A stretch of 64,000 bases of DNA from Tubiluchus corallicola (lineage: Eukaryota > Priapulida > Priapulimorpha > Priapulimorphida > Tubiluchidae). Of this stretch, positions 1 through 64,000 are shown piece by piece (position 1 is the first letter of the stretch; every line of letters begins with the position of its first letter). A program made the position numbers and the translations under genes. The notes beneath the pieces were generated by a model. The model saw nothing but the letters and a program-made list of their open reading frames with translations, did not search any database and was not told the DNA's origin. The stretch lies in contig JAQGDQ010000289.1 in assembly GCA_030141605.1 (NCBI GenBank), positions 127,001 through 191,000 of the forward strand, written 5' to 3'.

Positions 1-95
1 ATATAAAGCCTCTAATACCCACTTACTACTAGATGTGTAGGTCTGTGCCATTTCTTTGACAAAATTACCAAGCATACTCTCACCAACTGCTTGTT

Positions 96-121
96 AAGAT
101 TCTGCTTCACAGCAGAATCTT
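96..121. repeat. Perfect 10-bp hairpin
   Basis: AAGATTCTGC and its exact reverse complement GCAGAATCTT flank a six-base loop. No gene is seen in positions 1-350 otherwise. It may be chance or a relic of a small inverted-repeat element. Confidence 0.5.
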
Positions 122-354
122 CTTGATTACTTCCAGTTTTTACAGATTAATTTTTTTATTGTGCCTTTTCATTTCTTTATTAACTCAAAAGTGCACAAAG
201 CTAGGGTCACGAAACTCACAGGACACACTCTTCAGTTAGGGGGATTTCTATTCACATGTGATCGTATCACCCATGTCAAAGGTTACACAGTGAGAGAGGT
301 TGATTTTTTTAGGCTGGTCTCCTTATACAGTTTATAAGCTGATAGTTAATGGAA

Positions 355-435
355 GGGGAAATAACTCAGTTAGTAAGAGTGCCAGAACTTCTGCATCTAA
401 CTTTCAGGGTTCGAATCCCAGTTAAAAACTGGTTC
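355..435 (+). repeat. tRNA-like sequence, probable SINE head
   Basis: An A-box-like TAACTCAGTTAG (362-373) and a perfect B box GGTTCGAATCC (408-418) are spaced as in a tRNA. A D-stem ACTC/GAGT forms and the T-arm pairs partly, but the anticodon stem and acceptor stem do not form. I therefore read it as a tRNA-derived SINE head or tRNA pseudogene, not a working tRNA. The body and tail of the SINE could not be delimited. Confidence 0.5.
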
Positions 436-779
436 GCACATTTTTTTTATTATCTGTGTATGGATCTGATATCCTTTTTCAATCCGCACGGTTTTGACAT
501 TAAGAAAAATGCTTTTGCTGGGTTTTGCTAGTGTCTATAAAATTATATTAATCTGCATTTTCCTTAAAACGAAAGGTCTTCACGAGACAAACCGAGTAGT
601 TTTCCTATTTTGGTACCTAGTAGTATACCAAATGTAGGGTCTCTATGAGAAGAATTGAATGATGTGCATTGATCTGTGTTTGGTTGATCCTTGACCCAGG
701 TGTCACAGCGAAAAGTTACAAGTTGTGATTTCATTAAAAAGGTTAATATAAGAAACAACCATACTTATGTAGGCCTTAC

Positions 780-1160
780 TATTTGTTAATTATTTTGAAA
801 AACATATTTTATTTGTAACTACGAAATAAAAGCTGTTACCTAAAGCACATTCTGTCAAACAAGCAGAACCTTACCACAGAGTTTCAGAGCCCCCAGCGAG
901 GTCAAGGGTCAACTAATCTGGTGGCATGGTAACAGTTAAGTGACTAGTGACAAGTTCCCGCTTTATTTGCACTATTAATGTAAGGCACACCCTGTTATTT
1001 ACATAAACATTGTTAATTATTTTGAATAACACTTTTTATTTGTAAATACAAAACAGCATATGATATAAAAGCATTTGCTGTCACAGAAGCTGAATCTTAC
1101 CACAGTTTTTGACAAGGTCAAAAACGTTCACTAATTTATTTTGTTATAACAGCAAAAATC
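780..1160. repeat. Diverged tandem duplication of about 220 bp
   Basis: Two successive blocks share the order: TGTTAATTATTTTGAA, an ATTTTATTTGTAA-type run, a TATAAAAGC-like or AAATAAAAGC stretch, an AGAA(C/T)CTTACCACAG motif, and GACAAGGTCAA/GAGGTCAAGG. The first block starts near 783 and the second near 1008. The copies are heavily diverged, so this is an old duplication or two copies of one repeat family. Confidence 0.55.
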
Positions 1161-4100
1161 TCTGTTACAAGTATTCTCATGTGTCACCAATTGATTTTAA
1201 CGCTGATTTAAGTGCAAATCCAACATAACATCACACAAAATTCAAAACAAAATTATAGGATTTTTTTACCAAAAGTTGCAGAGTTTTCCAGCAATCACCA
1301 CCTGACCGAAGAAATGGAAATATAAGTGACGGAATTTGACAAAGACAGCACCAAACTGTTTATTAGCCACATGTTAGAACATTAGAAAGTTTAATTTAAC
1401 AGGTAAAGCCACTTTTCCTTGATAATTTAATAAAAGCATAAAATATAGTAATACATGTAATTTCATTTCACCACTCCACGCAAGTTGTTACAAAGACTTA
1501 GTTAAAGCCACTGCAGAAAAACTGTGGTTATACGAAACACAGAGGCAACGAAAGCATTGCGACAGATGACAATGACACACAGCCAACCAAATCAATACGT
1601 GTGCAGGGAAATGCGTCCAGCAGTGATGTAAAATAAAATTAACCACTGAAAAATGTAAACAGCTGACACTCATAAAAAAGAGAATACTGGCTAGTGATTT
1701 GCAGTGGTGGTAAATTACTCTCTTTTTGATTTTGAAACATGATTTCTTAAGTGTCATATGCATTGTAAAATTGACAGTCAACGCATTAACAGCTAGACTT
1801 GTAAATGGAGAAATAATTCCTCTGTGAATCACATCATAAGCAAAGATGTGAGCTCTAATGCTCATACTAGTATTAATGCACACTGGCAAAAAAGCTGTGT
1901 GATCTAGAGAAGACAGTCACTGATTCTCTTCCAGAATAGCATTTCGACAGTGGTAGCACAAAATATAAGATAAAATTAGGCCAATTTGATTCCATTTATT
2001 GCTAAAAAGTGATTAGTGGTCATAGATTGACTGAATTTTTCTGGTAATCATTTGGCTCAGGTCTAAAACTTTATGAAAATCATTCATATTATTTATAGAT
2101 TAACAACTGATAATATTTTAAGTTATATTTTAATTATTTTCTGCTTTGTTCCTGAAGTTAGGCATGATCAAATTAGTTAAAGTCTGTGGAAATCTAAAAA
2201 GAGGTTCACAAACTATCAGAAAAGCCAAGTGCTTTGAAATATTTTAACTTCGTTTAGGGAACAATAGATAAAAAGTATGGATCATGCTATGGAGCTTTGA
2301 TATTTTTTATTGATTATTGTTCACAACAGACATTTTTCTCTTCTATTAAACGTTGCCAGTACCTCCTAAAGCACAACTTTCTATTCATGAAGGACAAAAC
2401 CAGACTGGCTAGCAACTGTAGACTGACTGTTGGTTGTTGTTGAAGACAAGTTTATAATGATGAATAGTCACGGATTAATCATTCTGAAAAAATGTTGGTA
2501 CACAGCCAGACTGCTGTTCTTCCACGAATCCAAGGAGTTTTTGGCATGCCAAAAATCACATAGGATTGCAAATTTTTTTGGAACTGCATGCTAACAAGTT
2601 GGGCGTTTTAACTGCTTTTGGACAATTTTTTAGCATTAACGCTTCTTATTACTGTTTGATTACTTACTGCAAACAGATTAGAATTTTTTGTCTCTGACCT
2701 AATCAGTTTTTTGCTCTATCAAAACTATTACTAAGAAAGTAAGAAATTAACCATCACTGATAAAATGACAAGATAGACTATACATTGTACAATATTGTAT
2801 TACAAATTATTTAGTGATATACAAAACTAAATTTATTTTGGGTGTTTTGGTGGTGAAAGAGTAGCAAAAGCCATCCTGAAATACAAAGGTCCATTATCGA
2901 AGCGTAGCACAATAGGTTATCGATTACTGCCTATGCAATATGCGTTAATCGTTATAATAATGCTAGTGCATTTATTGAATAATGATTACTGAACAAAGAT
3001 CAATAAGAATGTTTGTCTCTAATGAACTCAAATTTTTTTCTTGATTTACACACACTGTTACCTGCAAAGATGCATGCCGACTTAATAACATAGTGTCCAC
3101 TTAATAAAACAACGGATAATAAAACCAGCCCCATTTTAGAACCTTTTAGGCATTACGGAATTACCCCCATGCATTGTTAAGAAAATTTCGTTAATAAAAC
3201 CAGTGCACCATTTAACAAGACCACATTTTCCAGTAATAGGCAACAAAAGCAATAGCAAAATCAACAAATAAAATGTATTTGCAGTAGTTTGCCTGTTTTT
3301 TAAGATAAGCGGTTGAAATTTAAGTCCTGCTTCCTTGATTAAACCCTCTTTTTAGCCAAAGTTACATTGGATTTTAAAGTTAAAGTCAAAGTCGACTGCT
3401 TCTTCATAACCGAATTCTATGTATAGCTGCTTAAATACATTTTAGTCTGTTAAATGAACTTGAATCAATGTTGCACACTTGAGTCATTCTATTATCATGT
3501 GAGTGAGCTGACTGCCCCATATTTTGTTATCATAATTATGGTATTAATTAGGATGAAGCATTTATTCCTTTGAGAATGCACACTCAAGATTGCAAAAGGC
3601 TGTCGCATACAAAAACTGCCATGTATATATTAAGACCAATTATTGTTGGCCCTGTGGTGGTTTTATTAAGCAGCGACAACTGTACAAGTTTTAAGATCAG
3701 TAAACTAGTAAAGGAATTAATAAAGTGGATGCTGAAAAAATGTATGAGACGACTACGAGCGGACACCAGTTGCAACTGATTGAGAAAAAATAAAGTTTAG
3801 AATTCTTTAGCCGTAAGATAAATTATCCATGGAATGAAACACCTCCAGGGTTTAGGAAGCAGTTACATTTACTCAAGTTATTAAGTACATAAATTACATT
3901 GGGGAACGGAACCTTGATTGGATTCAGGAGAAACAAGTACGCAGACTAAATTTTCTTTTACAGTGTGATACTAGTTCCTTAGCTACTACATCTGAATGCA
4001 GCATAATCCCTGTAGATATGTTTTTGCTCAGATGTATAAAACTATCGTTTATCTTTTATTGTGTTTATATACAACACAACAAAGATCGAATATTTTAATA

Positions 4101-4263
4101 ACTTCATTATGGAACCCAATTTTGGGTTCTTTGCACGTGAAGCTACCAAAAATAAAGCCACACTGTAAGCAAAGAACGGTAGAGTAGTTGTGAAGCTGAG
4201 TAACTTTTACTTTTAGTGCATCGCCACCAAAAAACTATTAACAATAATTATAACATATCATAC
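1161..4263. other. Non-coding stretch, no gene recognised
   Basis: This is AT-rich sequence with frequent stops in all frames. A 133-codon minus-strand open frame at 1488-1889 has no recognisable domain or coding character. If the membrane-protein exon at 4264-4519 is real, its later exons should lie here or beyond the left edge, but I could not find a convincing one. Confidence 0.5.
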
Positions 4264-4519
4264 CTTTTTCAGACAAGATTTTTACTGCAAAGGCTGAGCT
4301 AACTACTCCTTTTTCTTGGAGTGATGTAGTAACAAAGTCATGCCAATCGCCTATATATGGCAATGAGTTTTCAGCACTTAGGGCAATTTTCGGTGATGGC
4401 AATATTCCCCATAAGCAATAAATAACTGTGCCTAACACACCAGCAAACACAATGGGCAGAAGTATACTAAACCAAATCGCTGCAAGTGCCAGACATAAAA
4501 ATGTATCTGCTGGTTTCAT
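4264..4519 (-). CDS. Candidate first coding exon of an unidentified membrane protein
   Basis: The frame starts with ATG at 4519 and codes for 85 residues before a good 5' splice site (AAAAAG then GTATGA; exon ends at 4264, phase 1). Residues about 8-41 form a long hydrophobic stretch (FLCLALAAIWFSILLPIVFA and onward), enough for one or two membrane spans. A polar part with a GDWHDF motif follows. The remaining exons would lie further left on the minus strand and were not found. A YY1-like AAGATGGCAGC element lies about 105 bases upstream on the same strand, which fits a transcription start. I do not recognise the family. Confidence 0.45.
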
Positions 4520-4621
4520 ACTTCATGAATTATAAGCTGCTTCACTTCACAAATGTTTTTATAAAGGTAAAATTAGTATCATTAGTATGCCGCATTTTCA
4601 CTAAACAGTTTTTTCACAGAA

Positions 4622-4634
4622 GCTGCCATCTTTA
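4622..4634 (-). promoter_or_regulatory. YY1-like core promoter element
   Basis: The minus strand reads AAGATGGCAGC, the YY1-type element often placed just after animal transcription starts. It sits about 105 bases upstream of the ATG of the membrane-protein exon and points the same way. Confidence 0.35.
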
Positions 4635-4839
4635 GCTTGGGTATTGTGGGATATAAACAAACGCACGTGGTGCAAATTTTTCCACGGTAATTTGCTTTGA
4701 TTGCTTATTGTTTTTGTTATCGTTGTAGTGTTTTTTCCAAATGTGCTTAAAAATAATTAATTTTGTTCCAGAGTTCCGCCAAATTTACGAACGTGACATT
4801 TCAAGGTATATTTCGTGAAAAATGCTTTAGAAAGAACTA

Positions 4840-5630
4840 AATCTGCGTGTATTAGTCTGACCTCTGATTTTCAACCTGACTGTGTATCTTCTCTTGAAGA
4901 ACGCCGTGATACTATAGATCTTATTAACTGTTATAAAGTCATTAGCGCTAGTTCTATTTTTGCGTAGCAACAAATTTTCTTCTAGACCACTACGTGATTT
5001 ACGTGGACACAATTCTAAATTATTTGTACAATTCAATTTATTGCTCAAATACATAAATATAATGTACATTGGCAAAACACAATACAGTACATACATGTCA
5101 AATAGTGTATACATATGAAGTTAATACATAAAAGCTTTGTGCAAAAGCTTATTTTCAGTGTTAGTAATAACAATAATTAACATTTAATTATTAATATAAT
5201 TAACATTTAATTATTAATATAATTAATACAATACTCTCGCACTAATATCAGAGCTAATTTCTTCTCTTTTCGTGTTGTAGGCCCTTGGAATTCATTTAAT
5301 AGTGAAACAGTAGATGCATCAAATCTGCCGCAATTTTGGAAATTGTTGAGGAGAGACTGTCAATAACCGTGTTATGGTTAGGTCTCTTAGATTTCGCAAG
5401 CAAGCAACCAAGGTGCTTCAGCAATCTTCTCTTAGTGCTCATTTCATGTTTGGTGACTTTGGTCAATAATCTGTAATTCATACAGCTATGTACAGTATGT
5501 CACTAATAATGTCAACTGCTGGTGGTTGACTGGTTGTAAAGTCAGACAAAATTTACTGTAAGAGCTCTTTGTATATGGTGGACCTAAGGTACAAGGACGA
5601 TAATATCCTAATAAATCTATTGAATTGAAC
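4840..5630 (+). mobile_element. Decayed LINE 3' end (fragment 1)
   Basis: Broken plus-strand frames carry the usual C-terminal signature of CR1-like LINE reverse transcriptases. A segment like RRDTIDLINCYKVI lies near 4890-4940. After an AT-rich interruption come the FFSFRVVGPWNSF-type motif and the terminal FWKLLRRDC segment ending in a stop near 5362. A 24-bp AT-rich tandem repeat (TAACATTTAATTATTAATAT) is inserted at about 5176-5225. The sequence ending in AATAAATCTATTGAATTGAA near 5630 looks like a LINE tail. Stops and frameshifts make it inactive. Confidence 0.65.
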
Positions 5631-5759
5631 TGAAATATTGAAACTTTTGTAAAATACACACATAAAACGTCCTTAAAATATAAACGCAATTTATAGTCAT
5701 TCTTATGACCTTTCGAATTAATCTGCCCGTGATATGTTTGAAAATTATAAGATAATGCA

Positions 5760-8700
5760 GTCAGAATGAGTGTCCATTGCCAAGACTGATGTCAAACGTC
5801 TACGTGTATGTACTCGTAAATGTCGCAGAGTTAGCTATCTAGATCTTATAAAAAACTTATTCTTTTCTGCCAAATCTTTTGATAGTATCACTGTGCAGCT
5901 TATCTTCCTTCAGCCACATGATATCCTTGCTATCATATCTTTTTTACATATTTTAAACTTTCAAAGCTTTAGCGATATTTTACTCCATTTCTTTTAATTT
6001 GTTTCTATTCTGTAATCTCATTAACTGATTTTTCTTACACTTTTGATGATACCTATAAACAACCTATGTCCAAATCTATTTGACATAACCAGCAGGTGTT
6101 GAATTACGGTGGAATTATTCACCAAAAATGTACTTACTTTTCTTTAAAAGATAAACTGGTAGCTGCTGGTGATGTTTGGTTTTACCATGTCTGCTTGCAA
6201 AACTTATTATAGACAATAGTGAATTTGAATATGCTGTCAGACCTTCAGTAAATTACTCTATTCTGGAAGATTCTGAATATAATTTTGATATTTTTTTGAA
6301 CATCAGTTTGGGGATAATTTTAATAATTTAGATGAAGTTGATCTGTGGCTTACAATTCTTTAATAATTCTAACCAGTTACCAAAATGCAAATATTACGAC
6401 ATTCAACAGTTCTTGTCAATGTATTCAAATATACATTATAATAATAGTTTCTCGATGAATCATTTAAATATTCATAGTTTGGCTGCAAACTATGATCATT
6501 TTACGACACTCCTACATTTGTTGAAAGTTAACTTTTCTGTCATAGCTTTATCTGAGACATGGCTTCATTCTAATTCCTCTGATTTTTCCGTTACAGTTTT
6601 GTTAGTAATAGTCGAGAATATAAAAAAGAAGGTGGTATAGGTTTATACATCAGTAATGATATTAAGTATTCAGTAAGAAATGATATCAGCATCACTAATG
6701 AGATCTTAGAAACAATTGTCATTGAAGTACATGTTAGCAAGCTACAAATGTAATAGTGGGTTCTGTCTACAGACCACCTTGTGAAGATCGACAATGTTTC
6801 ATTGAGCAGTTATCTAATTTATTGTCTACTGTAACCCGTCATAAGAAACAAATTTCTATTCTTAGTGACCTCAATATAAATTTGTTAACCTTCTCAACCC
6901 ATGAAGCTACATCTGATTTTTTAAGTGCCATGATCTCTAATAGCACGTTTTCTGTAATTACCTTATCTACACATGCAACGCCTAATGGTTCAACATTGAT
7001 AGGCAATATTTTTACCAATGTAATTGAACATAAATTCAAATCTAGAAATTTACTTTTTGACATTACTGATTACTTACCCATTTTTCTGATAATTGATTTA
7101 AATGTAACTATATCTCATTTCTTCAAATATAATGCTTTTTTATTTGAACGCTTTTAATGACCGTATTAAATGCCAATTGGCTTCTGACTTGGATAATATT
7201 GACTGGAATGAAGTGTCGTAATAGGTTAAATAACATAATAAAATTTTCTAAATCAAATCATTATCAAAAAATAGAACATATTAAATCTAACTTGAAGAAA
7301 ATATGGATTATTATTATTAAAGAAATAATCAGTCAAATAGAAAATCAAGTTCATATGCTTTCAAAAGTTATGACTAGTTAATAACTGATAATAAGTCTGT
7401 CGCTTGTGCTTTCAACAAAAGTTTCTTGCAGATCGGTAAAAAATTAGTTGAAGAAATTCCAAATACTGGACTTTAACCCTAAAATTTATTTTATGGATAA
7501 TTATCAATCTACTCCTTTCGTCAGTCCTGTTACAGTAAATGAAATAAAATCTACTTGTAAATATTTTAAACTTAATAAAGGGGCAGGTATTGATAATGTT
7601 CTCCCCAAAGTCGTAATTGATTTATTTGATCAGTTAGCTGCTCCTTTAACACATATAATTAATTGCTCATTGACAACAGGAATAATACCTTATCAACTCA
7701 AAAAATCAGTAACTACTCCTTTGTTTAAGGCTAAAGACTCCTTGGATATTAATAAGTATCGACCTATATCATTATTACCTTTTTTGTAAAATATTAGCAA
7801 AAATTGTTTATAAAGGATTGATAGATTACTTGATTATACATAATGTACTTTATAATCATTATTATGGCTTTAGAAAGGGTAGTTCTACACAGTTAGTCCT
7901 GATTAATATAATAAACAACATAGTTAATTCATTAGAACAAAACACTGTTGCCATTGGCATTTTTTGCGACTTCTCAAAGACCTTTGATACAGTTAATCAT
8001 GATGTAATGTTAGATAGGTTATTTTACTATGGCATTAGAGGGGCCGCATACCTATGGTTTACTGATTACCTCAAGAGCCGAACTCAAGTAGTCAGGTGTA
8101 ACAGTGTCCTTTCCAATGAAGCAATAGCCACACATAGAGTACTCCAGGGGTCCATTTTGGGACGCCTGCTGTTTTTTAATATATATATATATATATTATT
8201 GACCTGCAAAACTGTATTACTGACAACGGAAAGGTCTTCCAATTTGCTGATGACACAAGTATTTTCTTTAAGATCAATAGTGAGTTACTGGACTAATGTC
8301 ATTAATAATGAACTCAGTAAAATTTCAGCATGGTTTAAGATCAATAAATGAGCATTAAATCCAACTAAAACTAAATACATTTTATTCAGAGCTCATAACA
8401 GACGCATAAATATAAATGGTATTATAAAAATTGGTGGTGGTGCTGTAGAACAAGTAAATAAAATGAAGTTCTTAGGTGTTACTTTAAATAAACATTTAGA
8501 TTGGAAACCACACTTGAATATGGTTCATCCAGAAATTGCTAAAAACATTTAGTTAATCAGTTGAGTTAAACATTGTTTTGCCAAAGAACATCTTATCACA
8601 CTTTATAATTGTCTAGTACTGCCATACTTAACCAGCTGTAATATACTTTGCAGACACACCTACTCTTCATCTCTACTTAAATTAAACTTTCTATAACTTA

Positions 8701-9375
8701 AGTTCATAAGATTTATAGGTGATTTGAACAAACCTGCCCACGTTGGTCTTAATCTTTTCAAGAACTATTCTATCAAAGTACTAAATGATCTAATGAATTT
8801 GAATTTCCCCTATTTACATGTACAAAGCAGAACAATTCCCGTTTTCTTTTTATATTCAACAAGCTCTAACGAATTTCTTATTAAGTATTGCAGGACTGAT
8901 ACGGCAAGACACTTCATCACTAACACTGGCCCTAGACTTTGGAATAACATCAATGAATACATAAAAAAAAATATTATCTATAAATAACTTCAAAAGAAAT
9001 TTTCAATGTGAAATCTTCTCTATTTATATTGAATAAATCAATTGGACTAATTACGCTGCTAGCTCTGTCGGATTCCATCACGTTGCTGGCTATATCGATT
9101 TCTATAGTTCGCATTACTTCATATAGTTACCATTGCATCTTTCTCTATATTCTCCTTCGGCTTTTCTTTTCTACTTCCTTACACTCTGTTTTACTCTTCT
9201 CAATCCATATTCATTTGGGGTGCTCTCAACAAGTAATTACTTCATGAGTATCCCACGTGTCATTTAAGCTTGGCATCTTCGGTACATAATAAATATCTTA
9301 TTAAATTCTTTGGAAGCTGCTATGCTGTAATGATTGTTGTGGATGTATTTAATAAATAAATGAAATAATTAATGA
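5760..9375 (+). mobile_element. Decayed CR1/L2-like non-LTR retrotransposon
   Basis: Read in order on the plus strand: a WFYHVCLQNLL motif near 6175, as in the N-terminal zinc-finger part of CR1-group ORF2; an AP-endonuclease region (6340-7150) with NIHSL, IALSETWL and GSVYRPP; and a reverse transcriptase (7448-8350) with KGAGIDN, YRPISLLP, GFRKGSST, DFSKTFDTVNH and QGSILG. The catalytic FADDT lies in another frame near 8255. The C-terminal LGVTL and GPRLWNN motifs reach to about 8987. A tail with AATAAATAAATGAAAT ends near 9375. Several frameshifts, stops and an (AT)n run at 8180-8195 show it is dead. The 5' boundary is uncertain. Confidence 0.8.
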
Positions 9376-10247
9376 AATTATTGGCAATACCAGTAGCGAA
9401 ATGTACATTTGGGGGGTCCTGCTGCAAAATAATCCAGTGGGCCCCTTCATTGAAAGGTAAAACTTTTTGGTAGTTCTATCTGATGCACTACAATTTTTAA
9501 AATCAGTTATCAAACTGTCACAACTTGCCTTTAATTTCTTTTCTTTGCCAGTTTCGTGTTGGCTTTTTTTATTATTATTATAATGTTAATTTTTAATATG
9601 CTAAACGTTTTAATACATTACTGGGTTAAAAAATCACTAAAATACCAGGGTGTAAAACTCTGGAACTCATTACCGTCTCATATCACTAACTCTTGTACCC
9701 TCAGTATATTAGCCAAAAGATATAAAAGAAAATTATTGTCAGCTTATGCCATCAATCAAATGTTAAGCAAATCAATTTTATTTTGACTTGTTTCATTTCA
9801 TTTCGTAGATTTTGTTATGCTTTCTTTATTAGCCAGACTTGTCGTTCTGTGCGTGCCAAATGTTCTACATTTTTAATATAGTCTTGAGTTAGTTTGAGTT
9901 GTTTTTAATTTCTTCACTTGACAGATTTTAATTTTGTTTCCAAGATTATTTGCTTACTGCCCAAACTGAAAATACTACACATACATTGAGTGGAATTATA
10001 ATTTATCATTGTCAAGTGTCCTGCATTTTTTTATTTAGTCTTTATTTATTTTGAGTTATCTCATTGATAGACCTTTTGATTTTCGTTTGTTTTTGCTTTG
10101 TCATTGTACATATTGCACAAATTTGAGTTTTATGCAAATATTTACTTTCATAATTACCATTTTCATATACAACATGCTGCTTCTCAAATGTCATGTTGTT
10201 TTATTATTATTATGTTATATCATTTAGTTTTGTTTTTGCTTTACTTA

Positions 10248-10679
10248 CCGTATTTTCCCATGTATAAGAGACCCTTGTGTATAAGAGACCCCTTCAATTT
10301 TTAGGCAAAAATTCTGGAAAAAAGTTTTTTGGTAATGAATAACTTTATTCATCATAGAAATCATTAAATTCCTCATCACTCTCATCAAAAATATCAACTG
10401 GAGTCAGACCTTCAGCAATTCCAGCCAGTTCATCATCAGAGGAGTCACTCTGCTCAAAAATGGCATTGTCCTCTGTGCCGTTCATGGCATTGGAGATGCC
10501 ACACTTCTTGATAGATTTAATAATGACCTCTGGCTTTACACCATTCCATGCCTTGAGGACCCAGCTGCAGACTTCTCCAAGGGTTGGCTTACTCCCATGT
10601 AGAGAGAGCTAAGAGACCCCCTATTTTTATAGTGAAAATTCTGAGCAAAAAAGGGTCTCTTATACATGGGAAAATACAG
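10248..10679 (-). mobile_element. Pogo/Tigger-like DNA transposon, internally deleted
   Basis: The 432-bp element has near-perfect terminal inverted repeats of about 27 bp (C(C/T)GTATTTTCCCATGTATA and onward). It is flanked by TA on both sides (10246-10247 and 10680-10681), the target duplication of Tc1/mariner/pogo elements. An ATAAGAGACCCC motif is repeated just inside both ends. The interior keeps only the last 81 codons of a minus-strand transposase, so it cannot move by itself. Confidence 0.8.
10345..10590 (-). pseudogene. C-terminal remnant of pogo-like transposase
   Basis: A minus-strand frame of 81 codons ends in a proper TAA at 10345-10347. It reads KPTLGEVCSW near its start, then VKPEVIIKSIKKCGISNAMN and an acidic tail rich in DDE/SDEE. 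The pattern of a K-S-F/I-x-x-CGI-x-A-L/M-x-G-x-E-D segment followed by an acidic end is typical of pogo/Tigger transposases after the DDE domain. The helix-turn-helix and catalytic domains are deleted, leaving a bare end fragment between the inverted repeats. Confidence 0.75.
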
Positions 10680-11003
10680 TAATTGTCCCTTGTAATAAGG
10701 GACTTTTGCATTCTTTTTCTTTATTATGCTAAAATGAACTTCATTGAAGGAATTTCTAAAATCAATAGTGTTATAAATGAACTCTAATCCAGCCATGTAC
10801 AAAAGGTATTAAATTTGTAAATAGGGATGGTTGACTTAGTTGACCGTATAGTCTTTCGCCACTCTTTCTCCATACAGTTAAGCTTTTTTTAACACAAGTG
10901 GGTTACTAACAATATCTATTAGTTTGTAAATTGTCAAAATTATTACTATGTCTGTCGTGTACTGTAAAACTTAAAGGAGACGAATAAACAATCTTAATCT
11001 TAA

Positions 11004-12720
11004 GTAAGTACATGACCTGTGGATGCGTAGTCGTGCCGCTGATTACTGGTGATAGAGTCTGTGCATTTTAAGTGTCGTCTTTTACTATGGCATTAAACAT
11101 TCTTACCCTCTTGTTAAACCCAGATTCATAAGTGGAAAGTGATATTAATGCAGCATGGAGAGGATCTCTGCTTGGCATATTCACCTTTGTCGTATGTTGG
11201 CCATAGTGACTTCATAGTAAGCATGGCTTCATCTTTCCAACTACTTACTATTACTCCTTAATTATATACTGTATTACGCGTGTGTGAAGTATTTTTTTTT
11301 CAATACTTTAATAATTTAATTTTTTTGTTCAAGAGCCTATATCCAAGGAAAAAGTTCCAAAGTGTGATGGAAGCCGGTAATGTAAAAGAAGGTAAACTTT
11401 TTCTCTAAAGACTTTCACCTACTCTACATTATAAATGCATTGAGTATTATAACTTGGATAAAAATAAAGATGTGATTAAGCCTATAAAAAACTTAGTAAT
11501 TGTAGTTTGACCTACCAATAAGGTTTATCACTAGTATATTTATTTTATTTTACATATACTCGCCCTAAACTAAGAAGCTTGTACACAAATTTTCCCGTAG
11601 GCCTACAGTTTTACAAAAATTCAGTTAAAAGGAAAACAAGTGATCATTTCCCGACAAAAATTGTTTATACAGATTAGCATACTTGAACAAATCTAGTACT
11701 CAGTGCCAGAGTTTTCTTAATGTGGATGGTTACGCCAGGACTGGAACTGTGTTCATTTTCAAAGCTAATCATCTAAAAGATAATAGATAGTAATATCTAA
11801 AAGATAATACATGTAGAGGGTAAAGGTGACTTCCATATGTTCACACGTGAACACACCTCTCTTGAAAAAGTGAAGAAAACTGTCCAGAATGAATATTGGC
11901 TTGGCAATCACCCATCAATTTACTGACTTAACTGAACGTCATTTAACCTCGTTTACTAAGCATTTTCGTTACCCGTAAATATTCTTATAATAATCTCTCA
12001 TTCTCACTTCATTTTAACAGCTAAATTGATTCGAATGAGTAGTTCAAATCTGATCCGAACCTAAAGTTGTAAGTTCGAATAATTCTACAGCTCAACTACA
12101 TATATTCTTTATCATTAAAATGTTTGAAACATTATACAGTCAGCATAATTTAGCTGTGATTTCTGTGGACATTTTTAAATTATTGGTATTTTTTACTGCA
12201 AAAAAATCAAATAATAGCTATGTATGATCTTTGTGAGACCACTTTTTATAGTGATTTAACAATTTATTTGAAAATCTTTAAAACTGAATTCGAATTCGGA
12301 TCGGAAAATGCTGCCGAAATTCGGTTTGATACGAGAATGCAAGTTCCAAAGACCCATTTCCGAAAAGAAGGAAAGAGAGCAGGCTTGTGACCACTCAGCT
12401 GCCCTCGCTCTAACGTGTTCAACTTGATTCAAATGCATAATGCATCTCATTTGAAATTCTAAAAATATGTGGATTATACATGGTTTGTGAAGATTGACAA
12501 CTACATCAGATGGCACAAGAATGTACCGAAGTTTTGACCACAATGTTATATAAGAAAACAAAGGAATCACTTACAAATTACCTCATTGATGTTCCAGACA
12601 CTTTTGTATAAACACCAAAAATTGTTGTTACCTTAAATTTTTCCAAAGACGCAGAAGTTTTAAATCAACAATTCAAAAAATTAAATTCTGTAAGAAATTT
12701 CGTGTCACTATTGTTAAAAT
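11004..12720. other. Non-coding stretch upstream of TBCE
   Basis: No gene is recognised. A short ATG frame at 11367-11391 followed by a good splice donor (GAAG then GTAAAC) could be an upstream TBCE exon. The minus-strand frame at 12256-12570 has no recognisable domain. Confidence 0.4.
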
Positions 12721-12965
12721 TTACAGGAGGTGTTCTGTATGTCCACCATTTTTATTGCAAACTAGATGTAGTCGTTTCTTCAAACAGCTGACACAGTTTC
12801 TCACTTCTTTAAGGGGTATTTTGTCTCAGCACTCATTTGTTTTTGCCTTTAGGTCCTTTATATCAAATGGCTGTATGCGAACAGTGCATTTTCTCCTTAA
12901 CAGAATTCCAGATAGTGTAATCCTGAGGGTTAAGGCCCATTTTTTTCTTGGCAGCAAATATTTTT
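12721..12965 (-). pseudogene. Mariner transposase C-terminal fragment
   Basis: Two minus-strand frames joined by a frameshift give the end of a mariner-family transposase. The first has LNPQDYTIWNSVKEKMHC, matching the usual LNPxDYxxW region near the third catalytic acidic residue. The second has KEVRNCVSCLKKRLHLVCNK followed by NGGHTEHLL and a stop at 12721-12723, the standard mariner C-terminus. An internal stop and a frameshift show it is dead. The N-terminal DNA-binding part is absent. Confidence 0.75.
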
Positions 12966-13078
12966 AGTGCTTTATTCTCTGTGGTGATGGCCATGATGTA
13001 AACTGGTTGTTTTTTTATTGTTTTGCTATTATATATTAAGTGCTTTATATGTCAGTGTGCCTATTGTTCAGTTGGTGA

Positions 13079-13138
13079 TTATGGCTAAGATTATTCCAGC
13101 ATTTAATTTTTTAGTGGGCAAAAGTTTTTTAGCCATAA
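13079..13138. repeat. Short inverted repeat
   Basis: TTATGGCTAA (13079-13088) and its exact complement TTAGCCATAA (13129-13138) enclose 40 bases. It lies between the mariner relic and the TBCE start and may be the end of a small element, or chance. Confidence 0.35.
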
Positions 13139-13433
13139 CTTAAAAACCACTAAAACTATGAACTTGCAACTTCTACAGCCTGAAGCTAATGTATTGTAAT
13201 GTCATGCTGTGAAATTATAACGTTTTAGAGTGCTTGCTTTTAGTATCATTGTAGTCTAAATTTCGGCACTTTTTTGCGCCACTGGATGTAATCCAAGAAT
13301 TAGACAAGTGTGGCAGCTTTAGAATACAGAAAAAAATGATACAAACCTATGAAGCAGTATAATTTTTGTCCTGCAGAATTGCTTTTAAATTGGGTTTCCT
13401 AGTACAGCTAATACTTTCCTGAGACTATTTCTG

Positions 13434-16400
13434 ATGTGTACTATAGATCAGCAGTTTGAGGGCATTACAGTTGGAAGTAGAGTCATTTGTGATGGACATA
13501 AAGCTACGGTGTTGTACATAGGAGATGTTGAAGGCACTCAAGGTGTGTTTTTTAATGAACAGAACAATTGTATGTTCCCCAGTCTGCTTCTTTGTTTTCA
13601 ATCAGATCTTAATGTAATTTCCTTAATTATCCAGGCTCATGCTTTCCTTTTGATGCTGGCCTGACTTATTCTTATTGCTTAGAGTAGTCAGTTTTGAGAG
13701 ACAATTATAATATAAATTACTTAAATTTCTCCTTTTGCCTTTCTTCAGTTCTTGTTTCTCTTCACTCCTGCTCCTCTATCCACCATTTCTACCCGGTCTT
13801 TGTCTCTTTCAAGGCCTATGTAAACCATACTTATTACATTTTCTGAAATATAATTTACTATCATATTTCATTGTGATAACTCAGGTGACTGGATTGGCTT
13901 GGATTGGGATGACCCTTCAAGAGGCAAACACTGCGGTGTGCACAATGGCAAGTCCTATTTTACAACCAGGTATCATGCTTGATCTTACATGTCACTTCCG
14001 TGGTTTTGACATAAAGATTCACACAAAATCCTGCATTGACTCGTAATTGAAAAATCTTGTGTTGAATCTTATTAGCTGAAGTCACTGTAGTCGCTTCTTG
14101 ACAGGGGCATGCGTTTTTAACAAGGGCATATTAGTCTCCAGATTAATAAGAAAATTAATGATGTGTATAAAACTTTGTTATCAATTGCTTTATTAAGATA
14201 TTTCACTATTTTTTTCGATTTGTGGTTTCACTTGAGACTAAGATTTCCGAGCAGTTGTGCTAAAATTATTAGTTCAAGATATGCTGAACCTATGCTAAGA
14301 AAATGTGAGAAACAGCATTTGAAATTACGTGAATCAGCAATAGACTATTATTATCAAAATGCGATACCCCACTGCCCATGTTATAACATATTTTTTCAGC
14401 AACTTCAGTTTAGCTGCTGATACTTTTGTAAAACCACTCACTACTATAGTCGTTGTTTCCCTTTATAGAGCCTTAATTACAATGGCTGTGCTTGCAAGAA
14501 TTCCGAATCAGTTAAATTTTAGTGGAAATAGTATTATCTGTGTATCCCAAAGAGAAATCTTTTTAGGTAACCAGTGAAATAAAATTGGCATCTGTTACTA
14601 TGTGATATAACTGCAGTTTGAATTTTTGCTGTATGATATTACAGTTTGAATTTAGCAATATAACTGTTGCTTTTATAAAATCAAAATTAACACTCTTACG
14701 AACGTTTGTCCATTTTTTAATATCCTTTTGATATAGCCTACCATTTTGTCTGGGTGCTTGATTTATAATAAGCACTTTTTGTATAATGATTATTGTAAAA
14801 ATGTATGTAGTGTACAAGTGGAATTCAAAAATTTTGCATCTGAGTTGTTTATTTTTGATTAAACATTCTGTATTAACATATTTAACACGATTATTACAGT
14901 TTTCCAACCTCTGGTTCTTTTGTACGACCAAGCAAAATTAAGACAGGAACATCAGTTTTTGAAGCTATCCGAAATCGTTACTGTGATGCAGAAGATGACG
15001 AAGATTTTAGCACGAACCAGGTTAATTGTGCATCTCATTAAGCATGCTTTGTCGATGCATCTTTTTTCTGTAATATTTTATTGCAACAGTTGGTTCAGTA
15101 GGACCCTTTGTCAAGCAGTTATTATTATGCAAAATTAAAGTAGTATAATATAGCATGTTCTGTATATATATACATGTTTCATGTTTAACTTTTGGTCAAG
15201 TATGGTAGGTTGCGATAATGGGTGTGCTGTAGGTGAGTGAAGCAAAAAGAGATTGGTGCGGGACCTCCCCCAGAAAATTTTGAAAAATACAATTTTCAGC
15301 CTATTTTGCAGATATTTTCCACAATGCCAAGTAACTGAAATATTAGTGGGAAAATATGAAAATTTTCAATTATTTGCCAAGGTCCGATAACTTCGTTAAC
15401 AAAACAGTTAGCACTAGTCATCACATTAATCTTTGAGATATCGTTGGTTGATTAACCACGTTTCAATGCTAAACTTGATAAAGTCACACAGCATTGTCAC
15501 GTGAGAGGACTAGGAAGTTTCTTAATTGCTGGCTGCTTTGCTGTATAGCCTGTTCTAACTATAGTGTACGACGATAGCTCACAAACGTGAGCAAGTCTGG
15601 CTGAGGTGAGCTGTTAGGAAGCAGCATGCCTCGGTTCGTTGTAATGCTGCATGGGTGCTAACGATTGTTTTTGCATGTGTGCTAATTTAGATACTGATAA
15701 AGGCGAACAGATTATTTATAGCACCATGCTAGTGTGTGAATCAGATAATGCGTAGATTAATTAGACATATTTACTGCCGAAATTTGTTTATTAAAACCCT
15801 TTGCTTAATCGTTTCCTCTGCCAGCAGTGTTTTTAGTGGCATAATTGCTATCACTAATGGTTTTCTGAGCTGTTAGTCTGATCACTGATATATAGCAATC
15901 CATGTATTTGATACTTGGAATTGGTGGGTGGTATTACATTACCATTGCACTTGGCTGTATGTGTGAGGTGCATGAATGTTGGAGCTTACTGTGCTGTCTA
16001 GAGGGTCAGGTTTAAATGCTTCATTGGTATAGAGCTTCACCGTTTACCTTATTTACCTTGTCTAACTAAACAGAGCAGCATAGTCCTTTTTAAACTGACA
16101 TTGTTGTAAATCTGTAAAATAACTGAAAAAAAATTATATACAAATCCTAATACATAAAGCTTTTGCAGGTTGATTCATTTAATCTTAGGACACAGGACTC
16201 CCTGTGTGTTAGTGAGTGGAAAACTTACCTAGTTCCATTCAATCTTTTCTACATTGTTTGGTTACCCAAATTTACTTGCTTCTATGTACTTCACAGGATG
16301 ACCTGTATGTAAAAGGAAAAGGTAGACGCTTCAAGCCTGTAGAATTTATTGGCGCAGATAAAGTTTCTAGCCAACAAAGGTGTAGTACTTAAGTTCAATT

Positions 16401-19400
16401 AAATTGGTATATGTTGCAATACTTTGGTAAGTTCATTGTTAGCCTTGTTCACATCAAACTATTTTATACAGTAGCTCTTTCACCTTGTACAGCAGCTCTT
16501 TCACCAGTTTTTTATCTTAGAAAAGTCTGGGTTCTATGCAAAAAAAAGACTTGAAAATATTTTCTATTTACAAAAAGTGTTGTAGATTGTACGCATTAGC
16601 TTCACGTTTTATAGGTTTGTGCAAGAGGTAATTTTCGCAATAATACAAATTTTGAAATTGTTTTTGGCCATAGGGAGGCATTATAAATAAACAAATACGT
16701 GATATAAAAAAATTAATACGGACCAGTTTGTAAAGTGTAATGTTTTGGTATCGATATCTGAATGAATAAAATTGTAAAAGGTTTGAGATGGCTTAATCTA
16801 ATGCAAGCTGACGTCGATCTGCCTTCAATCTACTTGTTACTGCCTGCTTTAAATTTCACATTCCTGCGTACAATTTGGTGAGTTTCTTAAAATTTTTATG
16901 CGGCATATTATAGGTAATTTTGCCTACTGACATCTTAATTATTCGATTTTCATCTTTATTTTATATATTTTTTTACTTCTTCATCTTTTATAGCAAATTA
17001 GACAAGCTACGAGAAGTAGTGCTGCGTGATATGAACATATCTTATTCTTCTCAAGGGCAGCTTTTAGCACATCACACGCCTAATATCACAGAGCTGGATA
17101 TATCCGACAATCTTGTTTCTGCCTGGGAAATGGTTGCCATGGCAGCTGAACAGTTGAAGAAACTGCGTCTTATTAATGTCAGGTGACAAATTTTTACAAT
17201 TCAGTGTAAAGTGCTCTTAAAAGACAACTGCTTATGTGTACATTTTCTAAAAAATTAAAAACTGGCTTTCTTTGGTGAAAGCAACAAGTAAACATAAGAA
17301 TCTTAAAATATGGATTTTGTGAAATTTATAGGAACAGCCTTTAGCTTACTAGTACAATCTTCTTGCGTGCAAATTTTAATGTATTTTGTGTTTTATTTGC
17401 CATTGCTTTGCTGTCTTGAATAATTGGAAAATCGAATTATATTTTATATTTAAATATGCTTTTTCATTTTAGTGATAATAAAATAATGAAACAACCTGAC
17501 AAACGTGAACTCCTTAGCCACTGCTTCTCAGGAGTCACTACATTACTATTAAACAGGATGAACTATACCTGGGAGCAGGTAGGACTATGTTCAAAGTAGT
17601 TCTATCAAATCACTAGCAGATTAAGCATGGCAGCCATTATGTCTGTCAAATATTGTATTTATTGTAATGCAGCAGAAAACCAATATAACTTTATTCGATT
17701 TTACTTGTTTTATAACTTGCGACCAGTGGCAGCTTGTGTATACGTACCGTGGTACTGCAGCACTCCCTGTTTTCACTCATTATTATCGATAATATTCAAT
17801 ATAATAAGTCTTTTTTCTTTAGTTCTTTCTTTATACTTGTACGGAACCGGAGTAACTGAGGGAAGAACAATTTGCTTCGCAGCCCCAGCAACTTGGTGTT
17901 TGGCTGTTGTGTGCATGCGACCATGTGCACATGTCTGAAATATCACGCTATATGCTAGTGTCTGCTGCTAGGTAGAGAAAGTACTGTCTCTAGCACAGTA
18001 ACAATTGCCATATGCTTACCATGTACCGTCATATTCTTGGATATGATAAATTGTAAAAACATAAATTATTTAATAATGGACGCCTTGCGTCCCCAAGAAA
18101 TAAGTTTTGTGGTTATATGAGTGAACTACACTATTTTTCACAGTTCTCTCCATGAGAAAGTTGCCGTTAAGAAAAGAGGCCATTCAACACTTGATCTTCA
18201 AATATAACTACAACATTAGAATTACATATGTTTGTTATATTTTACAAAATATTAAAACAGCAGCTAAAAATTTTCTGAAACAACACCCCCACTAATGTTA
18301 GCTACGAGCTGCCACTGCTTGCAACATAATTATTATGTGACTTTCCAATGATTTGTGAATATTTTTAAATTTTATGATTTATGATTATGATAGTTGCAGT
18401 GTGCTGAAGAATACAAAAAATTAAAAGTAAAATCGTCCATAAGCTCCTACTATAAACTCATGTAATCTTTCTTTTTTAGGTTGTCACAGTGGCACGAATG
18501 TTTCCATCACTGGAACATTTACATCTTTGCTTTAACTCCATATCCAGACTCTCTGATCCAGCAGATGCAATGAATAACTTAAAGCTGCTGAATTTGGAAG
18601 GAAATGCTCTAATGAAAGTATCAGAATTGTGGACACTGGGAAACCTACCATGGTATTATCACTCCTTTCTACCTTCTGTTTCATCACTTTTACTTCACAC
18701 ATTTGGCATTTTTACCTGATTTGCTTCCCAACTTTTACCTCATTGGCTGAATGGTGTAACTATAATAAAAACTCTAGAAAATGTGTGCTTAGAGCTCTTT
18801 GTGTCTAGTGAAACCACGACAGTGTTGTATGCAACTATATTCGCCCTGCAGGATCCAAAAACAGAGCTCCGCCTGCAAAAACATTTTTGCTTCATTTTGT
18901 GGTTTTTGTTTGGAAATTTCCATATGATTTTTATGTGCGTACATCCTCTGAATAATATTCCAAGCAATACTTGATTCAAGTTTGATTAGCACTTGGAAAA
19001 ATAACATATGATAAGATTTCTTAAATGTAAAGAAATCCATATCTTTAATTAAAGCCAGTTCTCTTCCATTTGCTCTTAAAAGTAAGCGTAGATGTGATTA
19101 GAGTGTACAATCACACAGACATGCAAATCTTGGCCTGTTCACAATATAAAGCTGGTTTGCACCTAAATTTTCTCTCCTACCTCTGTCTTACTTCTCTTAT
19201 TTGTAAGTGTAAATAGTATGTGCAATTCCAGGTTTAGATTTAGATAAGACAATGCAAAGAAATACAAGACATCCCAAGTATGAGATGTGAAAAGGAAAAA
19301 ATATTGATATGTTTCTTACTTTTTGTTACTGATGATGAAATTTTGATCTGGTCTCATGCAGTAATGGGAATTCTCTTTTCACTGGAAACCCCTTTTGTTG

Positions 19401-20360
19401 TTGGAAACATCGGGATATGCGTACAAGTGTTTACAAGCAAAACAGTTTTAAAAGAAATGGAAATGAAAATGGAAAAGTTTTACATGTTGCCATCTAGTTA
19501 CAATTCATTGTTAGAAATTTATCAATGTTGCACACATTACGTCAATGTGTTTCTGAACTACATACTGTTCTGCCTTTTTAGTCATTGCATTTTTATTTCA
19601 GTTTAGAATATTTGATAATAAACCATACTAGTCTATCAGAGTTTTCGCTACCACCCGGAGACACTCCCATGAGTCGCGTGACAATATTTCCACATTTGAA
19701 AGAAATTTCCATGATTCAAAATCACATTGATAAGGTAAGCTATTTTAGAAATCAGTGTATTATGACTAATGCATATTTTGAGACCATGTTATCTGGATAC
19801 AGGAATGGTTTACAACAAAAAACAGCCCTGTTCCTGTTCTTGTAAATATCAGTTAGCATTAAATCGTTATCCGAATAATCAGATTTTGGGAATTTTGTGC
19901 ATTTAGCCTGTTTGTATTTTTAGATTTTTCAGAAATTTCGATACTGACCTGTAATAAGCTAGAAATAATGAACTTGAGGATTTTGCATAATCAGTCGTTA
20001 ATCGAATTAAATGAAAAAGGAAGGCGCTATAAAACTGTGAGACAACTTATATGGCAGGGTTGGTCAGAATTTAGTAGACTAATACATATTATTTTCATCT
20101 TACACTTGTAATCATTTAATAGGCTAATTAATTGAGCCGTGATTTAAACCTGTACTTTATGACCTTTTTAATAGACTAATAGATATGATCTAAGCTCACA
20201 TTAATAAGTTAGCAGCAGCAGAGTTAATAAAATAGTAATGGATTATCTATTCAACAGCAAGATGTTTGTGGCAATACATATGGCATATTATTAAAAATAT
20301 CCCTCTAAGATGAGCCACTGAACCAGCAGAGATATCTTAACCAGGTTTGGATATACATAT

Positions 20361-20416
<56 letters not shown>

Positions 20417-23400
20417 TTCTTCGCTCTGAGAGGCACATAGATGCTATGTTGCATGACACACTGTCCAAACTAGGTACTGACGTCTAACATGTCAGTCATT
20501 TTCCGTGACTGCCCAATCAGCGTGCAGGTTCTTTCACACACCACTGCTGCATGTACGTCCGGAACATTTAGCTACAGCTCCGTCTAACGCTGTTATTAAA
20601 AATGCTCAACTTTTCATTAGTTAGCGGGAGAAATATTGGCTTTGTTCTAGATTTTATTATTGTCAATTGAAATTGCAAGTGAATTTCAAGGTCTCTTTTC
20701 CTGACAGTATTTTAAGGGAGGCATGCCGATTCAAAACATCTGTAAAGGTTTTGATAAAGTGTGTAAAAACATCATTAGTTGTGAACAGATAATAATCTGT
20801 CGCTGCATATTCATCTTTTAAGTCAGAAAGAAATTCGTGTTTATTGAATTTATATCTATCCCTTATAATTTTTTAGTCATAGCTTTAGATAACATTGAAT
20901 GTTTTAGTGCAAAAATTACACATCTTTGTGTAAAATTATACAAAGTTTTCACATATTTGTGTCTATTCACATCTATTATAATGTCTAAGTTTACTTTTAC
21001 AAACATTAATAAGTTTGCATACCATACTAAAGAATATCGAAGCTAGGCTTACGAGCCAACAGTGCCCGGCAAAACTTTTGTGCTATAAAAGTTATGGTTA
21101 CATAGCTTGCATACAGGCCAATATTTTATGATTGTGTAAGTCTACGGATTTGCAGTGTTAGGCGAAAGAACCGGTTGGACAATTCCCTAAACTAAAAATC
21201 AGTCCAACCTCATTATGGGTATTGTTGCTAAAACAAGTAGTAGCTATAACATTTTACATTGTTAATCATATATGGTAATATAGGTTTTACAATATTAATG
21301 CTTACAAAAAGGCCAGCAGTGGCATGTACAGGAAGATTGCTTTAGCCAAAGTAAGGGCTTATTTACAGATGGATAGATTTTTGTGAACTTACTTGTATGT
21401 AAAGATAATTCGTCAAGAAGATATCATCTGGCAAACAAAAAAAACACATCAAAAGTTGGATGATGAAATATTTTTGATAATGTTTGAAGGGAATTGGGTT
21501 GCCTTCTGTCACTAATAGGCAGTAATTGTCCAAACAAAATAAGACAGAATTGCACTATTTGAACCAGCCACGCAGTGTCAGAACATAGTGGAATTAAATA
21601 ATATTTTATGTATGCACAAATATTTTCAAGTTGATATGGCTTTTCGAGTGTGGTTTTACAAAATGCCCCTTTCCAATTACTGTCCTATTCTAAGTTTTCT
21701 GGCACTGCTGTAAATAGTGCACTGTGTAGGTAAAAACTTAAAATAGGAAAACTGTGGCCTGTGAAAAATAAACTAGGCTTTGATTCACATGTTTTGGTCT
21801 ATACAAAATTGACGCTGTCTCTAAGGTAATGCACTTGACAGGCGTAGAAATTTGTTCTTCTACATTACAGTTGATTACAATGGGGAATAGTAATACACAA
21901 GAAAGGGTACTTGCAAAACTACTGAATTACAGAGGGTTACATGCCAAGAGAAATATTACAAGAAAATGAATGTTAATTTATGAACACATGAGTGAAGGGA
22001 AAACAAGTGTGGCATAGGAAACAAGTTAGCCAATAGGCCGAATGGTAGCACGACTCCTTTTGTGTATGTTTCCAGGCAACTGGGCATTGCTGTTTTATTA
22101 GCTAATCAATTATTCACTGTATCAATTAAGAACTTTATCATCGTAGTTTCATCATATAGTATATTTTATGACGTGGTTGGATTTATGATATAAAATAGAC
22201 TTTTGATAAGCAACTGCATCGGTATATGGTTGTGAACGAAATTGGCAGTGTTCTTATACATAATACTTTACACAGAAGCCGAGTCAAGGCAAAAACGAGC
22301 TTTATGAGGAGGCTGCCATTATAGTGGAGAGATTATTACTATATGAGGGGTTGCGTTATTACGAAATTTGAATGATAAAAATTGTTATTGAACTGCCAGA
22401 AGCTAAAACAGTCAGGTATTTTTTGTCTTTAGTAAACTCTGACAAAGCAGAGTTGCTAGACGACACTTGAATAATCATTACTGTAATTCATATAGTTCTC
22501 TGCTGTCCTACAGTTATCTTCACCAGCATCATTACCATCATCATCATCATTATCATCATCATGAGAATATATTCGAAAATATAATATTTAGTCCAATTAG
22601 AAACATTTAAATTGCTTTTTGGATTTTATGGTAGCAAAAGGATAGTGTCAGTGTTACAGCAGCTATCACTTTTTCAACTCATTTGAATATGGATGCCTTG
22701 TAAAGCCAAGGTCTGTCAAGAGGCATGTGTCGGAATATTATCACAAAAGAATTTTCTACAATAATAAATAATCACTGGAAGTTACATAGAAATAAGTGCT
22801 TAATTTATAAGTTTTTTTCACAAATGAAATGGCGGGAATATGCGCCAGGTTGATCATTATATCCAGGATTGGTAGCAGGTTGAAGCTCTAGGAAGTTTGC
22901 TTCATGACCATTGTTTGGCTCTCCATCAAGCCATGCAAGCGAACTGAACTCTTCGGCTGGTCGTCCTGTGCCTTTCCAGACCCATTTTCCTTCTACATCG
23001 AGATCACTGCCACTGGTCCAAAATACTTGGTTAATTTCTACTACTCTTTGACTTAAGTAGTTGAATTCTGATTCGGATTCTATGCTGACGAGATCAGAGT
23101 CCATGTTGGTGCATACTTGGCGGGCATTCACCCATGGAGCAGTGGAGGAACTGAAGAAGTAGCAGCCTCCTCTAAATTCTTCAAATGCACTTGGACATTT
23201 ATCAGTGTTTCCTGCAAAGCAATTACTAGTACATTAACTAAGATTCACTCTTGAAATTAATTATGTGTCTTTTTAGTAAAGCTTCGATACCGCTGATGTG
23301 TGCAGTATATTTACATACGGCATACTTGCTTCGGACTACTATTTATCATATGTTGCTTAATATGTAACTTTTTTTTAAAATTTGTGAGCCCAGATAACTA

Positions 23401-26400
23401 TACGTTTTTGGTTGGTATGATTTTATGTATAAAAGTGGGTATATTAGCTTTTGCGTGTGAATAATCAAGGCCAGAGTGCCTTGGTGGTTTTGTCAGTAGT
23501 GAGTGTAAGTACTACGCATTAATTGTTCATAATAATGTTTTGTTTCTTAAACAATTGGATCTTCGGTCTTCTATAACACTAGTTATGTGTAGTTAAAGAT
23601 ATTCAGAATGGCATAATTATCCTCGCCTCGTTTGGTACTGTAAAATAAGATTAGACAAGATTCAAGTTGCAAGTTTTTGATAACTCAGTTTAGTAAACGT
23701 TTATTTACCTCTTTCATAGAAGTTGAAGTTGTTTAGCATAACCGGTGTCTTATCGTTTGCCCCACAAGCACTCAGCTCACATGTTAAGCCATTAGTTCCG
23801 GATCCTACATTGAAGCCAACACAGAGAGAAGCTGACAAGGAACATAAGTAAGCACATCTCATATAACTTTGGACATCTAGTGTCTCCAAAGTGCAGTTCC
23901 TGATTACTTTGTTGGTTAGTTGTTTTTCATATTCAATGTAGACCTTTGAGTTGAATGGAGTTACCATGCAGGTCAAGTAACTCGCCACTATTATGCATAG
24001 TAAGTAACGGATTGCCATAATAATATTTTTCTGAAATGACCAAGAGAAATGTCACAAGCAAAAGGAATGTTCGTCTATAGATACATAAGCGAAGAGAGAG
24101 CAAGACTATGTTATAAAGACTGATGTAGCCAGCAGACTGATTGATTAGTGATGTGACAGTTTTGGACTTGTTGCCAGGCATTGAGACAATAGCTATTGTA
24201 GGTAATAAATGGTGTCAAGGTGTTTTGTATTATTAACAGTATCAAGGAGTCTATGGTCTTCGTCTCGTCGTACTGCATGAATTATGAATGACCATCATGC
24301 AAATGGGCTGAGCACATAAACAAACAAACAACTAAAATAGGCATTTCCAAACAAGTGTTGTGTACATTTTGACTAAGCGTATTTTTGGGACCATGGCTCA
24401 TGTAGTCCTTATGTTACAAGGTACAAAGTAGCTGGTTGCTAGTTAATTAAAGGTGGACGACCACCGATTTAATTATCTGTAGTTTTGATTCATAATTGTG
24501 AAAAATCTAAAGGCTTCGGCCTTCAAACATAGCTATACACAATCTTACACTTTATCACTGACAATTCAGTAGAATACACAGTCATAGATGATGATTGAAT
24601 GAATGATTCGTTCAAAGTAAGTGGTTGCTAGTTACGTGAAGATGGAAGACCACTGATTTAATTGTCTGTAAAGGAAATTTGATTCTTAATGACAAGAAAA
24701 GTGGTAATCACTAAAAAAATATATCATCATTAAACAACAAAAAGGCACAACGTTTCAAGCCGCTGCCGTGGTTTATCATCAGTGGAAAAAGGAAAAAGAA
24801 AAAATCACATGAAGATAATAAAACTACGTTTTTGTATTATACTACCACTTAAAAATTGGTTACAATCACATGTTAAAATCGTGGAGGCACAAATACAAGC
24901 ACAGCTAAAACACGGAAGCAGAAAACAGTATCACTGGTTACAACCAGTGTAATTGACGTCAAGCATGTTGGCCTATCGCTCATTCTCCGTTGTCATGTAA
25001 GGACTCTCTTGGGAAATCGGGACACTCAGCTTGCATTGAATAACAGCTCTCTTTAGTAAACAAACTGACAACTGGTAATTTAAAGTAACAACATGCAATT
25101 TAGTGTATATGCCATATCCTAAGCGTCTGGAGATTCTAAATCTAAAGTCTTTAGAAGAGAGATGCATTCAAAAAGATTTAGCTTTATGCTACCAAATTAT
25201 TCATAGAGAAGTTGATGCTGATTTTGACAATTTTTTTTACCCGTGTATCTTGCAATAGTGGTAGTGGTAGTGGTAGAAGTCGTAGTCGTAGTTATACTCG
25301 TACTCATACTCGTAGCTGTAGCAGCAGTAGACAATTTATTTTGACAATATTCAACATAAAATATTGCACATACAATGTGACAATTTGTCAAGGAGACTGT
25401 CACAAAAAACCTGTAAGGTTACAGACGTGGCAGCCACCGGAAGAACGGAATATTCTACGAGAGTTACAAGAGTGATACAACAGTTATCATTCCGAGAGTT
25501 ACAACTTACATTAATGTAGTTGGCATACATAGCAGTCAGGTAGATTACATGAGTCACTATAAGAAGAGTGATAATTGCTCTTTTAATTCTTTAACAATGC
25601 AGCTTAAGCTGTAATTCTTACTATTAAATAACTTAAATTTAATATTAACTGTGGAATTTAATGATTATATTAGGAACAGTGTATGTGAGAGACTGTTCAG
25701 CATATTTAAGTGTTTTACAATAATGCATCTGTAACTGTTGTCTTGTAGGATAGGAATGGACATTAAATTTATAAACCAGTGGCAAATTTTTATAATACAT
25801 TAGCAAAAACTCATTTACACATTTATATTAATATTTCACAATAGTAACAGAATATACATCTTTAATCTTTAGAATTTTTAATATTTTAAATATGGGATCT
25901 GTATGAGCATTGTATTTAGCACAAGTCATTACTCTTACAACTTTTTTGAGCAACTTTTCTATTCTATTACACTTCGATCCCCACACGAGTATCCATAGTT
26001 AATATGACAGCTAATAAGACAAGCATATATTTTCATTTTGGCCGAAAGTGGTAAGAAATGCTTTAGCCTATTAATTATTTCAAGGACATTACAAATCTTT
26101 TTATATAAGACATCTGTATGAGCAGAACACGGCAAATGTTCATCGATGACTATCCCCAGAAATTTAAACGATACAACACGTTCAATTGTTTAGTCATTAA
26201 ATTAGGTTAAGGCCCATTAATCAGTGTTTTGTCATGGGGCAACACATCACATCCTATCATAGACATGTTGTCATAAGGTTCACACTTCATTTGAACATGC
26301 TAATTCCATTTATTAGTTAAGACTGTAAAACTCGAAGTTTGTTACCAGAGCAAGTTTAAATTCTTTTTTCAAAATGTACAGAGATATAACAAAATTAGTG

Positions 26401-29400
26401 TTTGACTTACCTTCAGCTGCAGAAACTTTAGGTCAGTGGCTAGTTTTTTAAAAGCATCACAAAAACATTTGGTATCCATTTCAGAGAAACTGGTTAGTAT
26501 ATTAAGGCTGTAGCTAAAGTAATCTGATACAAACATGGTGACTGTGTGACAGTACACTTCTGAAACCTCTTGATAACCATACATGTCGCCCATCTGGTTA
26601 CGTTATAGTATTAATTGCTATTTTGTTGTGTAAAAAGTGTCTGTAATGTAGCTTACTGTCTAACGTTCTCAATAGAAAAATGAACTGCTCGCAAATGGAA
26701 AAAGGGACAACTGTAGAGATGTGTTTGTGGAAAGCCTCTTTTTTTGGAAAAATCAGTGACGTGCAACTATTTTTTTATTGCAGTGGCACAGCATTAATGA
26801 ACTGAATCGACTACCCGACCTGAGGCATCTCAATTTTGCTCGAAATCCACTAAATGATTCATTGGATAAAGAGACCCTACGGGAACTTGTTATTGCAAAA
26901 ATAGAAAACTTGACACAGTTTAATCGCAGTAAGGTGTTTATTGCTGAGCTTATTACAGCTTAAAACTTTTCAGGCAATGTTTTCTATTTGCTATTATCTG
27001 TAACACGCAAGTCGATGGGCATTCTCTAGGCAAGCACTACAAATCAAGTTAAAGTACAGTGCAAGGTGACACTATTCGCATGGTAGTAACTTACTATGGT
27101 CCATGCAATATAAGTAAGCTACTGTATTTTGTAAAATAAAATTAATTTATCAAGATATCACAGAAGTGTGTACTTTTCTGTTGGCAAGCAGGCACGGTTT
27201 GCTTCTTTAGTTTTTTATCTCGTGCTCATGAACTGCACCTCTCTTTAAAATGTTTCCCAAATTTAATTTCTGAATTATTACTTATTTAATAATATGTAGA
27301 AAATGGCTTTTCATTGAAAAGTTTGATTTTTGATTTACTAGAGAATTTCTTTTTTCAAGCTGTGTTAATAGGATTTGTCTGCTTTGTGAACAGGTTACAG
27401 AAAGAGAAAGGATGGGAGCAGAACTCGACTACTTGAAAAAATTTGGACGTGACTGGTTAGACTCCGGCGGGAACCGGGATCCTTCTCTCGACAAGTCCAG
27501 TGCAACATTCCTTTCTCAGCATCCCCGTTATTTGCAATTAGTGAAAGGTACTACAAGGTGCAATTATTGCACTAAAAGAAAAAAAAACAAATTACTTGTA
27601 AAAATAAATTTAATTAATTTATCCACATTAAAATGAATTTTGGAGGTAACTAAATAAGTTTAATAAGATGGTTGTCGTATGGTAAACAGAGCAAGCATAT
27701 CACTTTGTGGACATTTAAGCAGCAAAGATTTCTCACTCCTAATTAGATTAGATAGTCAGTAGGTTTATTAAATTCACATGATTCTTCTTTGGATTATTTC
27801 TGTGGGTTAAGGTTTTCAATTTAGAACATTTTCCATGAAGTGAGACAAATATCATTGTATAAGCTGGATACATTTTAAAGAGATTGAGCGACTACCGAAG
27901 CATTCTAGTAGATTAAGAATGCCTTGTTTTGAAACAATTATTTTCATTAATTTTGTTTTCAGGAAAGGCTATACATTAATGCAGTAATGAGCTTTTTCAA
28001 TGAAATAAAATAAAAGTCTTCAAGTTTTCGATGAGTCTTTTTACAATCAGATTTAGATTCATTTTATGTACAGAGTATGGAGCACCACAGGAGTCAGAAC
28101 TTTATCTTCACACTTCAGCCATTAGATCATCTTTGATCTCAGTCAGTATAGAGTGTTTCAACTTGCCCAACGAAAAGCCTGTGCAAAAAAAACTACTAGG
28201 TATGCGTACAATATTTTACAATATCAAAAAGTATCAAGCTTTTAATGATACCGACGAATTCATTGTTCGATTGGACTTTTGACATACTTTTGTCAAACAT
28301 TTGGGATTTAGATTGGTACCTTGAACCTTCGCTGTGCTGGGGCACAGGAAGTTGCTGTATACTTGGCTACAAAAATAAGCAGTACCAAACCTGGTTAGTA
28401 AGTGGATAAATGAGCCACTGGGACAGCGGAATTGGGCAGTGGAATGAGGCACCTGTATTCCATGTAGGGAATGTGTATGTGTGTTTGTATATAGCTAAGA
28501 TGCCCCTGCCAGTTCAATATCTCGTCTTGAAGGATTGTTCTTGTTAATGAGCTAGATTTTATTTCTTACACACCTATTCAATATCAGTTGTAAGCCCTTT
28601 TATTGAGAGATTACAGTCGACTAACTATACTAACTATAAAAATTCAAAGCGGAATGTTTTTTTTTGGAAAAAGAAGAAGATAATGGTATGCAGACAAATA
28701 TACTGGCATATTTTTTGAAAATTTAACTGACGTAAAAGCTGTCGTAGTTTTGGAGATGTAAGAAAGAATTGGACAATCTTCATACATTCTCGCTGCTGGT
28801 TTCATCTTAGTTTAGTTGACTGCATCATTAGCTATTTAAAGCAAATAGGTCTTATTGTGTCGCCATTTAAATATATATACCAAAAGGCAAATCTTGTTAT
28901 GTCAGCATTTATTCCAACACTTCTGTGTTTTTCTTTTGTAGGAACCATGTCAGTTCAAAAACTAAGAGCACTAGTTCAGAGAATGTACAATGTCGACCCG
29001 CAGTCAATATTAATATCGTATGTTAGTCAACAGGTAGGTATTGAATGATGATATAGCTAAAAAGGAATTTGCATTGTTGTTGTTGCTGCTGCTGTTGTCG
29101 TCGTCATTGTCATCATCACTGTTGCTGACAGAAATGATGCAATAGCATTTATGTATTTGTATGTGCACAATAACTAGCATTGTTATTGACGTTTAGATGA
29201 AAAAATGCCCGTAAATGAAAACTAATTTTTGTCACAGAACTTTCAGTCTAGTTTTTGGTCATCATACTGTGATTGCTGAGATAGCATAACGCAAGTTTGT
29301 AGTGTGTTTCGTCACTCTGTGAAGGAATTTCTTTACCTTGAGGTAACAAAAAAGCTGCGAAAAAAGCTTCTCAACTTGGAGCCAAACAACTGCAGCATAT

Positions 29401-29740
29401 ACTCGTTGTTCTGTAGGACTGAAGCTCCTGAAGGAAAAGAACTGCTTTACTTTTAACTGTGTTATAGCGAACAAAGCAGGGGGAAAAGTTGTAAGTCAAC
29501 TGTGCGGTAGTAGCCCAATCCTGGCTTGGCACAAAATTTGTACACCCTTTTTCTCATCTCTTAATTAGTATATTCTTTCGCAAAATGGAAGAAACACTGA
29601 TGTGATGCAAATGTATCGTTCTTAAATTCAGCAATTTTTTATTTCAGATGCCTGACCACTGGATACCGTTAGATAATGACTTGCGGCAAATTTCACATTA
29701 TTCAATCGAAAATGGTGACACAATTTTTGTTCGCTGGTGA
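13434..29740 (+). CDS. TBCE: Tubulin-specific chaperone E (TBCE), 13 coding exons
   Basis: Exons: 13434-13542, 13885-13969, 14900-15020, 16297-16379, 16994-17182, 17473-17578, 18480-18652, 19602-19734, 26784-26933, 27394-27547, 28074-28199, 28942-29033, 29648-29740. All introns are GT-AG. The sum is 1614 nt, giving 537 aa, close to the 527 aa of human TBCE. Domains: an N-terminal CAP-Gly domain (about residues 8-85) with DWIGLDWDDPSRGKHCGVHN and SGSFVRPSK; leucine-rich repeats (about 133-383) with ITELDISDN, LKLLNLEGN and LRHLNFARNPL; then a C-terminal ubiquitin-like domain ending SIENGDTIFVRW. Known role: with TBCC, TBCD and TBCA/B it holds and releases alpha-tubulin during alpha/beta heterodimer assembly. 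The CAP-Gly domain binds the alpha-tubulin tail. The start is the first ATG after an in-frame TAA near 13390. Intron 8 (7 kb) hosts a separate minus-strand gene. Confidence 0.95.
15021..16296. other. TBCE intron 3
   Basis: No gene is seen. A stretch at about 15225-15310 (GGGACCTCCCCCAGAAAATT followed by an A/T-rich run) resembles a dispersed repeat common in invertebrate genomes but could not be delimited. Confidence 0.35.
17579..18479. other. TBCE intron 6
   Basis: No exon or mobile element is recognised. An open frame at 17627-17938 crosses the intron without splice support and has no domain. Confidence 0.4.
18653..19601. other. TBCE intron 7
   Basis: No gene is seen. Overlapping short frames on both strands around 18740-19040 look like shadows in unconstrained sequence. 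The frame at 19280-19606 has no domain. Confidence 0.4.
19735..22500. other. TBCE intron 8, first part
   Basis: Apart from the (TA)n tract, no coding or mobile sequence is recognised in the part of the intron before the nested lectin gene. Confidence 0.4.
20351..20415. repeat. (TA)n / (CA)n microsatellite
   Basis: A short ACACACAC block is followed by an uninterrupted AT dinucleotide run to 20415, inside TBCE intron 8. Confidence 0.95.
22527..22563. repeat. (ATC)n microsatellite
   Basis: An imperfect CATCATCATTATCATCATCA run lies downstream of the 3' end of the nested lectin gene. Confidence 0.85.
22805..24018 (-). CDS. Secreted PAN/apple plus C-type lectin protein, nested in TBCE intron 8
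   Basis: Two exons, 23709-24018 and 22805-23211 on the minus strand, with GT-AG splicing in phase 1, give 717 nt and 238 aa. Residues 1-22 look like a signal peptide (RYLLCIIVASYLTCMVTPF). Residues about 23-104 form a PAN/apple-like module with six cysteines (C42, C55, C59, C66, C80, C85). Residues about 109-238 form a C-type lectin domain: C109, C120, C137, WTSG, WVW, an EPN Ca2+/sugar motif at 201-203, YND at 221-223 in place of WND, and the final FICEK with C234. No membrane span follows, so it is probably secreted. EPN usually favours mannose-type sugars. The two inner disulfide cysteines of the fold are missing (NF instead of NC near 209, and none after YND). Immunity or adhesion roles are only inference. 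A weak TATA-like CTTTATAA lies about 100 bases upstream of the ATG. Confidence 0.9.
24424..24700. repeat. Direct repeat pair, period about 189 bp
   Basis: CAAAGTAGCTGGTTGCTAGT (from 24424) returns as CAAAGTAAGTGGTTGCTAGT (from 24613). In both copies the sequence runs on through GACCAC(C/T)GATTTAATT and a TTTGATTC(A/T)TAAT segment. A UUCG-type hairpin, AAGGC-TTCG-GCCTT, lies in the first unit near 24512. The pair sits just beside the hammerhead-like core and may be the repeated ends of a Penelope-like element. Confidence 0.6.
24753..24782 (-). ncRNA. Hammerhead-ribozyme-like core
   Basis: The minus strand reads CTGATGA (24782-24776), a potential stem II (AAACC with GGCTT, one mismatch, loop ACGGCAGC), then GAAACGTT (from 24756). 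CTGATGA-stem-GAAA is the conserved hammerhead core, and GAAACGTT is the form usual in Penelope-like elements and retrozymes. Stem II is imperfect, and I could not find a clear stem I/III partner with the cleavage triplet, so activity is doubtful. Confidence 0.45.
25110..25250 (+). mobile_element. LINE reverse transcriptase C-terminal fragment (plus strand)
   Basis: The plus-strand frame reads PYPKRLEILNLKSLEERCIQ and then DLALCYQIIH, the standard segment of CR1/RTE-like LINE proteins downstream of the catalytic region. It is cut off by a trinucleotide tract at 25252. Nothing complete remains. Confidence 0.6.
25252..25330. repeat. GTA/GTG-type trinucleotide tract
   Basis: Imperfect GTA, GTG and CGTA units extend to about 25330, with AGCAGCAG at the end. 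Open frames crossing it (serine/arginine-rich on plus, serine/threonine-rich on minus) are products of the repeat. Confidence 0.85.
25590..26220 (-). mobile_element. LINE reverse transcriptase C-terminal fragment (minus strand)
   Basis: Read on the minus strand: VVSFKFLGIVIDEHLPCSAH, then a LYKKICNVLEIINRLKHFLP segment, ISCHINYGYSCG, HTDPIFKILKILKIKDVYS, and lastly HSYPTRQQLQMHYCKTLKYA. This is the continuous C-terminal part of a non-LTR reverse transcriptase after the FADD box, with several stops. It differs from the plus-strand LINEs at 4.8-11 kb, so it is probably another family. It lies inside TBCE intron 8. Confidence 0.75.
29070..29130. repeat. TTG/CTG/TCG trinucleotide tract
   Basis: An imperfect run of TTG, CTG, TCG and TCA units lies in TBCE intron 12, with no coding role. 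Confidence 0.85.
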
Positions 29741-32700
29741 CACCTGTGGGCCAGTCTCAGAAACAATTGCTGACAGTTAGTTGTGGAATGCATTCATCTT
29801 GTAATCGAGTTACTTGGAAATTAATGATTTGCCGTTTCATTATAACCTTCAAGTTTTCATTTTTTCAACTCTTTGTAATCTTGTTATCTGTTGTTATTTT
29901 CAAAAGAAAATAATGTATTGTCATGAATTCACTTAGTTTTTTTAGTATAAAAAAACCTTTGAATTTGCTATTAGCAAATGAGCAGCAAAAACCATTTTTA
30001 CCTTTTTTTGTATCAATTGACCAATAAGTAAGCCATGTTTCAGGAATAAAAACGTACTTTAATTAGAACCAACACCATTCAATATAAGAAAAAACTTTCT
30101 AGCATCACAATTGGTTGTAACTAATAGTTGTTTCTGGAAGTGTATTTTGGATGAAGTTAACATGTTGTAACAATGATGATAATGAATGTTGTTCAAAATG
30201 TTTTTGTGACCATATTTCATTCTTATATTGTTATTCATTTTGTTTACCAGTGTGATCCAGTCGATATTTCAAGCCCATTTAGCAGTTTTTGTCAAGAAAC
30301 TTTTTTATATAAAAGAGTCTGTTTTGCTGTGACCCGCGATGTTGTAGTCATTCTTGTACCTGTTCATGTAATACTATTTTGAATGACTTACAGAATTGAT
30401 GGAAAGGCATCGTTCAAAACGTACCGTATGTTAGTATCCCAGTTTACTGAAGTATGCAAAACTGACAAATTCCCGGTTGTTTACATTATGCTTATTATAA
30501 TTAATTGTAGTTGTATGCCATTTTCTGTTCATTTGAAATAGGCATGTGTCATTTAGAAGAAATCATAGATGAAAGTTCAGATTGTGCTCAGCTTTTTAGT
30601 TCTTCAATACTACTGTAGTACTGCAGAAAAAATTAACAAAACACTCAACAGTAGTGTTATTTAAGAAAGTCGTCATTTATTGACCACAAAATAAATTACA
30701 CAGTTTTTTATAAATACAGTAACCAATATTTATTATGTACATTAAATATTACGCTCAGCAGCACCCAGACAAGACATGCGTTTGTACATGGCAGAAGCAA
30801 CATACGATTTCATGTTTTTAGTGCCACCTATTGTGCAAAGATGCAAACGATATCGCAGGATGCTATTTTAAGCTCTGTTTTTTACCTAAGGCAACAACCA
30901 ATGCATATTTAATGTGATACGTGTCTAATAATAATATCAAGTTAATTAAGAAATTATGATTATTGCCTCCAAGTAAAATAATGTACAACAAGTGAAAATA
31001 AGAGCATTAATTTATCATGCAAGTGAATATTAAGAAGGAGTAAATATAAAATAAAATCGTAGGCATTAAAATGCGAAATTAATTGTGCAGATTTTACAAA
31101 ACTATTTACAATAAGTTTACGAAACCCTTATTGATAATACCATGTAAAGTGAACACATCCAACAAAAATTATCATGAAGAATGGACATAATAGAAATTAC
31201 CATAACAGATTTGCAGAACAAAGCACATTCAATTTAAATTCAACGTCTGTCCTACTGTCTACCATTAAAGTTTCTCAACCAACTTTTCAGCAAAGTGAAT
31301 AAGGACGGGAAGCAGGTATTAATTTTCCTAGTTCTAAAAACTCATAAAAGTCATTCAAATGAAGTATTTTTTGTGCACATGTTATTTAGATGCAATATTG
31401 GGGGAAAAAAAGTGCAGCTGCGAGACAAGCTGCAGCCATGAGAATGTAGACAGTATAATCCAATAAAATCCATACTTAGTTAATGTCACTAAGTGGATAA
31501 AATACCATTAAATTAAAAACTAAAAGTACTTAATCTGACAAATGATTCATTTTATTCATGAATTAGTGTTTTTTCTAAGAACAAACACTCGGTAAAGATA
31601 AAAAATCCACTTAGTGGCAAACTTCTACTGTCAAGTCTGATCCAGCCAGATGAAGGCATTATCAAACTGTACTAATTATTTGCATTCATTCACATGTCAA
31701 AAACTAACTCAGCTGGCACAAAAATGTTATTGTTAAAAAAAGCAGAATGATGAATTTGTTAAGCTTAATACAAGTGCAAACTAAATGTGACAGTACCCCT
31801 GCACGTAATCTAACAAAAATAAGATTGCTTAGTCCAATTTGTCAAAGAAATCGTGCCGTATACTGTTGCAGTAAGCTGTTAAAGGCTGTTTGGTGTCAAA
31901 GCACAGGTCTAAGATGACTAGTTGATAAAGCAGCTGGACGATCTTACGACTTCAATTAGAACAACTGTTTAGTGAATAAGATTTCCACTATTGTCGTCAG
32001 TTTGGAGTTGTTAGTACACAATCGGAAATTGTGCTGACAAGCCACTGGCATAACAGTGCCGTAACAGTGGGCATAATAATGATGATGATTGTTATTACAG
32101 TAAAATCATCGTAGTGGGTATTTCTGCCTTAGTATGAAGTTTTCGAACTACTGCAGTTTACATTAAGTGCATTGCATTTTGCATTGAATGCCAAACTTGG
32201 TGTGTAAATCTATGTAAAAAAATGGCAGAAGTACTTAGGAGGTAACTAACCGGATTTGACAGTTTGTAAACTATAAATGTACGCAACTAACATTGCATAT
32301 TTTAAACACATAACATAAGCGAAGTGAAGCGGACAGAACAATTGGCATGACATAACCATGAAAGTATTGTGCTGTAATTCCAGTAAAATGCCTTGAGGAA
32401 GTACTGGAAAATGGCTGGATTGTGTGAGCAAGGCGCGTCCTTTCATACGAGAACTTAAACATGAAACTTAGATAATGGCACAATATGGGATAATCATAAT
32501 AATGCATAATAAAGGTGAAGTACTTTGATTTGTTTACCATTTTACATGCATATCAAGTGACTGTATCAATGATGTAATTGCTAATGCATTTCACATACAG
32601 ACAGAACAGGATAAAATAAAATATACATTAATATACATCTTAGTTTATCACTAGTGTGGCACTGTGCCAAGTCTTACTTCACAGTCAAATTGTTTGCACA

Positions 32701-33202
32701 TGTACAGACCTTACAGTAGAAAAATGGTAGAACAATGACCGAGACTAAATTTTACAAATTTCATTTCTTCAAGAAAATAGAATACTTACACAGTTACATT
32801 TTGTACTAAATTCTAAATCACACAAAATCATATATTGCACTTTTCTTTGGCTTATGAGTAGATAAGCTTTTAAGTTATACAGTATAAACAGAGTAGTCTG
32901 CAAGTTAATTGTCATTAGAAATCTGAAAGAAAATTCCAGTTTATCAAATGAAAAACAACTGAAGCAATTACATGTATTATTACTGGACAGTAAATGGCAG
33001 TGAATTTTACACAATCACCAAAACTAGTGCAATGCAATTTTCCAAAAAATGTTCTTGTTTTTAAAACCAAAATAATTAACACTAAGTAGTACTTAATATT
33101 AGTAGTAACACTAAGTAGTACTCTAACAATAATATTACTGTATTAAAAACAATTTAACATAATGTCCTGTGAAAACTGTACTGCACTAGCGGTGACTTTC
33201 AC
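29741..33202. other. Convergent 3' region between TBCE and DESI2
   Basis: No coding sequence is recognised. It must hold the two 3' untranslated regions. The TBCE side has AATAAA at 30045-30050. The DESI2 side is AT-rich for 2.5 kb with many possible signals, and one near 30660-30720 would give a long 3' UTR. The repeat AACACTAAGTAGTACT occurs twice at 33078-33123. Confidence 0.5.
30045..30050 (+). terminator. Candidate TBCE polyadenylation signal
   Basis: AATAAA lies 305 bases after the TBCE stop codon, on the coding strand. Other variants exist nearby, so this is a best guess. Confidence 0.4.
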
Positions 33203-36200
33203 TCAGTGTCGGTTGCTAAAATCTGGAGATCTTAGGGACTGCTGCAAGGCGACTGGAGTAAGCCACTCTTTGGGTAAACACTGTTCAAGAAACGGGACGC
33301 AAGATGAGAGATATGCTAGCCTGTTAACCCAGTTGGGAATTTCTTTTCCGCAAAGATACTGAAATTAAAACGAATAATGCTATTATCTTTTGCTACTTTA
33401 TGTTTTTTTTATTTCATACAGTTTGATTACATTGCACTCCAGACTCCAGAACTCAGAAATAGTGCTTAGCGTTTACTACGGCTGTGTGGGACTGATACCT
33501 ATTTACCTATTTCATTTTCAAAGATAATTTTCTCTGATAAAACACTGAAATGGCAAAGTAATTTTTCTAACAATAAATTTTGCATTCAGTTAATAACCAG
33601 ACCTACTGTCACTTAACTCGCCAAGTACATACCGTAACAACTTAAGTATTCCTCCCAAATACTTAATAGAAGTTATCAAGATATTTTCTCCTACTACCAG
33701 TAGTTACACATCTGATATCAGAATCAGCAACCGGATAAATACATGTGTTACAGAATAATATTTACTAAACAAAATTCGGATCTTAAACAAAGCAAATCAG
33801 ACCAGCAAAACAATCCTAGAATGTTCTACACCACTAAGCAGTTGCAGAGATCTTCAGACACACAAAAGCCATATCTATGGTATTGCAATAGTAGGTGTCT
33901 TTGGAAAATAACAGCAATGAGAAACTTACCACCATGATTTGTCTTTTTAAGCTATATTTCTCACACTGCTGATTTATTTTAATTTTAATTAATAAAAAAG
34001 GTAACATAATACTATTCACATACTTATCATATGTAAATGACCAGTTTATCATCTGTCAGTTCAGCATGATAAATATTTTAGACACTGCTACAGTCCAGCA
34101 TAAAAATGTAACTCTGTCTGTAGTAATTAACTACAGGAAAATGAAAGTTTCCAACATACCGTAGTGAGTGCTGAAGTAAAGTGATTGCAGTTTTTGCTCA
34201 TTAAATGATACTTGTCTCCTCGAAACTCCTTCCCTAATGTCTCGATTATTTTACAAACTTCAGACCGAGTAAAATCTGTGTGTCCGATCACAATCGACTG
34301 GCTGTAACAGCATAATCAATTAGTAACATCAACTAAGCATTTTGAAAGAATGAATCATACATTAATGCAATAGTAACAGAAACCAGTGCCCAATTTCACA
34401 AAGCTCTCAATAAGTTAACAATGCCAGTAACTTAATTATCAGTAACTGGGTTGTAATAACAATGTTGCTAGCTTAGTGAAGGCTTTGTGAAATGGCCCAA
34501 TTCACTTCACTGCAGGCATCGAACAAATCTTCAAACAAATTTGCAGACACAGTGATTTTTCTCATCAACTTTCGTACACTACACACATTATCACAACAAA
34601 ATGTAATCAAAATAAATTCAGGAATTAGCCAAGTAACTAGTGATCTTTATGCAGCCTATCAAACAATAGTACTTGACTGCCCTTGACTAAATAAAAATGC
34701 CTCAACGGAATGAGGAATATTGCTCAAAAAATGGCACACAATTAGTTATCCAATTAAACTAAAGAACTACGCACTTGTAGGCTGTAATAAAAATTTAGTA
34801 AGCACTGAGTACTCCAGTGGACAGCAAACATTTAGATCAATAAAGTGAAAAACGAGGAATAACCGAATCATAGCAATTTGATTCTGCTATTATGTACTTG
34901 GTGAATCTGGCCATATTGAGCAAGATCTATATCAGATAGAAAACATAAACAGCAGACAGCCAAGACACTCACATGTATTCACTAATCTAATTACCTACTT
35001 TACTATGTTATTTGACTAATTAGTAGAACTCTAGTAACTACCTTGCTTCAAAAGTACACTAGTAGCTCATCACACTTTAAAGAATGCAGGATAAAAGTCT
35101 TGCGTTTTTACCAGGACCACAGATTTTACTCACCGAAATTTAAAATGTTCCCCAAGGTCATCGGAGTCTTTGGGTGAGATCTCAAATATACCTGTCATAG
35201 GAAACGGGTGGCCTCCGTACGCATATTCTAAAACAACAAGAGGTGTTGCAGGAAATTCAACATAGGAAATTCAACAAGCATCTGTAATTTTCATACTTGT
35301 TGCTTGCAAATGCAAAAGTTACCTTGTTTATAAAAAATTCTGTGTAAAGGCATGTTATTTTAAGTTTTGTCAATCTATAAACCACACGAAAGCCTCCACT
35401 AATCTAAAATACTTCAAACAAATAATCACGAAACATGTCTATCATAATGATGGCATGTCATGAAATTTTCAAAGTAACCAATTTTATGCATTTACTCTGA
35501 CTGATTTAACATGTAAATTAGGTAGGAAAAATATCTTCGACATAAACATGCATCTCTGATCTTAGGATCCAGCCAATTACAAAACTAAAGTTAAAATGTT
35601 AATGCACTAGAATTAGATTTCGACAACAAAAATGCAGAACAACAAATTCAAAGTAAAAAATAAAAAAGAAGACAAAAACTGTGCAGAAGTAATTTGATAA
35701 TAAACCTCTTAATGTTTCATAAAAAATAGGCTTATTGACTGCTATTGAACACCTTTCAACCAACAAAAATCTTTAGCTTTTTCCATGATTTTGTTTCATT
35801 TCGTTTTTTTAAGCTTTCCGACAGTCAGCTGACTGAAGAAAAAATGAAATTACAATGAAATCTGCAGAAGTAAAGATGCCCAATAACGAAAAATGCTTGC
35901 ATGGTTGACACTGATCAATAATAAAAGCAAATTTTGCTTCGCAAAGGGTTAATCTGATCTTTGTCAATGACAGCATAAGGGCGGGTAAGGACGAAACAAA
36001 TGAAATGGCAGTGGCAAGTCAAGACGTGCGCTGAATGATTAAACATTCACTGAGATGAACATAAATAGCTACAATGGACGGATGAGCTTCACATATGCAT
36101 GCTGGTCAATAATGGCACTCACGCGCATAGTTGACAGGGATTGTAATCACTTTTATCACAGTTATAGACATGGCTTGCTGATAACTCAGCCAGTCTAACA

Positions 36201-39200
36201 AATACATGTCAGAATTTAAGTTTGTAATTTTACATTGCTCAGCAGAAACTAAACATAGTTTTGAAATGCAATGTCATTTTAACAACAGCTTTGTAAGTGA
36301 TCTCACGAGTAAAGTCTGTCTGGGTAATCAAGTAATTTGTCTAATTTATGTTTTAAGAAGAAAGACCTAAAACCTCTCTTAAATGTAACCTGTAGTTATA
36401 AATGAAAAAAAATTAAGACTTCCCCGTATGTTACAAGCAGAAATACCAGTGGTTATGGTTCTGCAAAGAATTACAACTTACAATTGGTATTTATTTGTCA
36501 GGGCCAAAATTTAGACAAGAATCCCCGAATCCATTCATGTAAACATTCATGCCAATGCCCATTACCGCGAATCTGGTTAGATTCACACAGGTTTTACCTG
36601 AATGTTAAAAAATAAAAGAAATACTGGCACTAATGTGACTTTTTTGCTTTTTGCGTTACTTCACAAGTGGCTTTGGTGTATGGCGCTTTTCATTCAGAGT
36701 TGCATGTGAAAATTGTAGGGATCTATGCTCATTGCCAAACTAACAAGAATGTAAAATATAACAAAATTCTGGCCCTGTTTGTTGTAGGGAACTCACGCAT
36801 GCAGCTACATGGCTAAATCAGGATTAGGTACTACAAACCCCGGTTGGGTTACCACCGAGAACTGTAGGTAAGCTCAATGCCAATCATACCTGTTCCGTAT
36901 ACCTCTACACCAGAATGAAAAACGCCAAAGCCTAAATTTGAAGTGTACTCATTAATCCAGTACTGAAATAAAGAACAAAAATTACTCAGATAAAAGAAAA
37001 AAAAGCTATTAATTTAGAGTTAAAGTTTTTTAACACAACTTATCACAGCAGATGTGTCTCAAACCAATCATCTGTACAATTAGTAAATAAATTATTATAT
37101 AAATAAATACATAAATACATAATTATTAAATTACCATGAGCATTTATAAATAGAATGTAAAAGATGTGTTACAGGTAAGGTATAAAACTGGGTATTGCAT
37201 AGATTAGAATTACTGATGCATTGTAAGAGATCCAATAGGTCTATGTAGGCTCTTTGAGTTCGCCTTTCCAAATCATTTTCAGTTTTAGCTAATGCAGAAA
37301 TGTTTACAACAAAAATCTTTTCATATAAACCAATTTTTTGCCATTTGTGAAATTAGATGCTTTGAATGTGTTTGCAAGTGTGTGTGTGTATGTGTGTGTG
37401 TGTGTGTGTGTGTGCGTGCGTGCATGCGTGTGTGTATGGATTAATGTACGGCTAATCGCATTTTAAATGCAAACAATTTCAGATTTTGGTAAGATATATT
37501 TTCAGGATGTTGACTTACCAGCCAGGGGACCATATATAAGAATGTACATTTTTCAGGGTAAAGGAATGAAAGCTAAACGAGAAATTGAGCAATTCCCGAG
37601 AAAAACCTACTATTTTGTTATGTACAAAGCCTTCATAATTCACAGACAATGAATGGCATATGACTTGCAAGCTATATACCTATTTCTTAGGCTGTTTGCC
37701 TAAATGTGATTAACAGCTCTCCCTATAGTCTTAGTTGAGTTCTATTCATATCATACTTCCCCAAGGAAATGCAAAACCTGTGGGCTAGGGCTGGGACCAG
37801 TTAAGGATTCACTTAACCTGTTAATTTTTTATCAGTTAACTGTTAACTAATTAACTGATTAATCAGATCTAGGGAACATCGGAGGCCTGTTGTAATTTGC
37901 TGACTAGATCATTGGAGTACCAAATAAACAAAAAATTTACAACGCAAAAATATCAAATGAAACTTTAGAGGAATATGTTCAAATAAGAGTGAAACTTTTA
38001 TACATAGAAAGTGAAAAGTCTCTGTTTGTAAGGATTGATTTGATTCTATGTAGCAGCCCTGACAGTGATAGAGCATGTTAGAGGAATTATGTTAGAGGAG
38101 TAGAGTCCACCATGATAACGATCGGTTAACCACTTAAAAAATTTACCGGTTCTGGCAATGTTACCGGCAGAGTTCCATGCCAATGAAGACTCGAATCATT
38201 TAACATGTGGATGTGTACATATACAGCATGCATCATCAATTCGCTGAATCAGCGAGTTGATGTTAATTTGTTGATGGAGTTTCAAAATACCAAAGAACAC
38301 AGCCTACAAGACTTGAACAGCTTCACATAAACCATAATACATAGCGACCAGTATATATGTTACAACCAATGTGTGAAACCAGGGTATTCTATAGAATGCC
38401 TAGGCCTTTTATAGAGTGCCAATGTAAGCCAGGTAACGTGGCTAAAATAATTTATTCTATACTTTTCCTAGGCACTATATATAATGCAAAAGTTCCATTA
38501 GGCAAAGTGTGTAATTCTTTTATTTTGAATATACTTTTCCTAAGCGTTTTATAAACTGTTGAATAAATTTTAGGTAATATGAAAGTAAAACAAATGATTA
38601 ATTGTTTTGGTGAAATTTTACTAATCATTTTATATAATGCCAATTTTGTTCTGGAGAATGTGCAAAATAAGTGTTTCATGTTCTTACAAATTTGTGTGTT
38701 AGACCAGGTAACTAGCACTTCAGCCAAACATTCAGATTACATGACTGTTTCATTCATGTGCTGTTTGCATTTTTAGAAGTGATATACTTTTGGATTAGGT
38801 ACAAAGTGCATGATCCTTAAAGCTTGGTCATGTTGGTGCTGAGTGGTGCCGTTGTCACATTTATCTTTGAAAGCCATCGCAGGCCACAGTTTTCATGCAG
38901 GAAGCTGAGATTTTCCAAGAACGTGCTACGGAGCACTGCGCAAACCACGACAGAGCCTGGTCTTTCGCTTTCCCAATATGGCCTTCAAATATGCCCGTTA
39001 AATGGATCTGCCCTATACAATAAACTATTATATGGTTTGGGTTTCTTTCATTCTAATGTGTGAATGAATTTGCCCCAATGATGCACATTCTAAATTTTCA
39101 TGAAAAACGGATTCATGACAATAGTAAATACTTCCCACGAATTTCTTATGGAAGCCATTAACCGAGATAAAAGCATGTGCCAGAGGCAAGGACATTAGTA

Positions 39201-39744
39201 CTTCCATTCTTGTTGTGTTTCATACAGCATGATAGTAAAAACACTTAACTACTTGGTGCTTAAAATGAAAGAACGATTTCACACTAAATTAAAAAACAGA
39301 AGTCATTTAAAGCAGTGAGCGAGTGCTCTTTTGTTTTTCTAAGTGACAACAAACACCAGCAATTAATTAGGCTAATCATGTAAATGACTTTAACGTCAAG
39401 GCGAAAAAGCAGTCACCTCATTATTGCCTATGGTGCATGAGGTTATGGTTATCAAACAGCAATCATATAACACTTGTACAGAAGGAAATGCTGCTATAGA
39501 AAGAGAACTACTTAACATACTTTGTGATACAAATATGCTATGCAATATCCAACATTTAGTCTAAATTTCGACTACTGTATTATTGATTTGTTGCCATTCA
39601 ATTACATTGATCACAACAGACTTCTTCTTGTTCAAAAAGTGATTAGCGTGTGAGATAAATGTTACTGATACATACCATATCATAAATATTCAACAGCACC
39701 GGAGCCCTGGTCATGCCGTGGTTATTATTGCGACCGTGAACCAT
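33203..39744 (-). CDS. DESI2: DESI2-type PPPDE deSUMOylating isopeptidase, 5 coding exons
   Basis: Minus-strand exons in order: 39676-39744, 36890-36962, 35134-35227, 34160-34301, 33203-33358. They total 534 nt and 177 aa (human DESI2 has 194). All introns are GT-AG and phases agree. Motifs: [17 protein letters not shown] at the start, [13 protein letters not shown] with catalytic His39, [34 protein letters not shown] with catalytic Cys117, and a C-terminal [19 protein letters not shown] segment. The His-to-Cys spacing of 78 equals that recalled for human DESI2 (H30/C108). The family are papain-fold cysteine proteases acting on SUMO or ubiquitin conjugates. The start ATG at 39744 is the only one in frame near the conserved region. 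Some 5' UTR splicing (TTTTTAG before AGGTC) is possible. Confidence 0.93.
34387..34498. mobile_element. Short palindromic MITE-like element
   Basis: TGCCCAATTTCACAAAGC at the left end and GGCTTTGTGAAATGGCCC at the right end are imperfect inverted repeats bounding 112 bp. The interior is also partly complementary. The (G)GCCxxTTTCACAAAGC end is of a kind repeated in many invertebrate genomes. No transposase is present. It lies in DESI2 intron 3, just upstream of exon 4 in transcription order. Confidence 0.6.
37379..37437. repeat. (TG)n microsatellite
   Basis: An imperfect TG run with CG and CA interruptions, inside DESI2 intron 1. Confidence 0.95.
37785..38165. mobile_element. Possible hAT-like MITE remnant
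   Basis: The left part GGGCTGGGACCAGTTAAGG is followed by repeated TTAAC/GTTAA units. The right part, GGTTAACCACTT and then TTTACCGGTTCTGGC, is roughly its reverse complement. GGGCTGGGxC ends with internal TTAA palindromes are typical of hAT-derived repeats. Ends and target duplication are not clear. Confidence 0.3.
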
Positions 39745-41161
39745 GGGACATTGATTTTCTCTAGTACCTTTTAACTGGGATGATCGTCAGACCTCTAAAA
39801 ATACTGAAATGGATTTAAAAAAATTACAAAATATAAAATCAGAAATTTCTGTAAGGTATACAAAACGTATGTCTATCAATTACAGTTAATCAACATGCAT
39901 TCAAGGTTCAGAATGGGTAGTAAACTAATCAAACGGATATGCAGTCTTGTTCTATCTGTATTTAAATGTTACATAACATATGCAAATCTTATTAACAAAC
40001 AAGCATAAACAATATGCAACTAGACATAGGCACATATGTGCTGCAAATAAACTTGGCATAGTACATACAATTGTATGTCCCTTTACTAACATCAACGCAA
40101 AATCGCTACAAACACTAAAAATTCATCTTGATAATTACAAATTAACAATTATCAAAATCAATTGCGTACTAAGTGTACAGAGTTAATCGTTAACTGCGAC
40201 TATAACCACACTCACAAATTATCGAATGTGTATAATCAAATTGAAAAATAAAATTTGCAAAATGTTTTCGTAGCCATGTTATCATGACACGAATTACACA
40301 ATCCCAGCCTTTTAAGCATACCTGGAGATTTTCACCTGTACCACACCCTAGCTACACTTATTTACTACACACTTTATTTACAAACTTTGCCCACTCTACA
40401 ATATATTTCTACACCGCACTCTTTGCTCATGGCACGTGCACATTGTAGCCGTAATAATCAGCATCGATTGTGGCTAACAATTCTAATATTTACAAGACAA
40501 AACATAAAGAGAAGACTGAACATACTTTGTATAAACTACATTCCATTTATATAGCTATTTTAGAACTGATTCGTTACAGATTAAGAGCGCTTGAGAGCAT
40601 TTATTCAGTTTACATGACAACTGTCGGATTGAATTGGTACCTTCAATTTACACTGCAGCATTCAGTTTTAGATCTTACCTCCAAAACATACTTTACTCAA
40701 TATACAAAGTTAACGACACTTTTCATTTGTACATGCAAAACTATGCTAAATACCTGCTATTGGTTTTTTGTTTAAAATTCCTCTAATGCATTTTCGGACT
40801 TAATTTCTTTTCGAACTTAAACAACGTAACTTCGCTCTTATGATACGATCGCCCACGATAATGAGGATGAGTCATACAATTTTCCGGTACGTGATGTCAC
40901 ATCCGTAAATAGACTAACTAAAATAAGTATTGAATGGTGGCGTCCTCGAGTGTCGGTTAATAAAACGAACTAGCTGCGAAAACCAAGAGCTTCTAAAAAC
41001 TGCCTAAGATTATTGTAAAAAAATCGTAGAGGTTGATCTTTCGTTGGAAAAATCTTTTCTAATATTTTTTGCAAAAGTCTACAGAATTATACTATAGTCT
41101 CAACGTTTAGTCTAGAAGTTTTCCGTCTCGACTAGATCTCGAATAAAAGCTAAATTAATGA

Positions 41162-41270
41162 GAGACTGCAACAATGCTGAACCATAAAGTCAATACAGAA
41201 AGTACTGCCTGTAATTATTTTATGCTTTCTTTATTGACTTTATGATTCGGTACTGTTGTAGTCATTTCTC
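41162..41270. repeat. Imperfect 45-bp inverted repeat
   Basis: Left arm 41162-41202 (core CATAAAGTCAATA) and right arm 41225-41270 (core TATTGACTTTATG) are near complements over about 40 bases around a 22-base centre. It could be a MITE or a long hairpin transcript. Confidence 0.65.
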
Positions 41271-42237
41271 TTATTATGTCTTCACTTTTCTGCTACATTG
41301 AAAATGACGTTATAAAATTTAATGTTATTATGTCATTATTTTATTATATCAATTTTGCACAAAAGTATTAATTTTCCATTTTCTTTTTCTATTACTTCTG
41401 TTGTTTATATGCGTAGCGTAATAACTTTCATAAAAAAGTTTTATAAATTTCGTAAGTGAAAAATAATTTATTACAGAGTGCCTTTTTGGTGAGATAAAAT
41501 TAAGGCATGCCATGTTGCTTATGTAGAACTTTTTTATTTGCCTTGTTTTATTTCACTGTGAAATCCAAACCGAAGTGCATAACACAATTATAAAAGACAA
41601 TTTTGCATACAAAAAGGCAACACCCGACTATTGCAGAAACAAGATTGAGCTTTCGATCATTATAACAATAGTGAGTAAAAGTAGGTAACGTATAACTATC
41701 ACTAGTGAATCTTAAACTATTAAGGATTATTATAATATCGCACTATTAGTTGCTTACTTGAAAATGTGTTAGCCCAACTTAGAACATAGCCCAACGTAAA
41801 ATTCTTTCTCGGTCGCTTTGTTATATAACAACTTTTTTAATTTTAATTTACTTGTAGGCTTCTTAGGTAATGGCTTTAATGTGTTGGTAGGCCGTACCAG
41901 TTTTTAACAGCGATGCAGTAGAACGTTCTTCTAGTTGCGCTATTTATTTAGTTATGACCCGTTTTGTTTATTGCAACATTTTATCTCCTTTGTAGGTGAT
42001 AGCAAATTTAACATAATAATTATGATTTGTATCGACGACAAAAAAGAGCCTTCTCTTTATGTCCTGAGTTTACTTAAGCAACTACTGAAGCCATTGATGT
42101 ATTTCCGAAAATTTGGTAGAAGCGACGGTTAGTGTCAATAAGATGTGAATCACCGCAAGCCAAACAATAGCCATCACATAGCTAGGTCACTTAACAATTC
42201 ACGAGAGTATTTGATTTCATACGTGGTGTAGCAGACC

Positions 42238-42801
42238 CACGTGTGCGTACAGTTCAGTAGTGAAGCTACACTGTAAGCCGAAACCTGAATCACGTGATCG
42301 AAGCGTCATGAGGCTATGTGAACATCCATATTAATAATAATTAATAATATAGTAGTAACATGTCTACTTCTCCAATGCATGTACATTGTATAATGTTGGC
42401 CCATCACTCAAAAAAAATCGCTTCTTCAAGACTTCATGCTATTGTCACACACTTAGTTCGGGATTTGGAAACTCAATATTTCATAATAATTCATTGGAAT
42501 TTTAGCGCCTAATTAAAGCTTTCTTGAGTCTCTTGCATTCTTCCATTTCTTTCATGTAGTTTTTAAGGCTTAGTTACGGTTACGAGAAAATAGCTTAAAC
42601 TGTAAAGGCTTATTTACAATCATTCCATTGATTACAGGTACAGAGTAAGTACAGAATGCATAATCTGCTTTGCTATTAAAAATATCTTTATTTAGATAAC
42701 GGTTGCTATTGCTATAAAAAGAGAAGACGAGAAGATAAATTGTAAAACGCCTCGGCCACCATGTAAATAGTGGTCACGTGAATTCAATACAGTGACACGT
42801 G
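42238..42801. promoter_or_regulatory. Cluster of four CACGTG E-boxes
   Basis: CACGTG occurs at 42238-42243, 42291-42296, 42775-42780 and 42796-42801. The last two are 21 bases apart and are followed by TTTTCGGCGCC, which resembles an E2F site. In DNA this AT-rich four such sites in 564 bp are more than expected. A bHLH (Myc/USF/MITF-type) enhancer is possible. Confidence 0.35.
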
Positions 42802-43150
42802 ACTTTTCGGCGCCAACGTGCAGTCAACAACCTCAGGTGATTCACTCATGTAATATCATGACTGCTACGCTTAATAAGCCATTACTAATAAAAGATTGTT
42901 ATTGGAACGTTACCTACATCTACGACATAAATTCCACTGAATAATGACAGTCATGTTATCGATTGATTACGTTCTGTGAGTCACTGTTTTACAGATTTTA
43001 CAATTTTCGTATAAGACCACATGTATGCGTGCAAGTAGGCTTAGTGGCTAGCTTACAAACAACTGTAACACAAGCCAGCTATATGTTTTGACTCCTACTC
43101 GACTATAAAGGTGTTTTGGTGTTTTCGGACTGCGTCTGCTCGTCCAATAG

Positions 43151-43192
43151 TCTCTCTCTCTCTCTCTCTCGCTCGCTTGCTCGCTCTCTCTC
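43151..43192. repeat. (TC)n microsatellite
   Basis: A TCTCTC run with CGCTCGCTTG interruptions. The open frames across it on both strands are low-complexity artefacts. Confidence 0.9.
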
Positions 43193-44559
43193 CACCTCCT
43201 CTTTCTCGTTCCTTTCCTCCTTGCTCCATTCCTATATCTTTCCATATCCAGTCTTTCAATACGTTTAAATACCTAAAAAAACGTCATAAGATGATCAGAC
43301 ATCCAAACTATTAGGTACACAGTAAGAGTTGTAACACCAATATTGTTACCAGCAATAGGTGAAACTGGAATTTTAAACACCAGAAATTTGGATGCTTTTC
43401 CTCGAATTCATCTATTTTACCTACTTTTCTCTAGCCATAGGCCTATGACGCCAATGAAATACAACTATTCATACTTGGTTTAAGACCAATCAGTAAAATG
43501 CACAACGTATTTTGAAAATGCTTCACAGGAACCACTCCTTACCCTTATTTTCAGACAAACTATGATTTCAATTATTCACAGCATACTTTGTCACGCATGA
43601 GAAGTTGCTGATTTCGCCGTAATATTAACAGGAGCGTTTCTAATCCTTTAACTGCATGCATTCGCTTATCAGGCATAACCGAATCAATGTAAATACCGTG
43701 GCTCTTTGTGTTGGGATGTGAGTCAGAGAATATTAGGCAATCGTGCACGTGTGCTGGGCTTCTATTCCAGAGAACGCCTAAATTTGCATTAATGTTAAAT
43801 CAACAATGCCTTACTTGGAACATACTGCCAGTGATTACAGAGCATACATTATAAATCAGTAGTTCACACACGAGGTAATCCCTTACTCCTCACTAACAAG
43901 CAACAGTGTTTAATAATCATTTGGGAGTTTTGGTTAGTGTACGAAATAATATCTTAATACACCATTAGAGCTCTTTCAAAGAAGAGCAACATATAACAAC
44001 AACGGCCTTTCTGCAACTTCTATTTGTGAGGTGAAACTTCTGGGTTAGTTGTTAATTTTAAAACCCGAAGTATATGTTTTAGTATCCACACATTAAATTT
44101 TTACTATGAATTTTGTAGTTTAGTGTATTTAAATGTCTCAAAACACTGTCTTGCAAGTTTTGTAATTTCTCTTTTTAACACTTGTTTGTTTGTAAATATG
44201 TCTCTGTGTTCTAAGAAGTTATAGTCTGAATTAAAGCAAATGTATGATAATGGTAATAGTGGTAATAATATGAGGTGCAGCTATGATCCTAATAACTGAT
44301 GCGATTATATTATAAACGTTTAATAACAAGAGATTCTATCACTAACTATCAAGCGTAATCTCAGCTCGTTTGCACTATAATAAAAAGAGATGACATGTGC
44401 GAACTTCTGTGACTAAGAGTGACATCATGCACTGAGGCGAATGATGAAGTATGACTGATTACATCTTCAGCTTCTTCGATAGCGAAAGCGAAAAGTTTCG
44501 TGAGGTATTAACATGTAAAACACATAACTGAACATAATTTATGCAGATTTATAACAAAA

Positions 44560-45070
44560 AGGAGAAAATAAAAGGAAGTGAGAGAAAAAGTAAGATGAAG
44601 CAGTTACATAAAAAGAGGAAGATAGCCATAAGTGGTAAAACCACGAAGAGAAGGGTGGAAGCATGGAAAAAGCTGAAAAAGGAAGAAAAAAGGAGAGGAG
44701 CAGGGAAAAACAAAGAAAGAAAGCAGTGCGTTAAAAAAGAAGCAGAAGAAGAAATAAAAAGTAAGAAAGAATTAAAAAAAGGAAAGAAGCAGAAAGAAAG
44801 AAAAAAGAAAAGGAAAGAAAAAGAAAGACGAAAGAAAGAAAAAAGATAAAAAGAAAACAGAAAGAGTAAATTAATTGAAAAAGAAACACAACAAGGGAAA
44901 ATATGATGTACGTGTAAAAGAAATACAGGAAAGGAAAACAAAGCATGAGAAATTCAATGGCATTAAGAAGAAAAAGAACAATTAAAGAAGATAGACTGAA
45001 ATAGAAGAGAGAAAGGAAAGAAGGAAAGAGAGCGAGAAACACAAAGAGAGAGAGAGAGAGAGAGAACAAA
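44560..45070. repeat. Polypurine tract of about 500 bp
   Basis: The plus strand is almost all A and G, ending in a (GA)n run at about 45046-45064. A lysine/glutamate/arginine-rich frame on plus and phenylalanine/leucine/serine-rich frames on minus come from this bias and are not genes. Such tracts can form triplex DNA. Confidence 0.85.
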
Positions 45071-46965
45071 GAACATGAGAAAGGAGAAAAGGAAAATGTT
45101 TACAACATTTTGTGCTTAAAACTTTAATGATTCGTGAGCGCTGTCTAGAATAAATCCAGCCAGCCATGCTTTAATTGTTACTTACACCTATTTTCATTAC
45201 ATCATGCATAAATATGTTAAAATAGGCTTTCTCTCCAGCCACGTGCCTCGTGGAGCCTGTGCTTTGTCTTCCAGTTCAACAAAGGCGAGACGCAGTGGAA
45301 TAATTTATTAGGCTGACGCTACCTCCCCTGGCGAATTCACTTGAAGCCACTCTACGAGGGGAATGGGGTGACGACGAGGAAAAATCGTTTCAGCAACCAA
45401 ACCACTCACCGCGCGGATTAGGAACTACGTAAAAACTTTAGTTTTGTGAAGCAAAAGATCTCAATAAAAATACCTTAGGTAACAACAAGACGAGAAGGAA
45501 TAATAAGTACCTAAACACAGGACATACTAAAAGTACTAGAACGGAGCGGTTTAGCATAAAAGGAGTCAGAGAACGCAAGGTTTTAGTTTTTTAATAGAAG
45601 CTGCATTACTTTCACACAGTGGTATTGCTAGAGCTCCCGGCGTTATTTTAGCTACGCCCCAATGAATGTACATAGTTATTGATGCTTACTACTAAAATCA
45701 GCTGCCTGTACAATTACGGTAGGTGGTTAGCGATGTTAGAGCATGTGCGAAAAATAGGAACCATTGTTAATACGTTTCAGCAGCGCCCTCCCATCGTACC
45801 TGTAAATGAAAGAATTTATTCAATGTTGAAAATATAACAAAATAAAGCATAAACACGTGAACAAAATAACATTCAGTTAATTATGAATAGGATATGAATA
45901 TCAGACAAATCAGATAAACTAAAATACTAAAAGAATTTACTTTTTTGAAGTCGCGCTAATTACGTGTTTACTAATTAAAATTTTGAGACAACTTATAAAT
46001 TCAATCTAAGACATGTGCTATTGTTACATATAACTAGAGCTTGTAGTAAACCAGAAATTGCAACAAAACAAACAATAAATTAAAAGTCTTTCTGCACATA
46101 TTGCTTGTTGTGCTTTAGTGTATAATATATACACAAAGAGTATTTTAGTGTTTGATAGCAACTGGTAGACGTGATAGATTGCCACACTTCGCAACCAGGA
46201 TATGGATTTTGGAAAAACGTAACGCATTTAGAATTGCGTTAAACTAATATAATTTTGGGGCATTTATTTTGACTTGTTGCGATTTGAACTAATAATTACA
46301 TATTTTGGAAATGTTATTGCTTGATTAATTTATCATAATATTAAATTAAGTAAATTTTATCTTGCGCAACAACATCTAGTTGGCATTCAATGAAAGTTAA
46401 ACCTCTTATTTATACCGGCAATGAATAATCATGCAAACAGCTGAACACTAGTTATGTAAGCCAATTCACAATACAGCGTCTGTATTCTTATTCAAGCAAA
46501 ATTTTACTATGATGGGCGTGACTTTGCTATAGATCGGCACGTCACAGTTCAGCAGTGCAAAAGCTTATAATAAAATCGGTAATGGCAGCCATCTATGCCG
46601 CAAGCTACGTCTGTCATTACTCATGAACGTATTGCAGAATTTCTCAGCATGATTTACTGGTTTATTAATGGTACACTGCATAGTACGACTGCAGAAACGT
46701 GTGATCTTTGTACTATGAGGATCGTGCGACAAATCGCATTTGAACTGCAGCCGAAAGAAGCACAATTTGGACTTGTATTTACCACAATGAAAAGTAATAT
46801 TTTCTGTCTAACTAAAAGTAACATTATGTGAAGTTACGAAATGTTTCAAAACCAATCAAATGTGCAATATATTAAAGTGCAATAGTGTCGAAAATTTATT
46901 TTTATGTGATTCACTTACGGAACTGATTGATTGATGCTTGTGTTTAGTTTCTAATTATCACCGCA

Positions 46966-48879
46966 ATGCCTCGCAATTTTCTAGTCAAAAGAAATTCTAA
47001 GATTCGTTCGTCGGTTGCTTACCGACCTGTTCGGCAGTCAGATAACGAAACGAGCGAAGAGACGTTGCAAATTTATGCGACGGACAAGAAGGAAAATAAA
47101 TCAGTTTTGTTACAAGACCACTACTCGGATTCGCTAGACGAAAAATTAGGAAACAGAGGTAGTTCAATTCATGCAGAAGAAACAAACATTGAAAACGGAA
47201 ATGGTTCATTCACATTGAAATGCGATGCAGACGTAAAGCAAAGTTTGCCTTTTAATAAGACGCCGCGGCAACTAGAACTGTTAAGCAGACATGGTAGTGT
47301 GAACGCCGATGGTAACGATGGCGATGATACTGATGATGGCACCGTATATGATAGAACTGGCAATTTTATTCCTCGGCACGTGAGCACCATGAACTGGACG
47401 AAGGCTTTGACAAAAGAGAACTGGCCCTCACCGAGGGATCTGGCAGCCGCGTACGAACTAGCCGCCGCAAATCTTCTACATGTACAAGAAGACAGAGGGA
47501 AGGAAGAAAGATGGTCTCCTGGCATATCAAAGGTTCATCCATGCAGTCCAGAAAGACGAGTCGCCTGGTCACCTGTGGATGGCCGCACTGTACATTTGTC
47601 ACCTAACACAAGCAGAAAATTGAGCAGCCCAATTCGCAAAAGCGAAACACCACAGAAGAGCCCAGTAAAGCTAAGTTTAGATCTGCCCAAAAAGACAACA
47701 AGTCCTATACGAGTTCCACTTTACCGAAATCCCGAAATGAACGACGGGGATTCGCGGTCACCTTCTAATCATTCAAACTCTCCTTTGCCTCTTTCTATTC
47801 ATCCATATTTTTTGACCGGTTCTCCATTGTATTACCTAAATGACTTTAACAAGCTGGCAGTCCATTCCCCAGGCAGTTCCACCTCTTCTGCACCTTCTGG
47901 AAGGGCTAGTCCAGCTTTGTCTTCACCATCTAAGAGACGCATAGGAAGCGGAGATGCCAACACTCCAAAAAAGTGTAAAGCTACCAGAAAGCTAACTTTT
48001 TGTAACGACAATTCTTCACCAGTCTCTGGCACATTTATCAAGCCAAAAGACGAACCAACTGCCACCAGATGCGTGGAGATGGATGACTCTGCCAGGATGG
48101 TGGATGTGACACCAGAAGCAAGAGCCGAACTGGAAAAGATCGAGAATAAAATTGGCGATTACATCTGTCAACTTTGCAAGGAGAAGTTTGCAGATGCTTT
48201 TCTGTTGGCACAGCACAGATGCTCGCGTATAGTCCACATGGAGTACAGGTGCCCGGAGTGCAGCAAAGTCTTCAACTGTCCAGCAAACTTGGCTTCTCAT
48301 CGACGATGGCACAAACCCAAGGAAGATCAAGATAGAGGTAACAACAACGGAATCCAGACACCCTTGGTAACGAATGTCAACAAGAACTATAAAGATGTAC
48401 ATCATCATTTTCCAGATGGAAATGAGAATTCTGATCCTTGCCCGGCTATTATTTCCATTCCCAACAGTGACGGTGAGTACTCGTGCGACTATTGCAAAAA
48501 GAAATTCAAGAGACACGGCTATCTTCGAAAACATATTTTGAGCCATCTGGACTCACACAAGGAGCTTCGGTGCAACTTATGTGGAAAAGATTTTTCACTG
48601 CTGGAGGAAAAGTTACACCACATTTCCGAATTTCATCCATCATCAAAGCAAGAACTGGAGCAGCGACAACTTCACCGTTGTACCCTGTGTGGACTTGGCT
48701 ACCCTACCAGATCAGAATTGGACAAGCACACAAGACAACATGACACCCAAGCGTTTCCTTGTAGGTACTGTAACAGTACATTCTTCACTGCTCCAGGTCT
48801 TACGCGACATATTAACAAGTGCCATCCAGTCGAGACACGTCAAATCCTTCTACTGCAGCTACCCGAATATCAGTCATAA
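46966..48879 (+). CDS. INSM1: INSM (insulinoma-associated) zinc-finger repressor, single exon
   Basis: A single open frame of 637 aa, intronless like vertebrate INSM1/INSM2. The N-terminus MPRNFLVKR is a SNAG motif, which in this family recruits LSD1/CoREST-type repressors. The middle (about 100-380) is low-complexity, rich in Ser, Pro and SP sites. The C-terminal part has zinc-finger modules: C401/C404/H417 (followed by C419 and H424), C429/C432/H445/H449, C507/C510/H523/H527, C536/C539/H552/H557, C572/C575/H588/H592 and C599/C602/H615/H620. The YRCPECSKVFNCPANLASHR segment and the terminal GLTRHINKCHP are INSM hallmarks. Known role: a nuclear repressor driving neuronal and neuroendocrine differentiation. 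It is ancestral to or co-orthologous with INSM1 and INSM2, so the symbol is a family name. Confidence 0.95.
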   Translation: MPRNFLVKRNSKIRSSVAYRPVRQSDNETSEETLQIYATDKKENKSVLLQDHYSDSLDEKLGNRGSSIHAEETNIENGNGSFTLKCDADVKQSLPFNKTPRQLELLSRHGSVNADGNDGDDTDDGTVYDRTGNFIPRHVSTMNWTKALTKENWPSPRDLAAAYELAAANLLHVQEDRGKEERWSPGISKVHPCSPERRVAWSPVDGRTVHLSPNTSRKLSSPIRKSETPQKSPVKLSLDLPKKTTSPIRVPLYRNPEMNDGDSRSPSNHSNSPLPLSIHPYFLTGSPLYYLNDFNKLAVHSPGSSTSSAPSGRASPALSSPSKRRIGSGDANTPKKCKATRKLTFCNDNSSPVSGTFIKPKDEPTATRCVEMDDSARMVDVTPEARAELEKIENKIGDYICQLCKEKFADAFLLAQHRCSRIVHMEYRCPECSKVFNCPANLASHRRWHKPKEDQDRGNNNGIQTPLVTNVNKNYKDVHHHFPDGNENSDPCPAIISIPNSDGEYSCDYCKKKFKRHGYLRKHILSHLDSHKELRCNLCGKDFSLLEEKLHHISEFHPSSKQELEQRQLHRCTLCGLGYPTRSELDKHTRQHDTQAFPCRYCNSTFFTAPGLTRHINKCHPVETRQILLLQLPEYQS

Positions 48880-50027
48880 GTAACCAGACTTCTGTCTAGA
48901 CATGGAGATCACGTTTGAGTAAGTCGGTCAATGTTGTATTGCCTATACGTGAATTTAAGCATTGTCAGAATATTTGTGATTTAAAAAACACTCTTTATAA
49001 GTGCATAGCACCGGCTATATTTTGATTAACTGTTAGCATTCTACCATTAAGACGTTTGCTATTGGCTATAAATCAAGAGTTCTTAGGCCTTAATAACAAT
49101 TGCACGTTTTCTTGAGAATATAAACTTGTTGAAAGCAAACCTGCCCCATATAAATATTTTTTTATTTCATATTGCTTGGTCAGTAGCTATTGAGATTAAT
49201 AATAATAATAATTTTTGATACAATAGAAAAGTTTTACAGTAAGATGAATATGTCTACATTTGCAGTATACATGTGAAGTGCCTGAATGAGCATGAACCGT
49301 CCCTTTTTTGGTACAATTGTTATCGCAGTCTGTACTGTATGCTCAAAGTAGAAAACTAATAGTGTACGTCACTTCGTGAAGTACCACTTCTGATGCGAAT
49401 CCCGATTTTTTTATAGAGCAATTCAACTTTCACACTTCATTCAAGTTATTCAGAAATTTTACATTTTTTTCAATTTGACAGTACGTAGCACAAGTTATGT
49501 TTGTAAGCGTTTTGTCAAGATATTTTTATATTGATTCCATACAAGCTGGACTTATTTGTAAAAAGTTGTTTTGTTGCTACTAAATTGTAATTGTAATTAT
49601 TATTGAATCACGTGCCGCTTGGTTCTGAAATTGAAAATTTAAGTTTTATTGAACTGAACGAATATAAATCATTCACACCTGAGTGGGAGCCACAATTTTT
49701 GCAAGAATCTTTCTTTTCACGCTGAAAGCGACTTAGCTTGGTTACTCTAACGGCTAAGCTATTAAGCCGGCTTGGAATCATAAATTTTCAAGAAATGGTA
49801 TACTCATGCTTCTTAGAATAGTGTGCCAGTAACTGCGAGTTTGGAGAATAAAATGTCCTGGTAACCGTGTTCAGTGTGAAAGAACGCATTAACAGGTTTC
49901 TGATTGTTTTAACTGTTTTCCTATTGCAAAAAACAGATAAAGTTTGTGAAAGTAAAAGGCGGCTAATTTCCCTCAAGAGATTGAGCTGACAGAAGCAAGT
50001 AAATAGCACCATGCCATTTTCTTTGTG

Positions 50028-50263
50028 TACAAACAGTTAAAATTATTTGAGCCTGTCGATCAATGCGACTTTCATTTTTCTTTTAAAATTCATTTCAGAG
50101 TTTACTTAGCAGTAAGATATGAAAAATTATTTTTACACACAACATACTTTTACAAACAATTAAAATTATTTAAGCCTGTCGATCAATGCGACTTTCATTT
50201 TTTTTAAAATTCATTTCAGAGTTTACTTAGCAGTAAGATATAAAAAATTATTTTTACACACAC
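50028..50263. repeat. Recent tandem duplication, 123-bp unit x 2
   Basis: Copy 1 (50028-50150) and copy 2 (50151 to about 50263) are nearly identical, starting TACAAACA(G/A)TTAAAATTAT and sharing GCCTGTCGATCAATGCGACT. Few differences imply a recent event. Confidence 0.9.
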
Positions 50264-51489
50264 CATTTGAAGTGTAGAATACAGGTATTATTCAACACAG
50301 CATTTTTTCATTTTGATTGGTGGTAAGTTTAGTATTTGAAGCTTTCGTGTTTTACTAGAGCTTCGTGATCAGTTACTCAAGCGAATGAGCAAATACTCGT
50401 CATGCGTTCTACTGTGCAATATAAGAATTATAGTAAATATACAGTTTTATTATACAAGTCGACTTGCGACATTTATTTACAAACTCTTTACATTTGATGT
50501 TTCTAGTCTCCGTTTATTATAAGCTGTGCACGTTTTTAGTAGAATTTTTGTAACTGTAAATTATTATTTTATATTATTTGCGTGTTTATATGTAAACCTG
50601 TTTAGAATAGTGTTGTGGTATGTGATATACCCATTATTTATTTACTTTTAAATTTATATTGTATAAATTTTTATGTTTATTCCTTAATTAAAAAAACATT
50701 ATTCTTATAAGTTGTGATGTAACATGCTATAGCGGATCATTTTTCTATATTATTAAGATTATTTTTTTCATTTTTAAACTCTTTCTATTATGTTTTTCAT
50801 GTTGATATTGTTGGTTCTTTGCTTTTAAAAATAAGTCTTGTTTATTTGTAGTTCATCTTTTCATATCTCGTAATTTTGAGCGCAATCACATATACTTAAA
50901 GTGCTGCTGCAAAACCAAAATTGGTGCTTTGAAAAGATGTTTTTTAAACTTAGGTCTACGTGCACTTTGTTTAGACTATTTGCCTTTATTGCTATGAACG
51001 TTGCTGGTTTTGTAAGTTTTTTATGCACAAATAAATCTATGTTTTATAATTTTCTTCTAAAGATTTGGAATTCGCGAATTTTTATTATCGTTTTGAATTT
51101 GTGAGACGTAAGAATCTGGCGTAAAAAGATGTACGTTACTGAAAAAGGAAACAAGAATAAAAAAATTGCGCTACTTCCGAATATGTGAATCTTGTAAACC
51201 TATGGTCGCATACATAGAGCCTAACCAAATCATCGAGAAGTAGTAAGCTCTACGGTCTACCAAGTGATGGAGAAAATTGTATTAAATCGCTGGGGAAAAG
51301 AGCGTAAAGGTGTTAGAGTGGCCGTTTTTAAGAGAAACGTTGTAGAGAAAATTCTATGTAAAATAATTAAAATATCATACAAATTCTTAGTAGCACAAAA
51401 CAATAAGCGGGGCAGAAGGCAAAGCAGTTACACCATACATCAGCATCTAATCGCCAGTCTGAACAAGCGTGGGTTCTGGTTTTCGTAAT

Positions 51490-51790
51490 TTACATACTTG
51501 GCCGTGTGAATGTTGCAGCGCGTCGCCACGTGCCCCTGTCTATTGTTGTTCCGATGGTCCCGGGCTAATTTCTAATCATTCAATAAACCGCAAGTATGCG
51601 ACAATGAAAAATGTCTTTGTTCCCAGTGCGTAGAGCCCAACGGTCCCGCTTAATGTGGGTCTACATTAGTAATGACTGCATGGCGGGGCTGATCGTCAAC
51701 GCGTCGGGCTTCTTTGAACCCTGGGAGGGCGGGGACACGATCTCGCGCGGCTGCCAAAAAGCGGGGTACACCAGAAGGAATCCTGCTTTC
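51490..51790. other. GC-rich patch of unknown nature
   Basis: About 300 bp are clearly richer in G and C and in CpG than everything around, with CGCGTCGCC, GGTCCCGGGC, CAACGCGTCGGGC and TCTCGCGCGGC. A plus-strand frame at 51611-51817 (68 aa, with NASGFFEPWEGGDTISRG) covers most of it, but I recognise no domain. It could be a CpG-island promoter, a transferred or assembly-foreign fragment, or an unknown repeat. Confidence 0.35.
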
Positions 51791-52714
51791 TTATTATGTA
51801 TTTTGTTCAAAACGTAATACTTACAGAAACAGTCAAAAACGTCTGACGTTTATCAATTTTATTTGTCGGCTGGGGTAGTTAGTTTCAGTTAAATTCACAA
51901 TAATGTATGCGCCCCTGAAATAACACAATGCGGCAGCTGCTGAATTTGAATATGCAAAGAGGCGAATGGCTGAGAAGGAAAGGCAAATAGAGGGGCAGGT
52001 GGGGGAGAATTGAAAACGCTATAGGTAGAATAACGGTACAGTTCAAGAACAAAAAGCAGCACGAAAAACAATGAAATCGAAGTGCTGATTTTAACCCAGT
52101 ACTTTTAAGTCTTCATTGTTGATTCACTGATGTGAATCAAATGATATACTGACCTGAGTGACCTCACAACTTTGTGCAGGCAAGGTGATTTGACTGCCAG
52201 GGGAACCCTCTCTGGCCCTTCCTGCTCAGACTACAGAAAACTTGGTAGAGCATGCCATGCAGTCACAAAAACACTGACTGCAAAGCACCGAAAAAATTGA
52301 CATTGTTATGGAAATCATGATACATGTCATGTGGCTAAAATGCTAAAAGTACTTCGCACATAGTATTATTGGTAGAAACCTAGAGTACAAAGCACAGAAT
52401 TTTTGTAGTTAATTAACCGTCTATTAAATAGATCGTTTGTAACTGATAGTTCAGTGGTCACGGTGTTCAACTTAACGACATTGGAACGGATACCTGCAGT
52501 TTATCTATGTAGGTTATCGTTTATCCTTTACGACAATTTAACTGTGCCAATCATAATTAGTACAACGTAAGTTTACTTACAATATTACAATTACAACAAT
52601 ATAATAAAGGGACCTTACATTAGTCTATAAAAATACTTACAGATAATCAACAGAACAACTTTGTAAAATCGTAGCTGCTAGTAAGCTTTAAATGTATTAA
52701 CATATATGTGGCGG

Positions 52715-52775
52715 GTTTCATAGCAGAGTGGTCTCGCAAACACCTTGTTGGTTTTGATACTCACTCTAAGTGGTC
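52715..52775 (+). repeat. tRNA-like SINE head
   Basis: A strong A box TAGCAGAGTGGT (52721-52732) is followed after about 17 bases by a weak B box GGTTTTGATAC (52750-52760). The rest of a tRNA fold is not formed, so this is a decayed tRNA-derived repeat. Confidence 0.4.
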
Positions 52776-54709
52776 TCATTCACCACACTGCAGTCAGTAT
52801 AGTTATTCAACTGCAATTTGTTCTTGAATTCCTCATCAGCTCACACCTCTCCAATTTTAGAAAACAGGTATCCATTGTAACAAATATTGTCTTGCAAAAT
52901 TTTTGTCAACTAACCGGAGTTGTGTGTGAAGGTTAAAGGCGACTTAATCAGGGAATTTTTGTCACACGGTAAATCATAAATTTGTCATCATCTGGGCAGC
53001 TTTTGTCGAGTGATTTTTTATGGCATTTTGGAAAGACGGTATGATAACTGGATCATAAACTAAGAGCGTGAAAAAACACCTTCACAGTTCACACTGTCGA
53101 TAAAAGCAGTGAACACTGCAGTCAACGAAAATACAAAGTTCTACACTTTATTGGCAGATGGCCTAACCTAAAAGCCTGGAAAATGTTAATTAAGAACAAC
53201 AAAGCTACTCAAGCGATAGTTATAGGTATTTATACAACTAACAGGTGTTCTTTCTTTTATGGCATAATTTATTTCAATAGCTGTTTAGACAGAAAAACAA
53301 TGTTTTCACCATAACTTACAGCAGCAGAAACTGGAAAAACAACAGGCATACTGATTAGCAAAGTTACAAGTTGATAACAATTATTAAATTATCACAGTGT
53401 AAGGTATAATGCCACTTCATAATGAAAAATTGATCATTTCTAAATGTAGATTACAATGCTCTAGAGAATTTTTGATGATTACAGCATTCTGGGTTTGTCT
53501 TTTCTTAACAGAATAGTATGTTTTACAGTAGTTTTATTACAATGTTATCTGTGGTTAATAATAATTAATATTAGAAGGTACAAATAAGTTACTGCTTATT
53601 TATTTATAACAATTACAAACCATACCTATTTACATTATTTCACCAACTGCTCATACAGTGTCCATCAAATTACATGTACAGTGTCTGTGAATAGGCCATT
53701 ATTTAATAAGACCACAACGTTAACATTTTTGTCAAAGCTAGAAAGGCAACTCCAACGATTTTTAATCACTCAACGACATTACACATAAACAATGTAATGA
53801 AACAAAATTGCAGCAGTAATGTACAAGCTTACAATCAGTATACAATCATACATACATGTAAGCAATTAAACAACGTTGGTTATCAGGAAAACATAGACAA
53901 ATGTAACAGCAGATTAATCATTTATATACAATGTAAGTTACCCTTACAATAATAAATAATCTATTTTTAATATAATGTTACTAATATTACGTATAGAGTA
54001 TAATGATAATAATACATAGCTGTAGATACCTAATTTTATTTGAGCTAATAGCACAAAATTATAAAGCACTCAAGTTTTTAGTTTGCTGATACCATGCCAA
54101 CTACAGAAAGAATAAAAAAGCTAAACATTTTTGCTCACTATTATCTGTAAATTACTTCCATACAATTACTTTGGTTAAAACCTTTTTTTCGTATTCATTG
54201 CAAAGATAAAATCTTGTAAAAGACACCATGTTGTTAATAAAAGGTCTTTTACTTTCACAGTGGTGTACACTAAATCTTATTATTAGATTCGAATAATTCG
54301 AGATGGCACCCATTTTATGTAAAAAATTATTGCAACTTGTCACTCAAGACTAGTTTTTTTACCCTAGCCCACCACCATTTATATTTAATATTATTGCATC
54401 AGGGTTGAAGGATGCAACATTTCACAGAAATTAATATTTCATATTTACTAGTTTTCACAGAAAGGCAAGGCAGTGAGTAACAAGACAAGTATACAAATGT
54501 TAATAATTTAATATATACATTATTCCCCTTGTAACTGATTATGTCGTAATATAAAATTAACATAAATTGTCGTAATTATGTTATAGCTATTATATATCGC
54601 TTGTGCATAATTTTTTTCACATTTTCTATTAGATTTCAGTTTGTTTCTATTAGCATCCCAGTTGCTTAAAACGTTAGCATAATTGATCTACTTTGCTCAA
54701 CCACTTGAT

Positions 54710-57700
54710 TTAGTTCCGACGTGGAGTGCACGGTGGTGTCGAATCTGACCTCATGCGTCCTTTCGTTCCAGCAGGCAGTTGCTTAATAAAGGCAGATACA
54801 GCACTATCTATATGAACTTCATCACCTACAATAGTATATTGAACAATTCTAGATCTAGTCAACTGAAATTCAACTAAAAATAGTAGTTATTCATTAAACA
54901 AGAGAAACACATTCACTTTGACATTGTCCTATGTTTGTACATTGATAGTGTTGATGTGTCTGAGCAATTCATCAGGTAACGAACAAAGCAGATTGCCGAT
55001 AACATAACTACTAAATTTACTACTTATATGCAACGAGATTCAGTCAAACAACAAATTTGTTCTAAAGTAATGCAGACATTTAGGCTGAAATCTCAAAGTG
55101 TTATGTAATTGATGGCATGTTCCACTATGAACAGATGCTCTATATTTAGTAAAATGCAGTGCGAGTTGTTTATATGCGGTGCCATATAAACCATCTTGAT
55201 CCAAATTATCTACTGCACAGATGATTGCAACTGCATCAGAAATTGCATGATGTGAATATAGGCAAACAAACTGCAATGCATGTTTACAAATTGTAACAAA
55301 ACCTACACAACATTACTAGTATATCTAGTCAATTCACACACGATTTACTGACAAGTTCTCTAATTAATCTAATCAAGCATAATTTACATTGTAAGCTTGC
55401 TAATCAAGCTGAATGTGCACATACTGTTAGCGAGGTAGGTTCACTATCCTACCTAGGTTATTCTGATCTCCTATCATACCGTACGTGATAGTCGGTTGAT
55501 GATGCAACGTCGGATGTGCAGATGAGGAAGCTGACGACTTGCTGCTAGGGGATGGGGATGAAGACGGTTTGCTGTCCAGCAGGGCGCTAGCTAGTGTCGA
55601 CACATCATGGCGGTCTACTGATGGCCCTGTAAATAAATATAATACGAACAAATTTAAAAAAGAAAACAAAGCACAATACTACAAAGCACAACACGCTCCA
55701 AGTGAAGTGCAACCATGTATCTCTATAGATCAATTTAATGCCAGACATAAGCTGTCAGGCTAATGGCAACAATATGCATAATCATTAGTACTCAAAATTA
55801 CAAATAGTTAATTTCATTTAATAGTAGCACCCGTCTTAGTGGAATTAGCATAATAATATCATCACCACACTTTAGGTTTCCCTGTCATATTTTTGCCAAT
55901 TATGGGATTTTCATGACTGTAAAACTAGAGAAACACACATCAAAAAATGTGGAATTTTACACACACATAGTGCTACATAATAATTAAAAAAATTTCATAA
56001 GGAGCTTACCAGCTTACCAGAGAATATAACAATAGAATTTACTGTGCATTCAATACAAAGAACCAAGCACAGAGGAGCAGCCAAGATGTGTACTGCAACA
56101 AGGGCAACACTTGGAAGGACCACTAAAACAGTACCAGCTTCATACTTTAGAACATATTGATTTGGTAATTGATTTATTGTATAACAGTAACTATGGTTAT
56201 GACACTTCAGCTATTTTTAGTCACATGGTTAATCAACTACTGGTACGTGCTACCAAGGATGTAGTATTTTGCATGAATAATAAAATGTGTGTGCAACATG
56301 AGGGTATCCATGGGATTACCTTTGAGATCTTTACTTGCCAATATTTTTCTGTCAAAACATATAGTCTCATTTCCACCAGTCCACATTGTCCTGTGCACTA
56401 CTATCATGTAGATAATACTTTGCTTGCAGTTCATTAAACAAGTCATGTGAGTCTGTTGTGTGGCTCAGGTAAAATACCTTTAATTTGAGCACTGCATATA
56501 AGCGTGCTGATTTGTTGTCAGCCATTAACAGGACTTGATCACACTGTTCTTCGTGGCATAAATTAGTGAAGGAGTTAGAGCTTGTTGAGAAATGGTGCAC
56601 CTATAATCATTATAATTGTGGTTGATTCTGATGATTACAATAATTTCATACTGTTTAAAATTCAGTGGCATGGCTATCATTATAAAATTTTGCACGTCGT
56701 TTATGTTAAGTGGTCAGTATTCTAAAAGTCGTTTTCACCAGCCTATAAACTGTGGCAGTTCGTCTTAGTTCCTAAAGTGCATGATGGCTTGTGACGACTT
56801 GGTAGGAAGGCACCTTTATAACTTGTATGGAAACTTTATTTAAAGAAAAATACTCACATCCGCTTTGAACTTGGCTTTGTGGCCGGCTAGATGGACTGTA
56901 TACCTTAGCAGTAAACTCCTCAAAGCTGGTCGGCTCTTTCAGTTTCTGTGCAATGTTATCAACATATTTTGCCCGCTCTTCATAGCTGCGAGATATTAGT
57001 CAAGGAATAATACCAAGTGTTTAAATGAATGCATCACATCAAACTAGACATTTCCTGTTTACTAAGACCATATTTTGGCATTGTTTGACTACTGTTTTTG
57101 CACACACTGAGAGTTTACATAGGGCTGCATTTCAACTGAAAATGAAAATATGTTTTAGTTGTAAGTTAGTAATAGTGATCAGCTGGCAATTGGCAGGGTA
57201 AGGGGAACAGGCAATTGACCGTGATCTGCTCTTGATTATGAAGTTAAAACTGCATCCAGCATATTAGTAAATGGATGGGTAACCACTGTGAAAACTGCAT
57301 CCAGTTGGGTGGACTTGCCATAGTGCACAGATTTTATGTATGACTTTTAGCTCAGGAGCAGGATGTGATATGGCAATCATACCTTGATAATGCTAGACAA
57401 AATTACTAACATGACAAATTATTATTAAACTACAGTCACCATTATTATTTTATGTGAATATCAAGATCGAACAAACAGACGCAACACAACTTTGTAAACA
57501 ACAAAGTTACTCACCCCTCACGCACCTGCCTTTTTATTAGCCCTGCTTTCTTTTCTAGTGCAATGACATGCCCGAGGCCAAGCTTAAATATTAATCACAT
57601 GCAAACATGCCATAGTACATAGAGGGATAGAGACCACTGTGCAGCCATCTGCTATGGTATTACAATGCATGCTATTTAAATGGCTTTCTCATCATTAATA

Positions 57701-60700
57701 ATGCAACATCAATTTTTGCCAAATCAAATAAAGGCAGGGAAAGGGTACAGGCACTTGGAGATATCAACATTTGGAATTTCCCTTGCTAGGCCACAATTAC
57801 ATTAAAAATAGCTTGAAACGTAATATTTTGCATAATTTAAACATACAACATGCAAAATAAATCTGAAACAATTTTAATAGAATTATGACTATCAAATAAA
57901 AACAAGATAAATAGAAACGGTTAATGATTTGATTCACATCAATAAGGACCAATTTTATCAACTTTGGACAATAACAAGTCTGCAATTATTATTTATGTAT
58001 TTTTTTTCTTTTTTGATATGCAATCAAATCAATTAAATGTATCACACCTTGGACAATAATTCAAACCATTTCTTCCAAGTGCAATTTTTCCAGGTCAATT
58101 AGGATGTTTTTTAATAGACTGTAACAGAGCGAGTCTAATTAACACATATGTGTACCATCACGGCAGCTGTGCCTAATAAATCAAGGAAAAAGCATTTTTA
58201 CATAATTAGACACATGCATGCATATTTAATGATGAGTGACTCATGCCTATAATTTCATCCCTAAAAAACTTCCCATGCCTATAAAGCACAATTTCAAAAC
58301 TGCTGCTAGCCAAATTTGAACTAGTGAATGCGGCTGGAAAACCGTTAGACAAAACTGGTTTAAAGTTAAAGGTGACCATGTTTTGATAGTAGCTGATAAG
58401 GTCGTTGACCTAATCAAACAAAGTAATCCAAGAAAAGTAGACTACTCACAACTACATCAATACCCTACCGCAATGTACCCCTGATGATGAGATTTTAATA
58501 TGTACTGCAAACAGCCAAATCAAACAATAGTAATAATTAATAAAAAGCCCACAATGACCAATAAACATGCAAAAGGAAGAAAACAAAAATGCACAAAAGA
58601 TCAGAGATTTTTTCTGAATTTTATGACACTACCTAATATTATTACTGCATGTTATTATTATTATATCTATTATTATTAGTTATATTTTGTTTGACTCTTT
58701 TCTGTGCTTTGCATTGTGTCCTTAATATTTTTTGTGAATGTTTTAGAGACATTTTGTGCATTTTGTTTTTTCTTGTGTTTTTTTAGTGCTTTAGTGCTTA
58801 ATTAGTAGCTGAAATGTTATTATTATAAAACAAAAAAAATCTCATTTTTTTCCTCGAAATGAAAACAGTTCACAGTTTTCAAATATTATTTACAAGATTT
58901 TTAATAAATAATATTGAATTATGTCATGAAGACACCATATATGCAAACTGTTTGAACTGCTTCTACACTGTTTGCATCAAGGTGAAAATTGTACTAACTA
59001 ATTAAACAAAGTGTGGCATTCATCATGCTAATTACCATACAGATGGTTAAACTGTTGATAAAAAGAAGTGTCAATAAAAAAATTCCCATGCTCAATGAAT
59101 AAACAAAAAACCATCTGTTGGTTGCGGGTTGATAGGTGACAGCAGTGATAATGTATGGTAATAGTATAACAGGTAAATTCTGCATATTCATCATCATTAA
59201 CTGTCAAAATTTGTTAAAATGCCTTTTGAATCTCAATTAAGTGACTGGTAGCGATATTACAAAGTAAAATTTTAAACTGCAGACCACTGATGATTTAATT
59301 CTCAAGTCTACAACATTTCACATTAGCTAACACTAAACGCTGTAAAGGTATAAATGTTATGATAATTTTTTAGATACTGTTAATAGAGATACGTTTAAGA
59401 AAATTAGTAGCTAACAATTTTCAAGTAGTGTATTTGTAAGGTATTTGAAACTGCTGCACGTGTAGTTCAACATATTAATAAGCACATGACTAAAATATAC
59501 ACAATTGTCAGTCACTTTAAGGTTCTGGTAAATTCCAGTGATCAGCAAAAATAATTTTAAACTGTTAGTTATTTCTACATTTTACATGATCTAGAAAGCA
59601 GTAGAAAAAAGTGAGCATGAGCTGAAAGCAAATTTTTAGGTATCACTTAAAAAACTATAGCTAAATGTGTTTATTAGTTAAGCAGCCAAGTTGTCATAAA
59701 AATCAAAATATTTAGCAAAAAGGGGACCCATCACAAGCATAAGAAATAGAGATAGATATCATCTTTATTTACCATATATTTACGTCATGTATGATACAAA
59801 AACGACAGATAATATGGCAGTTATTTTCAGAAGAAAAATAATGTTGTTGGTAATAGCATTATTTATAAATTAAAAAAAAACTACCTCTGGCAAAAAACGA
59901 AAACGGAAGCACAGATCACAAGACAGATAAATAAAAATAAATAAACTAAAGCAAATACATACATAATAAATCAAAACAAACATCAGGCACTAGAAGGTTT
60001 ACCTCAGAATTGGATGGCGACTGCGGAAAACTCTGTAGGCTATATCTGCATTAACAGACCAAAAATAAAGGCTGTCTAAGATATTCTATGATCAATTAAC
60101 AGGTACGTTTATTAGTTTAGTAAAACCACTGGAGATGCACTTGTTTTAATAAACAAAGAATGCCTCATTAGAGTGCCATACGGATTGAATGGAACGCGAG
60201 AGCTGTAAACCCTATCAGAGAATTATAAGCGACAAAAATATTCATGCGTCGTGCACTTTATAGTTTGCACTTATTTACTTTTTGCAAACATCCAGGTGGT
60301 GCCTGCCTAACACAATGAAGCAATTAGAAACTGATAGCAACATATGCCACGTCAACATCTCACATGTCAGAACACCGCCACCACTTTGATCACGGCAAAA
60401 GAATTGCAATTAAAATATGATAGCTTTGCAAGCGGCACGCGACTCCCACTGTTTCGGATTCTACTAATAATTAAGACAAACAATGAAGCTAGTTATTGTC
60501 TAACTTGCAAGTTTTTGAGCATCATGTTACTAGTTTAATGATACCGAAGATGGAGAAATTTAATATACGTATGCGGAGATGATAGCGCCTCGAAGAATAA
60601 AGTGATGAAAATGTCATCTCATTTCGTGTATTTTATCATAAATATGAACTAAAGATGAAGAACGTTCCACATGTATTTCAACTGATGAGCGATGACCTAT

Positions 60701-63449
60701 AATTTACAGAAGATAAGATAATCCAGGAGAAAATAATTTCTTATCACTTTCTTTCCATGCTTGTTGTTGAAATTTAAACACTAATGCTTTGTTTCGTAAT
60801 AGAAGTACACAATTAAGAACTTCAGCTTAAGATAATTAATAATAGATTATTTCTAAAATGTTAAAAAATTTAATTAGTCACCCAAAGTAGTAAAGATTTA
60901 AATAAAAAAGAGTAACAAAAAGGCTCAAGGAAAATGGCTTAACTGGAATTAGGAAAGATGATCTCAAGTAGAAATAAGTTTTCAACAGATTTTTATGCTG
61001 TTTCAGTAAATTCGAAAAGTAATTATACTTTGAGTAATAAAACCATTTAATTAAGAAAGTTTAATTACTCTTACCATGACTGATTATAAATTATTTGTTT
61101 AAAAAAAATTGTTGAATATTTAGCAGAAATGCCTGAGTAGAAATGCTATGTCGATGGCATTTTCCTAACTGCCTTTCCATTGATAATTGTTATTTTCATC
61201 AATAAAAATAAAAATACCTATACCTACACAAAGCAAAACAACAAAGGTAAGAATTAAAAACACGAACGATTCCAACAAAAAAGAGCAATGATGAACAGCA
61301 ATGTTTATGAAATTTTAAACACATCAACATGCATATTAACTCAAACATATTGAATTATAAAACAAAGTAGAAAAAGGATACAATGTTTGGTACAGTGGAA
61401 TAATGGAGCGTTTAACTCTACTGGCATTAATGGCTGTTGCACGAACTAAGCCTGGCAGAACCTTTGCATCAACAATGGCACCATCAAATAACGGTCCAAA
61501 ATACGGAATCTGAAATTGAGTTAAGTTGTCAAAAGTTGGCCTCAATCATTATGTGGCATCACACTCTGTGAAATTACATACTTTCCAAAACTTTAAGTAT
61601 GGTAACCATAACTTGAGTACTATACAAAGAACAGAATTATTTTTTTGCAAACTGAACTGTGCAAAATTAACAAGAGATTCAAGAGTTTTACTGTCTAATT
61701 TTATTTAACATCTAAGCTGAATATCACATTAGATAAGTTTACTCGCTAGTTAAACAAATTTTTTATCAAACCTGTAGTAAATGCCTTACCTCTTGTTTTT
61801 TACAAATTTGTATGCGATACAGCAAATTTGGCAGCGGATAGATGACAATCATAACATCACCAAATTCAGTCGCGATGATTCCGCGCCGGTAGTCACGTGA
61901 ATGTTCCGACCAAACTATGTGAACTTCATCGTTACCTAGATGCCTCAACTATGAAACAAGAATATCTGTATATATCTGTGTATCTGTATCACATTCATAA
62001 CAAAACATGAATGCTACACCAATAGCTTACAAGTAGCAATGAAGAATTGCTTAAAGGAAACTTGCAAGTTTCTCGGTTACATGAACTTTTATGTTTGAGA
62101 ACAAAGTTAGAAACTTCAGCAATACAATTGTGATAAGTGTCTGACATACTTAACTAAATCAATTTAAAGACATGGTCAACCATTTCACAATTAGGCTATT
62201 ACTGTCGACTAGGAACATTTAAATCAAATCGTTAAACAACAGAATATTATTATTTTGTTTGTTTTTTGACGAAAGTCCAGCTATAAACAGTCGTATCTAT
62301 TTAACATACAGATGGTTGCTGGTGGAAGCAGAACCCATATCAGTATCAAGAATAACCCTTTAAAGGACAAGAAATGTGTACCTGGACTAAGATTCAGAAA
62401 AATGGCCTTAAAAAATTATATTATTTTATAGCAATTTTACGCGTATATTGTACTCGCATTGAAAGGATTTTTTGTTTGTTTTCATTTCAAATTGCCTGCA
62501 ATCTCCCGAATGTGCCATTACATATGTCATGTATGCACAACATAAATTGGGAAGAAAAGGAAATGTTAAACTATGTCCCAAAAAACTTTCCATTTATATT
62601 AATTTAGCATTTCGCTTCACTGCCTGAAAAACTTAGATAACTGCAAGAGGAAATTACCAATTATTTAAAATGTTTTCACCTATTGGTAAAATGTCATTGA
62701 CTCATCTCTAGGGTGCACCACTCACTAACCAAAAAATGTATTTTCCATTTTATTGACAAAATACAGTAATTTTAAATTTTACTTAGTTAGTGATATGTGT
62801 CTGCTACGAATGCTCAGATTATTTTTTCAAACTTCATCAGTGTTGTCTAAACTTGTTTCAAATGACCTATCGTCAAAATGGCTGCGTCTAACGGTCATCG
62901 AGTTTAAATTTACAGGTTTTATAATGCATCACTGTTGATGCAAGCCCATATGCAAAAACGCGGTATGTATATGGTATAAAATTTCAAGACAAATTTTTTA
63001 GGCTTTGCGTAAGTGGAGAGTTTTCTTGTGTTTTAAGATAAAATGCTGAACCGAGAGCAGATGCTCTCATGCAGAGAGCACATATGCGTCTTCCCGCAAA
63101 GAAATAAATAACTCAAAGCAGCACTGCAGATAGAACCCCTCAAGAGCAGTTCTTGCCATTTCCTGATCACCTTGCCATTTACTGATCACTATCAGTGTTG
63201 CTTAACTTTGCAGTGTGCAAGTAGGAAAATGTTGCAACCATTTAATTGTCTCCGTTGGCACACTCTTGAAAAAGAATGCGGAAATTTGGTTACCTTTACA
63301 TGCCGATGTTCATCAGTATTGGACGGAAAGCGAGTTGAGACATGAAATATCACTTCAACAGTAGATGTAGCATAATACGGAGCAGTATCACCTGTGGTCT
63401 TATTAGTTTGCAGCCCACCCATAAAACCCGGATGGGTTCCAAGATCAAC
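54710..63449 (-). CDS. RALGAPA1: Ral GTPase-activating protein catalytic alpha subunit, C-terminal six exons (partial)
   Basis: Minus-strand exons in order: 63294-63449, 61790-61948, 61382-61509, 56858-56985, 55480-55626, 54710-54825 (stop TAA). They total 834 nt and code for the last 277 aa; the 5' part lies beyond the right edge. The Rap/Ran-GAP-like catalytic domain is seen from [19 protein letters not shown] and [15 protein letters not shown] through [16 protein letters not shown] and DYRRGII, then [29 protein letters not shown] and [16 protein letters not shown]. The Asn in HLGND corresponds to the family's catalytic asparagine thumb. With the beta subunit it turns off RalA/RalB. After the GAP domain comes a Ser-rich linker ([19 protein letters not shown]) and a basic end. 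It may be co-orthologous to RALGAPA1 and RALGAPA2. Confidence 0.93.
55795..56857. other. RALGAPA intron with unexplained open frames
   Basis: Frames are open on both strands at 56111-56437 (plus) and 56237-56600 (minus, two overlapping frames). The minus frames together (with [19 protein letters not shown] and [13 protein letters not shown]) look more protein-like than the plus one and may be a decayed mobile element, but no family is recognised. Confidence 0.3.
56986..61381. other. RALGAPA large intron
   Basis: 4.4 kb of AT-rich sequence. No exon is required, because the flanking exons join in frame to give YQTFYEERAKY. No transposon could be identified. As the largest intron near INSM, it is a plausible place for enhancers, but nothing in the sequence proves it. 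Confidence 0.45.
61949..63293. other. RALGAPA intron between the first two visible GAP exons
   Basis: No other exon is needed: both flanking exons are phase 0 and the join gives RHVK followed by LRHLGND. No element is recognised. Confidence 0.4.
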
Positions 63450-64000
63450 CTGCAACATAATCATCCAAATACTAAATACTAAAAAAGACAGTAAAGAACA
63501 ACACAGAATTTCCTTTTTGCAAATATGGACAGCAGTAGCAGCTAAGCAGGTGCTTTTCTATGACGATTTAAACAAAATAATTACTGCAGAAACATGGTTA
63601 CTAAACTGTCATCTTTGAAATGCTTGAGCGTGCACTGATTTTAAGTTAATTAATTCTTAATGCTAGGAACCATACCATTAATATTTAATTCACACAATAA
63701 TTCACACAATGTTTGATTGTTTTAATAAAAAATTTTCATTGTCGGATATTAAATATCAATGCTCTGAGAGCAGTGTCTTTTTTAACATGTGGCGGATAAC
63801 TGGACAAGACCAAAATTAAAGTTGGAATTTACTTCATGTATTCTAACTTTACTCGCCACTCGACCACCAGTTCTGAAAGATTGCTGTTATACAGTACTGT
63901 CTTGTACCAGTGTACATTACAGTTAAAAAACATACAAGCAGAAAATTTCTAACTAGACAAAACTTTATTTGCATATGTTATAAGAATTTGTCCCAGCTAT
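63450..64000. other. RALGAPA intron reaching the right edge
   Basis: No upstream RALGAPA exon is seen in the last 550 bases. The next one must be beyond the window. Confidence 0.4.

Follow-up and report, generated by a model that had tools for sequence, protein, structure and literature searches.

In the 64,000 nucleotides of Tubiluchus corallicola DNA analysed here (the window, positions 127001-191000 of the 295,519-bp contig C1360), the genes INSM and RALGAPA lie tail-to-tail, INSM on the plus strand and RALGAPA on the minus strand. We regard this adjacency as a real and most likely ancestral microsynteny. Human deletion lists place INSM1 by RALGAPA2 and INSM2 by RALGAPA1 (PMC11220097; PMC6924084), so that the origin of the pair is most likely in the bilaterian ancestor. 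Judged from its Hox genes, the animal would be a protostome, probably a spiralian; a search for COX1 had no match, and the assembly may lack mitochondrial DNA. The most likely cause of its retention, which we rate slightly better than an even guess, is a genomic regulatory block in which the pair is ancestral in bilaterians and RALGAPA is the bystander.

The INSM coding sequence (46966..48879, plus strand) is an uninterrupted frame of 637 amino acids, in agreement with the intronless INSM gene of the first-pass annotation. Its N-terminus, MPRNFLVKR, is SNAG-like, and a domain search found five zf-C2H2 stretches in the frame. The three best PDB matches of the protein are all named INSM1 (3zms, E 1.9e-56; 8jpy, 1e-28; 2lv2, 7e-16). 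INSM has a developmental role and controls nerve and endocrine cells, regulating neurogenic and neuroendocrine ones. This zinc-finger protein is a developmental regulator, as the target gene of a genomic regulatory block should be. A second intact INSM frame was found on contig C2043, which carries no RALGAPA match, so that INSM can occur apart from RALGAPA. Aligning the two INSM loci to each other gave 32 alignments; among the best 25, only one falls at INSM, and it is coding. Many of the others among these 25 strike the same few places, as repeats would.

The 3' end of RALGAPA was found on the minus strand, as had been claimed, and is now placed near 54710, which corrects the first reading. 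Four exons are defined by a PDB match, splice sites and an open frame: exon a with the Rap/ran-GAP domain (63294..63449), exon b (61790..61948), exon c (61382..61509) and exon d (56858..56985). A predicted exon e (55453..55617) and a predicted last exon f (54710..54825), which ends with the stop, were assigned by open frame and splice sites; both lie outside the matched part of 9qwp, and their acceptors were chosen to preserve the frame. The six minus-strand exons (63449-54710) splice to a single 852-nt frame closed by a stop codon, and all five introns between them begin with GT and end with AG. Were the donor that follows exon e left unspliced, the frame of this exon would run to a stop at 55427. 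The best PDB match of the translation is RalGAP alpha-2 (9qwp, E 7.5e-68, 231 bits); assignment to TSC2/tuberin was rejected, as tuberin scored 27 bits (2e-5) against these 231 bits. A search of the genome gave seven matches, six of which are the exons on C1360 and the seventh a weak, 38% partial match on C859. Open reading frames read by eye suggest that the gene extends as far as roughly 83-87 kb in window-equivalent coordinates. RALGAPA, a Ral GTPase-activating subunit, is functionally unrelated to INSM, as befits a bystander. The large introns that the first-pass annotation ascribed to it did not materialize: the five measured introns are modest (280, 627, 1,240, 1,345 and 4,396 bp). The largest of them (56986..61381) is a candidate first site for INSM enhancers. 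The intron between exons b and a holds a dispersed repeat (62359..63041) with at least 39 other near-full-length copies.

The stop codons of the two genes are separated by 5,830 bp (48880..54709), or by about 6,550 bp if the RALGAPA stop is at 55427. No coding exon was recognised by eye in the list of open reading frames of this gap, which is consistent with the earlier statement that nothing coding lies between the genes. The space is candidate regulatory DNA and would also hold both 3' UTRs. No second copy of it was found in the genome, where it is matched in full length at one place only, unlike the upstream flank and the one RALGAPA intron in which dispersed repeats are present. The hexamers AATAAA/ATTAAA are first seen about 1.0 kb past the INSM stop and 0.2 kb past the RALGAPA stop; such hexamers are common by chance in AT-rich DNA.

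We take human INSM1 and RALGAPA2 to be tail-to-tail. The first-pass annotation, which named both INSM1-RALGAPA2 and INSM2-RALGAPA1 as tail-to-tail neighbours, is otherwise backed by published data on both neighbourhoods and on the facing sides of INSM2 and RALGAPA1. The genes listed for the 20p11.2 deletion are INSM1, RALGAPA2, KIZ, XRN2, NKX2-4, NKX2-2 and PAX1, and the edge of the deletion interrupts CFAP61 (PMC11220097). The other human list runs NFKBIA, INSM2, RALGAPA1, PTCSC3, MBIP ... NKX2-1; it names OMIM genes only, so unlisted ones may intervene (PMC6924084). RALGAPA is also among the families of a paralogon on human chromosomes 14 and 20 which was duplicated in early vertebrates (PMC3560075). 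By these papers, orthologues of two unrelated genes are neighbours in human as they are here, which is one mark of an ancient microsyntenic pair. The relative orientation found here may recur in human: the ultraconserved element uc.372, 1,400 bp downstream of INSM2, is located within an intron of RALGAPA1, and the 3' side of INSM2 therefore faces RALGAPA1 (PMC5807361). In that paper, the level of uc.372 drops upon INSM2 knock-down and not upon RALGAPA1 knock-down, and uc.372 is treated not as an enhancer but as a long non-coding RNA in hepatic lipid metabolism. Two 21-mers of uc.372 printed there had no match in the window at up to three mismatches; loss of the uc.372 sequence is expected over such an evolutionary distance.

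Gene identity, orientation and contiguity are established for this animal, and the human neighbourhoods and the position of uc.372 are taken from the papers. If the shared adjacency is ancestral, as we infer, the bilaterian ancestor would already have had INSM and RALGAPA tail-to-tail. Cis-regulatory elements of INSM would be housed between the two genes, in the 3' introns of RALGAPA or in both, uc.372 being a putative INSM2 enhancer with presumed equivalents in this animal. Breaks between the two genes would then be selected against and the arrangement kept. The idea of regulatory constraint, already put forward in the first-pass annotation, is strengthened by uc.372, for vertebrates only; its appeal to large introns fell away, and enhancers in this genome are putative. 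More tentatively, and with rather less than even confidence, we propose a pan-bilaterian block whose vertebrate core includes uc.372. This element would be primarily an INSM2 enhancer within the bystander intron, and its functional counterparts here, with no detectable sequence similarity, would reside in the 5.8-kb space or in 3' introns of RALGAPA.

Neighbouring genes on C1360 served as an internal control. One in five neighbouring pairs with nameable human counterparts is adjacent in human, namely INSM-RALGAPA; the others are AREL1-TBCE, TBCE-INSM, RALGAPA-NPC2 and NPC2-striatin. The genes of this small sample were picked by eye from filtered lists of open reading frames, so that unrecognised genes may intervene, and the human neighbours of INSM and RALGAPA are those of the papers (PMC11220097; PMC6924084). 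TBCE is weakly identified: its CAP-Gly and LRR matches are under the Pfam cut-offs, while all four listed PDB matches are named TBCE (E 0.09-0.99). The first exon of the AREL1 filamin region gave no meaningful match against PDB. Left out were a nested lectin, the pair MEIS-BTB, whose BTB orthologue was not named, and the hemerythrin pairs, for which no human counterpart could be named; the hemerythrin exon had no Pfam match at E 0.05, and its NCBIfam matches are under the curated cut-off.

AREL1, NPC2, STRN3, INSM2 and RALGAPA1 are all on human chromosome 14, and C1360 may for this reason derive from a single ancestral linkage group. The pair could then have survived by inertia, through few breaks on a slowly shuffling ancestral chromosome and without selection, an explanation that we find unlikely on balance and yet the most serious competitor. 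Functional constraint and low recombination are both named as causes of microsynteny, and which of them applies is said to be generally unclear (PMC8851819). Against mere inertia, four of the five pairs that could be compared are separated in human, which shows that gene order has been reshuffled near INSM-RALGAPA; moreover, both vertebrate duplicates kept the pair, and uc.372 is in the right place. The tail-to-tail arrangement, seen here and likewise in the 3' side of INSM2 that faces RALGAPA1 (PMC5807361), would also suit coupling of the tails by convergent transcription, overlapping 3' UTRs or shared termination or insulation rather than enhancers. We consider this improbable, as the stops here are some 5.8 kb apart and, with the first hexamers at the distances given above, the UTRs need not meet.

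It is more improbable still that the pair is a remnant of a larger ancient block with XRN2-NKX2 and the pharyngeal cluster, the larger block being the source of constraint. Both human pairs do lie in NKX2, PAX1/9 and FOXA regions (PMC11220097; PMC6924084), and xrn2 and nkx2.1 are adjacent in all six spiralians analysed in PMC11175523; yet the main text of that paper contains neither 'insm' nor 'ralgap'. A search of C1360 for XRN_N and NK-type homeobox domains gave no match, although homeodomains split by introns can escape it (the search did not list that of MEIS on C1360) and 5 kb of the contig are N. On the result for these two domains, linkage to an NKX2/XRN2 block on C1360 was rejected. 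Elsewhere in the genome, NKX2-1-like matches are on C1188, C205/C528, C474 and C2085 and XRN_N matches on C454 and C1646; the two were not seen on one contig. Coincidence or an assembly join was likewise rejected and is the least credible explanation. The adjacency was seen in one invertebrate and its contiguity is that of the assembly, but the window contains no N and the intergenic stretch is matched in full at one place only. Simple arithmetic on assumed gene numbers puts the chance of two named genes being tail-to-tail 3' neighbours at about 2.5e-5 for 20,000 genes and 6e-4 for an 800-gene linkage group. Taken together, orthology and orientation, both human pairs, the early-vertebrate paralogon, uc.372, the one adjacent pair in five, ISL-SCAPER (see below) and the 5,830-bp space, of which no second copy was found, speak for a regulatory block. 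Against it stand the modest introns, one with a repeat, the unmatched uc.372 21-mers, the solitary INSM on C2043, the control of five pairs with its weakly identified TBCE, the reading of uc.372 as a non-coding RNA in PMC5807361, and xrn2 and nkx2.1, which were not seen on one contig.

If the regulatory block is real, INSM would join those developmental genes whose enhancers have held an unrelated gene beside them for more than half a billion years. The element uc.372, discussed in the papers as a non-coding RNA in hepatic lipid metabolism, would gain an alternative and directly testable reading as part of the INSM2 regulatory landscape. A literature search confined to passages of paper text found no discussion of INSM-RALGAPA in invertebrates; we do not claim absence from print. 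The pair is possibly already catalogued in published pair lists, such as the list of ancient microsyntenic gene pairs that Irimia et al. 2012 is said to contain.

The xrn2-nkx2.1 pair of the pharyngeal cluster is also ancient and lies in the same human chromosome regions (PMC11175523; PMC11220097), but differs in that neither gene was matched on C1360. Human INSM2-RALGAPA1 consists of the same genes with the same facing sides and has uc.372 near the INSM2 3' end, two 21-mers of which are unmatched in this window. In the wnt7-atxn10 block, regulatory elements of wnt7, the developmental gene, are described as residing within the introns of atxn10, a hypothesis fitting gene-density data (PMC8851819); bystander introns would act there as the regulatory host, as proposed here for different genes. 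For ISL-SCAPER, enhancer-like elements were reported in SCAPER introns, in sponge (PMC5429095), whereas their RALGAPA counterparts here are putative. An islet homeobox (98%) and the SCAPER N-terminal domain are both on C1023 of this genome, about 119 kb apart. Like INSM-RALGAPA, ISL-SCAPER joins a developmental transcription factor to an unrelated intron-bearing gene and has been kept across phyla.

The INSM gene, which encodes a zinc-finger developmental regulator, was found at 46966-48879 on the plus strand as a single intronless frame of 637 codons. Its product starts with MPRNFLVKR, which we take to be SNAG-like, contains five C2H2 stretches according to the domain scan, and has its closest solved structures in the PDB under the name INSM1. 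On the minus strand, six exons of RALGAPA, encoding a Ral GTPase-activating subunit, join into one 852-nt frame with a terminal stop, and all five introns are bounded by GT/AG. Four of these exons (63449-63294, 61948-61790, 61509-61382 and 56985-56858) are followed by two predicted ones, exon e (55617-55453) and the last exon with the stop (54825-54710), which lie outside the part matched to the RalGAP alpha-2 structure 9qwp (E 7.5e-68). Tuberin was rejected as the identity of this product, since 9qwp matches far better. The first-pass annotation had described an INSM gene facing the 3' end of RALGAPA with nothing coding between them, and the frames, the joined exons and the reading of ORFs confirmed this arrangement. 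Its large RALGAPA introns, in contrast, were not found: the five measured introns span 280 to 4,396 bp.

The distance from the INSM stop to the RALGAPA stop is 5,830 or about 6,550 bp, because the last RALGAPA exons are predicted and the use of the exon e donor is uncertain; if the donor is unused, the frame of exon e reaches a stop at 55427. No coding exon was recognized by eye in the ORF list between the two stops, and the window contains no N bases. A DNA search of the genome, skipping simple repeats and very common words, detected no second copy of the 5,830-bp space, within which a 121-bp tandem duplication (94% matches) lies at 50028-50266. Dispersed repeats were found on both sides. In the searched RALGAPA stretch 55618-63293, a repeat of about 680 bp inside an intron (~62359-63041) has at least 39 other near-full-length copies with 80-82% identity (40 of 5,668 first-look candidates scored). 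Upstream of INSM, repeats at ~37787-38151 and ~38354-39608 came from a non-exhaustive search (39 of 1,290 candidates scored, the self-match unlisted). An intergenic space free of dispersed repeats is weakly indicative of constraint.

The same neighbourhood had been proposed for the human INSM1/RALGAPA2 and INSM2/RALGAPA1 genes, and published deletion gene lists bear this out. The shared 20p11.2 deletion comprises INSM1, RALGAPA2, KIZ, XRN2, NKX2-4, NKX2-2 and PAX1; one of its edges cuts CFAP61, and FOXA2 lies past the opposite edge (PMC11220097). The list for 14q13, restricted to OMIM entries, includes NFKBIA, INSM2, RALGAPA1, PTCSC3, MBIP, SFTA3, NKX2-1, NKX2-8, PAX9, SLC25A21, MIPOL1 and FOXA1 in this order (PMC6924084), and NFKBIA, INSM2 and RALGAPA1 also close the list of PMC7336736. 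The RALGAPA family was assigned to the human 14/20 paralogon, duplicated in early vertebrates (PMC3560075, whose main text has no occurrence of "insm"). The 277-nt ultraconserved element uc.372 lies inside a RALGAPA1 intron, downstream of INSM2 at a distance of 1,400 bp; its level drops on silencing of INSM2 and not of RALGAPA1 (PMC5807361). The authors regarded it as a regulatory RNA; its position and response are also what a regulatory block would predict. Two 21-mers of uc.372 each had 0 matches in the window with up to three mismatches (chance expectation 0.01).

The genome search (343.5 Mb, 2,344 contigs) gave one identical INSM match, the window itself, and one 44% relative at C2043:453608-455068, on another contig; the remaining matches were weaker and aligned chiefly across the zinc-finger region. 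The relative has an intact frame and retains the SNAG-like start and the finger region. RALGAPA exon matches were confined to C1360, the contig containing the window, a 38% match to C859 (E 2.5e-6) being the sole exception. None was found on C2043, and INSM is therefore not bound to adjoin RALGAPA. Comparison of the two INSM loci produced 32 alignments, and among the best 25 the only one in INSM (~48100-48317) was coding. Five places (C45, C2048, C2100, C2197 and C2212) also share, with identical match scores, an open frame of 3,945 aa that contains C2H2 fingers and is perhaps a mobile element or a duplicated segment.

C1360 (295,519 bp, the window being bases 127001-191000) was read beyond the window by eye in filtered ORF lists, its bases 60001-65000 being N. 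The recognized order is MEIS, a BTB gene, two hemerythrin-like genes, AREL1, a weakly identified TBCE-like gene, INSM, RALGAPA, NPC2 and striatin. The hemerythrin-like exons (about 79.7 and 87.0 kb) matched below the curated cut-off, and the one tried had no Pfam match. At 22808-24051 on the minus strand, a C-type lectin domain ORF and an adjoining ORF named PAN-like by eye are nested in the TBCE-like gene, which is on the opposite strand. Endonuclease and reverse-transcriptase-like ORFs at 6332-8984, also judged by eye, are probably a degraded LINE.

The adjacency of INSM and RALGAPA is real and most likely predates the split between protostomes and deuterostomes. Its best single explanation, to which we give a somewhat better than even chance, is a genomic regulatory block in which INSM would be the regulatory target and RALGAPA the bystander. 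The main rival, which we consider rather unlikely, is inertia, i.e. survival of an ancestral pair without selection where few breaks occurred. Human chromosome 14 carries AREL1, NPC2, STRN3, INSM2 and RALGAPA1 together, as expected of an old linkage group; against inertia, the local order on C1360 is shuffled around the retained pair. In a small control, one of five consecutive pairs with nameable human counterparts, INSM-RALGAPA, is human-adjacent. Taken with the shared location on chromosome 14, this gives C1360 the appearance of an old linkage-group fragment in which gene order changed while these two genes remained neighbours. For INSM and RALGAPA, the human neighbours used in this control are published (PMC11220097, PMC6924084); for the other genes, general background on human map positions was used.

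Hox genes were also seen in this genome by a homeodomain search and eight translated loci. By order and sequence, we take the three on C1217 to be Scr, Lox5-like and Antp. Another locus carries the tail KKENQALKEMKEQ, presumably UbdA-like, three further loci are assumed to be Dfd/Hox4, Hox3 and Hox2, and the eighth was left without a label. This set points to a protostome, probably a spiralian; the hemerythrin-like exons of C1360 agree with such a placement but do not prove it. A search for COX1 gave no match.

Two known pairs behave differently here. XRN2 and NKX2-1 are reported to be adjacent in all six spiralians of PMC11175523, whereas in this genome their matches lie on separate contigs (XRN_N on C1646 and C454; NKX2-1-like on C1188, C205/C528, C474 and C2085) and no adjacency was seen. 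The pharyngeal-block search of C1360, covering XRN_N and the NK-type homeobox, found neither there, although split homeodomains can be missed. The ancient pair ISL-SCAPER (PMC5429095), in contrast, is together on contig C1023 (142376-262805), with ~119 kb between the two matched domains; since the islet homeobox is on the plus strand and the SCAPER N-terminal domain on the minus strand, this pair is probably tail-to-tail, like INSM-RALGAPA.
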